NCBI RefSeq assembly: GCF_024700075.1
Contig: NZ_JAJONE010000001.1
Span: 3,557,001 to 3,621,000 of the forward strand
Reading direction: 5' to 3'
Source of the DNA: Hymenobacter sp. J193
GTDB taxonomy: Bacteria; Bacteroidota; Bacteroidia; Cytophagales; Hymenobacteraceae
DNA length: 64,000 bases
In this document: in pieces, positions 1 to 64,000 of the stretch
Numbering within the stretch: the first letter of the stretch is position 1
How the letters are laid out: each line of letters begins with the position of its first letter
Position numbers and translations under genes: made by a program
The notes under the pieces: generated by a model
What the model was told of the DNA's origin: nothing
Seen by the model: only the letters and a program-made list of their open reading frames with translations
The model's database searches: none

Positions 1-358
1 TGTTGAACGGCTGGCCTTCTGCGTCTACCTTGTTTACATCGAGCCAGAACTGGGCCGGCGGCAGCTTGGTGGTAGCCAGAATAACGAGGAAAGCGTACAG
101 AATCAGCCCCACGGTGAGGAAGCTCACCCGTAGCACGCCCTGGCGCCCAAAGTACTCGTTGATGATGTCGGTGGTGATGAAGACCACGGGCCAGATAAGC
201 ACCCCGGCGGTGAGGTTGCCGGGCAGCCCCAGCAGCGCGTCCACCGAGAATATCTTGACTCCGATGATTTCGGCCAGCAGCGCATTTACAATGAAAATGC
301 CGCTCAGAACCAGGTAGAGCTGCTGCTTTTTGTGGGCAAACGGAGAGGGAGAAGCCAT
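1..358 (-). CDS. Queuosine precursor transporter (YhhQ/VUT family), 3' part beyond the window
   Basis: Inner-membrane protein that should take up queuosine precursors for tRNA modification. The first 119 codons are visible, starting at an ATG at 358, and the gene runs off the left edge. The N-terminus begins with a short polar segment (MASPSPFAHKKQQ), followed by hydrophobic helices. It contains FITTDIINEYFGRQGVLR, the hallmark (T/S)DxxNExxG(R/K) region of the YhhQ/VUT family. It lies 26 bp downstream of the RNase Z stop on the same strand, so the two may be co-transcribed. The substrate (preQ0 or preQ1) is known for the family, not shown here. Family assignment is good; only completeness is limited. 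Confidence 0.85.
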   Translation of the reverse strand, partial: MASPSPFAHKKQQLYLVLSGIFIVNALLAEIIGVKIFSVDALLGLPGNLTAGVLIWPVVFITTDIINEYFGRQGVLRVSFLTVGLILYAFLVILATTKLPPAQFWLDVNKVDAEGQPFN

Positions 359-384
359 GCAGTCAAAGGTGAGCAACGCGGCGC

Positions 385-1319
385 TTACTCCGCTGCCGGC
401 AGGTTGGGCACGTTCACCACAGTTCCTTCCAGGGCCAGCAGGGTGCGGGCAAACTCGGTGCGGGCCTCGCGCAGGTGGGGCTCCAGGTCGCGGTAGCGGG
501 AAGAGAGTGGCCAATGAGCAGCTGCCCCACGCCGGCTTCCCGGGCCAGCTGGCCAGCCTGCCGGGCGGTGGCATGAAACGTAACGGCGGCCCGCTCGCGC
601 AGCTCGTCCAGAAACGTGGCCTCGTGGTAGAGCACATCCACCCCCCGCACCAGCTCCGCCAGCTCCGGCAGGTACACCGTGTCGGAGCAGAAGGCGTAGC
701 TGCGGGCGCGCTTGGGCGGTCCTGTTACCTCGGCGTAGCGCACCAGTACATTGCCGGTGGCTTCGTCGAGGAGGTCTTCGCCCTGGCTGAGTAACTGAAA
801 CTGGGGTGGCGTGAGGCCGGCGGGCAGCCGCTCACGCAGCAAAGACCGGCGCCGGGGCTGCTCGCGCAGCAGGTAGCCGCAGCAGGCAATGCGGTGGCGC
901 ATGGGCAGGGAGTGCACCGTCAGCAGCTTATCCTCATACACGAGCTGGTGCACGGTGGGGTCTACTACCACAAACTCCAGATCGAAGCTAAGCTGGGTAC
1001 CTGAGTGGCGGAACTGCGTGGTCAGCACTTCCTCCAGGCCGGCGGGGCCAAAGAGGCGTAGCGGCTCGGTGCGGCTTTGCAGCTGCATGGTGCCCAGCAG
1101 GCCAAAGAGGCCGAAGAAATGGTCGCCGTGCAGATGGGAGATAAAGATTACGTTGAGGCGTAGGGGGCTCAGCTTGTGCTCCATCAGGCGGCGCTGGGTG
1201 CCCTCGCCACAATCCAGCAGGTACAGCATGTTGCCCACACTCAGTACCTGCGCCGTGTGGTGGCGGCCGGGTACCGGTGTGGCCGAGCCACTGCCCAGAA
1301 TCCTTAGCTCAAAATCCAT
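385..1319 (-). CDS. rnz: Ribonuclease Z (tRNA 3'-processing endonuclease), frameshifted as read
   Basis: Metallo-beta-lactamase-fold endonuclease that trims the 3' trailer of tRNA precursors. Visible motifs are the zinc site SHLHGDHFFG, an Asp in FCSDTVYL, and the HEAT motif in LYHEATFLDE, which is specific for RNase Z. The start is the ATG at 1319 (MDFELRILGSGSATPVPG); upstream in-frame codons lack family similarity. As read, the frame shifts near 505-507. After QLLIGH the protein becomes unrelated residues, whereas adding one base restores GHFSSRYRDLEPHL and an ending at the stop 385-387. The total of 935 nt fits one lost base in a 311-residue protein. The shifted part carries the surroundings of the last zinc ligand, so a true frameshift would be damaging; a sequencing error is the simpler reading. 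Confidence 0.85.
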
Positions 1320-1406
1320 ATCAAATGGCGGGATGGCTGGCTGGTTGAGGATGAAGCGGCAAGCAAGCCATTCAGCCACGCAGCGCGGTAGCCATGTAAA
1401 TAAAAA

Positions 1407-1465
1407 ACTGTTGGCCGGTAGCCGTCAGCAGGAAACTAACAGCTAACAGCCAACAGCCAACAGCC
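1407..1465. repeat. TTGCTGGTT-family inverted repeat, degenerate copy
   Basis: Between the rnz start and the STAS gene stop lies a simple-sequence-like tract with repeated AACAGC(C/T) units (about 1438-1465) facing a CTGTTGGC near 1408. It resembles the more complete copies at 20478-20555, 56698-56942 and 59236-59440. It may help separate the two same-strand transcription units, but no function can be read directly. Confidence 0.4.
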
Positions 1466-1475
1466 TGCGAATAGA

Positions 1476-1850
1476 CTATTCTTTGCTGGTAAGGTCACGC
1501 TCAATGGCGTGCAGGAAAATCCGGTCGATGCCTTCTTCCACCGTGGGCAGAATGTGCAGAACCGACTCCAGCTTGGAGATGGTGATGAGCTTCATTACGT
1601 GGTCCTGCAGGCCGGTGAGCACCAGCAGGCCGCCGGTAGAGTTGCACAAGCGGTTGGCAATCAGAATAGAGCTCAGCCCCGACGAATCGGTGTACTTCAC
1701 GTTCTGCAGGTCCAGAATCAGGTTGTTGATGCCCTCGGCATTCAGTTTCACAAACTCCGATTTCAGATCAGGCGCCACCGTGGTGTCGAGCTTCTTCTCA
1801 TCAATCGTGATGATTGTGTAGTTGTCTTTTTTATCAATCGAGTACTTCAT
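1476..1850 (-). CDS. STAS-domain protein (anti-sigma factor antagonist type)
   Basis: A 124-residue single STAS domain like SpoIIAA/RsbV, which bind and release anti-sigma factors. It has the usual beta-alpha order and the segment VKYTDSSGLSSILIANRL, with the phosphorylatable serine of the family in DSSG. No partner kinase (RsbW/SpoIIAB) or phosphatase is encoded nearby, so the partner is unknown. The start is the ATG at 1850. The charged N-terminus (MKYSIDKKDNYTIITIDEKK) is typical of Bacteroidota STAS proteins. Domain call firm; pathway inferred. Confidence 0.88.
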   Translation of the reverse strand: MKYSIDKKDNYTIITIDEKKLDTTVAPDLKSEFVKLNAEGINNLILDLQNVKYTDSSGLSSILIANRLCNSTGGLLVLTGLQDHVMKLITISKLESVLHILPTVEEGIDRIFLHAIERDLTSKE

Positions 1851-1920
1851 ACCAGCGGGCAGTTCGAGGTTACGGGAGTTGCGAAGGTAACAAAAAAAAT
1901 GGTTGCGGAAATAGGGCGTT

Positions 1921-2760
1921 TCAACGCTTGTAAGGTTGATTTACGCCGAAGGTAAGCGTGGTCCATACACTCTGCCAGTCGGCCTGCGCCGGGCGGGGGT
2001 GAGGGTGCATGCGCACGGAGCTCAGCAGTATTTCGGCCGGCTGCGTGGGCAGGCGCACCAGCACGCGGCCTTCCGGCGAGGTATACAGACGCTGCATCTG
2101 GGCCGGGGCTGCAGCCGGCGTCTGCGGTTTCACCCAGGCCGTTACCAACTGCCCGCGCACGGGCCGGCCCTGTTCCAGCAGGCGCACCGTAAGCAGAGAG
2201 CCGGACTTGGCAGTGTGGGGGTTCTGGTCGGGAATCAGCTCCAGGGCCTGGCCGGTGGCAGCGCTGAAGGGGCCCACCGCCGTACCGCCCACCTGTACCA
2301 GGGTTTTGGCGCAGCGGTGGTAGGTTTCGCGGGCGGGCTTATCCTGCTGGTGCTTTTTTTCGCGCAGCAGTAGGATATCCTCCAGGCCTTCTGCTTTCAG
2401 GTACTGGGTGAACTCCGGGCCCGACAGGGTAAGCGTGGTTTCGGTGGTTTCAAGCCCTAGCACGTGCGTACCAGATTCGTTAAGCTCCAGTACCGTGCGC
2501 AGCGTGTCGGCCTGAGTAGCTATGGCTGTCAGGTCCACGGTGTCGTTGGGGGCGTACTGAACCAACCGCGCCAACCGCTGGCTGGTGCCGGTCCAGGGCG
2601 TACCCCGCAGTTGCTGGCCCACCAGACGGCGCACATGCACCACCGCGCCCGGCGACACCCGGTAGCGGCTGGGGTGCAGCCAGAACTCACTGGCGCCGGC
2701 CCCGGAGGCCAGTGCCAGCAAACCCATCAGCAGAAAAAACGCGCACAGCCTTTGCGGCAT
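1921..2760 (-). CDS. DUF4198-type exported protein
   Basis: About 279 residues from an ATG at 2760, opening with a signal peptide (MPQRLCAFFLLMGLLALASG) and a mature start near ASEFWLHPSRYRVSPGA. The EFWLxP opening is characteristic of DUF4198 proteins, some of which are linked to periplasmic nickel or cobalt uptake. The C-terminal half has an Ig-like stretch (AVTVRLLEQGRPVRGQLV-type beta strands, then VRLPTQPAEILLSSVRMH). An alternative upstream start at 2799 would place extra residues before the signal peptide. No metal-transport genes are adjacent, so metal handling is not supported by context. Divergent from the membrane protein at 2994. Confidence 0.65.
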   Translation of the reverse strand: MPQRLCAFFLLMGLLALASGAGASEFWLHPSRYRVSPGAVVHVRRLVGQQLRGTPWTGTSQRLARLVQYAPNDTVDLTAIATQADTLRTVLELNESGTHVLGLETTETTLTLSGPEFTQYLKAEGLEDILLLREKKHQQDKPARETYHRCAKTLVQVGGTAVGPFSAATGQALELIPDQNPHTAKSGSLLTVRLLEQGRPVRGQLVTAWVKPQTPAAAPAQMQRLYTSPEGRVLVRLPTQPAEILLSSVRMHPHPRPAQADWQSVWTTLTFGVNQPYKR

Positions 2761-2936
2761 ACAAACCGGAAAAAACGAGAGAAGTACCCGGACAACCACA
2801 CCGGCGCCGGAGTGTTTCAGGGTCCGATGATGCTTGGGAAATAAAAGGTATAGAAAATCCTGATACTATCTATACCAAATCAATTGGACTGTAGCCGGAG
2901 CGGTAGGGGCTGGCTGGCCTTCACATGCTTATGTGA

Positions 2937-2967
2937 TTGACGTATGACGGGATAACCGGTACTTTTG
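2937..2967 (+). promoter_or_regulatory. Bacteroidota-type promoter (TTG -33, TAnnTTTG -7)
   Basis: TTG at 2937-2939, 20 bp, then TACTTTTG at 2960-2967, an exact TAnnTTTG -7 box. It lies 26 bp before the ATG at 2994, which supports that start over the in-frame codon at 2937 that would overlap the promoter. Confidence 0.6.
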
Positions 2968-2993
2968 TACTGACTCTTTTTCAGGCTATTTCC

Positions 2994-3479
2994 ATGGATT
3001 TCGTGTGGCAGCATGCCGATGCCCTTACTGCGGTTCTTACGCTTCTGCTGGCGCTGGGCTTCTGCCGCCAGTGGCTGCTGCGCTATAAGCCGCCTATGCG
3101 CCGGCTGGCCCTGTTTGCGCTGGTGCTGGGGCCCAGCTGGGTAGCCCTGCGCATGGGTACTCACCTGTTGGCCAACCTGTACCAGGCCGTGGAGCGGGTG
3201 CTGGCACACTCCTTCGAGTACAACTTTGAGTTCTACTCGCTGATGCTGATGGGAGTGGTATTTATGGGGCTGAGCCTGCGCATGCTGCAGCAGGCCCAGC
3301 TGCTGAGCCAGGGTCGCTCCCGGGCGTCGCGCCAGTTTTGCCACGCGGCCATTGCCCTGGTAGCCCTAAGCGCGCCCACCTTTCCCCTGACGCCCGTAGG
3401 GCTGCTGCCCACGCTGGCCTGTGCGGTGGCCGGGCTGGGCCTGACTTTTCTATACAAACCCGTGCGGCAACTGGCTTAA
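2994..3479 (+). CDS. Small membrane protein of unknown function
   Basis: 161 residues from ATG 2994. Hydropathy by eye shows about four transmembrane helices: around 10-22 (ALTAVLTLLLALGF), 36-52, 75-95 (FYSLMLMGVVFMGLSLRM) and 118-150. No catalytic motif or family was recognised. It stands alone: divergent from the DUF4198 gene and convergent with the glycogen synthase gene, with its own promoter at 2937-2967. Codon use and GC match the neighbours, so it is probably a real, lineage-specific gene. Confidence 0.6.
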   Translation: MDFVWQHADALTAVLTLLLALGFCRQWLLRYKPPMRRLALFALVLGPSWVALRMGTHLLANLYQAVERVLAHSFEYNFEFYSLMLMGVVFMGLSLRMLQQAQLLSQGRSRASRQFCHAAIALVALSAPTFPLTPVGLLPTLACAVAGLGLTFLYKPVRQLA

Positions 3480-3481
3480 TA

Positions 3482-3561
3482 TGGGTTTCTGGGTCCTGGT
3501 TTCTCGTTACCCATATTGACTTCAATCCTCAACAAGCAACCAGCACCCAGAAACGAGCAAC
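3482..3561. repeat. TTGCTGGTT-family inverted repeat in a convergent gap
   Basis: The 87-bp gap between two convergent genes is filled by an imperfect inverted repeat: GTTTCTGGGTCCTGG near 3484 faces CCAGCACCCAGAAAC near 3540. It belongs to the same family as the susC-susD junction repeat. Its position would suit a bidirectional transcription stop, but there is no clear T-run. Confidence 0.5.
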
Positions 3562-3566
3562 TAATT

Positions 3567-5414
3567 TTAGCTCCGTTCCAGGGCCAGGTGGTAGGCGCGG
3601 TCGTAGTACACGCGCAGGTTTTTCCAGTCGTACATTTCCGAGGAGCTTTCCACCTGGTTGCGCTGCATGATTCGCTCCCGGCGGGTTTGCACCACAAAGT
3701 CCCAGAGCATGTTGGTGAGCTCCTCAGCCGATTCGTCGAAGCTCTTTTCCTGGCGCTGCACCACAAAAATCCCCTTGTCCTCGTGGCTGGGTACGTTCTG
3801 CATCACGTAGTCGCCAAAGCCCGACAGGTCACTGGTAATGGCAGGCACGCCGCGGGCCACGCACTCGAGCGGGGTATAGCCCCAGGGCTCATAGTAGCTC
3901 GGGAAGATGCCCAGGTGGCAGCCCCGCACAAACTGCCCGTACTCCATGCCAAACAGGGGAGACGTGGGCGACACAAAATCGGGGTGATACACGATTTTTA
4001 CCTGATCGTGCTGGTTGTTGACCAGGTTGGCCCGGCGCACAAAATCCAGAATGTCGTCGTTGTGGTCGTCTACCAGGTTGTGGGTGATGACGGGCGGCAG
4101 GCTGGTGGTTTTCCAGCTTTGCAGCGTACGGCGGTAGCGCAGCTTCCAGTAGTCATCCACCATGTTACCCAGCTCGGGCAGCTTGTAGTCGGTGGCGCCG
4201 GCGGCGGCGTAGAACAGCCGCTCGCCTACCTGCCGCTCAATGGCTTCGCATGTTTCGCGCACTTCGTTGAGGATAGCGCGGCTTTGCAGCACCTGCGGGT
4301 TGATGCTGTGGAAAGGGCGCTTGGTAATGAAAAACATAACCACCTGGCCTTCCAGCCCGCTTTGCTGCAGGCGGTAATTGAGGCGGGCCAGCGCCTCCAG
4401 CGTCAGGTCGAAGCCTTTGTTGTGGTACTCGTAGCGGCCCGAGGTAAACAGGTACAGCGTCTTGTCCAGGTCAAACGAGTAGCTCTGGAAGAAGTGCGCC
4501 ATCACGAACTCGTGAATCTTGGCCTTGTACTGCTGGTGCAGGTTCTGGAACTCGTGCAAAGCCACAAACCGCTCAATGTTCAGGCCGTTGGGCAGCACCG
4601 CGTCTGGTATCCGGTCGAGCAGGTAGATGCATTCCCGCACCGTCAGCTCGCTCACGGTGGTAAACACGTGGGAACCGTGGGCGGCGGCCCGCTCAATGCG
4701 CACGGCCGTTTCAATGTTAAAATGAACGGCTTCGGCTTCCCAGCTCACCTGCATCAGGTGGTCGTAGAAGTTGGGGTCGTTCATGGCCAGGTAGCGGCCC
4801 AGCAGCGTGGCGTGGGTGGTGAACACAATGTGCACCGGCACCTGCTCACGGCGCAGATCGGGAATAGCCACGCCCGTCATCCACTCGTGGAAGTGCACCA
4901 GCACTTTAGGCTGAGCGGCGTCCTCGGCCGCTTCGGCGGCTAGGGCCTGCACAAAGCGCTTGGCTTGCAGCCCAAAGGCCTCTACCTGGTGCAGCAGATC
5001 GTCGTGGTCGGGCGTGGGAATGCCGTGGTGCCGCCAGAGGTCGGCTTTGATCTGGCCAAGCTGCGGGTAGGCATGATACGGGTTTAGCAGCACCACGCGC
5101 GGGCGGCCCGTCACCAGCCACACGCCGTAGTGCACCTCCATGCCTTCGGCCCGCAGGCGGCGCACAGCCCGCGCAAACGGGTCAGCGTCGGCGGCCAGCT
5201 CCGCATCGGTCATGGGCTCAAACTCGGCCTGGGCCTGATGCGCGAAGTAGGGGCCCAGCAGGCAGTAGTTGTCCTGCCAGCCCTGCACCGTAGCCGGCAC
5301 CTTGCTGCGGATAACGGTGTAGATGCCGCCCACCTGGTTGCAGACTTCCCAGGCCACTTCCACCAGCAAAGCATTGGGGGCAACGAGGTCGGGCGCGGAC
5401 GAAGGAAGCTGCAT
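3567..5414 (-). CDS. Glycogen synthase, GT3 (eukaryotic-type) family
   Basis: Makes alpha-1,4-glucan chains from a nucleotide-sugar donor (UDP- or ADP-glucose; not decided by sequence). About 615 residues from ATG 5414 (MQLPSSAPDLVAPNALLVEV). GT3 features are EVCNQVGGIYTVIRSK at the N-terminal donor-site loop, HFHEW, FTTHATLLGRYLA, TVSELT, and the C-terminal SYYEPWGYTPLECVARG followed by PAITSDLSGFG. The GGIYTVI...K arrangement and overall length fit GT3, not the shorter GlgA (GT5). The in-frame extension to 5549 crosses a terminator hairpin and is rejected as coding. It follows the GH13 branching-type gene, but a terminator at 5504-5551 lies between, so it probably has its own promoter or depends on read-through. 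Confidence 0.9.
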   Translation of the reverse strand: MQLPSSAPDLVAPNALLVEVAWEVCNQVGGIYTVIRSKVPATVQGWQDNYCLLGPYFAHQAQAEFEPMTDAELAADADPFARAVRRLRAEGMEVHYGVWLVTGRPRVVLLNPYHAYPQLGQIKADLWRHHGIPTPDHDDLLHQVEAFGLQAKRFVQALAAEAAEDAAQPKVLVHFHEWMTGVAIPDLRREQVPVHIVFTTHATLLGRYLAMNDPNFYDHLMQVSWEAEAVHFNIETAVRIERAAAHGSHVFTTVSELTVRECIYLLDRIPDAVLPNGLNIERFVALHEFQNLHQQYKAKIHEFVMAHFFQSYSFDLDKTLYLFTSGRYEYHNKGFDLTLEALARLNYRLQQSGLEGQVVMFFITKRPFHSINPQVLQSRAILNEVRETCEAIERQVGERLFYAAAGATDYKLPELGNMVDDYWKLRYRRTLQSWKTTSLPPVITHNLVDDHNDDILDFVRRANLVNNQHDQVKIVYHPDFVSPTSPLFGMEYGQFVRGCHLGIFPSYYEPWGYTPLECVARGVPAITSDLSGFGDYVMQNVPSHEDKGIFVVQRQEKSFDESAEELTNMLWDFVVQTRRERIMQRNQVESSSEMYDWKNLRVYYDRAYHLALERS

Positions 5415-5503
5415 AGAAGCAAAGAATAGAAGGGTGGACGGTGGACGGGCCGGTAAAGTAGGCAGCAAACCCGATGTAAAGCCAGAAAGCCCGCGTTTTT
5501 TCC

Positions 5504-5551
5504 GACAAAAAACACCGATGCCGACCAGGGAAAAAATCCTGACCGGCATCG
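5504..5551 (-). terminator. Intrinsic terminator between branching-type gene and glycogen synthase gene
   Basis: On the minus strand a stem of CGATGCCG (5544-5551) with CGGCATCG (5516-5523), extended by an inner CAGG/CCTG pairing (26-29 and 38-41 of the 5500s), is followed by a run of six T residues (A-run at about 5507-5512 on the plus strand). It lies 22 bp after the GH13 stop. Confidence 0.7.
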
Positions 5552-5572
5552 TAGGTGAAAACAGGCTGGCCG

Positions 5573-7399
5573 CTAGGCGCCGGGCTCCTGCGAAATAATC
5601 AGTACCGAATACGGGGCCAGCCCGAAAGAGGCGTGGCAGGCAAAACCGTCGTATTCGCCTTCTTCGCTGTGCGTGTCCACGCTTTCGAAGTTGCCGAATT
5701 CTTCGTCGTAACCGGCCCAGTCGGAGTTGAAGCGCACCCGCCAGTGTCCCTGGCAGGGCAGCCCGATGGTGTAGGCCTCGTGGGCGCGGTCGGCAAAGTT
5801 GCAGAGCACGATGGTGGTGTCGCCGGGGCCCCCGTCGCCGTCGGCCCAGCGCCGGAACGCTATGGTTTTCTCGTCCTCATTCACGTGGAAGACGTCGATG
5901 TGCTGGCCCTGCAGGCCCCGGGTGCTGCCCTCATAGTTGCGCCGCAGCCGGATCAGGTCGCGGTACAGGTGGATGAGGCCCGGGTGGTTTTCGGCGTGGG
6001 TCCAGTCCAGGGCCTGGTCGTCGGAGAAGTGGCCGTCTTCCAGAAACTCCTGGCCCTGGAATATCATGGGCACGCCGGGGGCCGTGAACACCAGGGCCGC
6101 GCCCAGGGTAGCCCGCTTTTTCGGAAACCAGGTGTGGGCGTCGCCGGGCATGATTTCCTCCGGCACACGGCTCTTGCCGTTGGCCACCTCATCGTGCGAC
6201 TCGGTGTAGATGACGCGCTGGAAGGAGTCGTTGTTGTAGCGGGTAGCCAGGGCCTCGGCCACGGCGGCCATGCTGCGGTCGGCATCGTGGGGGGCGGTGA
6301 GGGCGTGGCGGATGGGATACACAAAGCGGGCGTCCCACTGGGCCGCAAAGCCCTGGCCGCCTTCCTCGGGGGCGCGGGTGATGAACTCGTTGCCCAGCAA
6401 ATCTTCGGCAATGGTGATTTTCCAGGGCATCCGCTCCCGGATTTCCTCGTTGATCCACTTCATCAAACTCCAGCCCTCGGGCAGGTCGCGGGCCGGGTCG
6501 TTGGTGCCGTCCACGTTGCGGATGTGGGCAATGGCATCGGCACGCAGGCCATCAACGCGGTACTCTTCCAACCACATCAGGGCATTGTCGCGGATGTAGC
6601 GGCGCACGGCGTCGCGGCCGTAGTCGGGGCGGTTGTGGCCCCAGGGCGTTTCGGCGCGCCAGTCGTTGTAGAAGTAAACGCCCCCGCCGTCGTTTTCCTG
6701 CCAGCCATCAAACTGCCACAAGTCCAGGTCGCCGGGGCCGAAGTGGTTATACACCACGTCCAGAATCACGGCAATGCCGTGGCGGTGGGCCTGCTTCACC
6801 AGTTCCTTGAAGGCCTGGGGCCCGCCGTAATCGGTTTCGAGGGCGAAGGGGTGTGCGGGGTTGTAGCCCCAGCTGCGGCCGCCCGGAAACTCGGTGGCCG
6901 GCATAATCTCAATGGCATTGATGCCCAGGTCGCGCAGGTAGCCCAGCTTTTCCACCACGTTCAGGAAGGTGCCGGGGCGGTTAGGGTCGGGGGCGTTGAA
7001 GGTGCCCACGTGCAGCTCGTACACCACCAGCTCGTTCCAGGCCGGCATCTGAAACTGGTCGTCTTCCCAGTCGAAGGAATAATCGGGTACCACCGAGGAG
7101 CCGGCCGAGTGCGTGACCTGGCGGGCATAGGGGTCGTTTTTGGTAAGCTCGCCGGCGGGCGTCTGCAGCCAGAACTTGTATTCGGTACCGGCGCCGAGGT
7201 CGGCAATATCCGTGGCCCAATAGCCATCGGCTTCGTGGGTAAGGGGGTGCGCGGCGGGGTCCCAGTCGTTGAAAGGGCCTACTACGGCGGCGGCGGTGGC
7301 GTTGGGCGCCCACACGCGAAACGTGGTGCCCTGGGAGTGAGGAACAGCGCCCATGCCCGCCTGGAGCGTGGGAGCAGTAAGAGTGTCAGCCTGCGGCAT
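5573..7399 (-). CDS. GH13 1,4-alpha-glucan branching-type enzyme with CBM48
   Basis: 608 residues. An N-terminal CBM48 domain (about 20-105, with TFRVWAPNATAAAVVGPFND) precedes a GH13 barrel. Catalytic regions are DVVYNH, VDGLRADAIAHI (nucleophile Asp), ITIAEDLLG (acid/base Glu) and YTESHDEVANG (transition-state Asp). The C-terminus is an alpha-amylase C domain ending FGLAPYSVLIISQ. No secretion signal, so cytoplasmic, consistent with glycogen branching beside glycogen synthase. Shorter than classical GlgB (about 730) because it lacks the N1 domain. A maltooligosyltrehalose trehalohydrolase is the main alternative, but the SHDE motif and missing partner trehalose genes favour branching. Start at ATG 7399, the first in frame. 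Confidence 0.8.
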   Translation of the reverse strand: MPQADTLTAPTLQAGMGAVPHSQGTTFRVWAPNATAAAVVGPFNDWDPAAHPLTHEADGYWATDIADLGAGTEYKFWLQTPAGELTKNDPYARQVTHSAGSSVVPDYSFDWEDDQFQMPAWNELVVYELHVGTFNAPDPNRPGTFLNVVEKLGYLRDLGINAIEIMPATEFPGGRSWGYNPAHPFALETDYGGPQAFKELVKQAHRHGIAVILDVVYNHFGPGDLDLWQFDGWQENDGGGVYFYNDWRAETPWGHNRPDYGRDAVRRYIRDNALMWLEEYRVDGLRADAIAHIRNVDGTNDPARDLPEGWSLMKWINEEIRERMPWKITIAEDLLGNEFITRAPEEGGQGFAAQWDARFVYPIRHALTAPHDADRSMAAVAEALATRYNNDSFQRVIYTESHDEVANGKSRVPEEIMPGDAHTWFPKKRATLGAALVFTAPGVPMIFQGQEFLEDGHFSDDQALDWTHAENHPGLIHLYRDLIRLRRNYEGSTRGLQGQHIDVFHVNEDEKTIAFRRWADGDGGPGDTTIVLCNFADRAHEAYTIGLPCQGHWRVRFNSDWAGYDEEFGNFESVDTHSEEGEYDGFACHASFGLAPYSVLIISQEPGA

Positions 7400-7711
7400 A
7401 TAGGGTTGTGTAAGGAAAGCGGCGCAAAAGTTTAACAGCCCCCTTGTACTGTCCAGATACCGATAAGGTTATATTCTGGCGACCTGATGGCTGGTTTCAG
7501 CCGGCTTTAGTCCAATCGGGCAGGCTGTGGGCAGCGCGCCTGCTGCTGCTGCCGCCGATTGAGTTGTCTGGCTTCCGCTCTGCTGCCTTCGGCCCATACT
7601 GCCTGCCGAACTTCCCCGGAAAAGCCGTATTTTACGGTAGTAAACCTGTTTAGGCCAGTCGTTGAGCTTACGGATGAAAACGAACGGCACCGACTATTCC
7701 CGCATTTCCTA
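7400..7711. other. Divergent intergenic region, 312 bp
   Basis: Lies between the start of the GH13 gene (minus) and the YeeE/YedE gene (plus), so it must hold two promoters. On the minus strand an AACTTTTG at about 7434-7427 is a one-mismatch -7 box for the GH13 gene. No repeat, RNA gene or convincing small ORF was seen. Confidence 0.4.
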
Positions 7712-8278
7712 ATGACGACACATTGGCTATATCAGCCCTGGCCCTGGTACGTGGTGGGGCCGCTCGTGGGGCTGATGCCCGCTACGCTGCTGCTACTCGG
7801 CAACAAGCTCTTTGGCGTATCCGGCAACCTGCGCCACCTGTGCGCCGCGGTGCTGCCCGGCCGCCCCGCCTTTCTGCGCTACGACTGGTGGCAGGAAGGC
7901 AGCTGGAACCTCATGCTGGCGCTGGGCATTGTGGCGGGTGGGTTTGTGGGCGGCTACTGGCTGGCCAATCCTGCGCCCGTGGCCCTGGCGCCCGCGGCCC
8001 TCGCCGACCTGCGCGCCCTGGGCCTGCACGACTTCACCGGGCTGGTGCCGCGGGAGCTGTTTGCCGGCTCGCAGCTACTGAGCTGGCGCGGCTTGGGGCT
8101 TATCGTAGGCGGCGGGTTTCTGGTGGGCTTCGGCACGGCCTACGCGGGCGGCTGCACTTCCGGGCACGGCATCATGGGCGTGGCCGATCTGCAGAAGCCT
8201 TCTTTCCTGGCGCTGGCGGCGTTTTTCGTGGGCGGCATCCTGGGTACTTACGTGGTGCTGCCCTGGCTGCTCGGCTGA
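7712..8278 (+). CDS. YeeE/YedE-family half-transporter (N-terminal type)
   Basis: 188 residues from ATG 7712 (MTTHWLYQPWPWYVVGPLVG). Several hydrophobic helices surround YAGGCTSGHGIMG, the conserved cysteine motif of YeeE/YedE (TsuA) sulfur-compound permeases that pass thiosulfate or related species. Full-length relatives hold two such halves; here the second half is the separate gene at 8373, 94 bp downstream. They presumably assemble together in the inner membrane. The longer in-frame extension to 7559 has no similarity and crosses intergenic DNA. Confidence 0.85.
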   Translation: MTTHWLYQPWPWYVVGPLVGLMPATLLLLGNKLFGVSGNLRHLCAAVLPGRPAFLRYDWWQEGSWNLMLALGIVAGGFVGGYWLANPAPVALAPAALADLRALGLHDFTGLVPRELFAGSQLLSWRGLGLIVGGGFLVGFGTAYAGGCTSGHGIMGVADLQKPSFLALAAFFVGGILGTYVVLPWLLG

Positions 8279-8372
8279 ATATAGCCTTGGCTTGCTCGTC
8301 TGCTGAAACGAAAAGGTCAAGAGTTGCTGTCCCAAAGCTCGATTCTTCTCTCGTTATTCCTCATTCTACCTG

Positions 8373-8858
8373 ATGTCCTCTCTGGTTTCTTCTGCACCAA
8401 TGCCGCCGGCTGTCAGTGCCGCCCCGGCCCGAACACGCCTGGCGGCGCTGGCGGTTTACTTTGCAGTGGGGCTGGTGTTTGGGGTGCTCATTACCAAAGG
8501 GGAGCTGATTTCCTGGTTCCGAATTCAGGAAATGTTCCGGTTTCGGGGCTTCCACATGTACGGCATCTTTCTCACGGCTTTGCCCACGGCCATACTCACG
8601 GTGCAGTGGCTCAAACGCAGCCAAGCCCGCACCCTGGGCGGAGCGCCCATCAGCATTCCGCCCAAACAGATGGGCCGGGGAGTGCGTTATGTGGTGGGCG
8701 GCGTGTGTTTCGGACTGGGCTGGGCCCTCACGGGGGCGTGCCCGGGTCCGCTGTTTGCCTTGCTGGGCAGCGGGGTGCCTACCATCGGAGTAGCCATTGG
8801 GGCCGCCTTGGTTGGCACCTGGACGTACGCCTGGCTGCGGCCCCGGCTGCCGCACTAG
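8373..8858 (+). CDS. YeeE/YedE-like half-transporter (C-terminal type, DUF6691-like)
   Basis: 161 residues with four predicted helices and the cysteine motif LTGACPGPLFALLG, the counterpart of the GGCTSGHG motif in the gene just upstream. The pair is the usual Bacteroidota arrangement of a split YeeE/YedE permease for sulfur compounds. Start at ATG 8373 (MSSLVSSAPMPPAVS); a second Met at codon 10 is possible. Not a frameshift product: the two halves are separated by 94 bp with independent starts. Confidence 0.8.
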   Translation: MSSLVSSAPMPPAVSAAPARTRLAALAVYFAVGLVFGVLITKGELISWFRIQEMFRFRGFHMYGIFLTALPTAILTVQWLKRSQARTLGGAPISIPPKQMGRGVRYVVGGVCFGLGWALTGACPGPLFALLGSGVPTIGVAIGAALVGTWTYAWLRPRLPH

Positions 8859-8897
8859 CCGCTTGTTTTGTTGTTGAATTGCTTTTTCGTTTTTCCA

Positions 8898-9299
8898 GTG
8901 CCCCGTCCCAAACCCGTTGTTCACGGCCTGTATGCCTGGACGCCCGCCTACGGCTACCACTACATTCACCCGGCCAACCGCCGCACCTTCGAGTACCTGG
9001 AGCCGGTGGGCAAGCTGTTCGAGAAAATCGATGAAGATGAGCAGTGGCTGCTGCTGCGCTACGATGAGCAGCAGTTCAAAGTCCGCCCCGAGCTGTTCAA
9101 GGAGCTGTATGGCAAGCCCGCCTTCTCCTTCGGAGACGTAGTGGAGGAAATTGCGCCCGAGCCCGGCCGGCCCCCGCACCGGGGCCTTATTTCCGACGTG
9201 TTCTGGGATGAAGCCACCGACCGGGCCCGGTTTCAGCTGGTGGAGCGCAAGCGCAAAGTCAAGCGCGTGTTTGAGGCCGAAGAGCTGCGGTTTGCCTGA
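8898..9299 (+). CDS. Conserved-looking protein of unknown function
   Basis: 133 residues from a GTG at 8898 (MPRPKPVVHGLYAWTPAYGY); the alternative is a TTG at 8868 adding ten mainly hydrophobic residues. It is rich in aromatic and charged residues, with GYHYIHPANRRTFEYLEPVG and a basic C-terminus (VERKRKVKRVFEAEELRF). No signal peptide with the GTG start, no recognised domain. It lies 39 bp after the YeeE-like gene and may share its transcript, but nothing ties it to sulfur uptake. Confidence 0.6.
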   Translation: MPRPKPVVHGLYAWTPAYGYHYIHPANRRTFEYLEPVGKLFEKIDEDEQWLLLRYDEQQFKVRPELFKELYGKPAFSFGDVVEEIAPEPGRPPHRGLISDVFWDEATDRARFQLVERKRKVKRVFEAEELRFA

Positions 9300-9337
9300 T
9301 AGGTCGGAGCCGGCTGCCTTTACCTAACTACCGTTTT

Positions 9338-10075
9338 TTACCAGGGGCTGATGCCGGTTTCCGGGGCGTTGTCGTCGCTGAAAAACTGGCTGGTGGGGCC
9401 ATCCGGGGCCAGCAAGGCGGCTTTTACTACGCGGGCGGCGGCATCCTGCACGCTGCCGGGGCCGCTGTGGTGGTTGAAGTCGGTGGCGGTGTAGCCCGGG
9501 TCCACGGCGTTTACCTTGAAGGGCGTGTCGCGCAGCTCGTAGGCCAGCATAATGGTGTAGGCGTTCAGGGCCGCTTTCGAGGGCTGGTACGCGGCCCCTT
9601 TCACGGCGTAGTATTTCCAGGAAGGGTCATTGTGCAAAGTCAAAGAGCCGAGGCCCGAGGTAACGTTGACGATGCGCGGTTCGGCCGACTCCCGCAGCAG
9701 GTCGATAAACGCCTGCGTCACTTCAATCACGCCAAACACGTTGGTGTCGAACACCCCCTTAATCATGCTGAGGCTGCTGGTTAGCGCGGGTTGCGACATA
9801 GCCCCGAGAATACCGGCATTGTTGATGAGCACGTCCAGCACGCGGTTTTTCCGGCCCAGCTCGGCGCGGGCGGTGGCAATAGAGTGGCTGTCGGTTACGT
9901 CGATTTGCAGGGGCTCCACCGCGGCGTAGCCTTCGGATTTGAGCTGGTCGGCAGCCTGCTGGCCTTTTTGCAGGTCACGGCTGCCCAAGTACACGTGGTA
10001 GCCGTGCTGGAGCAGCTGGCGGGCGGTTTCAAAGCCGATGCTTTTGTTGGCGCCGGTAATAAGTGCGGTTTTCAT
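9338..10075 (-). CDS. Short-chain dehydrogenase/reductase (SDR)
   Basis: 245 residues. Rossmann-fold nucleotide site TGANKSIGFETA (TGxxxGxG type with Lys-Ser), NNAG at about 83-86, catalytic Ser in VNVTSGLGS, and a YxxxK-like region (YQPSKAALNAY). The fingerprint places it among classical SDRs, NAD(P)H-dependent oxidoreductases of carbonyl substrates. The start is ATG 10075; the 12 preceding in-frame codons overlap the -7 box on this strand. It sits directly downstream of an AraC-type regulator gene on the same strand, a common regulator/SDR pairing. Substrate unknown. Confidence 0.88.
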   Translation of the reverse strand: MKTALITGANKSIGFETARQLLQHGYHVYLGSRDLQKGQQAADQLKSEGYAAVEPLQIDVTDSHSIATARAELGRKNRVLDVLINNAGILGAMSQPALTSSLSMIKGVFDTNVFGVIEVTQAFIDLLRESAEPRIVNVTSGLGSLTLHNDPSWKYYAVKGAAYQPSKAALNAYTIMLAYELRDTPFKVNAVDPGYTATDFNHHSGPGSVQDAAARVVKAALLAPDGPTSQFFSDDNAPETGISPW

Positions 10076-10108
10076 GGGGCTGGTACGTTGCGTGTTAAAT
10101 GAACAGCA

Positions 10109-10116
10109 CAAAACTA
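10109..10116 (-). promoter_or_regulatory. Probable -7 box (TAGTTTTG) for the SDR gene
   Basis: On the minus strand TAGTTTTG matches TAnnTTTG exactly and lies 33 bp before the ATG at 10075. No clear TTG -33 element was found at the expected distance, so confidence is limited. Confidence 0.35.
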
Positions 10117-10155
10117 CCGGCCCCCCAGCGCGCTGCTGGCACCCATTCCGCGGTA

Positions 10156-11055
10156 TTACTGGTACATTTTGCGGATGCTGGTGCGGTACTCGGCCGGCGT
10201 CAGGCCTGCTTCACGCTTGAAGAAGCGGTTGAAGTAAGACGCATCCGAAAACCCCAGGTCGAAGGCAATTTCCTTGAGCGAAAGGGGCGTGTAGAAAAGC
10301 AGGCGCCGTGCTTCCAGCACCAGCCGCTCGTGAATGTGCTTGATGGCCGGCCGACCGCTTTGGGCCTTCACCACCTCGCTCAGGTGCCCGGCCGAAATGT
10401 GGAGCTGCTCGGCGTAGGCGCCCACCTCGTGCAGCTCGCGGAAGCTGTCCTCAATCCGGGCCCGGTAGGTGCGGAGCAGGAGCTGGTCGGCCGACAGCTC
10501 GCCGCCGGTAAACTGCTCGGTGTAAAGCCGGCTCAGGTAGGTGAGCAGCACCGTGAGGTAAGCCGTGAGCATGCGGTGTTGCCACTCGCCGGGGCGCTGG
10601 TACTCGGCCGCCAGCTTAGCCAGCAGGTCTTCAGCAAAAGTCCAGTCGGCGTCGGAGAGCAGTAATTCGTGCCCGTGGTGGTGGTTCTGGATGAGGGGCA
10701 GGTCCCGTAGGGCCGCGTGCTGCTGCAAACTCAGAAACTCGGGGGTGAAGGTGAGGTAGGTGCCCCAGAACGGCGTGGGCGCCTCCTTTACCAGTATCTG
10801 GTGCGGGGCCGTGAAGTAGAGCGTGCGGTTTTTACGCTCGTAGGAAGTCATGTCCACCCAGTGCCGGCCCTGGTTCTGCTTCACAAACACCAACAAGTAA
10901 TAAGCCTTGCGGTGCGGAATCAGCAAATCCTCCTCGTACACCAGCGCCCCTTCCGACTGCACAATGGTGAAGGGTTGGCTGCCTTTGCTGCCGGTGAGGC
11001 CGCTGTGCTCAGAAGCATAGACCGGAATAAGGGACTTGCTGGGAAACGGATACAT
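10156..11055 (-). CDS. AraC-family transcriptional regulator
   Basis: 299 residues: an N-terminal cupin-like sensing domain and a C-terminal AraC/XylS DNA-binding domain with two helix-turn-helices (about 215-299). Visible signatures are YAEQLHISAGHLSEVVKA and SLKEIAFDLGFSDASYFNRF, then FKREAGLTPAEYR. A known pattern is that such regulators control a neighbouring oxidoreductase; the SDR gene begins 80 bp downstream on the same strand, and the zinc alcohol dehydrogenase lies on the other side. Effector unknown. Confidence 0.93.
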   Translation of the reverse strand: MYPFPSKSLIPVYASEHSGLTGSKGSQPFTIVQSEGALVYEEDLLIPHRKAYYLLVFVKQNQGRHWVDMTSYERKNRTLYFTAPHQILVKEAPTPFWGTYLTFTPEFLSLQQHAALRDLPLIQNHHHGHELLLSDADWTFAEDLLAKLAAEYQRPGEWQHRMLTAYLTVLLTYLSRLYTEQFTGGELSADQLLLRTYRARIEDSFRELHEVGAYAEQLHISAGHLSEVVKAQSGRPAIKHIHERLVLEARRLLFYTPLSLKEIAFDLGFSDASYFNRFFKREAGLTPAEYRTSIRKMYQ

Positions 11056-11178
11056 GCGCTGGGAAGCTAACTTTTAGGCAAAGTACAAAGGCCGTATCAG
11101 CCCTTAACCACGCCTGGATCGAATGGTTGGCGCGGGGCGAAGCTTAGCGGCGCTGGCTTCGCCCTGAAATGTCTGGGC

Positions 11179-11246
11179 GCAAAAAAGCCGGCTTCTGCTT
11201 ATCACTCGTCTTCAACGAGCAGTAGGGCAGGAGCCGGCTTTTTTGC
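11179..11246 (-). terminator. Strong, symmetrical intrinsic terminator after the alcohol dehydrogenase gene
   Basis: A perfect 15-bp inverted repeat (GCAAAAAAGCCGGCT at 11179-11193 and its complement at 11232-11246), with a smaller internal hairpin CTCGT/ACGAG near 11206-11219. Both flanks have A/T runs, so it can stop transcription in either direction. It begins 13 bp after the minus-strand alcohol dehydrogenase stop. Confidence 0.85.
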
Positions 11247-11258
11247 GAGTCGAAAAAT

Positions 11259-12299
11259 TTACAGGCTGGCAATGTCGATGACGAAGCGGTAGCGCACGTC
11301 GCCTTTCACCATCCGCTCGTAAGCCTGGTTGATGTCCTGGATGTTGATCAGCTCAATGTCGGACACGATGTCGTGCTCGGCGCAGAAGTCCAGCATTTCC
11401 TGGGTTTCGGCAATGCCGCCGATGGTGGAGCCCGATACGCTCTTGCGGCCGGGAATCAGGGCGAAGGCCGGAATTTCCAGGGGCTTGGGCGGAGCGCCTA
11501 CCAGGATGTGGGTGCCGCTGGTTTTGAGCAGGGATAGGTACAGCGGAATGTCGTGGTCGGCCGCCACAGTGTCCAGAATAAAGTCGAAGGAGCCCTGCAC
11601 GGCCTTCACTTGCTCCTCGTCCTTGGTCACCACGAAATGGTGGGCGCCGAGGGCTTTGGCGTCGGCTTCCTTGGAAGGCGAAGTGCTGAGCACGGTCACC
11701 TCAGCCCCGAAGGCCACCCCGAACTTGACGCCCATGTGGCCCAGACCGCCCAGGCCCACTACGGCCAGCTTGTGGCCTTTGCCCACGCCCCAATATTTAA
11801 GCGGCGAGTAGGTGGTAATACCGGCGCAGAGCAGCGGGGCCACCGCGGCTAAATCGAGCTTTTCGGGCACGCTCACCACGAATTCCTCGCGCACCACGAT
11901 GGTGTTGGAGTAGCCGCCGTAGGTGGGCACTCCGTCCCGCCCGAGGTTGTTGTAGGTCTGGGTGTTACCTTCTACGCAGTACTGCTCCAGGCCGTCTTTG
12001 CAGTTGTAGCACACCTGGCAGGAATCCACCATGCAGCCCACGCCGGCCAGGTCACCCTGCTTGAATTTCTTGACATGGTCGCCGACCTGGGTGATGCGGC
12101 CCACGATTTCGTGGCCCGGTACCATGGGGAAGATGCCCGGAAACCACTCGTTGCGGATCTGGTGCAAATCGGAGTGGCACACGCCGCAGAACAGGATTTC
12201 GATCTGCACGTCGTGGGCGCCCACGTCGCGGCGCTCAAAGGTCCAGGGGGCGAGGTCGTTTTCGGGGCTTTGCGCCGCGTAGGCTTTGGTTTGGATCAT
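11259..12299 (-). CDS. Zinc-dependent NAD(P) alcohol dehydrogenase (YahK/cinnamyl-alcohol type)
   Basis: 346 residues, medium-chain dehydrogenase. Catalytic zinc ligands in GVCHSDLH and PGHEIVG; structural zinc cysteines in CQVCYNCKDGLEQYC; Rossmann motif VVGLGGLGHMGVKF; the segment STSPSKEADAKALGAH is typical of NADPH-preferring YahK/CAD enzymes. It reduces aldehydes to alcohols in the cytoplasm. Start ATG 12299 (MIQTKAYAAQSPENDLAPW). Monocistronic by context: strong terminator downstream, promoter-like box upstream. Gene symbol withheld, since several paralogous names exist. Confidence 0.93.
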   Translation of the reverse strand: MIQTKAYAAQSPENDLAPWTFERRDVGAHDVQIEILFCGVCHSDLHQIRNEWFPGIFPMVPGHEIVGRITQVGDHVKKFKQGDLAGVGCMVDSCQVCYNCKDGLEQYCVEGNTQTYNNLGRDGVPTYGGYSNTIVVREEFVVSVPEKLDLAAVAPLLCAGITTYSPLKYWGVGKGHKLAVVGLGGLGHMGVKFGVAFGAEVTVLSTSPSKEADAKALGAHHFVVTKDEEQVKAVQGSFDFILDTVAADHDIPLYLSLLKTSGTHILVGAPPKPLEIPAFALIPGRKSVSGSTIGGIAETQEMLDFCAEHDIVSDIELINIQDINQAYERMVKGDVRYRFVIDIASL

Positions 12300-12336
12300 G
12301 AGGAGGTTTGGTCTGGTAGTAGGGAAATGGGAGTGG

Positions 12337-12344
12337 CAAAAGTA
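12337..12344 (-). promoter_or_regulatory. Probable -7 box (TACTTTTG) for the alcohol dehydrogenase gene
   Basis: Minus-strand TACTTTTG, an exact TAnnTTTG, 37 bp before the ATG at 12299. No TTG at 17-23 bp spacing; only a weak TTA near 12370. Confidence 0.35.
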
Positions 12345-12459
12345 TGGGCATTGGGCCCATGAGTTGGTTAAGCTTTCGGGGTATACTTTTTACCAGCTCC
12401 ATTAGCTGGATGCAGGCAGCAGGAAGTAGTCAAAATTAAAAGCCGCAGAAAAATCTTGT

Positions 12460-12553
12460 GTCATGTTGAGCGCAGCCGAAGCATCTCTACCTCTGGCTAA
12501 CTCCTTAGGTTGAGGACGAACCGGTAGAGATACTTCGACAAGCTCAGCATGAC
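12460..12553. repeat. GTCATGCTGAGC palindromic element (REP/MITE-like), copy 1
   Basis: About 94 bp with inverted ends GTCATGTTGAGC and GCTCAGCATGAC and inner arms GAAGCATCTCTACC / GGTAGAGATACTTC around a short variable centre. The arms differ (GCAGCC on the left, CTTGTC-type on the right). Intergenic; shares its sequence with copies at 34825, 53313, 59291 and 63889. Confidence 0.85.
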
Positions 12554-12591
12554 GTACTGATTTTCGCTGTGTATACTCTGAGACAGTTCGC

Positions 12592-13293
12592 TTAGTGGTC
12601 GAAACGGTATTTGAGCCACACCACGTCGTTATCGAGCTGCTGCACCTGGGTTAGCCGCAGGCGGGTGGCCGGCCCCTTGGTCAGGTACTCGCTGACTTCA
12701 AAGGTAGTCGGCGACTTGGGCGTACCATCGGCCAGGGGCAACACCAACAGGCTGAGCTCGTCGATGAGGCCGGCGTTCAGCAACGAGCCGTTCAGGTGCC
12801 CGCCGCCTTCGAGCATCAGCGTTTCGATGGGGAAAAGCGCGGCCAGCTGCTCCAGCACCAAGGTAAAATCAACGTCCGTGGCTCCGGCAAACAGGTAGGA
12901 AATCTGCTTTTGCTGCAGGTAATACAAATACTCGTCGCTCACCTGCTCGGTCAGCACCTCGATGATATGGTCGCCACCGGTTTCGTTCGTGTCCCAGCCC
13001 AGCCTGCCGTGGGCGTCTACGGCAATGGCGAAGGAAGTAGCAGCTTTATTGCCGATGAATGGCTCCCGGGCAATAGGCTGGGGTGGGGCTTGCGGCTCGG
13101 GCTGCACGCCGCCCGTGAAATCGCGCTCCATGGTGATGCGTCCGCACATCCAGGCCTGGCTGGTAAACGTGTCGTGGTACTTCTCGAAGTAGCCGGCAAA
13201 GGTGTCGTAGATTTCTTCGTCCCGCCAGTTGCTCGACAGGATCTTCCCATCCACGGAGGACATCATGTGGCAGATTACGTGGGGTCTTTTCAT
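12592..13293 (-). CDS. RibD C-terminal-like (dihydrofolate reductase family) protein
   Basis: 233 residues with the RibD_C/DHFR fold: opening CHMMSSVDGKILSS, WMCGRITMERDF, and a C-terminal LEQLAALFPIETLMLEGGGHLNGSLLNAGLIDEL, where LEGGGxLN is the NADPH-binding hallmark of 5-amino-6-(5-phosphoribosylamino)uracil reductases. It lacks the deaminase half of RibD, and no riboflavin genes are nearby, so it is better described as a stand-alone reductase of unknown substrate than as part of riboflavin synthesis. Start ATG 13293. Confidence 0.85.
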   Translation of the reverse strand: MKRPHVICHMMSSVDGKILSSNWRDEEIYDTFAGYFEKYHDTFTSQAWMCGRITMERDFTGGVQPEPQAPPQPIAREPFIGNKAATSFAIAVDAHGRLGWDTNETGGDHIIEVLTEQVSDEYLYYLQQKQISYLFAGATDVDFTLVLEQLAALFPIETLMLEGGGHLNGSLLNAGLIDELSLLVLPLADGTPKSPTTFEVSEYLTKGPATRLRLTQVQQLDNDVVWLKYRFDH

Positions 13294-13404
13294 AGCGGGC
13301 TTATACGATCATGGGCTCATTCTGATTGTTCCCAACCTCGTAGTAGCTGAGAGCTTAGTCGTGCTCCGAAGCCAGCAGCAAATACCAGCGGATTGCCAGC
13401 CGGG

Positions 13405-14748
13405 CTAGATTCCTGCCGCAATGCCTACCACAATAGCCACCACGGCCAACGCCAGCAGCGCCAGGTAGAGCGGCAGCACAAACCGCCACCACTGGTCGAA
13501 GCGCACCCCACAGGCGGCCACAATGGCTACCAGCGCCCCGTTGGTAGGCGTTATCAGCTCACAGAGGCCGGCCCCGTACTGGTAGGCCAGCACCGTCACC
13601 TGCCGGGAGAGGCCGATAAGGTCGGAGAGGGGCACCAGCAGCGGCATAGTGAGCACGGCCTGTCCGCTCACGCTGGGCACGGGCAGGTGCAAAGCCGTAT
13701 GCACGACCACCATGCCCAGCGCCGAAAGCGTGACCGGCAAACCCGCTAGCGGCGCCGACATGCTGTTGACGATAGTATCCACGATGTGGCCCTGCTCCAG
13801 CACCACAAAAATGGCCCGGGCAAACCCGATGAGCATAGCCGAAAACGCCATGTCGCGGAAACCAACGATAAACGACTCGGCCGTGCCCGTGAGACCAAGC
13901 CCGCCAATGAGGCCGGCGGCTACGCCCAGCGCGAAGAACAGCGCCGCCATCTGCTCAAATTCCCAACCCAGCTTCAGCACGCCGTAGGCAAAGAAGGCGA
14001 AGGTGATAAATAGCAACGCCAGCACCAGGCCGTGGTTTCGGCCCTGAGCTATGGGGTTGGTGTCGTTGGCGTCGTTTTGCGGGGCTACGCGGTGACGCAG
14101 TGCAAACCGCACGGTACCTCCAATCCAGACAGCCAGGGCCAGAACCAGAAAGGCCAACCGGAATCCGCCGCCCGAAAGCAGCGGCAGTTGGGCCAGCTTC
14201 TGGGCAATGCCCACCTGAAACGGGTTCAGCGGGCTGAAGGAGGCGCCCACGGCTGCCGAGCCAATGCTGACGGCGGCGGCCGTAATGGGTGGGTAGCCGA
14301 TGCGGCGCATCAGAATCAGCAGCACCGGAATGAGCGGCACTATCTCCTCCTGCATATTTTCCAGCGCGCCCATAGTAGCAAACAGCACCGAGATGATAGG
14401 AATAACCACCGCCTCACGCCCCCGGAACTTCTCCAGCAGCCAATCCACGCCCCGGCGCAGCGCCCCCGTGTGGTCGACCACGGTAAAGGCCCCGCCGGCA
14501 AGAAATACCAGGAAGATAACCGAGGCCGCCTCACCCAGCCCTTTCGGAATATCCACCAGCGCCTGGAGCGGGCTGACGGGGGTAGCGGGCACGCGGTGGT
14601 AGGAGCCGGGTACTACTATGTCGCGGCCGGTGGCGGCGTCGGCGTGGCGCTCAAACACGCCGGCGGGCAGCACGTAGCTCAGCAGGCAGGCCAGCAGGAT
14701 AAAGCCGGTGAGCAGCACCAGCGGGTGCGGAAAGCGCAGGGTTTTCAT
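13405..14748 (-). CDS. YfcC-family (DcuC/ArcD-type) membrane transporter
   Basis: 447 residues, 11-13 hydrophobic segments. It begins [20 protein letters not shown], then an extracytoplasmic loop with the typical LPAGVFER, and carries [17 protein letters not shown] and [14 protein letters not shown], both characteristic of the YfcC/C4-dicarboxylate anaerobic carrier family. A C-terminal [14 protein letters not shown] motif is also shared by the family. Relatives carry dicarboxylates or basic amino acids; substrate cannot be read here. The gene is divergent from the small frameshifted gene at 14856. Confidence 0.85.
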
Positions 14749-14803
14749 GCGGCGAAAGTACGGGTTGGGGGCCGATACCGCCCATTGACAGTTGCCTATA
14801 TAG

Positions 14804-14835
14804 TTGCGGAAGCAGCCCGGGGCGTTGTATCTTAG
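14804..14835 (+). promoter_or_regulatory. Possible promoter upstream of the small gene at 14856
   Basis: TTG at 14804-14806, 21 bp, then TATCTTAG at 14828-14835 (one mismatch to TAnnTTTG), 20 bp before the ATG at 14856. Confidence 0.4.
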
Positions 14836-14855
14836 GTGTTGGAGAATGGCCGAAG

Positions 14856-15105
14856 ATGGACTTAGACGCTTTCAAACAACTGCACCAAACCCAGCAACAG
14901 CACTGCCTCGCCCAGACCGGCCACCACCTGGCCGACCGCGCTGAGCAAGGCTGCCGCCTGCAGCTTTTTGCCCTGGCTGGTTTCTACGCCGAGGTGTGGC
15001 GCCTGGTGGGGGGAGGAGCGGGTGCTGTTTATCAACCCCTTCCAGAACCCGGCCCAGCTGCAGCCTTGGCTGGAGGCCGTACAGCTGCCCCAGGAGTGGG
15101 CCTAG
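14856..15105 (+). pseudogene. Small hypothetical gene interrupted by a one-base insertion in a G run
   Basis: From ATG 14856 the frame reads [20 protein letters not shown] and on to AEVWRLVG, then meets six G residues near 14998-15012. Continuing in that frame gives low-complexity residues that fuse artificially into the downstream regulator; dropping one G gives [20 protein letters not shown] and a stop at 15103-15105. The 250-nt length equals 83 codons plus one base. The repaired 82-residue product is acidic and aromatic, with no recognised domain. Either a sequencing error in a homopolymer or a genuinely broken or phase-variable gene. It lies 77 bp before the SusR-like gene. Confidence 0.6.
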
Positions 15106-15182
15106 CCTGCCGGGTGGCACTCCCAAGGCAATTAGCTACTTTTGGCGCCCGCCGAATCCGGTACTCTCGTCTTCCTGCCCAA

Positions 15183-16808
15183 GTGAAGTTCCTGCTGCTT
15201 TTTTGTGTTTTCCTAGGGCTGTCGGCCCCCGGCTGGGCTGGCCCAAGCCCGGCCGACAGTCTGCTGGCGGAGCTGACCACGGCGCTGGCGCACAAAAAAG
15301 AGTACGATGCGCGCCGCTGGAACCGCATTGCGGCCCTCACCACGGCCTTCGGGGCCAGCAAGGGCAGCGACGACGCCAAGTTCAACCTGGGCTTGCGCAT
15401 CTACGAGGAGTACAAGGCCTTTAAGTACGACTCGGCCTTTGTCTACAGCCAGAAGATCATTCAGGTGGCGGAGCAATTGCGCGACCCGGGCAAAATCGAA
15501 GTCGCCAAGCTCAAGCTGGCCTTTATCCTGCTGTCCTCGGGCATGTTCAAGGAAACCTTCGAAACGCTGGAAGCCATTGCGCCCGGCCGGCTGAGCGACG
15601 CCGACAAGGTGGACTTCTACTTTCTGCAGGCCCGCGCCCACAGCGACCTGGGCGACTTCAACCAAGATGCCCTGTACCGCCCGGCCTACTACGCCAAGGC
15701 CCTGGCCTACACCGACACGGCCCTGCACTACAGCCGCCCCGGCTCCTACGAGCAGCTTTCGATGCAGCAGTTTCTGGCCCTGAAAAATAACCGTCTGGCC
15801 GAAGGTGCCGCGCTCTACGAGCAGATCCGGCGGCTGCCGCGGCTGTCGTTGCACCAGCTGGCGGTGAGTGCCAGCACGGCAGCGTTTATTGCCTCCATGA
15901 GTAAGCAGGAAGACAAAGCCTTCGAACTGCTGCTGGTGTCGGCCATTGCCGACGTGAAGACGGCTACCAAGGAAACCGTGGCCATCTTCCAGCTTTCCGA
16001 CTACTGCTACCGGCGCGGCGACCTGGAAAATGCCTACACCTTCATCAAGGAAGCGCGGGAGCAGGCCACGTTTTATAAGGCGCGGCAGCGGCAGATAGAA
16101 ATCAGCCACATTTCTTCCCTGATCGAAGGGCAGAAAATCAACATCATCGAAAACCAGCGCAAGTCGCTAAAGACCTACTCCACGGTGGTGACGCTGCTGG
16201 CTTTGTTCGTGGTGGGCTTCCTGTTCATCATCTTCAAGCAGCTGCGCCGGCTGCAAAAGGCCGACAAGCTGATTTCGCTGACCAACCGGGAGCTGCGCGT
16301 CCGCAACAACGAGCTGCACCAGCTGAACAGCGGGCTGAACGAGGCCAACAAGATCAAGGAGGAATACATAGCCTACTACTTCCACAACAACTCCCAGTAC
16401 ATCGATAAGCTGGAGGCGCTGAAGAAGACCCTCGACACCCAGCTCGGCAACAAGCAGTACACCGGGGTGCAGAAGCTGGCCGACGGCATCAACATCAAGA
16501 AGGAACGCAACGACCTGTTCAAGGGCTTCGACACGGTATTTCTGCGGCTGTTCCCCCACTTCATCAGCCAGTTCAACGCCCTGTTCAAGGAAGAGGACCG
16601 CATTCAGCTCGCCGAGGACCAGCTGCTGACCACCGAGCTGCGCATCTTCGCCCTCATCCGCCTGGGCATCGACGACAGTGAGCAGATCAGCCGGATGCTG
16701 GGCTATTCTATCAATACGATTTATACCTATAAGACCCGGGTGAAAAACCGCTCCATCGTGCCCAACGAGGAGTTTGAGGCCCGCATTCAGGCCATTCAGG
16801 CCGTGTAA
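15183..16808 (+). CDS. SusR-like membrane-bound TPR/HTH regulator (DUF6377 type)
   Basis: 541 residues from a GTG at 15183, chosen because it gives a clean signal peptide ([20 protein letters not shown]). A TPR-rich periplasmic region (about 40-320) is followed by one transmembrane helix near 332-352 ([18 protein letters not shown]), a charged coiled coil, and a C-terminal LuxR-like helix-turn-helix ([20 protein letters not shown], then [13 protein letters not shown]). Length and layout match SusR, the maltose-sensing activator of the Bacteroides sus operon. It lies directly upstream of susC/susD and GH13/GH97 genes on the same strand, so it most likely senses starch oligosaccharides and activates them. 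Confidence 0.85.
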
Positions 16809-17343
16809 GAAGATTAAGCTGGTACCTGCCCAAACCCGCGTTACGCCTCGGCAGGACGGGTTGAGCCGTTCGCCGGAGTAAGTCATTACTTACAGCTGTT
16901 TCCCAAGCAGGGCAGCGCCGTGTACCTACGTCTTGCCGTCGAACAGCAGCCGGTGCAGACCAGGGGGCCGTCAGTAGGCGTCTCAACATCTGGGATGCCC
17001 CGTTCAGAAATTCGCTATAGCCTCAGGCAGGCGCAAGAGCCTTTTGTCGGCAGAAGACCGGAAGATGAGCCTGAACAGGTGTCCAAAAAGCAAAAATGCC
17101 TATCATATTGGCTTCATATTTTGGCGGTATTTTTGGTAATTAAATGATTATAAATCAGTAAGATGACCTCAATATCAATTAATATTTTCTTGATCGGGGT
17201 TTGATAAATTTTAGTTGAAGAGGGGGGCGGATTCTTTTGTGCCGTTCCTGCTGCCGGAGCCCGCCGCAACCGTTTGCGGCCAGCGGTTACCGCCTCCGGC
17301 CAGGCTACGAAATACCTGCACATTCTGCTGTTCCCTTCTTCGT
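16809..17343 (+). promoter_or_regulatory. Long, partly AT-rich upstream region of susC
   Basis: A 535-bp gap with no convincing gene. The first 280 bp have ordinary GC; from about 17095 to 17215 the sequence is much richer in A/T than anything nearby. A TTG (17108-17110), 17-bp spacer, and TATTTTTG (17128-17135, exact TAnnTTTG) form a promoter for susC with a leader of roughly 200 nt. The AT-rich tract is the natural place for SusR-type binding. A weak hairpin (CCTGCC/GGCAGG, 16825-16855) follows the regulator stop. Confidence 0.55.
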
Positions 17344-20300
17344 ATGCCGGTACCTCTACCATTTTCCCGTACCCCCTGGCGGCTTGCCAGCACCTTCCTG
17401 TTGCCCCTTGGGCTCTGCACTGTCGGCACTGCGCTGGCGCTGCCTGCGGCCGGGCCCCATTTCCTGACCTCCGCCCCGCTACCAGCGGCGGAAGCCGTCC
17501 GCCGAAGTCCCACGTTCAACGGCTCTGTGAGTGGCCGCATCGTGGATGAAAAGGGGCAGCCCCTGCCCGGCGTGACGGTGCTGATAGAAGGCACTTCCCT
17601 GGGCAACTCCACCAATGCCGAGGGCCAGTTCAGCATCAGTAACGTTCCCGACGGACCACACGTGCTGGTAGTATCGTTTGTGGGTTACAACACCCAGCGC
17701 CTGCCGTTTACCACGGTTGCGGGCCAGAATACGGCACTAACTGCCACGCTGGCCGAGAATACCACGCTGCTGAACGAGGCCGTGGTAGTAGGCTACGGCA
17801 CTGCCCGCCGCGAAGACGTGACCGGCTCCATTGCCACCGTCACCTCCCGCGACTTTGTGAAGGGCCAGGTGACTTCGCCCGAGCAGCTGATCCAGGGCAA
17901 GCTGGCCGGCGTGCAGATTACGACTGGCGGCGGGGCACCCGGCGAGGTAAGCACCATCCGCATCCGGGGCGGCTCCTCCCTGAGCGCCAGCAACGACCCG
18001 CTGATTGTGATTGACGGCGTGCCGGTGGAAAACAGCGGCATCAACGGTGCTGGCAACCCGCTTTCCCTGATTAACCCTAATGATATTGAAACCTTTACGG
18101 TGCTGAAGGACGCCTCCGCCACGGCCATCTACGGTTCGCGGGCTTCCAATGGGGTTATCATCATCACCACCAAAAAAGGTGTGGAAGGCGAGAAGACGCG
18201 GGTGAACTTCAACACGCAGGTGGCGCGCTCCGAAAACTACGGCAAGGTGGATGTGCTGGACGGCGACGCGTACCGCACCCTGGTGAAAAACGCCGTGGCC
18301 CAGGCCAAGATTCCGGCCGACCGCGCCTCGGAGTTTTACCTGGGCAATGCCAACACCGACTGGCAGGACGCCATTTACCAGACCGCCTGGACCACCGACA
18401 ACAACCTGAGCGTGACCGGCAGCGTGAAGCGCATGCCCTACCGCGTGTCGGTGGGCTACCTCGACCAGGACGGGACCCTCAAAACCGGCAACCTCAAGCG
18501 CAACTCGGCCTCCGTGGGCCTCTCGCCGCGCCTGCTCGACAACCACTTGCGGGTGGATGTGAACGTGAAGGGCACGTGGTCGGACTACCGGTTTGCCGAT
18601 CAGGGCGCCATTGGGGGCGCGGTGCGCTACAATCCTACTAAGCCCATTTACTCCGGCGACGCCAGCAAGTTCAACGGCTACTTTGAGTGGCTGGACCCGG
18701 CCGACGGCATCAACCCTTACCCGCTCACGGACCGCAACCCGCTGGCGTTGCTCACCGACAAGCGCGACCGGAGCACCGTGAAGCGCAGCCTGGGCAACAT
18801 TCAGCTGGATTACAGCCTGCACTTCCTGCCCGACCTGCACGCCAACCTCAACCTGGGCTACGACATCTCGCGCAGCGCCGGCACTGTCTTCGTGCCGGAG
18901 GCTTCGTCGGTGGCCTACAACGTGAGAGGCCTCAACAACCAGTACAAGCAGGAGAAAAACAACAAGCTGCTGGAAACCTACCTGAAGTACAACAAGGAGA
19001 TTGGCGGGCAGCGCGTAGAGGCGCTGGCGGGTTACTCCTACCAGGATTTCTACACGCACAGCCCGTTTTTCTTCAGTCGCACGGCCGCCGGCGAGCTGCT
19101 CGACCCCACGGCGCTGGCCGGCAACCCCTACAAAAGCCAGTACACGCTGCTTTCCTTTTATGGCCGGGTAAACTACTCCTTCAACGACCGGTACCTGCTC
19201 ACGGGCACGCTCCGCGCCGACGGCTCCTCGCGCTTCAGCCCCGATAACCGCTGGGGCTATTTCCCGGCGGCTTCGGTGGCCTGGCGCATCAACAAGGAAA
19301 GCTTCCTGGCGAACAGCCAGACGGTATCGGACCTCAAGCTGCGCTTCAGCTACGGCCGCACGGGGCAGCAGGACGTGGCGGGCGTGGCGGGCGACTACCC
19401 GTACCTGCGCTCCTACAACCTGGGCGGCGGCTCGGTGCGGCAGATCTTCGGCAACGACACCATCCGCACGCTGCGGGCCGGCGGGCAGGACCCCAACCTG
19501 AAGTGGGAGGAAGCCGCCACCTACGACGCGGGCCTGGACTACGGCTTCTTCAACAACCGCCTCACGGGCTCCATCGACCTGTACCTGCGCAAAACCTCCG
19601 ACCTGCTGGCCGTAGTGCCCGTGCCCATCGGCAAGAACATTACGCCCAAACAGCTCAAGAACATTGGTAACCTGGAAAACCGGGGCGTGGAGTTTGCCCT
19701 GAACTACGATGTGGTGCGCGGGGAGAAATTCAACTGGGGCGTGAACTTCAACGCGACCATCAACCGCAACAAAATCACCAAGCTGCTGCTGGTGGAAGAC
19801 CCCACCTACCTGGGCTCCCCGGTGGGCGGCATCGGCAACTTCCAGTTTGTGCAGGTGAACTCGGTGGGGCACGCGGCCAACACGTTCTGGCTTTACGAGC
19901 AGAAGTACGACGAGAGCGGTAAGCCGGTGGAAGGCGGCTCGGCGCCCACCACGGCCCAGTACGTGGACCAGAACGGGGACGGCCTCATCAACGAGCGGGA
20001 CCGGGTGTACGGCAAAACGCCTGCGCCCAAAGCCATTCTGGGCTTCAGCTCCAACCTGAGCTACGGCAAAGCCAGCCTGGCCTTCACGCTGCGCTCCAAC
20101 CTGGGCAACTACGTGTACAACAACGTGGACGCGGGCCAGGGAACCTACTTCGGGACCAATACGGGTCTGCAGTACGCCTCCAACGTGGCGCCCGACGTGT
20201 ACACCACCGGCTTTCAGTACGGCCAGCCCTTCAGCGACTACTACCTGCAGGATGCCTCCTTCCTGCGCCTGCAGAACATTACCCTGGGCTACGACTTCGG

Positions 20301-20466
20301 CAGCCTGTGGAAGGAGTCGACCTCGCTGCGCCTGACGCTGGCAGCCCAGAATGTGCTGGTGCTCACGCGCTACAGTGGCCTCGACCCGGAGCGCGGCAAC
20401 GGCATCGACAGCAATTTCTACCCGCTGCCCCGCACGTTCACGCTCGGCCTCAACGTGGGATTTTAA
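17344..20466 (+). CDS. SusC/RagA-family TonB-linked outer-membrane transporter
   Basis: 1040 residues from ATG 17344 (MPVPLPFSRTPWRLASTFLL, signal peptide). A CarboxypepD-reg-like domain follows (GRIVDEKGQPLPGVTVLIEG), then the TonB-box/plug linker NEAVVVGYGTARREDVTGSI, the plug signature IRIRGGSSLSASNDPLIVID, IYGSRASNGVIIITTKKG, and a long beta-barrel ending in the aromatic FTLGLNVGF. It imports oligosaccharides with TonB energy and pairs with SusD encoded 101 bp downstream. The genes that follow point to alpha-glucan as substrate. An in-frame start at 17215 would place non-signal residues first and was not chosen. Confidence 0.95.
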   Translation: MPVPLPFSRTPWRLASTFLLPLGLCTVGTALALPAAGPHFLTSAPLPAAEAVRRSPTFNGSVSGRIVDEKGQPLPGVTVLIEGTSLGNSTNAEGQFSISNVPDGPHVLVVSFVGYNTQRLPFTTVAGQNTALTATLAENTTLLNEAVVVGYGTARREDVTGSIATVTSRDFVKGQVTSPEQLIQGKLAGVQITTGGGAPGEVSTIRIRGGSSLSASNDPLIVIDGVPVENSGINGAGNPLSLINPNDIETFTVLKDASATAIYGSRASNGVIIITTKKGVEGEKTRVNFNTQVARSENYGKVDVLDGDAYRTLVKNAVAQAKIPADRASEFYLGNANTDWQDAIYQTAWTTDNNLSVTGSVKRMPYRVSVGYLDQDGTLKTGNLKRNSASVGLSPRLLDNHLRVDVNVKGTWSDYRFADQGAIGGAVRYNPTKPIYSGDASKFNGYFEWLDPADGINPYPLTDRNPLALLTDKRDRSTVKRSLGNIQLDYSLHFLPDLHANLNLGYDISRSAGTVFVPEASSVAYNVRGLNNQYKQEKNNKLLETYLKYNKEIGGQRVEALAGYSYQDFYTHSPFFFSRTAAGELLDPTALAGNPYKSQYTLLSFYGRVNYSFNDRYLLTGTLRADGSSRFSPDNRWGYFPAASVAWRINKESFLANSQTVSDLKLRFSYGRTGQQDVAGVAGDYPYLRSYNLGGGSVRQIFGNDTIRTLRAGGQDPNLKWEEAATYDAGLDYGFFNNRLTGSIDLYLRKTSDLLAVVPVPIGKNITPKQLKNIGNLENRGVEFALNYDVVRGEKFNWGVNFNATINRNKITKLLLVEDPTYLGSPVGGIGNFQFVQVNSVGHAANTFWLYEQKYDESGKPVEGGSAPTTAQYVDQNGDGLINERDRVYGKTPAPKAILGFSSNLSYGKASLAFTLRSNLGNYVYNNVDAGQGTYFGTNTGLQYASNVAPDVYTTGFQYGQPFSDYYLQDASFLRLQNITLGYDFGSLWKESTSLRLTLAAQNVLVLTRYSGLDPERGNGIDSNFYPLPRTFTLGLNVGF

Positions 20467-20477
20467 AGGAGTTACTG

Positions 20478-20555
20478 GTTTCTAGTTGCTGGTTGCTGGT
20501 TGTCGGCCAGAACACTAAAAAGGCAACTAGAAACCAGCAACCAGCAACTAGAAAC
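20478..20555. repeat. Perfect 24-bp inverted repeat between susC and susD (TTGCTGGTT family)
   Basis: Arms at 20478-20501 and 20532-20555 are exact reverse complements over 24 bp with a 30-nt spacer. Each arm contains CTAGTTGCTGGTTGCTGG or its complement. It starts 11 bp after the susC stop and ends 12 bp before the susD ATG. In RNA this would be a long hairpin just upstream of the susD ribosome-binding region. Related to copies at 3482, 56698 and 59236. Confidence 0.85.
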
Positions 20556-20567
20556 TCAAAACAAAAG

Positions 20568-22202
20568 ATGAACAAGCACTTGCGCCGGGGCACCGCTACG
20601 CTGGCCGTAGCCGCTGCCCTGCTTTCCGGCGGCCTTTCTTCCTGCACCAAGGACCTGGACCGCTACCCTTTCTATGACCTGAATACGGAGTCGGTGTACC
20701 GCGACCCGGCCAACTACATCCAGGTGCTGGCCAAGCTCTACGCGGGCTTCAACCTCTCGGGCCAGGGCACCACCGGCTCCCCGGATGTATTTGAGGGCGA
20801 CGGGCTGGACGAAGGCGAAACCTCTTACCTGCGGGCCTACTGGTATTTGCAGGAGCTGGCGACCGACGAGGCCGTGGTGGCCTGGAACAGCGGCCCGCTC
20901 CAGGAACTCAATAAAACCACCTGGACCTCCAGCAACGACCTGATGCGCAACAGCTACACGCGCATTTTCTACGAAATAACCGCCTGCAACGAGTTCATCC
21001 GCGAAACCACGGATGACAAGCTCAGCGAACGGAACATTGCGGGCCAGGATGCCGTGAATGCCCGCCTGTTTCGGGCCGAAGCACGCTTTCTGCGGGCCCT
21101 GGCCTACTACCACGCCCTGGATTTGTACGGCAACGTGCCGCTCGTGACGGAGGCAGGTGTACCCGGCAACGAGCTGCCCAAGCAGGCTACCCGCGCCGAG
21201 GTGTTTGCCTACATCGAGTCGGAGCTGAAGGCCGTGGAGCCGCTGCTGAACAAGCCACAGCAGGGCCCCTACGGCCGCGCCGACCAGGGTGCTGCCTGGG
21301 CCTTGCTGGCTAAGCTCTACCTGAACGCGGAAGTATACACGGGCACGGCCCGCTACACCGACTGCCTCACCTACTGCAACAAGGTACTGGGCGGCGGCTA
21401 CAGCCTGGCCCCGGAGTACGCGCAGATCTTCATGGCCGACAACAACGTGAAAGCCAAGTCGGAAATCATTTTCCCGATTACCAGTGACGGTCTGGCCTCG
21501 CAAACCTATGGAGGCACTACCTACCTCATTCACGCCGCTATAGGCGGGCGGATGCTGGGCAGCGCCTTTGGCGTGAGCAGCGGCTGGGCCGGCAACCGTA
21601 CCCGCAAGAACCTGCCGCTGCTCTTTCCCGAAAACGCGGAGGGCTTCGACAGCCGGGCCATGTTTTTCACGATTGGACAGGAACTGGAAATCAACGACCT
21701 GACCGTGTTTACCGATGGCTATGGCGTGACGAAGTGGTCGAATAAGAAATCGACCGGCGCCAATGGCTCCGACCCCACGGGCACCTTCGTGGATACTGAT
21801 TTCCCTGTGTTGCGCCTGGCCGACGTGTACCTGATGTACGCCGAAGCCGTGCTGCGCGGTGGGCAGGGCGGCTCCCAGGCCCAGGCCCTCACCTACGTAA
21901 ACGACCTGCGCGACCGGGCCTACGGCAACAAGTTCAGCGGGGGCACCGCCGGCCGCATTACGCTGGCTGAGCTGACAGCGCCCAACTTCATCCTGGACGA
22001 GCGGGGCCGCGAGCTGTACTGGGAATGCACCCGCCGCACCGACCTCATCCGCTTCGGCCGCTTCACCAGCGGCAGCTACCTGTGGCCCTGGAAAGGCGGC
22101 GTGAAGGAAGGCAAAGGTGTGTCGGACAACCTGAACCTGTACCCCATTCCCTCTACCGACATCGTGGCCAACCCCACGCTCAAGCAAAACCCCGGCTACT
22201 AA
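20568..22202 (+). CDS. SusD/RagB-family starch-binding lipoprotein
   Basis: 544 residues from ATG 20568, placed by its signal peptide and lipobox (LLSGGLSSC, then TKDLDRYPF). SusD features include an N-terminal SusD-like region with YALRAFFY-equivalent ARFLRALAYYHALDLYGNVP and a C-terminal RagB domain ending ERGRELYWECTRRTDLIRFG, then YPIPSTDIVANPTLKQNPGY. It forms the outer-membrane lid on the SusC barrel and binds glycan. Translation from the ORF opening at 20307, inside susC, is spurious. Confidence 0.95.
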   Translation: MNKHLRRGTATLAVAAALLSGGLSSCTKDLDRYPFYDLNTESVYRDPANYIQVLAKLYAGFNLSGQGTTGSPDVFEGDGLDEGETSYLRAYWYLQELATDEAVVAWNSGPLQELNKTTWTSSNDLMRNSYTRIFYEITACNEFIRETTDDKLSERNIAGQDAVNARLFRAEARFLRALAYYHALDLYGNVPLVTEAGVPGNELPKQATRAEVFAYIESELKAVEPLLNKPQQGPYGRADQGAAWALLAKLYLNAEVYTGTARYTDCLTYCNKVLGGGYSLAPEYAQIFMADNNVKAKSEIIFPITSDGLASQTYGGTTYLIHAAIGGRMLGSAFGVSSGWAGNRTRKNLPLLFPENAEGFDSRAMFFTIGQELEINDLTVFTDGYGVTKWSNKKSTGANGSDPTGTFVDTDFPVLRLADVYLMYAEAVLRGGQGGSQAQALTYVNDLRDRAYGNKFSGGTAGRITLAELTAPNFILDERGRELYWECTRRTDLIRFGRFTSGSYLWPWKGGVKEGKGVSDNLNLYPIPSTDIVANPTLKQNPGY

Positions 22203-22215
22203 CCACCAGCTAGCC

Positions 22216-22250
22216 CGCGCTCAGCTATGTCTTCGGGGCGGCTGAGCGCG
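22216..22250 (+). terminator. Hairpin after susD
   Basis: Perfect 10-bp stem CGCGCTCAGC (22216-22225) / GCTGAGCGCG (22241-22250) with a 15-nt loop, starting 13 bp after the susD stop. There is no T-run directly behind it, so it may stabilise or attenuate the transcript and not end it. Confidence 0.55.
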
Positions 22251-22305
22251 TAGCTGCTGGCCTCTTCTAGTCTTTTCTCTAACCCACCACTTTCTGCTCT
22301 TTACC

Positions 22306-23457
22306 ATGAAAAAAACAACTACGCTGGTTCTGGCTGCTGCCCTTGCTACCACTGCCCTGAGTGCTCAGGCCCAGGTAACCATCGACGGCGTTATCTCCGC
22401 CGATGAAATCGGCACGACGGCCGGCAAGTACACTTCCCTGGGTGCCTTCACCACCCCGCACATCGGCGACGGCGGCTTTGGCCTGATGGGCTTGCTGCGG
22501 ATGTATGGAGCCAACTCCAGCACCAAGCTCTACATCGGGCTGGCTGGCACCATTGAGCCCGGCGGCAACAACTTTCAGTTGTACCTGGATTTGCCCAATA
22601 AAACCGGGGTGCCCGTGGGCACCGGCCTGCCCGCCATTGCGGGCTCGTCCACGGTGTTCGGCACCTTTGCCAACGGCGGCATCGGCGGCACCAAGCTGGA
22701 GCTGGAAGCCGACGCGGCCATTGCCACCACCGGCGGCGGCGACGTGCAGGCGGCCATTTACACCGCCGAGGCGGGCCAGGCGAAAACCATTGGGGGCGGG
22801 GCGGCTATCCTGACCGACGGCACCACCAACGCTATTCCGGCCTCGGCTACCACGGGTGCTTACTCCTTATTTGCGGGCACGAAAGTGGCCTACAAAGCCC
22901 CAGCCGGCAACCTCACTACCAACCCCGGCAACGACAACGGGGGCGGGGCCGGCTCCTACGGGTTGGAGTACGAGTTCAACCGCGCTTCCCTGGGCCTGCC
23001 ATCCGGGGCCTCGGTGGTGCGCGTGATGGCCGCCTACGTGAGCGGCGACGCCTACTGGTCGTCGGATGTAATTCCGGAAGTAACCGGCAACGGCAACACC
23101 AACCTCGGCTTCAGCCCCGATTTTACCGTCCTGGCCGGCAACCAGGCCCCCACGCTGAACGTGGTAGTGACCAGCAGCCGCAAGGCCGAAGACGCGGTGG
23201 TGGCCATGAGCGTGTTCCCGAATCCCGCGCAGGGAAAATCGACTGTTGCCTACCGGGTGCTGGATAAGGCGCAAGCCGTGTCGGTGCGCGTGACGGATTT
23301 GCTGGGCCGCGAGGTGCGGACCCTGTTGGACGCCCGCCAGCCGGCCGGCTTCCACGAACTGAGTGTAGCCACGGGCGACCTGGCGGTGGGCGCTTATCTG
23401 GTGAAGGTCCAGGTAGGGGAAAAAATAGCGACCCGCCGACTGGCCGTAACCCGCTAA
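22306..23457 (+). CDS. T9SS-exported CBM9-like protein in the SusE/F position
   Basis: 383 residues. Signal peptide MKKTTTLVLAAALATTALSAQA; mature start QVTIDGVISADEIG, which resembles CBM9-like/DOMON modules (xIDGxxxxxEW-type strand). A Gly/Ala/Thr-rich beta region follows. The last 80 residues form a type A T9SS sorting domain (VVAMSVFPNPAQGKSTVAY, then VRVTDLLGREVRTLL). So it is probably exported to the surface and may hold starch for the amylase, taking the place of SusE/SusF, which are absent. The binding function is an inference from position and fold resemblance. Confidence 0.7.
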   Translation: MKKTTTLVLAAALATTALSAQAQVTIDGVISADEIGTTAGKYTSLGAFTTPHIGDGGFGLMGLLRMYGANSSTKLYIGLAGTIEPGGNNFQLYLDLPNKTGVPVGTGLPAIAGSSTVFGTFANGGIGGTKLELEADAAIATTGGGDVQAAIYTAEAGQAKTIGGGAAILTDGTTNAIPASATTGAYSLFAGTKVAYKAPAGNLTTNPGNDNGGGAGSYGLEYEFNRASLGLPSGASVVRVMAAYVSGDAYWSSDVIPEVTGNGNTNLGFSPDFTVLAGNQAPTLNVVVTSSRKAEDAVVAMSVFPNPAQGKSTVAYRVLDKAQAVSVRVTDLLGREVRTLLDARQPAGFHELSVATGDLAVGAYLVKVQVGEKIATRRLAVTR

Positions 23458-23471
23458 CCGGACTACACTCT

Positions 23472-23515
23472 TCCCGGGCCGGAAACCAGTGGGTAAGGTT
23501 TCCGGCCCCTTGGGA
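23472..23515 (+). terminator. Strong hairpin after the CBM9-like T9SS gene
   Basis: Perfect 12-bp stem GGGCCGGAAACC (23476-23487) / GGTTTCCGGCCC (23497-23508), extendable with outer TCCC/GGGA. No T-run follows; more likely an attenuator or 3'-end stabiliser. Confidence 0.6.
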
Positions 23516-23705
23516 AAACCCGGTGGCCGCAGTTGGCTACCGAGTGATTCTACCTGCTCATTTCTGCTCTGAGTGACCGGCGGCAGCCCTACTGCGCTGG
23601 CTGAATGTGGCCGCACGACCCCGCTTTGGGCTTGGCGGCTAGCCTATTGCCCTTTCTGGAGTACGCCTACGCTTGCCCATTTCCAGCCAACCAAACCCCA
23701 CCATC

Positions 23706-26700
23706 ATGGAAAAAGCAGTAACCAGAGTGCTAGTAGTCATTTGGATGCTCCTGGGCATCCCGCTCGTGACGGTCCAAGCGGCCGACCTCACATTCAACGT
23801 GAATTTGCAGTACCGCATTCAGCAGGGGCAGTTTACCGCGGGCACCGACCAGGTGGTGGTGCGCGGCTCCTTCTCGGCCGGGGGCGTGGCCCTCACCGAC
23901 CCCGACGGGGACAAAATCTACTCCGGTACTGTAACCGGCCAAACCAACGACGCGCAGATTACCTACAACTACCGCATCACGCGCGGTGGGGTGCAAACCA
24001 ACGAATCGGTAGCGGCCCGCAAATACGTGGTGCAGCCCACTTCCGCCGCCAACGTGCTGAGCGACTGGTGGAACGACCAGCTGCCGCCGTACCCGTACGC
24101 CGATTTTTACGTCTCGTCGGTGAAAACTATTCCGGGAGAGATTGTACGGTTCTTCGACAGTTCGGAGGGCGGCGCGGCCACTAGCTGGAGCTGGAGCATG
24201 CCCGGCAGCACCACGCCCTCTTCCACCGCTAAGAATCCTACCACTACCTGGACCACGCCGGGCACCTACACCGTAAGCATGACGGCCACCGGCAGCGGTG
24301 TATCCACCACCAAAACGATGCGCATCACGGTGGTATCGGTCGATGCGCAGGCCTTGGGCTGGTGGAACGAGCAGGTATTTTACCAGATATTTCCCCGCAG
24401 TTTTCTCGACACCAACGGCGACGGCGTGGGCGACCTGCAGGGAATGATAAACAAGCTGGATTACCTCAGCAACGAGTTGGGCGTCACGGCGCTCTACATC
24501 ATGCCTATCTACAATGCTCAGCAGCCCTGGTACGGCGGCTACGAGGTGACGAACTACAAGAGCGTTTCAGCCGAGTTTGGCGGCATGGCCCAGTTCGACG
24601 CGTTTGTGAGCGCAGCGCAGTCCCGCGGCATGAAGGTGATTATGGACATGGTGTTCAACCACGTATCCAAAAGCCACCCCTGGTATCAGTCGGCGGGTCA
24701 GGGCCTGGGCGGCCAGTACGACAACTATTTCCTGTTTCGGGCCACCAATCCCGGCTCGGCCTGGCGCACCAACCCGGTGGCCCACTCCAACGCCAACTTC
24801 AACTTCGTGTGGGACAAGTTCACGCCCGGTGACATCCCGGACCTGAACTTCTACAACGCCTCGGTGCGCAACACCATCAAGGACGTGAGCACCTACTGGC
24901 TCAACTCGCGCAACACCGACGGCTTCCGCATTGATGCGCCCCGATATCTGTATGAAAGCGGCAACGCCCTCACCGATGCCGAGCAGCAGGACCTGCCCGC
25001 AACCTATGCCTACTGGCGCAGCTGGCGCAAGCACATCAAGGCAGCCAATACCCGCGACGCTTTCTCGGTGGGCGAAACCTGGCAGACCGGCAATATCCCG
25101 GCCATGGCTAAGTATGTGTACCAGGGCTTCGACATTGGCTTCCAGTTCGATATTGCGCTGGGCGTAGAGAAGTCGCTCAACAACGAGAACAAGAACGACC
25201 TGCAGTACGCCGTCGAGCAGACCAACCTGTACTACCCGTTTCTACAGTACGGCGTGTTCACGTCCAACCACGACCTGGCCGCCAACGGCGGCGCCGGACC
25301 GGCAGCCGAACGACGCATCAAAGACCGCCTCACCAACAACCAAGATGCCAAGGCCAAGGTAGCGGCAGCCTTCGTGCTGACGGCGCCGGGCGTACCCTTC
25401 GTGTACTTCGGCGAGGAAATTGGGGCCGGCGGCAACGTATCCAGCCGCACGCCGATGCGCTGGAACAACACCGCCAACGCGGGTTTCACCACCGGTACGC
25501 CTTGGTATGCCGTGGGCGGCGACTACCCTACCTACAACGTAGCCAGCCAGAAGGCCGACCCAAACTCCATCTGGAACCTGTACAAAAAGCTGATTGCGCT
25601 GCGCAAAGCCCAGCCGGCGCTACGCCAGGGCAAATACACCACCGTAAGCAACAGCACGAGCGGCGTGTACACGTTCGTTCGCACATCAGGCGCCGAAACG
25701 GTTTTTGTGGTCCTGAATATGAGTTCAACGGCCCAGAACAATGTGGCCTTGTCCGTGAACCTGCCGAACACGGTTGCCAACAGTACCTACACGGTAGCCA
25801 ACCTGCTGGGCAGCAGCACTGCGGCCCCAGCCAACGCTACCGTGAGCGGCAACAGCATCTCGAACTGGGTACCCTTCGCCAGCATTCCGGCCAACGGCTA
25901 CTACGTGCTGAAGCTGAACGGCACCGTAACGCCCACGGCGCAGGCAGTACCCGGCAAGATTGAGGCCGAGAGCTATTCGGCCATGCTGAACGTCGATACA
26001 GAAGTCACCACCGACACTGGCGGCGGGCGCAACGTGGACTACTTCGACACCAACGACTGGGTAGAATACGATGTGAACGTGGCTTCGGCCGGCTCTTATA
26101 ACGTGGACTTCCGGGTAGCCAGCGCCGTGGGCAACGCCACCCTGCAATTGCGCAACAGCGCCGGCACCAGCCTGGGCAGCATCAGCGTGGGCAACACCGG
26201 CGGCTGGCAGAGTTGGACTACCGTTCCGATGACCGTAACGCTGCCGGCCGGCATCCAGAAGCTGCGCGTGCACGCGGTGGCTTCCACCGGCTGCAATCTC
26301 AACTGGCTCACCTTTACTACGGCTGCCGGGAGTACGAACCGGGCACCCGTAGCCAACGCTGGCCCCGACCAGAATCTAGGCGCGGGCACTACTTCTGCCA
26401 CTTTAACGGCCGCCGGCTCCACTGACCCCGATGGTAACGCCCTCACCTACAGCTGGACCAAGGTAAGCGGCCCGGCCGCCACATTCAGCTCCACCACGGC
26501 CGTTTCGCCCACGGTGAGTGGCCTAACCAGCGGTACCTATGTACTCCAGGTTTCGGTGAGTGACGGGGCTTTGTCGGCTACCGACCAGGTGCAGATTGTG
26601 GTGCAGGCTTCGAGCACGGCCACGAAGTACTACATTATCAACCGCTGGCAGAACACTTACCTCTACGACAACGCCGCGCAGGTACGGTACGCGGCCACGG

Positions 26701-27296
26701 CCAGTGGCACGGCGTACCAGTGGACGCTGGAAACGGTGGGCTCGAACACGCGCATCCGCAACGTGGCTTCGGGCAACTACATGAACATTGAAGGCCAGAC
26801 CGGCGCGGTGCAGTGCACGGTGGTTCCGGACTTCTATACCAGCGGACAGTGGGTACGCGAGACAGTGTCGGGCACCAGCTACTTCCGCATCCGCAACGTG
26901 TGGCAGCCCGGCAACTATATCCACGTCGAAAACCTGAATGGCTCGGCCCAGTACGGGGCCGTGGATGCCAGCTTCTACAGCGGGCACTGGAGCTTCCAGC
27001 CCGTGGCAGGCGCCCGCACGGCCCTGGCGGCCAAAGGAGCAGCTGCAGCCAAAACCCCGCTCACCCTCTTCCCGAACCCCATCAGCCAGGGCCGCCTCAC
27101 GGTGTTGCTGCCTTCTCGGGCCGCTACCGCCCAGCTGCGCCTGCTCGACAGCCAGGGCCGCACGGTGCTTGACCGCGCCGCGGCCGTAGCCGGGGGCCAG
27201 ACCAGCCTCGACGTGACCGGCCTCGCCAAGGGCCTTTACCTCCTGCAAGCTACCACCGACGGTACCACGCATACCGGCCGGGTGGTAGTCGAATAA
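23706..27296 (+). CDS. Large multidomain GH13 amylase with CBM6, PKD, lectin-like and T9SS domains
   Basis: 1196 residues from ATG 23706 (signal peptide to VTVQAADLTF). Order: N-terminal starch-binding-like beta domain (about 20-125), PKD (128-213, TPGTYTVSMTATGSG), GH13 barrel (214-630; YQIFPRSFLDTNGDGVGD, nucleophile D410 in GFRIDAPR, acid/base E457 in SVGETWQ, D523 in SNHDLA), C-terminal beta domain, CBM6 (about 744-870, GKIEAESYSAM), second PKD-like domain (878-968, APVANAGPDQNLG), ricin/RICIN-like beta-trefoil-type module (972-1100), and type A T9SS tail (1115-1196, LTLFPNPISQG). It should degrade starch at the cell surface or in the medium, feeding SusCD. Confidence 0.9.
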   Translation: MEKAVTRVLVVIWMLLGIPLVTVQAADLTFNVNLQYRIQQGQFTAGTDQVVVRGSFSAGGVALTDPDGDKIYSGTVTGQTNDAQITYNYRITRGGVQTNESVAARKYVVQPTSAANVLSDWWNDQLPPYPYADFYVSSVKTIPGEIVRFFDSSEGGAATSWSWSMPGSTTPSSTAKNPTTTWTTPGTYTVSMTATGSGVSTTKTMRITVVSVDAQALGWWNEQVFYQIFPRSFLDTNGDGVGDLQGMINKLDYLSNELGVTALYIMPIYNAQQPWYGGYEVTNYKSVSAEFGGMAQFDAFVSAAQSRGMKVIMDMVFNHVSKSHPWYQSAGQGLGGQYDNYFLFRATNPGSAWRTNPVAHSNANFNFVWDKFTPGDIPDLNFYNASVRNTIKDVSTYWLNSRNTDGFRIDAPRYLYESGNALTDAEQQDLPATYAYWRSWRKHIKAANTRDAFSVGETWQTGNIPAMAKYVYQGFDIGFQFDIALGVEKSLNNENKNDLQYAVEQTNLYYPFLQYGVFTSNHDLAANGGAGPAAERRIKDRLTNNQDAKAKVAAAFVLTAPGVPFVYFGEEIGAGGNVSSRTPMRWNNTANAGFTTGTPWYAVGGDYPTYNVASQKADPNSIWNLYKKLIALRKAQPALRQGKYTTVSNSTSGVYTFVRTSGAETVFVVLNMSSTAQNNVALSVNLPNTVANSTYTVANLLGSSTAAPANATVSGNSISNWVPFASIPANGYYVLKLNGTVTPTAQAVPGKIEAESYSAMLNVDTEVTTDTGGGRNVDYFDTNDWVEYDVNVASAGSYNVDFRVASAVGNATLQLRNSAGTSLGSISVGNTGGWQSWTTVPMTVTLPAGIQKLRVHAVASTGCNLNWLTFTTAAGSTNRAPVANAGPDQNLGAGTTSATLTAAGSTDPDGNALTYSWTKVSGPAATFSSTTAVSPTVSGLTSGTYVLQVSVSDGALSATDQVQIVVQASSTATKYYIINRWQNTYLYDNAAQVRYAATASGTAYQWTLETVGSNTRIRNVASGNYMNIEGQTGAVQCTVVPDFYTSGQWVRETVSGTSYFRIRNVWQPGNYIHVENLNGSAQYGAVDASFYSGHWSFQPVAGARTALAAKGAAAAKTPLTLFPNPISQGRLTVLLPSRAATAQLRLLDSQGRTVLDRAAAVAGGQTSLDVTGLAKGLYLLQATTDGTTHTGRVVVE

Positions 27297-27302
27297 GACT
27301 CG

Positions 27303-27340
27303 TCAGCCGGGCGGCAACGGGGCTGCCCGGCTGATTTTTT
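27303..27340 (+). terminator. Canonical intrinsic terminator between two GH13 genes
   Basis: Stem TCAGCCGGGC (27303-27312) / GCCCGGCTGA (27325-27334), then six T residues (27335-27340). It begins 7 bp after the large amylase stop and ends 14 bp before the next ATG (27354). This should cut off most transcription into the following GH13/GH97 genes unless read through. Confidence 0.85.
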
Positions 27341-27353
27341 AGTGCCTGTTACC

Positions 27354-28733
27354 ATGAAAAAAACCTTTCTCGCCTCCTTTCTGCTCACCCTGCCGCTACT
27401 GCCGGTGCCCCGACCGGGGCTGGCCCAGGCGGGCGGTGCCCCGGCGGCCTACCACGATCCGGCCCAGTACGGCAAGCCCTTCCGGGGCGTGCCCGAAAGC
27501 CAGGATGCCACCATTTACCAGGTAAACATGCGCGGGTTCAGCCGGGCGGGCGACTTTCAAAGCGTCACGGCCCGGCTTGATTCGGTTAAGGCCCTGGGAG
27601 TAAATGTGGTGTATTTGATGCCCATTTTCCCGATTGGCAAGCTCAAGGCCGTGGACTCGCCCTTCGCCGTTCGCGACTATACCAGCGTGAACCCCGAGTT
27701 TGGCACCTTGGCCGACCTTCGCAAGCTGGTAGACGCCGCCCACGCCCGCGGTCTGGCCGTGATGCTGGACTGGGTGGGCAACCATACCAGCTGGGACCAC
27801 GCCTGGACCAAAGAGCACCCCGAGTGGTACGTGCACGACGACGCGGGCAACCTCGTCAACCCCATCCCGGAATGGAAGGACATCGTACAACTTGACTTCA
27901 AGAACGCTCAGCTGCGCTCCGCCATGATTCAGGCCATGCGCTACTGGGTGTTTCAGGCCAACGTGGATGGTTTCCGGTTCGACTACGCCGATGGGCCCAC
28001 GTTCGAGTTTTTCCAGGAAGCTAGCCAGAGCCTCACCTCCATCCGGGGGCGCAAAGTGCTGCTGCTGGCCGAGGGCGACAAGAAAAAGCACTTCTTTCGG
28101 GCCGGCTTCCCGCTGTGCTACGACTTTGGCTTTATCAACGTGCTAAAGCACAACATCTTTGCTGAGGGCAAAAGCGTGAAGCTGCTCGACTCCCTGAACG
28201 CCGCCGTGTACCGCAATGCCCCGCCCGCGGCGCGCATGGTGCGCTACGTGTCCAACCACGACCTGAACGCCTGGGAAGGCACCCCGCAGGAGTTTTTCGG
28301 CGGTCCGCAGGGCGCGCTGGCGGCCTTCGTGACGGCGGCCTACATGCAGGCCGTACCCATGATTTACAACGGGCAGGAAGTTGGCTACAACCAGCGCGTG
28401 CCGTTCATGGGTGCGCGCCAGCCCATCGACTGGACGCCTAATCCCGCGCTGACGGCGGAGTACAAGCGCCTCATCAAATTCCGCAACGGCAGCAATGCCC
28501 TGCGCAACGGCGAGCTAACCTCCTACAGCACCGACGACGTGTGCGCTTTCCTCAGAACGGCGGGCAAGGAGCAGGTGCTGGTGCTCATCAACCTGCGCAG
28601 CTCCCCGAAACTCTTCTCCGTTCCCGCTGGTTTGGCCGGTGCCGGCTGGCGCAACGCTTTCAGCGGGCAACCTGCTGGTACCGACCGCGCCTTCACCTTA
28701 GCGCCCTATCAGTACCTGGTGCTGCGGAAATAG
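27354..28733 (+). CDS. GH13 alpha-amylase-family enzyme, periplasmic
   Basis: 459 residues from ATG 27354. Signal peptide (MKKTFLASFLLTLPLLPVPR, cut after GLAQA), no lipobox. Catalytic segments are MLDWVGNHTSWD, DGFRFDYADG (nucleophile), LLLAEGDK (acid/base) and VSNHDLNAWEG. No extra binding domain. Paralogue of the lipoprotein at 31020: the region from IYQVNM to DWVxNHTSWD is nearly collinear. Likely trims imported maltooligosaccharides in the periplasm, like SusA. Substrate specificity is not decided by sequence. Confidence 0.88.
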   Translation: MKKTFLASFLLTLPLLPVPRPGLAQAGGAPAAYHDPAQYGKPFRGVPESQDATIYQVNMRGFSRAGDFQSVTARLDSVKALGVNVVYLMPIFPIGKLKAVDSPFAVRDYTSVNPEFGTLADLRKLVDAAHARGLAVMLDWVGNHTSWDHAWTKEHPEWYVHDDAGNLVNPIPEWKDIVQLDFKNAQLRSAMIQAMRYWVFQANVDGFRFDYADGPTFEFFQEASQSLTSIRGRKVLLLAEGDKKKHFFRAGFPLCYDFGFINVLKHNIFAEGKSVKLLDSLNAAVYRNAPPAARMVRYVSNHDLNAWEGTPQEFFGGPQGALAAFVTAAYMQAVPMIYNGQEVGYNQRVPFMGARQPIDWTPNPALTAEYKRLIKFRNGSNALRNGELTSYSTDDVCAFLRTAGKEQVLVLINLRSSPKLFSVPAGLAGAGWRNAFSGQPAGTDRAFTLAPYQYLVLRK

Positions 28734-28744
28734 CTTGTTTGAAT

Positions 28745-28790
28745 ATTCCGGGTGGGCGCAGACATTGTCGCCCTGGCGCCCGCCCGGAAT
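28745..28790 (+). terminator. 15-bp hairpin between GH13 and GH97 genes
   Basis: ATTCCGGGTGGGCGC (28745-28759) pairs with GCGCCCGCCCGGAAT (28776-28790), one G-T pair, followed by CCTTGTTTAC. T-run weak. Ends 13 bp before the GH97 ATG. Confidence 0.55.
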
Positions 28791-28803
28791 CCTTGTTTAC
28801 ATC

Positions 28804-30918
28804 ATGCGAAAAATACTTCTTCTTTGTTTGCTTACGGCTGGCCTCCGGGCCACCGCTCAACCTGTTGCTTCCCCGCTTACCGCCCGCCTCGACCGGGTCA
28901 GCCTCACTTTTGCGCTGGCCGCTGATGGCCAGCCAACCTACGCCGTTTCCTACGGGCAGCGGCCGGTTATTAAACCCTCGCGCCTGGGCGTGGCTCTGGC
29001 CGATGGCAAGGGCTTCGACGGCCCGCTGGAGCTGGTGAACTCCGAAACCAAGGACGTGGACGACACCTGGCAGCCGGTATGGGGCGAGGTGAAAAGCATC
29101 CGCAACCACTACCAGCAGCTCACGGTGCACTTGCGCCAGCCCCAGGCTCCCGGCCGCCTCATCGACGTGGTGTTCCGCGTGTTTGCCGATGGGGTGGGCT
29201 TCCGCTACGAATTCCCGCAGCAGCCCAGCCTGCAGTACTTCACGGTGCAGCAGGAGCGCACCGAGTTCAACCTCACCGGCAACCACAAAGCCTTCTGGAT
29301 TCCCGGCGACTACGAATCCAACGAGTACGCCTACACGACCTCCAGGCTGAGCGAAGTCAACAGCGCGAATATCACCCCCATTCAGCTTAAATCGGCCCCG
29401 GAGCGGGTGCAGACGCCGCTCATGCTCAAGTCCGACGACGGGCTGTACGTGAACATCCACGAGGCCGCGCTGGTGAACTACCCGGCCCTGATGCTGAACG
29501 TGAACACCAAAACCTTCGGCCTCACGAGCCAGCTGGTGCCCTCGGCCACCGGGGCCGCGGCCTACCTGCAAACGCCCGAGCACACGCCCTGGCGCACCAT
29601 TGTAGTGGCCGACAACGCCCCCGCCGTGCTGGCCTCCAAGCTCATTCTGAACCTCAACGAGCCCACCACCCTCACCGAAACCAGCTGGATCAAGCCCCAG
29701 AAGTTTGTGGGCGTGTGGTGGGAGATGCACGTGAACAAGTCGAGCTGGAACTACTCCGATGCCACCAACCTGAAGCTGGCGGATACCAACTGGAACGCGC
29801 TGAAACCCCACGGCCACCACGGCGCCAACACCGCCAACGTGAAGCGCTACATCGACTTTGCGGCCAAATATGGCCTGCAAAGCGTGCTGGTGGAAGGCTG
29901 GAACGTGGGCTGGGAAGACTGGGCCGGCAACTGGAAAGAAGAGGTATTCGACTTCGTGACGCCTTACCCCGACTTCAACGTGCAGGAGCTGCAGCAATAC
30001 GCGGCCGCCAAGGGCATTAAGCTGCTCATGCACCACGAAACCTCCGGCTCCGTGACCAACTACGAGCGGCGCCAGGATGCCGCCCTGCGCTTTATGAAGG
30101 AGCACGGCTACGACGGCGTGAAAACCGGCTACGTGGGCCGCATCATCCCGCGCGGGGAGCACCACGACGGGCAGTGGATGGTCAACCACTTCAACCGCAC
30201 CGCCGAGAACATGGCCCGCCAGCAGATTATGGTGGACATGCACGAAGCCGTGCGGCCCACCGGCCTGCACCGCACGTACCCCAACTGGCTGGCTTCCGAA
30301 GCAGCCCGCGGCAACGAGTTCAACGCCTGGAGTGAGGGCAACCCGCCCGAGCACGAGACCATCCTGCCTTTCACCCGCCTCATGGGCGGGCCCATGGACT
30401 ACACGCCCGGCATTTTTCAGATCAAGCTCGAAGACTGGAACCCGGCCAAAAACCAGGGCAAGCAGGTGCACACCACCCTGGCCAAGCAGCTGGCCCTCTA
30501 CGTGACGATTTACTCGCCCATCCAGATGGCCGCCGACCTGCCCGAAGCCTACGAAAAGCACCTCGACGCCTTCCAGTTTATCCGCGACGTGCCCATGGAC
30601 TGGGACGACACGCGCATTCTGGCCGCCGAGCCCGGCGACTACATCACCACGGCCCGCAAAGCCAAGGGCAAGGACGAGTGGTACCTGGGCGCCATCACCG
30701 ACGAAAATGCCCGCCTGCAAACCCTGAAGCTCGATTTCCTGACGCCCGGCCAGCGCTACGAAGCCACCATCTACGCCGATGGCAAAGGTGCCAGCTGGGA
30801 CAAAAAACCGATGAGCTACCAGATCCGCAAGCAGAAAGTCGACAGCAAATCAACCCTGAAGCTACCGCTGGCCGCCGGGGGCGGGGCGGCCGTGAGCTTC
30901 AAACCCATCAGCCGCTAG
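28804..30918 (+). CDS. GH97 alpha-glucosidase (SusB-like)
   Basis: 704 residues from ATG 28804, signal peptide MRKILLLCLLTAGLRATAQP. GH97 layout: N-terminal beta-super-sandwich (about 25-290), catalytic TIM barrel (KYIDFAAKYGLQSVLVEGWN, then MHHETSGSVTNYERR with E412, and VDMHEAVRPTGLHRTYPN), and a small C-terminal beta domain. In SusB-type inverting enzymes the catalytic base is Glu at the HHET motif, present here, which argues for an inverting alpha-glucosidase. It releases glucose from alpha-glucan oligosaccharides in the periplasm, the last step before uptake. Confidence 0.92.
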   Translation: MRKILLLCLLTAGLRATAQPVASPLTARLDRVSLTFALAADGQPTYAVSYGQRPVIKPSRLGVALADGKGFDGPLELVNSETKDVDDTWQPVWGEVKSIRNHYQQLTVHLRQPQAPGRLIDVVFRVFADGVGFRYEFPQQPSLQYFTVQQERTEFNLTGNHKAFWIPGDYESNEYAYTTSRLSEVNSANITPIQLKSAPERVQTPLMLKSDDGLYVNIHEAALVNYPALMLNVNTKTFGLTSQLVPSATGAAAYLQTPEHTPWRTIVVADNAPAVLASKLILNLNEPTTLTETSWIKPQKFVGVWWEMHVNKSSWNYSDATNLKLADTNWNALKPHGHHGANTANVKRYIDFAAKYGLQSVLVEGWNVGWEDWAGNWKEEVFDFVTPYPDFNVQELQQYAAAKGIKLLMHHETSGSVTNYERRQDAALRFMKEHGYDGVKTGYVGRIIPRGEHHDGQWMVNHFNRTAENMARQQIMVDMHEAVRPTGLHRTYPNWLASEAARGNEFNAWSEGNPPEHETILPFTRLMGGPMDYTPGIFQIKLEDWNPAKNQGKQVHTTLAKQLALYVTIYSPIQMAADLPEAYEKHLDAFQFIRDVPMDWDDTRILAAEPGDYITTARKAKGKDEWYLGAITDENARLQTLKLDFLTPGQRYEATIYADGKGASWDKKPMSYQIRKQKVDSKSTLKLPLAAGGGAAVSFKPISR

Positions 30919-30921
30919 CCG

Positions 30922-30954
30922 GCCGAACTATTGCCCGCCGGCCGGGCGTTCGGC
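30922..30954 (+). terminator. Two-step hairpin after GH97
   Basis: GCCGAAC (30922-30928) / GTTCGGC (30948-30954) with an inner GCCCG (30933-30937) / CGGGC (30943-30947), 4 bp after the GH97 stop. No T-run. It precedes the lipoprotein gene at 31020 by 65 bp. Confidence 0.5.
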
Positions 30955-31019
30955 AGGTCCTCCAGTCTCCGGCCGGCTGCCCACTTTCCAACGTCTACTC
31001 AAACTCACTACGTCATCCT

Positions 31020-32420
31020 ATGTCCTTTTTCAACACCGCACGCAACTACAGTTTCACCTGCCTGACGGCGGCCAGCCTGCTGGTCGGCTGCAAGCCCGAC
31101 AAGCCCGACGCTCCCGTCCCCGTTGACCCGCCCGTCACCGAAAAGCCCACGCAATACGGTACTCCGTTCGCGGCCGTGCCCGACCGCCAGGACGCGGTGA
31201 TTTATCAGGTGAACATGCGCGCCTTCAGCCAAGCCGGCAACTTTGCCGGCGTCACGGCCCGCCTGGATTCCATTAAGGCGCTGGGCGCGAACGTGGTGTA
31301 CCTGATGCCGATTCATCCGGTGGGTCAGGTACGGAGCGTGAACTCGCCCTACGCCGTGCGCGACTACACGGCGGTTAATTCGGAGTTCGGTACGCTTGAT
31401 GACTTGCGCAGCCTGGTAGATGCTGCCCACGGCCGGGGGCTGGCGGTGATGCTGGACTGGGTGGCCAACCACACCAGCTGGGACAATGCCTGGGTTCGGG
31501 AGCACCCCGACTGGTACCTGCAGAACGCGGCCGGCACCATTCAGAGCCCGCCCAACACCAACTACACCGACGTGGCTCAGCTGAACTTCAACAGCCAGCC
31601 CATGCGCCTGGCAATGATTTCGGCCATGAAATCGTGGGTATACTCGGCCAATGTGGACGGTTTCCGCTGCGACTATGCCGATGCCGTGCCCGTTGATTTC
31701 TGGAGGCAGGCTGTGGACACCTTGCGTAACATCAAGTCGCATAAGTTGCTGCTGCTGTCGGAAGGTACCGAGTCCAGAAATCTGGCGGCGGGCTTCGATA
31801 TGAAGTTTGGCTTCAACTTCTACGGGGGCCTCTGGGACGTGTACCGCCGGGGCCAGCCCGCTACCACGTTTGATAACCTCAACATTACTGAATACGCCGG
31901 GGCCGTTATTGGTTCGCAGCCCGTAGTGCGCTATACCACCAACCATGATGTAAATGGCTCCGACGGCACGCCCGTCGCCCTGTTCGGTGGAGACGCCGGG
32001 GCCATGTCGGCCTTCGTTATTGCCTCGTGCTACAAAGGCGTGCCCATGATCTACAATGGTCAGGAATCGGGCATGAGTACCGCCATTCCGTTTCCCTTCA
32101 CATCGGTGAACGTGACCTGGGACACCCGCCCCGACGTAACCAAGGCCTACAAGCAGCTACTGCGGGCCCGCGCCGGCAGCGCCGCCCTGCGCCGCGGCAC
32201 GCCCACGGCCTACAGTAGCGCCGACGTGTGCGCCTTCACCAAAACCGAAGACTCTGAGCAGGCGCTGGTGCTAGTGAACGTGCGCAACAAGGAAGTGAAA
32301 TACACGCTGCCCGCCGCGCTGGCCAATACCACCTGGACCAACGCCCTGCAAAGCGGCACCGTAACGTTGGGCACCGAAGTAACGCTGCCAGCCTACGGGT
32401 ACCAGGTGCTGAAAAAGTAA
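31020..32420 (+). CDS. GH13 alpha-amylase-family lipoprotein (SusG-like role)
   Basis: 466 residues from ATG 31020, placed by a lipoprotein signal (TCLTAASLLVGC, Cys followed by KPDKPDAP). Linker rich in Pro, then a GH13 barrel with DWVANHTSWD, DGFRCDYADA (nucleophile), LLLLSEGTES (acid/base) and TTNHDVNGSDG. Lipid anchoring suggests it is surface- or outer-membrane-attached like SusG. It is a tandem paralogue of the soluble enzyme at 27354. Last gene of the locus, followed by a terminator at 32450-32490. The upstream in-frame opening at 30678 lies inside the GH97 gene and is spurious. Confidence 0.9.
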   Translation: MSFFNTARNYSFTCLTAASLLVGCKPDKPDAPVPVDPPVTEKPTQYGTPFAAVPDRQDAVIYQVNMRAFSQAGNFAGVTARLDSIKALGANVVYLMPIHPVGQVRSVNSPYAVRDYTAVNSEFGTLDDLRSLVDAAHGRGLAVMLDWVANHTSWDNAWVREHPDWYLQNAAGTIQSPPNTNYTDVAQLNFNSQPMRLAMISAMKSWVYSANVDGFRCDYADAVPVDFWRQAVDTLRNIKSHKLLLLSEGTESRNLAAGFDMKFGFNFYGGLWDVYRRGQPATTFDNLNITEYAGAVIGSQPVVRYTTNHDVNGSDGTPVALFGGDAGAMSAFVIASCYKGVPMIYNGQESGMSTAIPFPFTSVNVTWDTRPDVTKAYKQLLRARAGSAALRRGTPTAYSSADVCAFTKTEDSEQALVLVNVRNKEVKYTLPAALANTTWTNALQSGTVTLGTEVTLPAYGYQVLKK

Positions 32421-32449
32421 GCCTAGTTGTATAGTCCTGCATCGACAGT

Positions 32450-32490
32450 GCCTCTGCTTTCCGGTTATACGGGAGGCAGAGGCGCTTTTT
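32450..32490 (+). terminator. Intrinsic terminator ending the starch locus
   Basis: GCCTCTGC (32450-32457) / GCAGAGGC (32476-32483), with an inner CCG/CGG, followed by GCTTTTT. 29 bp after the last stop codon; lies in a convergent gap with the MMPL gene. Confidence 0.75.
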
Positions 32491-32523
32491 ATGTTAGGTA
32501 GGGGCGGGGACAAGCCCCGCACC

Positions 32524-34795
32524 CTACCTAACTACCTCCGCCTCGGTTTCCACGGCCTCTGATGATTCCTCCCGGTCGAACCGGGCCAGCAGCAGCGGGA
32601 ACACCAGCAGCTCGGCATAAAAAGCCGCCACAACGCTCCCGGCCGTGAGCAGCCCGAATAGCATTACCGTTTTCAGCGAAGCCAGCGTCATGGCCAGGTA
32701 GCCAACGAACAGTACCCCGCTGGACAGCAGAATAGTAGGCCCTACGTGGGTGATGGTAGCGAAGCGCGCTGCCGCCGGGGTGAGCTTTTGGCGGCGCAGC
32801 TGCTGGTAGTGATGCACGAAATGCACGGTGTCGTCGGTGCAGAGGCTGAGTACGATGGCGGCAATGCTGGCCGTGGCCGTGTCGAGGGCAATACCGGCCC
32901 AGCCCATGAATCCCAGCAGCAAAAGCACCGGCAGCAGGTTGGGCGCCAGCGTGAGCAGGGCCAGCCGGAAGCTGCCCACAAACCACCACACCAGCCCGAA
33001 TATCACCACCGCCGACCACCCCAGGCTGCTGGCCTGGGAGCGGGTTACGTAGTCAACGATGCGGGCGTAGAGCGGCTGGTAGCCAGCCGCCCGCACCACG
33101 GCCACGGGCCCCAGCGTATTACGCGCCATGCGCAGCAGCGCCTCCGACTTGGCTGTGAGCTCCCGCGCCGAAAGCATGGGACCGGCTACCGTAATACGCC
33201 CCGTGCCGGATTGCTCGTCGATAAACTGTCGGGTAAGCTGGGGGTAATCGGGGACGAGGCGGGCGTGTACGCGGTTGAGCAGGCTTTGGCTGCCCAGGGC
33301 CGCCCGCGCCCGGCTGGCGGGCACTACCGTTTCCAGCCCCGCGAGGTAGAGCGTGTGGAAGCCCGTCACCCGGCCCACGCCCCGTAGCGTGCGGGCCGAG
33401 TCGGCAAAGGCCACCGCCGCCTGCACCACGGCGGCTTCGTGCAGGGTGTGGCCGGGGCGGGGCTCTATCAGCAACTCCAGCGGCATGTAGGCGCCCCAGG
33501 TGCGCTGCATGGCGGCGTGGTCCCGCACAGCCGCGTGGTCGTCGGGGAAATAGCCCAGCGTGTAGGTATCGGCCCGCAGCCGGAGCGCGCCAAAGGCGGC
33601 AGCCACCGTAAGCACCAGTGCCAGGGCCGTGAGTTGGCGCGGGTGGGCTTCCACCCAGGTATAGATACGCGCCAGGCTGCCCGCCGCCTGCATGGTGGCG
33701 CGGGGCTGGCCCCGGTAGCCAGGCAGCAGCAGGGCACCCAGCAGAAACGTAAAAAACAAACACAGCACAATGCCCAGGGCCGCGAAGCCTCCGAACGTGC
33801 GCAGAATAGCCATGGGGCTGGAAACCAACGCTAGAAAGCCGGCGGCCGTGGTGAGCATGGTTGCCAGGCAGGGGGGCCAACGTGCGGCGCAGGGCAGTCA
33901 GTGCCGCCGCGTGGGGCGTCTGGCCGGGCTCCGTGAGCACCAGATTACGCTCATTGATGACGTGTAGCGCGTCCATAATTCCCAGCAGAATCAGGATCAT
34001 GGGCAGCAGCACCGTCATCAGGTTGAGGCGGTAGCCCATGGCCCCGTATACGCCCAGCGTGAGGTAGGTAGCCAGCCCCACAATGCCTACCACGTACAGC
34101 AGCAGGCGCCCGTTGCGGTACAGCAGCAGCAAAGCCAGGAACATCAGCCCGTAGCCCAGCCCCAGAAACCGCCCAAAGTCCTGCTCCGATAGCGCATTCA
34201 GCCCTGCGTAGAGCACGCCCACGCCCCCCAGCCAATACTGACCTTGCGGCAGGTGCCGGGCTACTACCCCGCGAATCTGCGCCAGAATATCTGCGCGCCG
34301 GGCATCAAACGTAGCGCTGGGCTTCAACTCGATGAGCAGGCGGGTTGTCTGGAAATCGGGCGAGAACAACTGCTCCTGCAACGTGGGCAGGCGGCTCAGG
34401 TCCTGTCGCACTTGAGCTTCGGTGGTGCGGGCCGAAAGCAGCGGGTGCGCCTCGGCCGTCAGCCCCCGCCCGGCAATAGTAGTGGTGCCCGGCCCCAACA
34501 CGGCGGCTACGTCGGGCAGGGCGGCCAGCTCCTGGCTGAGAGCGGGCAGGCTGCTCAGGTAGGGCGTCCGCAGCAAACCCACGGAGTCGTGCACTACCAG
34601 CGTCACTACCTCGTCGTTGCCGAAGCGGGCCTGGTAGTCGCGGTAGGCGCGCAGGGCCGGGTCACCTTCCAGAAACCACACCGACAGGCTATTGTCGATC
34701 TGCACCGCCGTGTGCACGCCGGGGGCCAGCGCCACCACCAACGCCGCCACCAGGGCCAGCAGCCAGAAACGGAAACGGTAGACGAAATCAATCAT
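32524..34795 (-). CDS. MMPL/RND-superfamily membrane exporter, frameshifted as read
   Basis: Once one base is removed this is a 756-residue two-lobed MMPL transporter. The N-terminal part, from ATG 34795 (MIDFVYRFRFWLLALVAALV), includes the first periplasmic loop and transmembrane bundle with LGIMDALHVINER. The C-terminal part has FGALRLRADTYTLGYFPDD and a second bundle with LSLCTDDTVHFVHHYQQLRR, the relay-type motif of the family. The break is in six G residues at 33871-33876: as read TLAPLPGN, with one base removed TLAPCLATMLTTAAGFLAL. 2272 nt equals 757 codons plus one. RND/MMPL proteins of this size often move lipids or hydrophobic products by proton force. Follows the UbiA and DUF3419 cluster, so possibly its exporter. 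Confidence 0.8.
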
Positions 34796-34824
34796 AAGAG
34801 ATGAAGGAGTTGGGCCAACAGGGT

Positions 34825-34906
34825 GTCATGCTGAGCTTGTCGAAGCATCTCTACCTCTGGCTAACAAAATAGTATTGCAATGAAGCACTAGAGATGCCAG
34901 CATGAC
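34825..34906. repeat. GTCATGCTGAGC palindromic element, copy 2 (right arm eroded)
   Basis: Left arm GTCATGCTGAGCTTGTCGAA intact; right arm reduced to TAGAGATGCCAGCATGAC, missing about 15 bp. Lies between the MMPL and UbiA genes. The loss of pairing suggests decay after insertion. Confidence 0.8.
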
Positions 34907-34939
34907 GTTCAACCGATTTGTTTACACTCACTGGTCCTG

Positions 34940-35842
34940 CTACCACCGCCGCGCTATTTCCGCAATAATGGACACGTAGCTGCTGAGCATGAACAGGGAG
35001 GTGAGCAGCTCGGCCAGCTTGAGGGCCCGGGCCGAGGGGCGGCGCAAGCTCCAGGCGTAGGCCGCCGCCGTGGCCGCGTACAAGGCCGCTAACAGCCAGA
35101 ACGGCCAGGCGCGGGCCTCCAGCCGCTGCAGCAGCACGCCCTGGGTGAATACTCCCGCCAGCAACACCACCAGCACTGCCGCCACGGCACCCCCGTACCC
35201 AAGGGCGCGGGAGTAGGAATCAAGGCCGGGGCGCTCATCGGCCGGCACCCTGATTTTGCGGGCTATTTCGAAGGCCAGGCCCCCGAACACGCTCAGTAGG
35301 CCGAGTAGCCCCAGGGGCGGGGTGAGCAGGGGCGGGGCCGCGTAGGCTGCCCACAGCCAGCCAATGAGCAGGGGCATCACTAGGATGTGGGTGAGGGCGT
35401 AGAGCACGAGGCGGGGCCGCAGGTAGTTGGGCACGAAGAACTCGTAGCGCATCAGTAGGCTGTAGCCCACGGCCAGCGCCCAGCCCACCACAGCCCGCCA
35501 CCCCATGCCCACCGACCACGCCACTTCCAGCAGCGTACCCACGGCGGCTACGGCTTGCAGCTGCCCCAGCGTCACATGGCCCTGCTGAAGCACCCGCTCC
35601 GGGTGGTGCTCCAGGTCGGTGGCGTAGTCCTTGATTTCGTCGAACACCCGCAGCCGGAAAAAGAAGCTGATGGTAGCCACCACGCCCAGCCACTCCGGCC
35701 AGCCCCAGGCCCGCTGTGCCCCCGGTCCGGCCTGCAAAGCCGCCGCCACGCTGTACACGGTGCCAAATAGAATGGCAAACAGCGCCATGTTTACGGGCGG
35801 GAACCGCTGCCGCAGATACGCCCCAAAGGCTGGTAAATTCAT
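34940..35842 (-). CDS. UbiA-family membrane prenyltransferase-like protein
   Basis: 300 residues, about nine hydrophobic helices. The first aspartate-rich motif is RVFDEIKDYATD (DExxDxxxD type), with a basic residue pattern FEIARKIRVPADE in the place of the second, as in UbiA enzymes that join a prenyl chain to an acceptor. It acts in the inner membrane. Same strand as the biosynthetic operon upstream but separated by 178 bp with a repeat element, and by a repeat from the exporter downstream, so co-transcription is uncertain. Acceptor unknown. Confidence 0.8.
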   Translation of the reverse strand: MNLPAFGAYLRQRFPPVNMALFAILFGTVYSVAAALQAGPGAQRAWGWPEWLGVVATISFFFRLRVFDEIKDYATDLEHHPERVLQQGHVTLGQLQAVAAVGTLLEVAWSVGMGWRAVVGWALAVGYSLLMRYEFFVPNYLRPRLVLYALTHILVMPLLIGWLWAAYAAPPLLTPPLGLLGLLSVFGGLAFEIARKIRVPADERPGLDSYSRALGYGGAVAAVLVVLLAGVFTQGVLLQRLEARAWPFWLLAALYAATAAAYAWSLRRPSARALKLAELLTSLFMLSSYVSIIAEIARRW

Positions 35843-35886
35843 ATAAGCAAGATGGTGAAGTACCAGGAAGAAAAGATAAAAAGCCC

Positions 35887-35982
35887 GTCATGCCTCATCT
35901 GGCGTCCGCGGAGTCGAGGCATACCTACCGCCTCGCTGGGTTTACCACACTACCAAGATGCTTCGGCTGCGCTCAGCATGAC
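35887..35982. repeat. GTCATGCTGAGC palindromic element, copy 3 (left arm diverged)
   Basis: Right arm AGATGCTTCGGCTGCGCTCA and CATGAC end at 35982 are well kept; the left side (GTCATGCCTCATCTGGCG) is only loosely similar. It lies in the 178-bp gap between the GNAT and UbiA genes. Confidence 0.65.
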
Positions 35983-36020
35983 GTTCTTCGGGCTTTATAT
36001 GCCGATGGGCCGAACTGCCC

Positions 36021-37082
36021 TCATAGCTCCCGCGCATACAGCGCGTAGTGGGCCGTTTCGTAGGGGAAGCCGTCGGTGAAGTGGCGGGAGAAGTTGTCGG
36101 TGCGCATCAGGCAGAAGATGATGTCGTCGTAGTATTCCCGGAACGACACCATCCCGTAGGCCCCGAGGTAGGACATCAAACCCTGCTGACGATAGTCGGG
36201 GTGCACGCCCACGGTTTTGGCCAGCAGGGTGCGGTGCTGCAGGCGCGGGTAGTGCTGCTGAAAGGTAGCCGGCTCAGTAGCGGGCAGGTGCAGCGGGGCA
36301 TAGTTGGGGTGGCAGAAACTCTGAGCTACCAGCCTGCCGGTGCTCCACTCACGCAGCAGCACGGAGGTATGCGGGCACAGCTTTTCGGCGTAGGCGCGGT
36401 TGTAAAGCAGCTTAAACTGCGCCGCCGACACCGGTCGGTAGGCCGGATTGGCCCCGTAAATGGCCTGTATAAGCTCAAAAATAGCCTCTTCGTGTTCCTG
36501 CCAAACGTCCGGGGCCAGGGACACAAACTCAAACGGCACCTGCTGCAGTTGAGCCAGCAGGGCAGCTTTGTTGTCGTACACTATAGGCACCACAGCGGGC
36601 TGCAGCAGGCGGCTTTCAAACGTAAGGGTGGGCACAAAGCCCAGGTCCGTCAGCAGCCCGGCGTAGTAGGCGGGGTTTACGGGTTCCGCGTCAAACTGCC
36701 CCCAGGAAGGCACCGCGCCCAAGCGCAAGCGGTAACGGTGAAACGTGCTGAAGCACAGCGGCCCCACCAGCCGGCGGTAGCCACGGCGTCGGGCCTCGGC
36801 CGCCAGTTGGGCAAATGCCTGCTGGTTGAGCGACGCATCGGGCAGGGTTTCCCAAAGGCCGAAGAAGGCATCGGTGCCCTCCTGCGGGAAAATCCCCAGC
36901 AGGCGCAACGTTTCATGGTCGGTGTAGAGCAGCACCTCGTGGCGGGCGGCTTCCTCGGCTACCACGGCCGCCAGCACTTCCGCGTGCTCGCGCAGGGGCA
37001 CCACTTCGGTAGCATATACAGCGGCCGGAATCTGCCAGAAGGAATCGGGCAATTGCCCGTTATAAGTAAGGCACTCAAGCAT
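36021..37082 (-). CDS. GNAT-like N-acyltransferase
   Basis: 353 residues from ATG 37082 (MLECLTYNGQLPDSFWQIPA), overlapping the previous stop by 8 bp; a GTG at 37100 is an alternative. The C-terminal part has the acetyl-CoA pyrophosphate loop-type segment TVGVHPDYRQQGLMSYLG, with the conserved VHPxYRxxGL. The longer N-terminal half may be a second, degenerate GNAT-like lobe. Its position as fifth gene of a packed operon with a ligase, aminocarboxypropyl transferase, kinase and phosphotransferase suggests acylation of the same small molecule or lipid. Acyl donor and acceptor unknown. Confidence 0.7.
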   Translation of the reverse strand: MLECLTYNGQLPDSFWQIPAAVYATEVVPLREHAEVLAAVVAEEAARHEVLLYTDHETLRLLGIFPQEGTDAFFGLWETLPDASLNQQAFAQLAAEARRRGYRRLVGPLCFSTFHRYRLRLGAVPSWGQFDAEPVNPAYYAGLLTDLGFVPTLTFESRLLQPAVVPIVYDNKAALLAQLQQVPFEFVSLAPDVWQEHEEAIFELIQAIYGANPAYRPVSAAQFKLLYNRAYAEKLCPHTSVLLREWSTGRLVAQSFCHPNYAPLHLPATEPATFQQHYPRLQHRTLLAKTVGVHPDYRQQGLMSYLGAYGMVSFREYYDDIIFCLMRTDNFSRHFTDGFPYETAHYALYAREL

Positions 37083-39768
37083 GTCTGGGAGATAAAGCAC
37101 TCGGATTTTCGGCCGCAGGCTGGGTGGCGGGCAGCAGCTGCAGCGTGCCGCATTGCCCGTCGAGCACTACGCGCTGCCCGCTTTGCAGCTGCTGCGTCAG
37201 GCCGGGCACGTTGATGATGGTGGGAATGCCCAGCTCCCGCAGAATGATAACGGAGTGCGACAGGGAAGAGCCTTTTTCGATGGCCACGGCCCGGCAGGCC
37301 GGAAACAGCGTGGCCCAGCCGGGGTCGGTGCGCAGGGCACACACGATCTTGCCGGCTACGTTCAGGTCGTCCTCGGGGCGGCGTACTACCAGCGCCTCGC
37401 CCTCTACCACGCCGGGGTAGCAGCCTGTGCCGCGCAAAACTCCATCGGTTTCCCCGACTGCGGCCGGCAGCATGCGCACGGGGGCCGCCGGCACCGTTAC
37501 GCGCGCGGGCACCGCCAGCTGTTCGTAGCGGGCAAATTCCTGCTGGCGGGCAGCTACCAGCGCGGGTAGGTCGGTAGTATGGGCCGGGGGCGGGGAAAGC
37601 CAGATGCCGGGCGCGGGCGAAGGCAGCGCCGGCGCCGGGGTGGCCGGAGTGCCGGTCAGGGCTTCGGCTATTTCGTTTTCCGTCAGCATAAACACGTCCT
37701 CGGGCTGGAAGAGGTGACCGGCCTGGGTTAGCCGTTCCCCGGCCGCCCGGTACAGGCTGCGGTACATACCAAACAGACGGGTGCGCTCCAGTCGCAGGGC
37801 CTCACGGTGCCGAATGGCCTCCTGCAACCCAGTCAGGCTGCGGGTCAGCGCCCACCGCCGCAGGCGCGGCAACCGGTTCAGCAGCGCTTCTATATCAGTG
37901 GCGGCGCTTGGGCTTATGCCTGACGGATTAGCAGCTGTAGCAGCAGGGGGCACGGCCACCAGGTTGCGCAGGTATTGGTAGAAGATGCGCGGCTGGGTGC
38001 GCATGGTGGCCGTTTCCAGCTTCAGCTCGCCCACCGTCCGGTCGCCAAATTCCTCCCTAAACTGTCGGGCGGCCTGCTCGAACTGAGGGTAGCTTGCGGC
38101 TACCTGCTCGGCTACATCGGCGGGCAAAGCCTGGATCAGCTCGGGCAGGCCGGTGTGGGTGTGCGCCTGCCGGGCCAAAGCCAACAGGCGGTGCACGGGC
38201 TGCACGCTCGCCAGCTGCTGGTCGGAGGCCAGGTAGCGGCGCAGCAAATCTTCAGGCTCGGCCACGCCGGCAGCCCGCAGGTTGCGCAGGGCCCGGCCGT
38301 TGGCCATCATCACCCGAAAGTCGTTGATGATGGGCGTGGTCCAGTGGCTGAGCAACTCCTCATCAAGGCGGGTCTTTTCAGCCAGCAGTTCCGCACCGCT
38401 GAACTGGGCCAGGGGAAGCGTGTAAAACCGCTGGTAAGCAGCCGCCAGGCGGGCATGGAAGGCCGGTACGGCCCGGCGCAAGCTGGCAAAAGCCGCCAGC
38501 AGCCGCAATAGGTTGGCCGCCAGGCGTGGGGCACTGCGCAATTGCTCCAGGCGGCTGCGGCGCGGGGGCTGCACAAAGTCTACGGGCTCCTCCAGGCCCA
38601 TCATGCGCTCCATGTCGGCCTTGTTCTGCTGAAATGAAGGCAGCAGCAGCAAGCCCCGGTACCAGTGGTTTATGTGGTAGTAGATGCGCCCCTGCACCAG
38701 TACCAGCAGCTGCGTAACTACCGGCTCGTGGGCCTCCACCTCGGCAGCCGGCACGCCCAGGGCCCGCATGGTCTGGCGGTACACTGTGGCGTAGGCCCGC
38801 CGCGCAAAGCTGAACGTGAGGGGCGTGGTCACCCCGCAGTAGCTTTCCTGAATATTGGAATTGTCGAAAACCAGCAGCTCGGGAATGGGCTGGGTGATGG
38901 GCCGGGCCTGTACCACCCACAGCCGGTCGGCTTCATCCACCACAAACTCCACGTCCTGCGGTCCACCCATAGCCGTTTCCAGCTGCTGGCCAAGTGTATG
39001 CAGTTGGGTTAGCTCCGCCGGACTAAGGCTGGGAGCCAACTGCTCTTCTGCTGCCACAGGAGCTTGGTGCAGGCCTGCGGCTCCCAATACAACTGCCAAC
39101 CGTTGGGCCTTGTCGGCCAGCTGCTGGTGGGTCAGCTCGCCGGTGGCTTTGCGCAGGTAGAACTCGTCGGGTTGCTGGGCCCCGCTTACCAGGGCCTCGC
39201 CAAACCCCCAAAGCGCGTGAATGGTCATTTCCATCGGATACTCCGGCCAGGTGGAAAACAGCACGCCGCTGGTGAGGGCCGCCACCTGCGCCTGCACCAC
39301 CACCGCCGGCCGGGCCGCCAGGGGCAGGCCGCGCTGCCGGCGGTAGGCGCGGGCCCGCACCGAGTAGGCGCTGGCCGCGCACCGGGCCACCGCCGCCCAT
39401 ATCTCGTCCTCGCTTGTCAGGTTCAGAAAGGAGTCCATCAGCCCGGCAAAGGAATGGCCGGCCCCGTCCTCATCTGCCACCGAGGAACGCACCGCTACCG
39501 GGCGGGCCGGAAAGTCCCAGCCGGTAAGCTGCACCCGTAGCGCGGCGCGGTCTTCGGGCGTGGGCTCGTAGGCTAGTAAGGAAGCCTGCCGGGTGTCCAG
39601 GTCGGCGTCGGAGGCGGCGGGCAAAGCGGTAAACAATGGCGCGAAGGCATCGGCGGGCAACACCGCAAAGGGCGGCACCGCCACACCCAGCTGGCGCAGC
39701 CGGAACAAGCCGGCGGCCTTGCCACCGATGGCCGCCGCGCCGGGCGCCAAGGAATCGGGGAGCAGCAT
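37075..39768 (-). CDS. Dikinase-like phosphotransferase (RPH/L-glutamine kinase type, no PEP barrel)
   Basis: 897 residues. N-terminal PPDK/PEP-synthase ATP-grasp domain (about 1-310; IGGKAAGLFRLRQLGVAVPP, RPVAVRSSVADEDGAGHSFA, DVEFVVDEADRLWVVQARPI). A large central substrate domain (about 320-770) follows, then a C-terminal swivelling domain with phosphohistidine H838 in KGSSLSHSVIILRELGIP. PEP synthase has a further PEP-binding barrel after this domain; here it is absent. That is the layout of rifampin phosphotransferase and of Campylobacter L-glutamine kinase, which move a phosphate from ATP to a small molecule. Its ATG overlaps the upstream stop by one base, so translation is coupled to the APH-like kinase. 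Substrate unknown. Confidence 0.8.
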   Translation of the reverse strand: MLLPDSLAPGAAAIGGKAAGLFRLRQLGVAVPPFAVLPADAFAPLFTALPAASDADLDTRQASLLAYEPTPEDRAALRVQLTGWDFPARPVAVRSSVADEDGAGHSFAGLMDSFLNLTSEDEIWAAVARCAASAYSVRARAYRRQRGLPLAARPAVVVQAQVAALTSGVLFSTWPEYPMEMTIHALWGFGEALVSGAQQPDEFYLRKATGELTHQQLADKAQRLAVVLGAAGLHQAPVAAEEQLAPSLSPAELTQLHTLGQQLETAMGGPQDVEFVVDEADRLWVVQARPITQPIPELLVFDNSNIQESYCGVTTPLTFSFARRAYATVYRQTMRALGVPAAEVEAHEPVVTQLLVLVQGRIYYHINHWYRGLLLLPSFQQNKADMERMMGLEEPVDFVQPPRRSRLEQLRSAPRLAANLLRLLAAFASLRRAVPAFHARLAAAYQRFYTLPLAQFSGAELLAEKTRLDEELLSHWTTPIINDFRVMMANGRALRNLRAAGVAEPEDLLRRYLASDQQLASVQPVHRLLALARQAHTHTGLPELIQALPADVAEQVAASYPQFEQAARQFREEFGDRTVGELKLETATMRTQPRIFYQYLRNLVAVPPAATAANPSGISPSAATDIEALLNRLPRLRRWALTRSLTGLQEAIRHREALRLERTRLFGMYRSLYRAAGERLTQAGHLFQPEDVFMLTENEIAEALTGTPATPAPALPSPAPGIWLSPPPAHTTDLPALVAARQQEFARYEQLAVPARVTVPAAPVRMLPAAVGETDGVLRGTGCYPGVVEGEALVVRRPEDDLNVAGKIVCALRTDPGWATLFPACRAVAIEKGSSLSHSVIILRELGIPTIINVPGLTQQLQSGQRVVLDGQCGTLQLLPATQPAAENPSALSPRHA

Positions 39769-40940
39769 CAGGCGGGAAGTTCGGGCAGCCAGGGTTGCAG
39801 CTGGTCGAGAGTGTCGAAGTAGCTGGCCACCACCCGGGGCAGGTAGGGGTAGGGGCTTACGGTGTGGGCCATCAGGTACATGCCCAGGCGGTGCAGCCCA
39901 AAGTCGAAAGCGGCCAGCCCGGCGAGGCGGTGGAAATTATCGGCATCGGCAAACAAACCAGTGCGGGCGTGCAGCTGCTGGCGGTAAAACTCCAGGTAGT
40001 CCAGGCGCTGAGCATAGCGTTCCGGGGTCAGCACAAAGCTCAGCAGTTCCACCACATCGTACACGGGCACATGGTAAGTGGCCAGCTCCCAGTCGTAGGC
40101 GCAAAGCTGCAAACCCACGGCGGTTTGCCGGAAGCAGGTGTTGCGCGGGTTCAGGTCGTTGTGCACCAGGGTGCGGGGCGCGGCGGCCAGCTCCGGCCAG
40201 TACCGGGGCAAAGCATCCAGCGCGGCCTGCAGCCGGGCGGCTCGTGCCGGCGGGTACAGCTCGGGCAGGCGGGTGGCGGCGTTGGTCAGCAGGGCCTGCC
40301 ACAGCGGCCGTTGCGCCAGCATAAAGTCGAGGGTAGGAGCGTCGGCCCAGGGTAGTGGAGCACCAGCGGGCAGCAGGTGAGCGGCGTGCCAGTCGGCCAG
40401 CTGGGTGAGGGTGGTGCGCAGGTGCTCGTCGGTCCAGCGCCCGGGCTCCATCACCGAGTTCAGCAGCTGCATGTCCGGTCCCAGGTGTTCCATCAGAATG
40501 GCGTACACACCGGCCGCTTCGTCGCGGTGCAGGCCCCGGATGGCGGGCATCAGGCTCAGGTCCGGCTGGGCGTACACTGCTAGTTCCCGATGATGGGTAT
40601 GAGCGAAGCCGGTGTTCAGCATGTGAGCAGGGTACACCTTGGCCAGGTCCCCGCCGCAGGCTTGGGCCAGGGCACCCAGCATAGCCGATATTTCGGTGCC
40701 GGGCGGCTTGAGCTTGAGCACGAGGTCTTCGGTGTGCTCCTGCCCGGCCGCCTCGTAGCGCACCCGCAGCCCGTAGTGCCCAATGGGCCGCCCGCTGTGC
40801 CCGGCCGTGAGCACCGCCAGAATGCTGGCCGAGTTATCGAGGGCAAACGGCTCCACTGCCAGTACCCGCACGGGCGCGGGCAGGGTGGTTTGCAGCAGCG
40901 TTTCTACAAACGCCGGAGTGCAGTAATCAGCAAGTTTCAT
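39768..40940 (-). CDS. APH/choline-kinase-fold phosphotransferase
   Basis: 390 residues. Catalytic loop LVHNDLNPRNTCF (D262) and metal-binding CAYDWELATYH (D283) are the Brenner and DxE motifs of aminoglycoside phosphotransferase/choline kinase-fold enzymes. The Lys of the nucleotide site is likely in LVLKLKPPG. It should phosphorylate a hydroxyl of a small molecule using ATP in the cytoplasm. Its start overlaps the DUF3419 stop by 4 bp (ATGA), and its stop overlaps the start of the dikinase-like gene, so it is tightly coupled in this operon. Antibiotic resistance is possible but not favoured by context. Confidence 0.82.
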   Translation of the reverse strand: MKLADYCTPAFVETLLQTTLPAPVRVLAVEPFALDNSASILAVLTAGHSGRPIGHYGLRVRYEAAGQEHTEDLVLKLKPPGTEISAMLGALAQACGGDLAKVYPAHMLNTGFAHTHHRELAVYAQPDLSLMPAIRGLHRDEAAGVYAILMEHLGPDMQLLNSVMEPGRWTDEHLRTTLTQLADWHAAHLLPAGAPLPWADAPTLDFMLAQRPLWQALLTNAATRLPELYPPARAARLQAALDALPRYWPELAAAPRTLVHNDLNPRNTCFRQTAVGLQLCAYDWELATYHVPVYDVVELLSFVLTPERYAQRLDYLEFYRQQLHARTGLFADADNFHRLAGLAAFDFGLHRLGMYLMAHTVSPYPYLPRVVASYFDTLDQLQPWLPELPA

Positions 40941-42061
40941 AGCAGCACGAGGGAAGAAGCAGTGGAAGGAGAGGAGGCCGCAACGGCCGGAGCGGGAAAG
41001 TTTAGCAAGCGGGCATCGGGCAGGTAAAAGCAGGTGCCGGGCAGGGCCGCTACGGGCGTGGGCTCCAGTCCGTCTAAGCCGGCGTCGCCCTGGGCTTGCA
41101 GCAGGTTCCAGTACACCAGCCGCAGGTTGCCGCGGGCCTGCAGCGCGTGCATGGCCTGCGCAAACTCCGTGGGGCTCACGTACTCAAAGATATTGGAGAG
41201 GCTGGCCCGGGTGATGGTGCGGCCGGCCGGGCTGAGCAGATATGCCACGGCCTCACCGGTCTGGATGCTCAGGTGCGGCAGGCGGGCACGCAGCCGGGCA
41301 AAGTGGCGCGCCTGATAGCAGGGCGGCAGAATGGCCTCGGGCAGGTTCTCAGGGCCAAAAAAGAAAAAGCGGAAAAAGAAGTTGTCGGCCAGTAGCTCGG
41401 TAGCTGCCTGGTGGCGCAGGCGCCGGTAGAACGCGGCCCCGCCCGATTCTTCGGCGTAGCGAAACAGGCGCGGGTCGCGGCCCTTGCTCAGGTTGGCCTC
41501 ATCAAAGTACGTTTCGAACTGTCCCCGGAAGGCTGTGTTGTGCAGATATTGCTCGAAGTAAACACGCTGCTCCGCCACCGTGGGGAACTGAATCAGCTGC
41601 CGCAAGTGCTGCTGCGTGGCCTCCGGCAGGGTAGGCAGGAAGCCGTGCAGGTAGCTTTCCAGCTTGCCGGCCGTGAGCAGCCCGGCCGGATGCTCAGTTA
41701 GCTGCCGGTCCCAGTACGCCTGCAGATCGGCAGAAAGTTGAGGCGCAGCCTCGGCCCAGGCGGCGGCCACGGCCGCCGGCCCATCGAGCCCCAGCAGCGC
41801 CCGGAATACAGCGTGGGGGAAATGCCCGATCAGGTAGGTTTTAAACTGCAGCAGTGCGTTCTGCACCGGGTTCAGGTCGAGGGCCGTGACGTGGCGGGCC
41901 TCGCTGAGCAGCGCGTTCAGGGCGTTGCAGCCGGCGGAGGTAATGATGAGTGCTTCGTCGGTGGGGCCCAGGGGCAGGGCCGCCTGCAGAGTGGCCGCGC
42001 TTTCCCACACCAGCGAGTAGCGAATCCGGTCGAGTGCGACGTGGTGAAATTCGGTGTGCAT
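40937..42061 (-). CDS. DUF3419 (BtaA-like) SAM 3-amino-3-carboxypropyl transferase
   Basis: 374 residues from ATG 42061 (MHTEFHHVALDRIRYSLVWE). Family hallmarks are IITSAGCNALNALLSEARHV followed by TALDLNPVQNALLQFKTYLI, the SAM-binding core of DUF3419, and the C-terminal SLSNIFEYVSP. In BtaA, the known member, the 3-amino-3-carboxypropyl group of SAM is moved to diacylglycerol to make a homoserine ether lipid. No BtaB-type N-methyltransferase is present in the window, so a mature betaine lipid is not expected from this cluster alone. It begins 4 bp after the ligase stop. Acceptor unknown; lipid or small molecule. Confidence 0.85.
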   Translation of the reverse strand: MHTEFHHVALDRIRYSLVWESAATLQAALPLGPTDEALIITSAGCNALNALLSEARHVTALDLNPVQNALLQFKTYLIGHFPHAVFRALLGLDGPAAVAAAWAEAAPQLSADLQAYWDRQLTEHPAGLLTAGKLESYLHGFLPTLPEATQQHLRQLIQFPTVAEQRVYFEQYLHNTAFRGQFETYFDEANLSKGRDPRLFRYAEESGGAAFYRRLRHQAATELLADNFFFRFFFFGPENLPEAILPPCYQARHFARLRARLPHLSIQTGEAVAYLLSPAGRTITRASLSNIFEYVSPTEFAQAMHALQARGNLRLVYWNLLQAQGDAGLDGLEPTPVAALPGTCFYLPDARLLNFPAPAVAASSPSTASSLVLL

Positions 42062-42065
42062 GAGG

Positions 42066-43493
42066 TTAGCGTAAGGCAGCGTAGCGGATTTTAGACAAAT
42101 GACGCGCATCAACGGGCAGCTGGGCGCGAAAGTGAACCTGTTGGCACAGGCCCGGCGGAAACTGGGCTTCCAGCGCCGCTTGGATGGTTTCCGCCGCCAC
42201 GCGCCCCTGCACGAACACGGAAAAGCCAGCACCCTGCGCCCGCGCCGCCACCCGCTCCACGCCCGGCAGGTGCTGCAGCACGTGCTCCACCTGGTAGTGC
42301 TGCACGCCCTGCACCAGGGTTTCGTTGCCCTGCCGCCCCGTCAGCCACAGGTGCTGCCGCTCGTCGAAGAAGCCGAAGTCCCCGGTGGCCAGCCAGGCAT
42401 CAGCCGCCACGTGGGGCCCGCGCACCAGGATTTCACCGGCATCATAGGCCTGACCATCGGGCAGCCGCAACTGGCCGATTTTTCTCAGCCGGCATTCCAG
42501 CCCCGCCACCAAGGGCCCGGCGTAGTAGCCGTTCCGGGGGCTGGCAGGCGAGGTGCCGGCCGTGCGCACGGCAATGGGCTCTGCTTCGGAGGAGCCGTAG
42601 ATGCCGTAAATCGTTGCGTGCGGAAAGCATTTTTGCAGCTCCGTCAGCAGCTTTTCCGGCACCGGTGAGCCGCCCACGCCCACGGCCCGCACCTGGGGCA
42701 ACGGATGGTTCTGGCGACGGAGAAAGGCACTCAGTCGGTTGAAGTAAAAGACGTTGCCGGTGAGGGTTTCGATGCCTTCCGAGTGCAGCTGCTCCGCCAC
42801 CCGGGCGGCGTCGAAATCGGCCAGGCGTCCCCAGGGCACATCGGGCAGGATGCTCACGGCGCCCACGGCCAGGTTGTGCAGCAGCACGTTCGGAAACAGC
42901 GGAAAGTCGCGCTGGCCCGGCCACGGCGGAAACACCTGCTTCAGCACCTCGTGCTGGGCCGTGAGCACGCGGTGGCTGCGCCGGATGGCCTTCGAGCGGC
43001 CCGTAGAGCCCGAGCTGTGCGACACCAGGGCAGCCTGAGTGGCAGGCACGGCCGTTGGCGTTTGCACGTCCGGAGCAGGATTGCTGGGCAAACCGGGGAA
43101 CAGCGGCTGCACGCCTGCCAGCCTAAGCAGCCAGCCGTAGCGCCCGGCCAGCGCCCGGCCAACTGCTGCCTGCCGGATGCTGTGGCGGCGCAGCAGCCGG
43201 AGCAGCGCCAGCGGCCCTGCCCCAGCAGGCGGCAGCACCGGCACTGCCCCGTGGGCCATAGTGCCCAACAGGGCCACCACCAGCTCCACGCTCACGGGCA
43301 CTGCTATCAGCACCGCCTGGCCGGGAAGGGCCTGCGCCCGGATCAGCTGCCGCCGGAAAGCTTCTACCCGCCCCAGAATATGGGCGCCGGTATAGGTGCG
43401 GGCCGGGCCGGCGGGCTGGGCCCATACCAGGCACACCTGCCGCGGGTGCTGGCGCAGGTTTTCGTAAACGGCATGACAGAAGTTAGACAGCAT
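42066..43493 (-). CDS. ANL-superfamily adenylate-forming ligase
   Basis: 475 residues from ATG 43493 (MLSNFCHAVYENLRQHPRQV); an upstream in-frame start at 43529 is possible. P-loop-like motif SHSSGSTGRSKAI (ending near K168), IYGIYGSSEAEPIA, WLATGDFG, and a short C-terminal domain with the catalytic lysine in DARHLSKIRY. It activates a carboxylic acid as acyl-AMP. No acyl-carrier protein, condensation or ketosynthase gene lies nearby, so the acyl group is likely passed to CoA or directly to an amine, for instance on the product of the following enzyme. First gene of the five-gene operon. Confidence 0.85.
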   Translation of the reverse strand: MLSNFCHAVYENLRQHPRQVCLVWAQPAGPARTYTGAHILGRVEAFRRQLIRAQALPGQAVLIAVPVSVELVVALLGTMAHGAVPVLPPAGAGPLALLRLLRRHSIRQAAVGRALAGRYGWLLRLAGVQPLFPGLPSNPAPDVQTPTAVPATQAALVSHSSGSTGRSKAIRRSHRVLTAQHEVLKQVFPPWPGQRDFPLFPNVLLHNLAVGAVSILPDVPWGRLADFDAARVAEQLHSEGIETLTGNVFYFNRLSAFLRRQNHPLPQVRAVGVGGSPVPEKLLTELQKCFPHATIYGIYGSSEAEPIAVRTAGTSPASPRNGYYAGPLVAGLECRLRKIGQLRLPDGQAYDAGEILVRGPHVAADAWLATGDFGFFDERQHLWLTGRQGNETLVQGVQHYQVEHVLQHLPGVERVAARAQGAGFSVFVQGRVAAETIQAALEAQFPPGLCQQVHFRAQLPVDARHLSKIRYAALR

Positions 43494-43719
43494 AACAGTT
43501 GGCGCCGCTACTTGGAAGCGTGGTACCAAAGCTGCGCAAATCCACCCGTAACCCGATGACGAATCGGTGAAAAATCAGGCTTTCCGCACCTGACCTGCTA
43601 CTGCAATGTTTTCCGGGCGTTCAGTACGGGCTTAACACTGTAAACCGCGAACAATACCCTTAAAAGGTGTTTCATACGCCAAGCAGCCTGCTCAAACGCT
43701 ACCTTATCAGGATTGACTT
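43494..43719. other. Intergenic region upstream of the ligase operon
   Basis: 226 bp between the M28 peptidase stop and the ligase start, both on the minus strand. It must hold the operon promoter, but no exact TAnnTTTG was found. No repeat element or hairpin with a T-run was seen. Confidence 0.4.
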
Positions 43720-45387
43720 CTACTCGTTTTTAGACTTTTGCAGCTTTCCGAACCGCCCGCCGAAAAAGTCCCCGGCGTTCCAGGTGGGGCGCTGCGGGTC
43801 GTTGGCCACCAGGTAGCCGATGAGAAAGTTGAGCTGCACGTACTTTTTACCCGCCTCAAAATCGAACAGGCCGTTGATATCGTCCTGGGGCTTGTGGTAA
43901 GTGACGGCGCGCCATTTCTGCACCAGCTCGCTCAGGTTGTTGCGCCCGTCGGTGGTGCGGTTGCCGTATTTGATGTGCAAAGCCGGAATGCCCTGCAGCA
44001 CGAAGCTGTACTGATCAGAGCGGATAAAGCGGTTTTGCTCGGGCTCCGGGTCGGCTTCCACGGTGAGGCCTAGGGCCGCCGCTGCCTGCGCTACCTGCCC
44101 GGCCAGCGAGGAGTGCTGCGCCCCCAGCGGCACCACCGACAGCAGCGGGGCAATGATGGTGGGCATATCGGTATTCACGTCGGCCACGATGCTGGCTTTG
44201 GGCACGGTGGGGTGGGAGGCAAAGTAGGCCGAGCCCAGCAAGCCCAGCTCTTCCCCCGTTTGCAGTACCAGCAGGATGCTACGCTTGGGCTTTTGCTTGA
44301 GGCGGGAATACGTCCGCGCTATTTCCAGCACCGAAGCCACGCCCGAGGCGTTGTCGTGGGCGCCGTTGTAGATGGAGTCGCCCTGCACGGGCGCGGCCAC
44401 GCCCAGGTGGTCGAGGTGGGCGGAGTGCACCACGTACTCCCGGCGCAGGCGCTTATCACTGCCCCGGATCTGACCTACCACATTATAGGAATCGAAATCC
44501 TGATAGCGGGAGCTGAACGCCGCGCTGACTTGGCCCGGTACGGCCACCGAGGCCGGCCGGCCCTGGCGTAGCGCCCCCAGCACCTGGCTGGTGTCGGTAG
44601 CGGCGGCTGAGAGGAGGCGCTGGAGCGTGGCGGCCGTAAGGCTGCCGGCCAGCTGCAGCCGGCCGCCCGGCAGAAACGTGCGCGAGGCCGCCACCTGCCC
44701 ACGCTCATCCAGCACGCTGTAGGTGCCGCGCTGCAGGTTGGGCACATTGGCTTTGGGGTTGGTAGAGGCCACCAGCACGCCCACGGCACCATGCTCCACC
44801 GCATTCTGCATAATCAGCAGCAGATCCTGGCTGGCGGCGGCCACGGTGGATGGAAAGGCGCGGGGAGCCCCGCGTACCACAACCACCAGCTTGCCCTTCG
44901 CATCAAGCCCCGCGTAGTCGTCGTAGCTCAACTCGGGGGCCGTGATGCCGTAGCCGGCAAAAACCACGGGCGCATCCAGCTGCACGGCGGGCGCGGCGGG
45001 GTTGGGGTAGAACACATAGTCCTGGCCGGAAACCAACGCAGCGGCCGGCGCGGCCGACGGGTGCAAACTGAACGCGGCACCGGGCTGCACAAACGCCCGG
45101 CGCAGGCGCACGCGCTGCACAAAGCTGCCCTTGTCGCCCGCGGGCTTCACGCCGAAGGACTTCAGCTGTTGGGTCACGTAATCGACGGCCATCTGGTAGC
45201 CGGGTGTACCGGGCTGGCGGCCCCGCAGCCGGTCATCGGCCAGGTAGTGGATGTGGGCTCTGAGGTCGGCGGGCTGCACCTGGGTTAGGGCGGCCATTGC
45301 CTCGGGCGCGGGCTGGGCGGATTGCGCGGCGGCCGCCAGGGCCGAAAACAGGCCGCCCATCAGCAGGCCGGCACGAAAAGAAAGCAT
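43720..45387 (-). CDS. M28-family zinc aminopeptidase with PA domain
   Basis: 555 residues; signal peptide MLSFRAGLLMGGLFSALAAA. An N-terminal helical lead (DLRAHIHYLADDRLRGRQPG) precedes a PA insert and the M28 catalytic domain. Zinc ligands and acid are visible in VHSAHLDHLG, NGAHDNASGVA, QTGEELGLLG, and DVNTDM, with a last His in VTYHKPQDD. Exported exopeptidase that releases N-terminal amino acids. Stands alone; divergent or unlinked to neighbours. The preceding 254 bp contain a weak repeat arm near 45388-45420 and a terminator belonging to the next gene. Confidence 0.93.
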   Translation of the reverse strand: MLSFRAGLLMGGLFSALAAAAQSAQPAPEAMAALTQVQPADLRAHIHYLADDRLRGRQPGTPGYQMAVDYVTQQLKSFGVKPAGDKGSFVQRVRLRRAFVQPGAAFSLHPSAAPAAALVSGQDYVFYPNPAAPAVQLDAPVVFAGYGITAPELSYDDYAGLDAKGKLVVVVRGAPRAFPSTVAAASQDLLLIMQNAVEHGAVGVLVASTNPKANVPNLQRGTYSVLDERGQVAASRTFLPGGRLQLAGSLTAATLQRLLSAAATDTSQVLGALRQGRPASVAVPGQVSAAFSSRYQDFDSYNVVGQIRGSDKRLRREYVVHSAHLDHLGVAAPVQGDSIYNGAHDNASGVASVLEIARTYSRLKQKPKRSILLVLQTGEELGLLGSAYFASHPTVPKASIVADVNTDMPTIIAPLLSVVPLGAQHSSLAGQVAQAAAALGLTVEADPEPEQNRFIRSDQYSFVLQGIPALHIKYGNRTTDGRNNLSELVQKWRAVTYHKPQDDINGLFDFEAGKKYVQLNFLIGYLVANDPQRPTWNAGDFFGGRFGKLQKSKNE

Positions 45388-45573
45388 AAGGTTGTCAGTT
45401 GTCGGTTGATAGTTGCCAGTGCAATTTCGAAGTCATTGTACAGTTTTTCGCCTGGCTCCCTGTTTTTCATTCCGCGCATCAAGCGGCGGAGGGAAGCCGG
45501 GCGCTGAGGCACACTGCTGGAACGAGGCTGCCCCCGCTTGCCCAAAACCGCTACCAGTAGTCGGCAAGGTGCT

Positions 45574-45618
45574 ACAAAAAAACACCGTTTGACCGGCGTG
45601 AAGCCAGGCAAACGGTGC
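45574..45618 (-). terminator. Intrinsic terminator after the CZB-like gene
   Basis: On the minus strand GCACCGTTTG pairs with CAAACGGTG (45609-45617 and 45583-45591 on the plus strand), followed by a run of seven T residues (A-run 45576-45582). 24 bp after the stop of the gene at 45642. Confidence 0.8.
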
Positions 45619-45641
45619 TTGGGGCGTTGGGCCGGTCGGGC

Positions 45642-46004
45642 TTAGGCGGCGCTCAGCACGTGCTGCTCCAGCTTCTGGAGCAAGGCTTCAATGCGCAGGG
45701 CGAAGCCATCAATCTGCTCCAGGCCGGCGCGGGCTTCTTCCAGCTGCCCGCGCTGGTACTGGCGCACCAGGGCCTGGCCGGTATCGAGCATCTGCGAAAT
45801 AGCCCGCTCTATTTCGCGGGTTTCGGGGATGAGGCCGTACTGGGGTTTAATGATGCTGTCAAGCCACTGCGCCAGCGGGTTGTCGCGCAGGGAAAACAAA
45901 GTCGGTTCGGCCTCGCGCACGCCGTAGAGGACGGAGCGCAGCCGCGACTTGAACAGGACCTGCTTGATGCGGGCCTGCTGGAAATCCAGACTGGTTATGT
46001 CCAT
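45642..46004 (-). CDS. CZB-like four-helix protein lacking zinc ligands
   Basis: 120 residues, all helical by composition. The layout RIKQVLFKSRLRSVLYG ... SLRDNPLAQWLDSIIKPQYG ... EIERAISQMLDTGQALVRQY follows the chemoreceptor zinc-binding (CZB) domain: helix with (H)xxWxxRL, CxxGxWL loop, and two later His positions. At the His, Cys, His, His positions this protein has non-ligand residues, so it should not bind zinc. It precedes no catalytic domain. The triple-PAS protein is encoded 51 bp upstream on the same strand, which hints at a shared signalling role. The family call rests on pattern, not on a search. Confidence 0.5.
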   Translation of the reverse strand: MDITSLDFQQARIKQVLFKSRLRSVLYGVREAEPTLFSLRDNPLAQWLDSIIKPQYGLIPETREIERAISQMLDTGQALVRQYQRGQLEEARAGLEQIDGFALRIEALLQKLEQHVLSAA

Positions 46005-46055
46005 AATAGCGAAACGGGGAAATGCCTGAAGGCAGGAAAAAGACGCAGCATGGGC

Positions 46056-47360
46056 CTACTGAGCATCAGGGGCGGGGCGTTCGAGGGCCCGGCGAGCCTG
46101 CACCAGGTCCGTCACATCAAAGGCAAACACCATGATGCCGGCTTTCTGTCCGTTTTCTTCGAATAGCTGGTAAGTGAAGTTGAGGTAATGAAGCCGCAGC
46201 TGCCCGTCGTTGTCACGGTCAATCATAATTTCCACCTCATTGCCAATGAAGGTTTCGCCCGTGTTGTACACCCCGTTCAGCAGTTCCACGAAGCCCTGCT
46301 CAATAACTTCGGGCAGTGCCTCTTCCACGGGTTTGCCCACCAGCTGGCGGCCCGGGAACAAGGCCTGGTAAGGCGGGTTTACAAACTCGAAGCGGTGCTC
46401 CGGCCCGCGCAGAATACAGATAAGCGCGGGCGTCTGCATAAACAGGCTGTAGAACGTCTTGCGCTGCTGCTCGGCCAGCTGGTAGGCCTGGTAGGCCTGG
46501 TCCGAAAGCCGGGCCTGCTCCTCGTTGGTATCCAGCAGCTCCTGCACCATCTGCTTTTGGTCCTGGATGTCGGTGCCGCCGCCTACCCACATGGTAATGC
46601 GGCCATCGGCATCGGTGCGGGGCAGCCCGCGCATCAGCACCCAGCGGTACTGGCCGTCGTGGCGGCGCAGGCGGTACTCGGCCTGGTAGGGCAGGCCACC
46701 GCGGATGCTGGCGTACCAGTGCTTTTCAACCTGGGCCCGGTCATCGGGGTGGATGTTGTCCATCCAGTGGTTGTCGAGCTCCTGGGCGTGCTCGCGGCCT
46801 GTAAACTGCAGCCAGCGGGAGTTGAAGTAGTCACGGGTGCCGTCGGGGCGGGCCGTCCACACCAGAATCGGCACCGATTCGAGAATAAAGCGGGTGCGCT
46901 CCTGCTGCTCGGCCAGCTCGCGCTGCACCCGCTCGGCGGCGAGGCGGGCCCGGTACTGCTCCGTTACGTCCTGGGTGCGCTGCAGAATATAGCGCAGCTG
47001 ACCCTGCTCGTCGAGCACGGGGTAGTGGGTGGCTTCCCAGTACAGCTCTTCCAGCCCACCGCCCTGCTCCTGAGGGCGCTCCAGGTCGTAGCGGATCAGG
47101 GGCATGGTGTGTTGCTCCAGGTGCCGGCGCACGTGCTCGTGCGATTCTTCGATAAGGCGGGCCGACTCCTCGTCGGTAGATGGATAAGCCTCAAAGAACG
47201 GCTTGCCCACCACTTCTTCCCGGCTTTTCATCGACACGCTCACGTGGCGGTCGGTGTTGTCGAGGATGGTAGCGTCGGTGTCGGGCGCGATGAGCAGGAA
47301 ATTATCGGGCAGGGCATGAAACAGCTGCTGATAGTCGACCGGAAAGCTGGGCGTAGGCAT
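46056..47360 (-). CDS. Triple-PAS signalling protein without an output domain
   Basis: 434 residues from ATG 47360 (MPTPSFPVDYQQLFHALPDN). Three PAS domains: about 10-135 (FLLIAPDTDATILDNTDRH), 150-275 (PVLVWTARPDGTRDYFNSRW-type, ending MWVGGGTDIQDQKQM) and 300-425 (FYSLFMQTPALICILRGPEH). Coiled-coil linkers separate them. There is no histidine kinase, GGDEF or methyl-accepting domain, so it must signal through another protein, perhaps the CZB-like partner encoded just downstream. Cofactor or ligand not evident. An upstream start at 47435 adds unrelated residues. Confidence 0.85.
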   Translation of the reverse strand: MPTPSFPVDYQQLFHALPDNFLLIAPDTDATILDNTDRHVSVSMKSREEVVGKPFFEAYPSTDEESARLIEESHEHVRRHLEQHTMPLIRYDLERPQEQGGGLEELYWEATHYPVLDEQGQLRYILQRTQDVTEQYRARLAAERVQRELAEQQERTRFILESVPILVWTARPDGTRDYFNSRWLQFTGREHAQELDNHWMDNIHPDDRAQVEKHWYASIRGGLPYQAEYRLRRHDGQYRWVLMRGLPRTDADGRITMWVGGGTDIQDQKQMVQELLDTNEEQARLSDQAYQAYQLAEQQRKTFYSLFMQTPALICILRGPEHRFEFVNPPYQALFPGRQLVGKPVEEALPEVIEQGFVELLNGVYNTGETFIGNEVEIMIDRDNDGQLRLHYLNFTYQLFEENGQKAGIMVFAFDVTDLVQARRALERPAPDAQ

Positions 47361-47647
47361 AAAGAAAAACGGCGGGGAACAGGGCGTCAGCCGGTGGTGA
47401 TGACGCAAGCCAACAAAGCTACGTTCCGGCGCCACGCTAAAAAAATTGGCGCCGGCTTTTCATCAGTAGTTAACAGGATGGCCTATTCCTTTCTGAAGTG
47501 AATAGTACCAGTAGGAAATAGAATAATATTGAGACAAATAAAAATATATAGAGATACGCATTAAATCATAGCACCAACTCCTGTAGCTTTAGCGACTTGT
47601 ATTTATGCTGTTTGTTATGCCCGGAAGCCGCGTGGGGTTCCGCCTTT
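47361..47647. other. AT-rich divergent region
   Basis: 287 bp between the PAS gene and the M48 gene. From about 47465 to 47575 it is much richer in A/T than the flanks, as expected for promoters. TATTTATG near 47600 is one mismatch from a -7 box. No gene or hairpin seen. Confidence 0.4.
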
Positions 47648-49120
47648 ATGCTTCGTCTAGTCTTTATACTTATTCTGCTGGTCATTGGCAGCCGCAATAG
47701 CAGCGCACAAATTGCGCCGTATCTACCGTATTATTCTTCCGATACTACGCAGGTATACCAGTTGGCAGCCGCGCACCGGGAGGCTATAAGGGCGCATTTA
47801 TTGCCTCCTAAAACAGGCAGCGCCGACTATAGGGAGCATTATCGCCGGGTTGTGCAGGAAACCTCGACGCAAGCCTACAATGCTATCCGGCATTCTGCCT
47901 TGCTGGATTCGTTGCTGAACCCGGCCGTGCAGCGCGTGTTTAAAGCCATTCTGCAAGCCAATCCGCAGCTGCCTGCAGCCCGGCTGGTACTCACGCGCAA
48001 CCCCGAGCCCAATGCCCGCGCAGTAGGCAATAGTACCATTATCCTGCACGTAGGGCTGCTGCCAGCGCTGGAAAATGAAAGCCAGCTGGCTTTTATCTTA
48101 TGTCATGAACTGGCGCATATTCAGAGCCGGCATATGGAAACGGCGCTGGCTACCCAACTCACAGCGCTGCATAGTCGTGAGTTTCGGCGTGAGGTGCGGC
48201 GCATTGTGCAGGCCGAGTACAGCATCAATTCGCACATGAAGAACCTGGTGATGGGCATGTCGCTGAATCAGGCTTACCACCAGCGCCGCCACGAGCGGCA
48301 GGCCGACTCGCTGGGCTATGTACTGCTCCGGCGCACGCGTTATAAGGCCCCGCAGGCGTATCGGACCCTGGAGCTGCTGAATACCATAGACAAGGAAAGC
48401 TACCAGGACGCACTGCCCCTAAACCGGGTTTTCAGCTGCCCCGAAGTAGCCCATGCCTTGACGGCTGCTCCCGCCAGCGCAGCGTCTATTTTCACGGTAA
48501 AGCCTGCGGAAAAAACGCTGCTGGAAACGTCGGATACCCTTAAGTCGCACCCCGACTGCGCCAAGCGCATGCACTACCTGCGCACGCTCACCCAGGACCA
48601 GCTAGCCGAAGGCCCCCAGGCTGTAGAGCCAGGCTTCAGCCACTTGCGCGAGGCAAGCCGGTTGGAAGTGTTGCAAAGCTGGTTTGATACCAGTTGCTAC
48701 GATCATGCCCTGTTCGAGGCGCTGCGGCTGCTACGCCAGCAGCCACAGAGCGAGTATCTGCGCTCCGTGGTAGTACTGAGTTTGTACGAGCTGCACCGGC
48801 ATCTGCAGGAGCACCGCTTCACGGAAGTGGTTGCCAATGTATCGAAGCACCAGCCGGAACCTTTCAATGAGTTCCTGCGGGTCCTGAACAGCCTCCGCCT
48901 GGCCGATTATACCGCCCTCACTGCGTGCCTGGCCCAAAGCACCGAGGCTCCGCCCACGGCCACCAATGAATATGCCCTGGCGGCCCGCTATGCCGCCGCG
49001 GCCCTGGCCAACGACCAGGCTCAGGCTGCCACGCTACTGCACCAATACCAGGCCCGCTTCAGCGCGGGCCGGTTTTCCTCCTTGCTGTTTCCGCCAAGGC
49101 CCTCCAAGATCAACCACTAA
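47648..49120 (+). CDS. M48-family zinc metalloprotease, exported
   Basis: 490 residues from ATG 47648 (MLRLVFILILLVIGSRNSSA, signal peptide). The zinc motif HELAH (H153, E154, H157) and the third ligand E216 in HERQADSLG are present, as in M48 peptidases of the BepA/LoiP group, which act in the periplasm on outer-membrane proteins. The C-terminal 200 residues look helical and TPR-like, also as in BepA. It is followed after 32 bp by the secreted 526-residue gene. Substrate unknown. Confidence 0.88.
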   Translation: MLRLVFILILLVIGSRNSSAQIAPYLPYYSSDTTQVYQLAAAHREAIRAHLLPPKTGSADYREHYRRVVQETSTQAYNAIRHSALLDSLLNPAVQRVFKAILQANPQLPAARLVLTRNPEPNARAVGNSTIILHVGLLPALENESQLAFILCHELAHIQSRHMETALATQLTALHSREFRREVRRIVQAEYSINSHMKNLVMGMSLNQAYHQRRHERQADSLGYVLLRRTRYKAPQAYRTLELLNTIDKESYQDALPLNRVFSCPEVAHALTAAPASAASIFTVKPAEKTLLETSDTLKSHPDCAKRMHYLRTLTQDQLAEGPQAVEPGFSHLREASRLEVLQSWFDTSCYDHALFEALRLLRQQPQSEYLRSVVVLSLYELHRHLQEHRFTEVVANVSKHQPEPFNEFLRVLNSLRLADYTALTACLAQSTEAPPTATNEYALAARYAAAALANDQAQAATLLHQYQARFSAGRFSSLLFPPRPSKINH

Positions 49121-49152
49121 CCACGCTCGCCATTTCTCACACTTCTACCTAT

Positions 49153-50733
49153 ATGCATTCTTTTAAACGCACTCTGCTGGCCCTTGCGCTGGCTTTTTCC
49201 GGGTCCGCCGCAGTGCAGGCCCAAACCCAGACCCTGGAAGGCATCACTCGCATGACCCGCTCGGGCCTCACGCCCATTTATGCCGGCAACGAAGTGAAGG
49301 GCTATGTTCTGTATGCCAAAGGGGATAAGGCCGACCGCAAAAACGACAACTACACCCTTACGTTCTACGATCAGGATTTAGGCAAGGTCAAGGATATTAC
49401 TATCCAGAAGCCCTCGGGCCGCTACACAATGCTGCAGAACACCTTCAACGGCTCGGCGTTCGGCCTGTATTTCTACAACGGCAAGGAAGACGCCGTGGAA
49501 ATAGAAACCTACGATACCGGCCTGCAGAAAATCGGCTCGAAGGTCATAGGAGATTTGTCGAGAGCCGATAAGATGATTATAGCCCAGCAGCTGAAAAGCG
49601 GGGGCAATGGCGAAAACGTACTCACCGGAATGAGCTTGCAGGCTGTACCCGACAAAGGTTTTGTACGCAACAGCTACACGGGCATGATGGAAGGCTATGC
49701 CCTGCAGATGTACGACAACAACCTGAATCCGAAATGGCGCGTGGCGTCCGACCCCAAGTCGAAGTTCTATGAGAGCTTTATTATCCGGGAAATAACCGAC
49801 CAGTACATTGTGGCCATGCTGCTGCGCCGCGACGGGATGATGTCCAAGCAGGTAAGCACCTACATGGTGGCCATTGATGTGAATACGGGCAAGAAAGTGC
49901 TGCAGCAACCGGTAGAAACCAGCAAAACCGAACACCTCTCCCTTAGCTCTATCACCTTCGACAAAGAACGGCACGAGTTTGTAGCCGTGGGCGAGTACTA
50001 TAAGCCCAACGATAAGCCCTTCGTAAATAAAAGCCAGGGCTTCTACATCAAGCGGTTTACGGAGGCGGGCAAGTTGATTGGCGTGAAGCCCTATAGCTGG
50101 CAAAAAGAAGTGAAGGCGATAATGCCGGCAGAGGCCAAAGCCAGTATGGAAGACGGGTTTATGAATTACACGCACTCCATAGCTAAGGGAGCCAATGGCA
50201 AGATGTACATCGTAGCCGAGCAGTTTAAGATTGCCGCCGATGGCCTGGGCATTGCTCTCACCGTGCTAAACGGGGGCGGAGGCTCGGCCTCTGTGGTGAA
50301 GGGGGTAGTAGGCAATCTGCTCGTGTTTGAGCTAAGCCCGGAGTTTGCTCTCACCACCATCAAATTCTACCCCAAAAACCCATCCAAGGCCGTGCTGCCG
50401 CCCGGTTCGGGCACGGCAGGTTCCGGCATCATGGGCCATATCATTAAGTCGCAGGGAGATTTCGATTACCAGTTTCTGCAGCGCGACAACGCCAATACGC
50501 TCTTCAATGTGGTATACATCAACTACGACAAGGAAAAAGGGGAGTCGACCCAGAAGCTGATTGGCAACATTGCATTCGGTGAAAGCGGACAGTATACGCT
50601 GGACAAAATCAACGGCACCAGCTTGGCCACGGCATCCTATGTATACCCCGCCAAACCTGGCTACGTGATGCTGGTTGACTACCTTAAGAAACCCAAGCAG
50701 TTAGGCATGAAGCTCGTAAAGCTCAACATTTAG
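49153..50733 (+). CDS. Large secreted protein of unknown function
   Basis: 526 residues with a signal peptide (MHSFKRTLLALALAFSGSAA, cut after VQAQ). The mature part is a series of beta-rich segments with repeated short blades such as YTLTFYDQDLGKVKDITI and YALQMYDNNLNPKWRV, which suggest a beta-propeller. No catalytic motif. Close behind the M48 protease, probably co-transcribed, and ended by the terminator at 50762. Family not identified. Confidence 0.6.
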   Translation: MHSFKRTLLALALAFSGSAAVQAQTQTLEGITRMTRSGLTPIYAGNEVKGYVLYAKGDKADRKNDNYTLTFYDQDLGKVKDITIQKPSGRYTMLQNTFNGSAFGLYFYNGKEDAVEIETYDTGLQKIGSKVIGDLSRADKMIIAQQLKSGGNGENVLTGMSLQAVPDKGFVRNSYTGMMEGYALQMYDNNLNPKWRVASDPKSKFYESFIIREITDQYIVAMLLRRDGMMSKQVSTYMVAIDVNTGKKVLQQPVETSKTEHLSLSSITFDKERHEFVAVGEYYKPNDKPFVNKSQGFYIKRFTEAGKLIGVKPYSWQKEVKAIMPAEAKASMEDGFMNYTHSIAKGANGKMYIVAEQFKIAADGLGIALTVLNGGGGSASVVKGVVGNLLVFELSPEFALTTIKFYPKNPSKAVLPPGSGTAGSGIMGHIIKSQGDFDYQFLQRDNANTLFNVVYINYDKEKGESTQKLIGNIAFGESGQYTLDKINGTSLATASYVYPAKPGYVMLVDYLKKPKQLGMKLVKLNI

Positions 50734-50761
50734 CATGGGCAACTGCGTCTGTCAGGAGGAA

Positions 50762-50787
50762 GGGTCGGCTGTGTAAGCCGGCCCTTT
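50762..50787 (+). terminator. Intrinsic terminator after the secreted protein gene
   Basis: GGGTCGGCT (50762-50770) / AGCCGGCCC (50776-50784), one G-T pair, then TTTTTG. It starts 29 bp after the stop and lies in a convergent gap. Confidence 0.85.
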
Positions 50788-50797
50788 TTGCTGACCG

Positions 50798-51247
50798 CTA
50801 CGGCCGCACCATGTGCAGGTGCGGAATGCCGTCTTCCAGGTAGCCCTGGCCCACCTGCCGGAAGCCGAAGCTTTCGTAGAAGGACTGCAGGTACTGCTGC
50901 GCCCCGATCTGAATGGGCTGAGGGCCAAATTGCGCGGCTACGGTGGCCAGGGACTCCTGGAGTAGCTGCCGGCCCAAGCCGTAGCGCCGGAACTTCGGGC
51001 TCACTACCACCCGCCCGATGCTGGCCTCGGGGTAGCTGATGCCGGCCGCAAACAGGCGGGCGTAGGCTGCCAGCTCCCCGCTCTCAGCATAGCCCAGCAG
51101 GTGCCAGGCGGCCTGATCCTGCCCGTCGATGTCCTGAAACGCGCAGGTTTGCTCCACTACAAACACTTCGGAGCGCAACTGGAGCAGGTCGTAGAGTTCG
51201 GCCAGGGAGAGTTCGGGGAAGGGCTTGCGGGTCCAGGTCAGGGTCAT
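50798..51247 (-). CDS. GNAT acetyltransferase, ElaA type
   Basis: 149 residues from ATG 51247 (MTLTWTRKPFPELSLAELYD). The ElaA pattern LLQLRSEVFVVEQTCAFQDI and DGQDQAAWHLL is clear, with the acetyl-CoA loop IGRVVVSPKFRRYGLGRQLL and the end FYESFGFRQVGQGYLEDGIP. ElaA proteins are N-acetyltransferases of unsettled substrate. Cytoplasmic. The longer frame starting at 51328 lacks similarity in its extra residues. Confidence 0.9.
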   Translation of the reverse strand: MTLTWTRKPFPELSLAELYDLLQLRSEVFVVEQTCAFQDIDGQDQAAWHLLGYAESGELAAYARLFAAGISYPEASIGRVVVSPKFRRYGLGRQLLQESLATVAAQFGPQPIQIGAQQYLQSFYESFGFRQVGQGYLEDGIPHLHMVRP

Positions 51248-51481
51248 CGAAAAAGAGAAAGAGTATGGGCACGAAGGTAGCAAGCGCCCGGGCACAAGCC
51301 TGATTTCTGGGCTTGGCTGGTCAGTCACGGAACAGCCGCGCTGCGGGCAAGGGCCTGGTTTCGGCTACCGGGGCGCAAGCTGGGCCTAAACCTCCAGGTC
51401 GGTTCTCACGTGTACACCAGGCGGCCAGTCCCAGTCCTAACCGGGGCCAGCCGTCGATACATTCACTTTCTTTTTCCTGGC

Positions 51482-52018
51482 ATGAAAACGTTTTTGTGGC
51501 TGTGGCTGATTGCTTGCGTGGCCTGCTCGCCGGTGCGGGTGGAGTCCACCACCCAAACGCCGGGCGTCGATTTCACGGCGTACCGCACCTACAACTTCCT
51601 GGATGTGGAAGCCCGCAATGAGGCAGCTTTTCAGGGGCCTGGCACCGGTATGACGGAGCTCAAGCAGGCCGTAGCCCGGGAGCTGGAGCGCCGCGGCTAC
51701 CAGCAGGCCGCCGCGCCGGATGTGTGGGTGAACATTGGCGTCGTGACGCAGGACAAGGTGCAAACCCGCCAAACCAACTTCCGCGATGCGCCCCGCTACA
51801 TTGGGCAGCGCCGCTACAGCTGGAAAAGCGAGGAAGTAGTGGTAGACCGCTACGAGGAAGGCACTGCTACCGTGGATGTGGTGGACGCCGCCCGCAACGA
51901 GCGGGTGTGGCAGGGTGTAGCCGTGAGCACCCTCACCGACGACCCCACGAAGCTGGCCGCCCGCATCGATGAGGGCATAACCCGGATGTTTGCCAAGTAC
52001 CCAGTGCCGCCCCGCTAA
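51482..52018 (+). CDS. DUF4136 lipoprotein
   Basis: 178 residues from ATG 51482, with a lipoprotein signal (MKTFLWLWLIACVACS; Cys near residue 15). The DUF4136 pattern DFTAYRTYNFLDVE, LERRGYQQAAAPDVWVNIG and the C-terminal DEGITRMFAKYP are present. Family members are envelope lipoproteins of unknown role. Its stop is 5 bp from the stop of the convergent oxidoreductase gene. Confidence 0.85.
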   Translation: MKTFLWLWLIACVACSPVRVESTTQTPGVDFTAYRTYNFLDVEARNEAAFQGPGTGMTELKQAVARELERRGYQQAAAPDVWVNIGVVTQDKVQTRQTNFRDAPRYIGQRRYSWKSEEVVVDRYEEGTATVDVVDAARNERVWQGVAVSTLTDDPTKLAARIDEGITRMFAKYPVPPR

Positions 52019-52023
52019 CTTAG

Positions 52024-53214
52024 CTACCGCCCGCTCACCTTGTCCAGCACCTGCACTACGTCTTTGGTCGAGACTTTCTGGCCCGTGGCAGCGGCGCGGT
52101 AAATAGCTTCGATGAGCTGCATATCGCGCAAACCCATTTCGCCGGGTACGCGGGTAGGCTTGTCGTTGAGAATGCAGTCGGCAAAGTCATCCATCTGGCG
52201 GGCTTGCTGGGGCACGTTTTCAATGTTCATGGGCCCCTGACTGGTGCGCCCCGCAATACCGCCGTAGCCGAAAGCCGGCTGCAGCTCCATAAAGCCTTGG
52301 CCGGTTTCGGCGCGCAGGCGGCTGTTCAGGTTTTCGGCGTAGCTGGTGCGACAGTCGGCCACGGAGCCGTCGGCGAACTGCATCTGCCAGTTCACGCCGG
52401 CTTCTACTTCCTTGAACAAGCCTTTGGAGTCGGGGTTGGGCGCCAGCTTGGCCGTCACGGAAACGGGTACCTGGCCTTTGGTGTACACCACGCCCTGCGC
52501 GCAGTAAATACCCATATCCATGAGCGGCCCGCCGCCCGCCAGCTCCTTGTCCACGCGCCAGGGCGTGTCGTTGTTGAAGCGGAAGCCGTTGTCGGCCACC
52601 AGGCGCTTGATGGGCCCCAGCACCTGCTGCTGGCCCAGGCGCATCATTTCCTGGTGGTGAGGCTCGAAGTGCAGGCGGTAGCCGATGCTGAATTTCTTGC
52701 CCGCCTTCTGCATGGCCGAAATCATGCGGCGGCAGTCGGCGGCGGTGGGGGCCATAGGCTTTTCGCAGATGACGTGCTTGCCGGCCCGCGCGGCCCGCTC
52801 CACGTACTCGGCGTGCAAGGCCACCGGCAGCACCACGTACACGATGTCAATGGCCGGGTTGTCGATTATCCGATCAAAGCTCTGGTAGTTGTAGATGTTC
52901 TGGTCGGGCAGGTGGTAGCGCTGCTTCCACTGCGCGGCTTTGGCAGGCGTACCCGTCACAATACCCGCGAGCTTGCAGAGCCTGGTTTGCTGCAGGGCGG
53001 GGGCTAATTGGCCGGTGCTGTACTTGCCCAGCCCTACCAAAGCCACACCCAGCTGCCGGCCGCTCTGCAGGGCCTCCCCGCTGGCGGGGCCGTAGCCGTG
53101 CTCAGCCAGCCAATTCAGCGGCCCGCCCACGGCCGAGGCTCCCACTAGCGTAGTGCCCAGCCCCAGCGACGCAGTACGCATAAATTCCCGACGCGAAAAC
53201 GCAGATGATTTCAT
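52024..53214 (-). CDS. Tat-exported Gfo/Idh/MocA oxidoreductase
   Basis: 396 residues. Twin-arginine signal (SRREFMRTASLGLGTTLV), Rossmann motif VALVGLGKYSTGQLAPAL, and EKPMA, the conserved Glu-Lys-Pro of the family, at about 150. Resembles glucose-fructose oxidoreductase-type enzymes that act in the periplasm with a tightly bound NADP. Probably oxidises a sugar; substrate unknown. No obvious operon partner; a palindromic element lies upstream. Confidence 0.9.
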   Translation of the reverse strand: MKSSAFSRREFMRTASLGLGTTLVGASAVGGPLNWLAEHGYGPASGEALQSGRQLGVALVGLGKYSTGQLAPALQQTRLCKLAGIVTGTPAKAAQWKQRYHLPDQNIYNYQSFDRIIDNPAIDIVYVVLPVALHAEYVERAARAGKHVICEKPMAPTAADCRRMISAMQKAGKKFSIGYRLHFEPHHQEMMRLGQQQVLGPIKRLVADNGFRFNNDTPWRVDKELAGGGPLMDMGIYCAQGVVYTKGQVPVSVTAKLAPNPDSKGLFKEVEAGVNWQMQFADGSVADCRTSYAENLNSRLRAETGQGFMELQPAFGYGGIAGRTSQGPMNIENVPQQARQMDDFADCILNDKPTRVPGEMGLRDMQLIEAIYRAAATGQKVSTKDVVQVLDKVSGR

Positions 53215-53312
53215 ATTTCCAGGCAGCTTGATCCGTTAGCAGCTACCGCATAGAGCCGTGTGAGGTTGCGTGCAAAATGCGGGGTTTACTCTCGAAACGC
53301 GTCCGACTGGCC

Positions 53313-53405
53313 GTCATGCTGAGCGCAGCCGAAGCATCTCTACCTCTGGCTAATCAATACCACGGCAACGAAGTGGTAGAGATGCTTCGACAAGCTCAGC
53401 ATGAC
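53313..53405. repeat. GTCATGCTGAGC palindromic element, copy 4
   Basis: 93 bp; ends GTCATGCTGAGC and GCTCAGCATGAC, inner arms GAAGCATCTCTACC / GGTAGAGATGCTTC, centre variable. The arms are not exact partners: left GCGCAGCC, right GACAAGC, matching two different variants seen in other copies. Between the oxidoreductase and pirin genes. Confidence 0.9.
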
Positions 53406-53432
53406 GTTCTTTCAGTTTTCTGTTAAACCGCG

Positions 53433-54317
53433 CTACTCATCCTCCGGAAACGTGCCCATGCCGCCGCTTTCGAAGTCGGCAATGGCCTGCACCAGCTCCT
53501 GGTTGGTGTTCATCACGAAGGGGCCGTAGGTCGCCAGAGGCTCCTCGATGGGCGCCCCGGCCAGCACCAGGAGCACCGTATCCTGCGTAGCGGTGAAGGG
53601 CACGTCGGGCGAGTTCCAGCCGAAAACCACCAGCTGCTTGCTGCCGGCTAGGCGCCCATCAGCCAGCTGAAGCTGCCCGTGCACCACGTAGAAGCCCACG
53701 TTGTACTCGGCGGGCAGGCTGATGGTCGTTTCGGCCCCGGCCGGGAGGTGTACATCCAGCAGGGTGATGGGCGAAAACGTTTCGGCGGGCCCCGTAACGG
53801 CTTCGTATTCACCGGCCACCACCCGGATGCGGCCCCGGCCCTCAGCAGCGGGCACTTCGGGAATGGCCGCGGCCCGGATGTTCTGGTAGCGGGGCGGGGC
53901 CAGCTTGTCCTTCCTGGGCACGTTCACCCACAGCTGCAGCAACTCCAGGGTGCCGCCCTGGCGGGCAAACTCCCGCTCGTGGCGCTCCTCGTGCAAGAGG
54001 CCCGCGCCGGCCGTCATCCACTGCACGTCGCCGGGGCCCAGGGTACCGCTGTGCCCGGCCGTGTCGCGGTGGGCCAGGGCACCTTCGTACACCACCGTCA
54101 CCGTCTCGAAGCCGCGGTGGGGGTGGGGCGGGGTGCCCAGCGGGGCCTCGGTGGGCGCCACCGGCATGGGCCCGGTGTGGTCGATGAGCAGGTAGGGACT
54201 GAGCTGACGGATGCGCGGCCCGGGCATGGGGCTGGTCACGTCGAAGCCGTCGCCCACGGCTTTCTTGTTGCCATCAATAATCTGAAAGATGCGGCGGCCG
54301 GGATAGGTAGGAGGCAT
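53433..54317 (-). CDS. Pirin-family cupin protein
   Basis: 294 residues from ATG 54317 (MPPTYPGRRIFQIIDGNKKA). Two cupin domains. The first has the iron-binding set THPHRGFETVTVVYEG-like segment (PPHPHRGFETVTVVYEG), GDVQWMTAGAGLLHEE and the later LLQLWVNVP. Pirins are iron-binding cupins; some degrade quercetin. Cytoplasmic, no partner gene. The extra 14 residues from 54359 would overlap the inverted repeat that follows and are unlikely. Confidence 0.92.
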   Translation of the reverse strand: MPPTYPGRRIFQIIDGNKKAVGDGFDVTSPMPGPRIRQLSPYLLIDHTGPMPVAPTEAPLGTPPHPHRGFETVTVVYEGALAHRDTAGHSGTLGPGDVQWMTAGAGLLHEERHEREFARQGGTLELLQLWVNVPRKDKLAPPRYQNIRAAAIPEVPAAEGRGRIRVVAGEYEAVTGPAETFSPITLLDVHLPAGAETTISLPAEYNVGFYVVHGQLQLADGRLAGSKQLVVFGWNSPDVPFTATQDTVLLVLAGAPIEEPLATYGPFVMNTNQELVQAIADFESGGMGTFPEDE

Positions 54318-54346
54318 GGGGGAGAGGGAAAGTAGTAGCGGAACGA

Positions 54347-54459
54347 TGTAGAGACGCATACTTGCGTCTCGTCGTTGAACGAAGCTAGGCTGCGCCGAAA
54401 CAACGGATTTCGTTCAACGAGTATCGTTCAACGAGGAGACGCAAGTATGCGTCTCTACA
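54347..54459. repeat. Large inverted repeat with 36-bp arms (GTAGAGACGCATACTTGCG type)
   Basis: A third inverted-repeat type: TGTAGAGACGCATACTTG at 54347 and its complement ending at 54459, arms about 36 bp with one mismatch, around a 40-bp centre that also repeats CGTTCAACGA. It lies in the divergent region between the pirin gene and the gene at 54624. Confidence 0.8.
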
Positions 54460-54623
54460 GCATGCTTGCTTCTAACCCATTTTGCCACCCGGGGGTTTGG
54501 CCTGGGGCTTGCGGATGTGCCGGGTTCTTTGAATATTTAGTCCGCGATATATTATCTGCTTATCCCTGTTAGTCACACCGCAATGGGGCCGGTTCTTTTT
54601 CTCACTTCCAACCCCATTCTCCC

Positions 54624-55100
54624 ATGTTGCCCCGCATTTCCGTCTCCATTCCCGCTGCCGATATGGCCAAGCTGGAAGCAGCCATCGGCACCCTCAAATC
54701 GGTGCTCACGCCTTACCTCTACCCCCTTACCCCCGACGAGCGCCAGGACGTGGTGAAAATGGGCGACCGGTCGGTAGCCTTCCTCACCAAGGTGGAGGAG
54801 TACGGCCAGGCCACCCCCGGCTTCGTGCCCTCCTTCGTGAGCTTCCCCGACCTGCAGGAGGACATCAAAGCCACCGCCGACCTGGGCGCCCTGCTGCGCC
54901 CCCTGCAGCAGCTCGTCACCGACCTGGAAAGCACCATGATGCAGACCGGCGGCGAGGCCTACCTGGATGCCCTCAGCATTTACCGCAACATCCAGAGCGC
55001 CGCCAAAGCCAACGCCCCCGGTGCCCAGGCCGCCTACGAAGACCTGAAGGTGCGCTTTGCCAAGCAGCCCAAGCCCGCCGATAAAAAAGCGGGGGCCTGA
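54624..55100 (+). CDS. Helical protein of unknown function
   Basis: 158 residues from ATG 54624 (MLPRISVSIPAADMAKLEAA). No signal peptide, no membrane segment. Helical and acidic, ending in a Lys/Pro/Ala tail (AKQPKPADKKAGA). Regular hydrophobic spacing suggests a four-helix bundle. Codon use fits the genome, so likely real. No domain recognised. Just downstream lies the 21-bp tandem array. Confidence 0.7.
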   Translation: MLPRISVSIPAADMAKLEAAIGTLKSVLTPYLYPLTPDERQDVVKMGDRSVAFLTKVEEYGQATPGFVPSFVSFPDLQEDIKATADLGALLRPLQQLVTDLESTMMQTGGEAYLDALSIYRNIQSAAKANAPGAQAAYEDLKVRFAKQPKPADKKAGA

Positions 55101-55152
55101 GCCACCGCCGCGGCCCTGGCGCTGCCCCGTCTGGTCTGCCGGGCGGGGCAGT

Positions 55153-55341
55153 TGTGCTTCGGAAGCTCTCGGTTGGTTCTCGGAGGACGTCAGATGGTCC
55201 TCGGAGGACCAACGATGGTCCGGCGAGGACCTCGGGTGGGCTTCGGAAGCCCTCGGGTGGTCCTCCGAGGACCATCGTTGGTCCACCGAGGAGAGAAGTT
55301 GGTCCTCGGAGGACCAACGCAGAGCTTCGGAGGACCATCGG
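55153..55341. repeat. Nine-unit 21-bp palindromic tandem repeat
   Basis: Nine consecutive imperfect 21-bp units starting at 55153, 55174, 55195 and so on to 55341. The best unit (55195) reads TGGTCCTCGGAGGACCAACG plus A; its TGGTCC...GGACCA core is self-complementary. Because 21 is seven codons and the core is palindromic, both strands encode a similar heptad (W-S-S-E-D-Q/H-R). No spacers, so not CRISPR. Open frames cross it on both strands but none has a credible start or partner gene. The rest of the 364-bp gap (55342-55464) holds nothing recognisable. Confidence 0.85.
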
Positions 55342-55464
55342 TGCCCTGGCGGGGTGGTTGGGAGGCGTGGTTTGGAGGAGTAGCTGGGATTGGCGTAGTT
55401 TGGATAGTCCAAGCAAAGGCAGAGCAGCCGAAAGAACCAGAAACCGCGCAAAGCATATCCAACG

Positions 55465-55986
55465 ATGTCCGTGTATCGAAGAAAGGAGAAAACCATAAAG
55501 CGACTGGCCTACTATCAGATCATCGGCGGGGTCGTTGGATTCGGTATAGCCATCTGGAGCATGATGATGACGGAATCCATTACGGGAGGTACGCTACTGG
55601 TTTTGGCGATTGGGCTTGGCTTTTTTAGTTTCTCAATCTACTGTGGGCAGCAACTCCTAAAGGGGGCAATAGAGAAAGGACTCCGGCTTGCTATGCTGAA
55701 TCAGGCATTGCAGGTACTCAGTTTTACCGTGGTAGGCTTCGGGCTGAATTACGTGGCCGGACTAGGGTTTTTGCTGGGAGTTGATTTCACGGAGGGTTCG
55801 AAAGTTATTTCCTTGCTGACATCTTCAGGCTTTGAATTACATATCAACAGCAGGGCGGAGCTAAATACCCTAAGCATAAATCTTGTAGCCATATACCTGA
55901 TGCGCACCATTGCTACTATTCAGAAAAAAGCCGCGCAGGAGGCAGAATTAGCGGAGTATGCGGCCCGTGGCAAGCAGATACAGTAG
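55465..55986 (+). CDS. Small four-helix membrane protein, low GC
   Basis: 173 residues from ATG 55465 (MSVYRRKEKTIKRLAYYQII). Four hydrophobic helices, about 16-35, 40-60, 78-102 and 125-150. No family recognised. By eye its GC content is clearly lower than that of its neighbours, and it lies next to a repeat array, both consistent with recent acquisition. Its end overlaps the phosphodiester glycosidase gene by 29 bp, so the two may be translated together. Confidence 0.6.
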   Translation: MSVYRRKEKTIKRLAYYQIIGGVVGFGIAIWSMMMTESITGGTLLVLAIGLGFFSFSIYCGQQLLKGAIEKGLRLAMLNQALQVLSFTVVGFGLNYVAGLGFLLGVDFTEGSKVISLLTSSGFELHINSRAELNTLSINLVAIYLMRTIATIQKKAAQEAELAEYAARGKQIQ

Positions 55987-56704
55987 CATCTGTAGGAGCA
56001 AGCTAGGACTCATCTGCCTGCTGCTGGTTACCCACTGCACCCCGCCCGATACGCCCGACGCCAACCAGTTCATCAGCTACACCATGAACCCGCGGCGGCA
56101 AATGCTGCGCCTATACTGGCGGGATGAGCACGGCCAGCCCCTGCGCAGCCTTGGCCGCCTCCGCGACTGGCTGGCGGGCCGGGGGCAGCGCCTCGTGTTT
56201 GCCTGCAACGGGGGCATGTACCGCACCGGCCCGGTTCCCCTGGGGCTGTTTATTGAAGACGGCCAGCAGCGCACCCCTTTGGATACCACCCGCGGCACCG
56301 GCAACTTTTACCTGCAGCCCAACGGCGTGTTCTACTTCACCCGAGCCGGGGAGGCCGCCATTGTGCCCACCGCCGCGTTTCGGGCGGGGCGGCAGGTGCA
56401 GTACGCTACGCAGTCGGGGCCGATGCTGGTGCTGGACGGGCAGCTGCACCCGGCGTTCCGGCCCGGCTCCGCCAACCGCCAGATTCGCAACGGCGTGGGG
56501 CTGCTGCCCGATGGGCGCGTGCTGCTGGCCATGTCGAAGCAGGAAATCAACTTCTACGATTTCGCCCGCTACTTCCAGCTCCAGGGCTGCCAGCAGGCTC
56601 TGTACCTGGATGGATTCGTGTCGCGCACCTACCTGCCCGCCCAGGGCTGGGAGCAGCTGGACGGAGACTTCGGGGTGATGATAGGGGAAGTTGCGAGTTT
56701 CTAG
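55958..56704 (+). CDS. Phosphodiester glycosidase (NAGPA/DUF2233 family) exported protein
   Basis: 248 residues. A signal-like N-terminus (LGLICLLLVTHCTPP, possible lipobox LLVTHC) is followed by the NAGPA-type core: LVFACNGGMYRTGPVPLGLF, GTGNFYLQPNGVFYF, ATQSGPMLVLDGQLHPAF, RNGVGLLPDGRVLL and ALYLDGFVSRTYLP. Members cleave sugar-phosphodiester bonds; the E. coli relative YigE is uncharacterised. The start could be 55958 or a codon downstream nearer the signal. Starts 29 bp before the end of the upstream membrane protein. Confidence 0.85.
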   Translation: MRPVASRYSSICRSKLGLICLLLVTHCTPPDTPDANQFISYTMNPRRQMLRLYWRDEHGQPLRSLGRLRDWLAGRGQRLVFACNGGMYRTGPVPLGLFIEDGQQRTPLDTTRGTGNFYLQPNGVFYFTRAGEAAIVPTAAFRAGRQVQYATQSGPMLVLDGQLHPAFRPGSANRQIRNGVGLLPDGRVLLAMSKQEINFYDFARYFQLQGCQQALYLDGFVSRTYLPAQGWEQLDGDFGVMIGEVASF

Positions 56705-56942
56705 TTGCTGGTTTCTAGTTTCTAGTTGCTGGTTCTGTCATCCTGAGCGTAGCGAAGGACCTTCCTCGCCTATATGTTGCCGTCAATCCAACGTGCTTGT
56801 CCTTGTGTACCCAGCAGTCAAGCGCTGAGCTGGCCTTACCACTTACCAGAGGAAGGTCCTTCGCTACGCTCAGGATGACAGTCCTAACAACTGACAACCA
56901 GCAACGAACAACTGACAACGAACAACCAGCAACCAGAAACTC
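56698..56942. repeat. Nested composite repeat: TTGCTGGTT arms around a GTCATCCTGAGC element
   Basis: Outer arms of the TTGCTGGTT family (56698-56734, TCTAGTTGCTGG; 56884-56942, CCAGCAACCAG and CCAGAAACTC) enclose an inner element whose two 33-bp arms (56735-56767 and 56849-56881) are perfect complements, each with CTGTCATCCTGAGCGTAGCG. The inner element is a variant of the GTCATGCTGAGC family (GAAGGACCTTCCTC in place of GAAGCATCTCTACC). Directly followed by the promoter of the TonB receptor gene. Confidence 0.85.
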
Positions 56943-56952
56943 CCTTCTCCCG

Positions 56953-57023
56953 ACGCTTCATCCCCTTATTCTGACGCTTCGGTAACGGCAAGTTTCCGGC
57001 GCGGTGACGGTGGGCCACTTTTG
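56953..57023 (+). promoter_or_regulatory. LytTR-type promoter of the TonB receptor gene
   Basis: Two direct repeats ACGCTTC at 56953 and 56974 (21 bp apart), TTTC at 56993-56996, and CACTTTTG at 57016-57023 (one mismatch to TAnnTTTG), 26 bp before the ATG. Every spacing is the same as in the second copy at 59444-59514. LytTR regulators bind paired direct repeats, and such a regulator is encoded at 63036. Confidence 0.75.
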
Positions 57024-57048
57024 ACCCATCACCTCACCGCTGCTGGCT

Positions 57049-59229
57049 ATGAAACCACTTGTTCTCGTTCTGCTTCTGCTCGCCCCCTTGCTCGGGCTGG
57101 CCCAAACCACCACCCTGCGCGGCACCGTCCGCGACGACCACGGCCAGGCCCTGCCCGGCGTGAACGTATTCCTGCGCGGCTCCTTCGATGGGGCCAGCAC
57201 CGACTCAGTGGGCGCTTTCCGCTTTGAAACCACCCAAACCGGCGCCCAGACGCTGCAGCTCAGTTTGCTGGGCTACCTGGCCCAGGCCATGCCCGTGCAG
57301 CTGGCGGGCGGGGAGCTGATGCTGCCCCTGCAACTGAAAGCCGACCGGCACCAGCTCGGCGGCGTGGTCATCACGGCCGGCTCCTTCGAGGCCAGCGACG
57401 AAAAGCGCAGCGCCGTGCTCAAGCCCCTCGACATTGTAACCACGGCCGGCGCACTGGGCGACGTGGCCGGAGCCCTGAACGCCCTGCCCGGCACCACCCG
57501 CGTGGGCGACGAGGGCAAGCTGTTCGTGCGGGGCGGGGCCGCCGGCGAAACCAAAACCTACCTCGATGGGCTGCCCGTGCAGAACCCCTACGGCGGCTCG
57601 GTGCCCAGCGTGCCGGCCCGGGGGCGGTTTTCGCCATTCCTGTTCAAGGGCACCGTGTTCAGCACCGGGGGCTACTCGGCCGAGTACGGGCAGGCCCTCA
57701 GCGCCGTGGTGCTGCTGAACACTACTGATCTGGCCCCCGAATCCCAGACGGGCGTGAGCTTGATGTCGGTGGGGGGGAGCCTGAGCCGGGTACAGCGCTG
57801 GGAGCGTACTTCCGTGGCTGTTACGGCCGACTACATGAACCTGCAGCCCTACTATGGGCTGGTGCCGCAGAGCTTCGGGTGGGTGAAGGCCCCGCAGAGC
57901 CTGGGTTCATCGGTGAGCATGCGCCACCGCACCGGCGAGGCCGGGATGCTGAAAGTGTACGGCGTGTGGCATCAGCAGCAGCTGGCCCTGCGGCAGCCTA
58001 ATGAGGCATTTACCGCCGACCGCACCGTGGCCCTGCACAACGGCAACGGCTACCTAAACGCCACCTTCCGCAGCCCCCTGCGCCGGGGCTGGAGCCTGAA
58101 TACCGGCGCTGCCCTCACCCGCGACGACAACCAAGTGCGCCCCGATGACGGGCGGCTGCGGGAAATCGAGCAAAGCCTGGTGGGCCGCCTGATGCTTACC
58201 AACGACTCGGCCGGCGCCAACTGGAGCCTGAAGCTGGGCGCCGAAGCTCTGGGCCAGCAGTACCGCCGCACCTATCAGGAAGCCGTCGATGCGCCAACGT
58301 GGCAGGCGGGCTCCTTCACCGAGCGTCGGGGGGCTGTCTTCGCCGAGGCCGATATTAGTCTGGCTGACCGGCTGGGGGGCCGCGTGGGCGGCCGGGCCGA
58401 GTACTCGGCGCTGCTGGGCCGCTGGAACGCCGCCCCGCGCCTGGCCCTGGCCTGGCAGACGGGCGAGAACAGCTCAATTTCGGGTGCCTACGGCTTGTTT
58501 TACCAGACGCCGGCCAACGACCTGCTGCGGGTGCGCCCGGAGCTGCGCTTCGAGCGGGCGCGCCACGCCCTGCTCACCTACCAGTACGCCCGCGACAACC
58601 GCACCCTGCGCCTCGAAGCCTACGATAAGTCTTACCAAAACCTTACGGTATTCGACGCGCAGCAGCCCAATAACCCCAACGCTTACCGCAGCCCCGGCAC
58701 CGGCTACGCCCGCGGCCTCGACCTGTACTGGCGTGACCGGAAAACTCTCAAAAACACGGATTACTGGGTGAGTTACGGCCTGCTGGACACGCGCCGCCAG
58801 GCCCGGCAAGACCCTGCGCTGGCCGTGCCCTCTTTCGCAGCCCGCCACAACCTGAGTCTGGTAGGCAAATACTGGATTGCCAGGGCGCACACCCAGGTGG
58901 GCTTCACGGCCAGCTACGGCAGCTCCCGCCGCTACCACAACCCTGCGCAGGAAGGCTACAACCAGGGCCGTCTGCCCAGCTACCAGGACCTGAGTTTCAA
59001 CGCCAGCTACCTTACCCGCATTCGGGGGCAGTTCACCATTCTCTACGTGAGCATGAGCAACGTGCTGGGCCGCGAGAATGTGTACGGCTACCGCTACGCC
59101 ACCCAGGCCAGCCCCGACGGCACCTACGCCCGTACGGCCGTCACGCCCTCGGCCCCACGCATGCTATTCGTGGGCTTGTTCATCTCCATCAACAAGAAGC
59201 CGGTAGACCTGAATACCGCACCGGAGTAA
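57049..59229 (+). CDS. TonB-dependent receptor with carboxypeptidase-like N-domain
   Basis: 726 residues; signal peptide MKPLVLVLLLLAPLLGLAQ. CarboxypepD-reg domain (TLRGTVRDDHGQALPGVNVF), plug (KLFVRGGAAGETKTYLDGLP, GYSAEYGQALSAVVLLNTTD) and a beta-barrel of about 500 residues. Shorter than SusC proteins, with no SusD partner, so it carries a substrate other than a typical glycan, such as a siderophore or metal complex; unknown. It has a predicted LytTR-controlled promoter shared with the gene at 59567. Confidence 0.92.
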   Translation: MKPLVLVLLLLAPLLGLAQTTTLRGTVRDDHGQALPGVNVFLRGSFDGASTDSVGAFRFETTQTGAQTLQLSLLGYLAQAMPVQLAGGELMLPLQLKADRHQLGGVVITAGSFEASDEKRSAVLKPLDIVTTAGALGDVAGALNALPGTTRVGDEGKLFVRGGAAGETKTYLDGLPVQNPYGGSVPSVPARGRFSPFLFKGTVFSTGGYSAEYGQALSAVVLLNTTDLAPESQTGVSLMSVGGSLSRVQRWERTSVAVTADYMNLQPYYGLVPQSFGWVKAPQSLGSSVSMRHRTGEAGMLKVYGVWHQQQLALRQPNEAFTADRTVALHNGNGYLNATFRSPLRRGWSLNTGAALTRDDNQVRPDDGRLREIEQSLVGRLMLTNDSAGANWSLKLGAEALGQQYRRTYQEAVDAPTWQAGSFTERRGAVFAEADISLADRLGGRVGGRAEYSALLGRWNAAPRLALAWQTGENSSISGAYGLFYQTPANDLLRVRPELRFERARHALLTYQYARDNRTLRLEAYDKSYQNLTVFDAQQPNNPNAYRSPGTGYARGLDLYWRDRKTLKNTDYWVSYGLLDTRRQARQDPALAVPSFAARHNLSLVGKYWIARAHTQVGFTASYGSSRRYHNPAQEGYNQGRLPSYQDLSFNASYLTRIRGQFTILYVSMSNVLGRENVYGYRYATQASPDGTYARTAVTPSAPRMLFVGLFISINKKPVDLNTAPE

Positions 59230-59235
59230 AGGGGG

Positions 59236-59440
59236 TTTCGGGTTTCTAGTTGCTGGTTTCCAGTTAATAGTTGCTCGTTATTCGTTGCCTGTCATGCTGA
59301 GCGAAGCCGAAGCATCTCTACCTCTGACTAATTAATTGGCCTTGCAACGAAGCAGTAGAGATGCTTCGACTCCGCTCAGCATGACGTCCTATCTATCAAG
59401 GGGCAACTAACAACTAGCAACGGGCAACTGACAACCGATA
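59236..59440. repeat. Nested composite repeat, second copy, with palindromic element 59291-59385
   Basis: Outer TTGCTGGTT-type arms (59236-59290, GTTTCTAGTTGCTGG; 59400-59440, CAACTAACAACTAGC) enclose a GTCATGCTGAGC element at 59291-59385 whose arms differ (GCGAAGCC left, GACTCCGC right). Same nesting and same position relative to the ACGCTTC promoter as the repeat at 56698-56942. Confidence 0.85.
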
Positions 59441-59443
59441 CCA

Positions 59444-59514
59444 ACGCTTCATCCCGAAAATCCGACGCTTCGGTAAAGGCAAATTTCAATGGGGCCAGCG
59501 GCGCCGCACCTTTG
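59444..59514 (+). promoter_or_regulatory. LytTR-type promoter of the secreted TPR-like gene
   Basis: ACGCTTC at 59444 and 59465 (21 bp apart), TTTC at 59484-59487 and CACCTTTG at 59507-59514. From the second repeat to the -7 box is 42 bp, and from TTTC to -7 is 23 bp, both identical to the promoter at 56953. Conserved flanks (GCTTCATCCC, CGGTAA.GGCAA.TTTC) are also shared. Confidence 0.75.
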
Positions 59515-59566
59515 AGTCACTCAACCACACAACAACGCTTCAACAACCCTTCAGCCTTTCTGCGTT

Positions 59567-60262
59567 ATGAAAAAGACTTTGTTCACCCTCGCCCTCGTTG
59601 CCGCTTCTTTTGCCGCCCAGGCCCAGACTTCCCCTGCCGCCCCGGCTGCGGCTACTAGCCAGCCCACCGATGCCTATACGCAGCTGCTGGCCGCCACTAT
59701 TCAGGAGCTGATGAGCACCGGCGACCCGGCCCAGCTCAAACAAGTAGACGCCAAGCTGGAGCGCGCCGCTTCGGTGAAGCCCCAGGACTGGCTGCCGCGC
59801 TACTACCAGGCCTATGCACGCGTCATCACTTGCTTTGTGAGCAAGGAAGACGGAGATACCAAGGACAAGTACCTCGACCAGGCCGAAGCCGCCCTCACCC
59901 AGGCCCGCAAGCTGGGCGGCGACGAATCGGAGCTGCTGGTGCTGCAGGCCTACCTTTACCAGGCCCGCTTGAACGTGTCGCCGATGGCGCGCTCCATGAA
60001 GTACTCGGGCATGGTGAATGAAACGCTGGGCCAGGCCAAAAAGCTGAACCCGGCCAACCCGCGCATCTACCTGGTGCAGGCCAACAACGTGTACTACACA
60101 CCCAGCATGTTTGGTGGTGGAGCCGAGGTAGCCAAGCCCATCTACGAAGTAGCCAAAGCGCGTTTCGAGGCCTTCAAGCCCTCTTCCGCGCTGGCTCCCA
60201 ACTGGGGCGAGCAGCAGCTGAAAGGCCGGCTGAAAAGCTACGAAACGGCGTCGGTGAAGTAA
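59567..60262 (+). CDS. Secreted TPR-like protein of unknown function
   Basis: 231 residues; signal peptide MKKTLFTLALVAASFAAQAQ. The mature part is helical, with TPR-like hydrophobic spacing (LERAASVKPQDWLPRYYQAY, DQAEAALTQARKLGGDESEL) and an unusual YTPSMFGGGAEVAKPIYEVA segment. No catalytic motif. Regulated, by its promoter, together with the TonB receptor at 57049, so the two may act in one process in the envelope. Confidence 0.7.
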   Translation: MKKTLFTLALVAASFAAQAQTSPAAPAAATSQPTDAYTQLLAATIQELMSTGDPAQLKQVDAKLERAASVKPQDWLPRYYQAYARVITCFVSKEDGDTKDKYLDQAEAALTQARKLGGDESELLVLQAYLYQARLNVSPMARSMKYSGMVNETLGQAKKLNPANPRIYLVQANNVYYTPSMFGGGAEVAKPIYEVAKARFEAFKPSSALAPNWGEQQLKGRLKSYETASVK

Positions 60263-60310
60263 GCTGCTGCCGCATAGCCAGGCCACAATCAACAGGAAAA
60301 CAGAACGTCC

Positions 60311-60334
60311 TGCTTCGACAAGCTCAGCATGACA
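60311..60334. repeat. Half copy of the GTCATGCTGAGC element
   Basis: Only the right end remains: TGCTTCGACAAGCTCAGCAT then GACA. Lies in the 103-bp convergent gap between two genes. A relic of a full element. Confidence 0.7.
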
Positions 60335-60365
60335 GTTTCTTTAACCGGAGAGCTACTTCAGCTAC

Positions 60366-61658
60366 TCAGGCCGCGCCCCCGATTCGGGTCTTTTCGCCTT
60401 TGCCGTTCACGCGGTATTCGGTGTTGCCTTCAATAAGTAAGCCCTGGGTTTGGTCGCTGTGTTTCTCCTGCCCGTGCTTGACGTCGATTTTCAGCACCTT
60501 GCCTTCGTAGTCGGGTGTCACCTGACTGACCACTGAGTGGCCTACCACTACCCGCGAGGCCCGGTAAAACCGCAGAATTTGCTCCAGCTCAGCCTGCGTG
60601 GTGCTGTGGTAGGAGGCGTTGAGCGGGTCGTTGAAGAAGAAAACGGCCTTATACAGCAAGTTCAGCGAGAGGCTTCGGTCCCAGTAGGGCCCATCGTAGT
60701 GGCTGAGCACGGTGCCTTCGCGGGAGCCGCTGAGCTGTTTGGCCATCCGAAGGCCGTAGTACTTCCGGGCAATGCGGTTTAGCTCCGGAATCGTGAGGCT
60801 GTCGGTGAGCAGCCTGGGCTTGAGGCCGGCGTGCACGAAGAGGTAGGGGCCAATCTTCTCGATGACGTTTTTGCTGCGCAGCCACCGGCCCATTTCCGAG
60901 CGGGTGGAGTACAGCGCCTGCCCGGCTTTGTCCCAGCGCTGCTGTCCACTGATGCGTTGCGCCGCCCCGATATACTTGCGTTGGGCGTGGGAAACGTCGC
61001 CGTAGAGGTTCATCACCTCGTGGTTGCCCAGGATGAAATGGACCTTGCCACCGGCCTGATCGGCTTGCCCTTCCAGCTTATACAGCAGCCACAGCACCTG
61101 CGTCACCTCATTGCCCCGGTCCATAAAGTCACCATTCAGCACCAGATGGCCCGCCCCGAAAATCCAGTTGAATTGCTTGTCAACCACCCCATTGCGTTGC
61201 AGAAAGCCCGCCAGGGCGTTGAAGTTGCCTTCGATATCGGAAATGGCCAGCAGCCGCGCCGGCAAGGGGTAGGCATGCGGGGGCTGGGGGTGAGCCGGGC
61301 GTACCATGAATGTAAACGAGTCACCGTCAGCGTTCGGAACCCGCACCCGTACGGGCTGGCCTACAGTAAAAGTTTGGCGCGTCAGCTGGCTGTTTTCATC
61401 AACGTCGAATCGGGTGCTATCCATAAGATAAGGACCGTCTAGGCCCTGCAGGGGCGTTGCTACGGGCTTGTTGGTGAAGAACCCAAATTCCTCCTCATTG
61501 AACAGCGCATCCAGCCCCGACCAGCTGAAGTCATACACGCCCGTTTCTTCGTTGGTGCGGTCCTGCCCATACACCAGCGTTGTAATTACCCCATAGCCAC
61601 ACAGCCCTATCACGCCCCACTTCACCAGTTTTTTCACGAATGCCTTCGGATTTTTCAT
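60366..61658 (-). CDS. Calcineurin-type metallophosphoesterase (Shewanella-like phosphatase group)
   Basis: 430 residues from ATG 61658 (MKNPKAFVKKLVKWGVIGLC, an N-terminal membrane anchor). Metal motifs are AISDIEGNFNAL (DxxGN in place of the usual DxHG), NGDFMDRGNE, LGNHEVMNLYG, VHAG and VVGHSVV. The GDxxDRG, GNHE and HAG set marks PPP-type enzymes, best matching the Shewanella-like phosphatases, which remove phosphate from Ser/Thr/Tyr peptides. Membrane-tethered, catalytic part likely periplasmic. Divergent from the histidine kinase gene at 61874. Confidence 0.85.
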   Translation of the reverse strand: MKNPKAFVKKLVKWGVIGLCGYGVITTLVYGQDRTNEETGVYDFSWSGLDALFNEEEFGFFTNKPVATPLQGLDGPYLMDSTRFDVDENSQLTRQTFTVGQPVRVRVPNADGDSFTFMVRPAHPQPPHAYPLPARLLAISDIEGNFNALAGFLQRNGVVDKQFNWIFGAGHLVLNGDFMDRGNEVTQVLWLLYKLEGQADQAGGKVHFILGNHEVMNLYGDVSHAQRKYIGAAQRISGQQRWDKAGQALYSTRSEMGRWLRSKNVIEKIGPYLFVHAGLKPRLLTDSLTIPELNRIARKYYGLRMAKQLSGSREGTVLSHYDGPYWDRSLSLNLLYKAVFFFNDPLNASYHSTTQAELEQILRFYRASRVVVGHSVVSQVTPDYEGKVLKIDVKHGQEKHSDQTQGLLIEGNTEYRVNGKGEKTRIGGAA

Positions 61659-61873
61659 TCTTCGATGCCTGCAAACAAGAGCTTTGCTATATGTCTTTTT
61701 CGGGTGAACCAACTGCTGGTCCAGCGGCGCCAAAGGTATTGCCGGCAAGCAGCCGCAAGCAAACAGGGTGAATATATATGTTTATCTATGCTTTCGTCCG
61801 CAAGCCCGCGTACCTGCCCCGTCAGCTTTTCTTACCTTTTCGCCTGTTTTATCAGCCCGCCGGGCCTTGTGCT

Positions 61874-62995
61874 ATGCTTGAATCTGCCCTTCCCCCGAAC
61901 CGCCCGGCCCAGACTCCCGCAGACGCGCTACAGGCGCGCAAAGCTTCCCTCACCAACCTGGGCCGCTATTACCCGCACCGCAAGTGGGCATTCATGCTGA
62001 GCCTGATGCTGGCGCTGTCGCTGGGTCTGAGCTTGTTGTTCTGTCGGGGGTGCTCGATTCTGAGCGAGGATTTCCTGGTCACGTTCGGCTACAATTTCTG
62101 CTACACGGTGGGGCTGTGGCTGGCCAACGGCTACCCCAGCGAGTGGCTCAACCGCCGCGCCGACTGGACCGCCCAACCCATCCGACGGTTTCTCATCACG
62201 CTGGCCTTTTCGCTGGTCGTGTCGCTGCTGGTGATTCTGCTTGTGTCGGGCAGCTTTCTGGTATTCTACCACCACCGCCCGCTTTCCGACCTCTCAGTTC
62301 GGCAGTTTGTCGTTCCGTTGCTGATTACCGTGGTTATTTCCCTTTTTATGCACAGCCGCTCGTTTCTGCTGGGCTGGCGCGAAGCCGCCATCCAGACGGA
62401 GCGGCTTCAGAAGGAAAACGCCCAGGCCCAGGCCGATTCCCTGCGCCGCCAGCTCGACCCGCACTTTCTGTTCAACTCCCTGAACGCGCTGACCTCCCTG
62501 GTGGAGGAAAACGACCCGGCCCGGGCCACGCGCTTTATCCGTCAGCTCAGCCAGGTGTACCGCTACGTGCTCGATGCCCAGGAGCAGGAAGTGGTAACGC
62601 TGGCCGAGGAACTGCGCTTTGTGGAGGCCTACCTGTTTCTGCAGCGCACCCGCCTGGGTGAAGGCGTGCAGGTGGAGATGCCGGCCCTGCCCGCCGCGCT
62701 GGAAACCCTGCTGGTGCCTCCACTGGCCGTGCAGCTGCTGCTGGAAAATGCCCTCAAGCACAACGCTACGAGTCAGCGCGACCCGCTGCAAATTCAGGTA
62801 ACGCTGGATGCAGCCGCTCGCACGCTCACGGTGCGCAACCAGCGCCGCCCGCGCCGCCTCCCGGAAGGCGAGTCGACGGGGCTGGGGCTGCAGAACCTGG
62901 GAGCCCGCTACGCTTTCCTCACCAAGCAAACGGTGCAGGTAGCCCAAACCGAAACCGAGTTCTGCGTGACGCTGCCGCTGTTGGAGCTGCAGTAG
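61874..62995 (+). CDS. LytS-type sensor histidine kinase
   Basis: 373 residues from ATG 61874 (MLESALPPNRPAQTPADALQ). Four predicted transmembrane helices in the first 165 residues, then a HisKA_7TM-less His_kinase domain with the phospho-acceptor H197 in LRRQLDPHFLFNSLNALTSL, and an HATPase with LLLENALKHN and GLGLQNLGARY. Family of LytS/YehU kinases, which pair with LytTR regulators. The partner gene begins 40 bp downstream. Signal unknown. The frame extends upstream to 61778 but the extra residues have no similarity. Confidence 0.92.
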   Translation: MLESALPPNRPAQTPADALQARKASLTNLGRYYPHRKWAFMLSLMLALSLGLSLLFCRGCSILSEDFLVTFGYNFCYTVGLWLANGYPSEWLNRRADWTAQPIRRFLITLAFSLVVSLLVILLVSGSFLVFYHHRPLSDLSVRQFVVPLLITVVISLFMHSRSFLLGWREAAIQTERLQKENAQAQADSLRRQLDPHFLFNSLNALTSLVEENDPARATRFIRQLSQVYRYVLDAQEQEVVTLAEELRFVEAYLFLQRTRLGEGVQVEMPALPAALETLLVPPLAVQLLLENALKHNATSQRDPLQIQVTLDAAARTLTVRNQRRPRRLPEGESTGLGLQNLGARYAFLTKQTVQVAQTETEFCVTLPLLELQ

Positions 62996-63035
62996 TTTTT
63001 CGGGCCGGAATCCACCCGCCGCGTTACTTTCGCTT

Positions 63036-63821
63036 ATGACTACTCCCGTGCGCGCCCTGATTATTGAAGACGAACCCCTGGCCTCCCGCCGCCTCACGGA
63101 GCTGCTGCGCAAGCAGCCGCAGCCGGTGGAGGTGGTCGGCACGGCCGAGTCGGTAGCGGAGGCGGAGGCCCTGCTGCGCGCGTTGCGCCCGGCCCCGGAT
63201 GTGCTGTTTCTGGATATTCACCTGGCCGATGGGCTGAGCTTCGAGCTGTTTGAGCGGCTGGACGTGCAGAGCCCGGTTATCTTCACCACGGCCTACGACA
63301 AGTACGCCCTGCGCGCGTTCAAGGTGAACAGCGTGGACTACCTGCTCAAGCCCATCGACCCGGAGGAACTGACGGCGGCCCTGGACAAGCTGCGCCGCCA
63401 GCGCGAGGCCACCGCCCCGGCTTTTGATGCCACGCTGCTGGCCCAGGTGCTGCGCCAGGCCCAGCCCGCCAAGGAGTACAAGTCGCGCTTTGTGGTGCGG
63501 GTGGGGGAGCACCTGAAGGCCATTCCCGTGGAGCAGATTGCCTACTTCGCCAGCCTGGAAAAAGTGACGCTGCTGCACACCCGCGAAGGCCGGCGCTTCG
63601 TGGTGGACTACACCCTGGAGCAACTGGAAGGCATGCTCGACCCGGCCGAATTCTTTCGCCTCAACCGCGCCTACCTTGCCCACGCCGAGGCCATCCACGA
63701 CATCATACATTACACCAACTCCCGCCTGCAGACCGTCCTCAAGCCCGCCGCCCCCGACAACGACACCGTGCTAGTGAGCCGGGAGAAGGTGTCGGCTTTC
63801 AAGGCCTGGCTGGACAGGTAA
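63036..63821 (+). CDS. LytTR-family response regulator
   Basis: 261 residues. Receiver domain with phospho-acceptor D60 in VLFLDIHLADG and the acidic pocket IIEDEP; then a LytTR DNA-binding domain (about 155-255; IPVEQIAYFASLEKVTLLHT, LEGMLDPAEFFRLNRAYLAH). Cognate kinase just upstream. LytTR domains recognise paired direct repeats about two helical turns apart. The ACGCTTC pairs 21 bp apart before the genes at 57049 and 59567 are the obvious candidate targets within this window. Confidence 0.94.
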   Translation: MTTPVRALIIEDEPLASRRLTELLRKQPQPVEVVGTAESVAEAEALLRALRPAPDVLFLDIHLADGLSFELFERLDVQSPVIFTTAYDKYALRAFKVNSVDYLLKPIDPEELTAALDKLRRQREATAPAFDATLLAQVLRQAQPAKEYKSRFVVRVGEHLKAIPVEQIAYFASLEKVTLLHTREGRRFVVDYTLEQLEGMLDPAEFFRLNRAYLAHAEAIHDIIHYTNSRLQTVLKPAAPDNDTVLVSREKVSAFKAWLDR

Positions 63822-63888
63822 TGTGCTGCGCTTCGCTAATGTGCGGAATGTGCTGGTGAAGGTGTAAGTCGCCACTGCATCCTTGAAC

Positions 63889-63978
63889 GTCATGCTGAGC
63901 GTAGCCGAAGCATCTCTACTGCTTCGTTGAACGATGCAGACGAAGCGGTAGAGATGCTTCGGCTACGCTCAGCATGAC
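63889..63978. repeat. GTCATGCTGAGC palindromic element, copy with perfect arms
   Basis: 90 bp just after the regulator gene. Arms GTCATGCTGAGCGTAGCC and its complement at the right end match exactly, including GAAGCATCTCTAC. The centre contains CTTCGTTGAACGATGCAGAC. The best-preserved copy in the window. Confidence 0.9.
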
Positions 63979-64000
63979 ACGTTTCACCTCATTAGCACAT

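Follow-up and report, generated by a model that had tools for sequence, protein, structure and literature searches.

A conserved DUF3419-containing gene cluster in Hymenobacter and other Bacteroidota as a candidate pathway for an unusual exported aminolipid

Overview

The window, a 64,000-nucleotide stretch of the Hymenobacter sp. J193 genome, contains a cluster of seven genes in which a DUF3419 protein is accompanied by an ANL-superfamily enzyme, an APH/EcKL-type kinase, a dikinase-like phosphotransferase, a GNAT-like protein, a UbiA-like membrane enzyme and an MMPL-family exporter (Table 1), and most of this set, with its characteristic motifs, recurs in related genomes. Our best reading is that the cluster encodes a pathway, not previously described, to an exported, aminocarboxypropyl-bearing, N-acylated lipid, where we infer both the product and the order of the steps; to the broader proposal, that the cluster is a dedicated accessory pathway building and exporting an unusual aminolipid, we assign about even confidence. 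No description of this gene set was found in open-licence full-text literature. The cluster ties DUF3419 clades of Bacteroidota and of an alphaproteobacterial plasmid to an enzyme set quite unlike the betaine-lipid one, predicts a lipid or metabolite that so far has no genes assigned, and gives defined knockout targets. Two further features stand out: a UbiA subfamily whose catalytic motif is altered, and an HMG-CoA reductase (HMGR) homologue that is the sole copy in genomes with no detected HMG-CoA synthase.

Table 1. Genes of the cluster in window coordinates, with lengths and main profile matches.
Feature	Coordinates	Strand	Remarks
ANL-superfamily adenylating enzyme	42066..43493	-	475 aa; C-terminal PxDxRHxSK-type motif; PF00501 4.8e-31
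DUF3419 protein	40937..42061	-	374 aa; PF11899 1.8e-41; predicted SAM-dependent 3-amino-3-carboxypropyl transferase
APH/EcKL-type kinase	39768..40940	-	390 aa; PF01636 7.5e-14, PF02958 1.2e-6
Dikinase-like phosphotransferase	37075..39768	-	897 aa; PF01326 (PPDK_N) 3.7e-56, PF00391 (PEP-utilizers) 2e-16
GNAT-like acyltransferase	36021..37082	-	353 aa; no domain match of its own; aligned with same-slot relative
UbiA-like membrane transferase	34940..35842	-	300 aa; PRK05951 2.5e-25, below cut-off; 178 bases past GNAT
MMPL-family exporter	32524..34795	-	split over two frames, junction near 33872; PF03176 on both pieces

Gene organization in the window

The original prediction described five minus-strand genes with spacings of +4, -4, -1 and -8 bases, and the ORF coordinates bear this out: a gap of 4 bases between ANL and DUF3419 is followed by overlaps of 4 (DUF3419/APH), 1 (APH/dikinase) and 8 bases (dikinase/GNAT, from the ATG), the last becoming 26 bases if an alternative GTG start at 37100 is used for GNAT. 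Pfam also backs four of the five gene identities then proposed (ANL, DUF3419, APH and dikinase), the fifth, GNAT, being the one with no Pfam or NCBIfam match of its own. The extent given to the unit (36021..43493) was too short, since the UbiA-like and MMPL genes, both overlooked, belong to it, and including these two membrane proteins shifts the reading towards a lipid. The MMPL gene is continuous in a close relative (L032), and its split in the window is either true decay or an assembly error. Compared with H. guriensis, whose DUF3419 protein is 95% identical to that of the window, the window genes are under purifying selection (dN/dS 0.08-0.24 for the five genes and 0.09 for UbiA).

Conservation and distribution of the cluster

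Using the DUF3419 alignment alone, we retrieved 33 loci from species genomes. ANL, dikinase, GNAT and UbiA each accompany DUF3419 in 32 of them, APH in 31 and MMPL in 22, counts that take in a H. rubripertinctus locus where DUF3419 and APH are fused in frame as an 806-residue open frame (L049) and another where the dikinase lies in two frames (L059). All five genes of the original prediction, far from being rarely together, co-occur in 30 of the 33 loci, a linkage that exceeds chance, and the same 30 also have UbiA. This six-gene set extends over Hymenobacter, Pontibacter, Fibrella, Gramella, Pedobacter, Nonlabens and others, and forms a compact cassette in a Nonlabens MAG (L061). Among the exceptions, two Pedobacter loci (L058, L063) are without APH, with no other recognizable kinase found in its place, and L051 is a remnant with DUF3419 and APH only; 11 loci have no MMPL nearby, one of them (L047) being a contig whose end falls in UbiA. 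The packed one-strand operon holds for the window but not as a general order, as only two relatives (L032, L033) are arranged like it and two more (L040, L045) have a different one-strand order; in the 28 with convergent halves, ANL-DUF3419-(APH) faces GNAT-dikinase-UbiA, so that the order in the window is a local arrangement. The ORF families common to at least 10 of the 33 loci are, in our reading, the seven cluster genes plus shadow frames and two neighbours unrelated to the cluster, and besides the cluster genes and shadow frames no family was found in more than 11. Since these comparisons covered ORFs of at least 90 aa, a small carrier protein would escape them.

In a set of 120 Hymenobacter genomes, each of three proteins is present in 22: DUF3419 at E 1e-40, UbiA at E 1e-8, and the dikinase at no less than 600 bits. 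DUF3419 coincides with UbiA in 21 genomes and with the dikinase in 21, while UbiA and dikinase coincide in 22 (Fisher 3e-21 for the DUF3419 pairs and 2e-24 for UbiA-dikinase, values that ignore shared ancestry). One exception, G420, has DUF3419 without UbiA or dikinase, as in the L051 remnant; in the other, G499, whose genome is 82% complete and in about 910 contigs, no DUF3419 was found. In a wider set of 395 Bacteroidota genomes, 32 have DUF3419 (E 1e-10) and ten give a match to the UbiA profile, adjoining DUF3419 in every case; because eight of these ten had themselves supplied rows to the profile, the informative part of this result is the absence from the remaining genomes. The cluster is accessory and moves as a block. 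A search for plasmid-borne copies found none of the core clade and a single distant cluster. Two of the 22 Hymenobacter carriers (G399 and G507) have one in-frame stop in the dikinase gene, the match coordinates in G399 being those of L059.

DUF3419 proteins of the cluster and of betaine-lipid operons

DUF3419 is familiar mainly from betaine lipids. The cluster protein is in the same Pfam family as BtaA (1.8e-41) and has the same putative SAM-binding positions, WE(D), SAGxN and DxN, that are common to all DUF3419 subfamilies aligned (L010, L015, L022 and L025 were left out), and a BtaB-like methyltransferase finds two weak matches in the window genome (25.6 and 22.7 bits; 2.2e-5 and 1.6e-4). 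These features would suit ordinary DGTS betaine-lipid synthesis with BtaB encoded elsewhere in the genome, an explanation that we nonetheless hold to be very improbable, given the neighbours and the phylogeny of the cluster proteins. No ORF resembling the BtaB-like methyltransferases of L077/L078 was found at any of the 33 loci, which agrees with the earlier statement that BtaB is missing beside the cluster, and DUF3419 has instead five or six other conserved partners. Moreover, in a midpoint-rooted tree of 36 DUF3419 rows (25 of 29 phylum-sample loci, the window with nine of the 33 core loci, and one plasmid; L018, L020, L023 and L028 were left out), the BtaB-like-adjacent proteins form their own clade (11 rows, 100/99), whereas those of the clusters fall in two others, one of core rows (10 rows, 100/100) and one of dikinase-adjacent rows (nine rows, 99/93). 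The core and dikinase-adjacent rows lie on one side of the root together with L003, with support of only 89/89; the wider locus of L003 is L073, which also has dikinase and UbiA. Long branches (L064, L015) weaken the fine detail of this tree. BtaB-linked proteins read LLD..DW at a site where the remaining DUF3419s read LS..FEY. The predicted model of the window protein has a pLDDT of 82.5, and a search by sequence found no credible solved-structure relative of DUF3419.

In 15 of the 29 phylum-sample loci (L014, L016-L021, L023, L024, L026-L031), DUF3419 adjoins a methyltransferase that we take to be BtaB-like, as we do those of L077/L078, Pfam assigning only general methyltransferase domains; these 15 loci are likely betaine-lipid operons. 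At L074 (9073-11870), a membrane methyltransferase domain of PEMT/ICMT-like type precedes DUF3419 in a fusion protein, whose neighbours include a GNAT-type gene and a DAG kinase (PF00781 2.9e-23) but neither UbiA nor dikinase. Since this DUF3419 also falls, with weak support (83/80), on the BtaB side, we left it out of the pathway considered here.

The UbiA-like membrane enzyme

Enzymes of the UbiA superfamily bind Mg-diphosphate through two acidic motifs, and aspartates are expected at the second site. In 18 aligned rows of the cluster enzyme the first motif is kept as DExKDxxxD (D68, E69, K71, D72, D76), but the second is changed, R195, K196 and E203 being invariant there. This makes ordinary prenyl-diphosphate chemistry doubtful, and use of an ordinary prenyl-diphosphate by the enzyme is plausible but not assured. 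PF01040 is assigned to most of the best 120 homologues; no Pfam family matches the protein of the window. The cluster enzyme thus resembles UbiA prenyltransferases such as digeranylgeranylglyceryl phosphate (DGGGP) synthase, chlorophyll synthase and EboC/Ubi-297 in detectable homology and in the first motif, and differs from them by an invariant Arg-Lys in place of the second. One acidic Mg-diphosphate motif of UbiA enzymes is described in PMC9235831. The partner genes of the ebo cluster, as named in the same paper, are unlike those of the cluster enzyme, EboA, EboB, EboD and EboE not being, in our reading, among the families conserved at the 33 loci.

The nearest solved structures to the UbiA profile are DGGGP synthase, the closest (5.4e-10), and chlorophyll synthase, and a PcrB/GGGPS homologue (3.5e-32) is encoded in the genome of the window. 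This raises an archaeal-type ether lipid as an alternative, in which the UbiA-like enzyme would prenylate a prenylglycerol supplied by the GGGP synthase of the genome, and DUF3419 would add its aminocarboxypropyl headgroup there rather than to diacylglycerol. We consider this improbable, because the second acidic motif is changed, GGGPS lies outside the cluster, the window UbiA gets no DGGGPS model match, and its plasmid relative scores only 24-25 bits against DGGGPS cut-offs of 296-353.

ANL, APH, dikinase-like and GNAT-like proteins

Two NCBIfam models, OleC (9.6e-27) and PRK09274 ('fatty acid CoA ligase family'; 7.9e-58), match the window ANL without reaching their cut-offs. The ANLs of core and distant clusters alike have the C-terminal PxDxRHxSK-type motif. 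OleC has an RHxxK-type C-terminal motif, and the likeness to OleC and PRK09274 lies in being ANL enzymes with such a motif; the differences are the scores and the conserved neighbours, which in our reading are not those of an ole cluster. In the APH/EcKL protein, which we propose as a putative lipid-alcohol or headgroup kinase, HND and YDWEL motifs are conserved across the core. The GNAT-like protein of the window, with no match among Pfam, NCBIfam or credible PDB profiles and a predicted model of pLDDT 91.5, aligns at 22% identity with its counterpart at the equivalent position of a distant cluster (L065), which itself matches Acetyltransf_7 (7.6e-10); the same-slot protein of L066 has no GNAT match.

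The dikinase-like protein has the Rph/PigC/RedH-type layout of ATP-binding, middle and swivelling His domains on one chain, with PPDK_N and PEP-utilizers as the sole Pfam domains found and no PEP-binding barrel. LSH in the swivel domain is conserved in core and distant proteins (the split L059 was left out of the alignment). Its NCBIfam matches include RedH (5.9e-65) and PigC (4.4e-61), but it stands far under the equivalog cut-offs (219/999 bits for Rph, 207/1300 for PigC and 220/1350 for RedH). Such matches, together with the patchy spread of the cluster (22 of 120 Hymenobacter genomes), might point to a small or amphiphilic secondary metabolite, for which the dikinase would act as a PigC/RedH-like ATP-driven condensing ligase, UbiA would prenylate a small scaffold and MMPL would export the product. 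This reading is unlikely, though the least so of the alternatives that we weighed, since the characterised ligases are remote (207-220 bits against 1300-1350), no further ORF family of at least 90 aa is shared widely among the 33 loci, and the distant clusters hold lipid-type enzymes.

Distant versions of the cluster

Nine (L065-L073) of 14 stretches retrieved around distant DUF3419s combine DUF3419 with dikinase, UbiA and a GNAT-like gene. Seven of them (L065, L067-L072) also have an HMGR homologue and ANL; the other two (L066, L073) lack ANL and have a PS-decarboxylase homologue plus a gene resembling fatty-acyl reductases, L066 carrying MMPL pieces as well. A DAG kinase occupies the kinase slot of L073, and eight of the nine clusters have a membrane protein that, from its motifs, we take to be of the phytol/dolichol-kinase type, the proteins scanned giving no match to such a family in Pfam or NCBIfam. 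As the kinase family changes between versions, a lipid-alcohol-kinase slot seems to be kept while the family filling it is exchanged. An alphaproteobacterial plasmid, from Roseinatronobacter, has the order HMGR-UbiA-dikinase-DUF3419-kinase-GNAT-ANL, with HMGR spanning the record start (L079/L080).

The cluster HMGR is the only HMGR in three (G278, G207, G016) of five HMGR-bearing genomes tested, and HMG-CoA synthase (PF01154), present in seven of 14 control genomes, was found in none of eight tested. We considered that this HMGR might be repurposed, but the residues that we take to be catalytic appear intact in an alignment of ten rows (L101, mis-called, was unusable), so that the substrate is not readable from sequence. 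Clusters of the core clade include no reductase gene, and co-distribution of HMGR with the cluster in Hymenobacter was rejected, HMGR being present in 113 of 120 genomes.

Proposed pathway

Aminocarboxypropyl transfer, phosphorylation and acylation would all be compatible with the enzyme families of the cluster. In the aminolipid pathway that we propose, DUF3419 would transfer the 3-amino-3-carboxypropyl group of SAM to a hydroxyl group on a lipid or on its precursor, and the UbiA-like membrane enzyme would attach a long isoprenoid or alkyl chain. The APH/EcKL kinase, whose slot is elsewhere occupied by the phytol-kinase-like protein or DAG kinase, would phosphorylate an alcohol, and the dikinase-like enzyme would make a second ATP-driven phosphoryl transfer via its swivelling histidine. 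An acid activated by ANL would be placed on the amino group by GNAT, and MMPL would export the product.

A lipid product is favoured over a soluble one by the conserved core, by the neighbouring MMPL gene and by the lipid-type enzymes that distant clusters contain. The aminolipid reading draws further support from the six-gene set in 30 of 33 loci with its co-occurrence in Hymenobacter, the constant position of the UbiA profile beside DUF3419 (10 of 10 Bacteroidota genomes having it), the gene order of the Roseinatronobacter plasmid, and the DAG kinase, PS decarboxylase and fatty-acyl-reductase homologues and MMPL pieces in clusters with UbiA and dikinase, as well as from the in-frame DUF3419-APH fusion and purifying selection. 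Several points speak against it. Enzymes of the ANL, GNAT and APH families can also use small soluble substrates; the core lacks a reductase, and the spread of HMGR in Hymenobacter does not follow the cluster; no kinase was recognized at two Pedobacter loci; and MMPL, frame-split in the window, is missing from the vicinity of 11 of the 33 loci. The reading is weakened too by the altered second UbiA motif and by a phytol-kinase swap partner named from motifs, with no Pfam or NCBIfam match. More tentatively, the cluster might specify a new lipid class, with an isoprenoid or alkyl chain and an ether-linked, N-acylated and in some lineages perhaps decarboxylated 3-amino-3-carboxypropyl headgroup. 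Such lipids would be made by an old, portable pathway whose kinase and reductase parts have been swapped among unrelated families, with, at its centre, a UbiA-like enzyme in which an Arg-Lys pair replaces one Mg-diphosphate site.

Surroundings of the cluster in the window

A starch-use locus with a TonB-dependent receptor, SusD, three alpha-amylase-domain proteins and GH97 occupies 17215-32420 on the plus strand. The window also has seven copies, with at most three mismatches, of a 24-base interspersed repeat (at 12462, 35957, 53315, 59293, 59360, 63891 and 63953; none in 100 shuffles), one of which falls between GNAT and UbiA.
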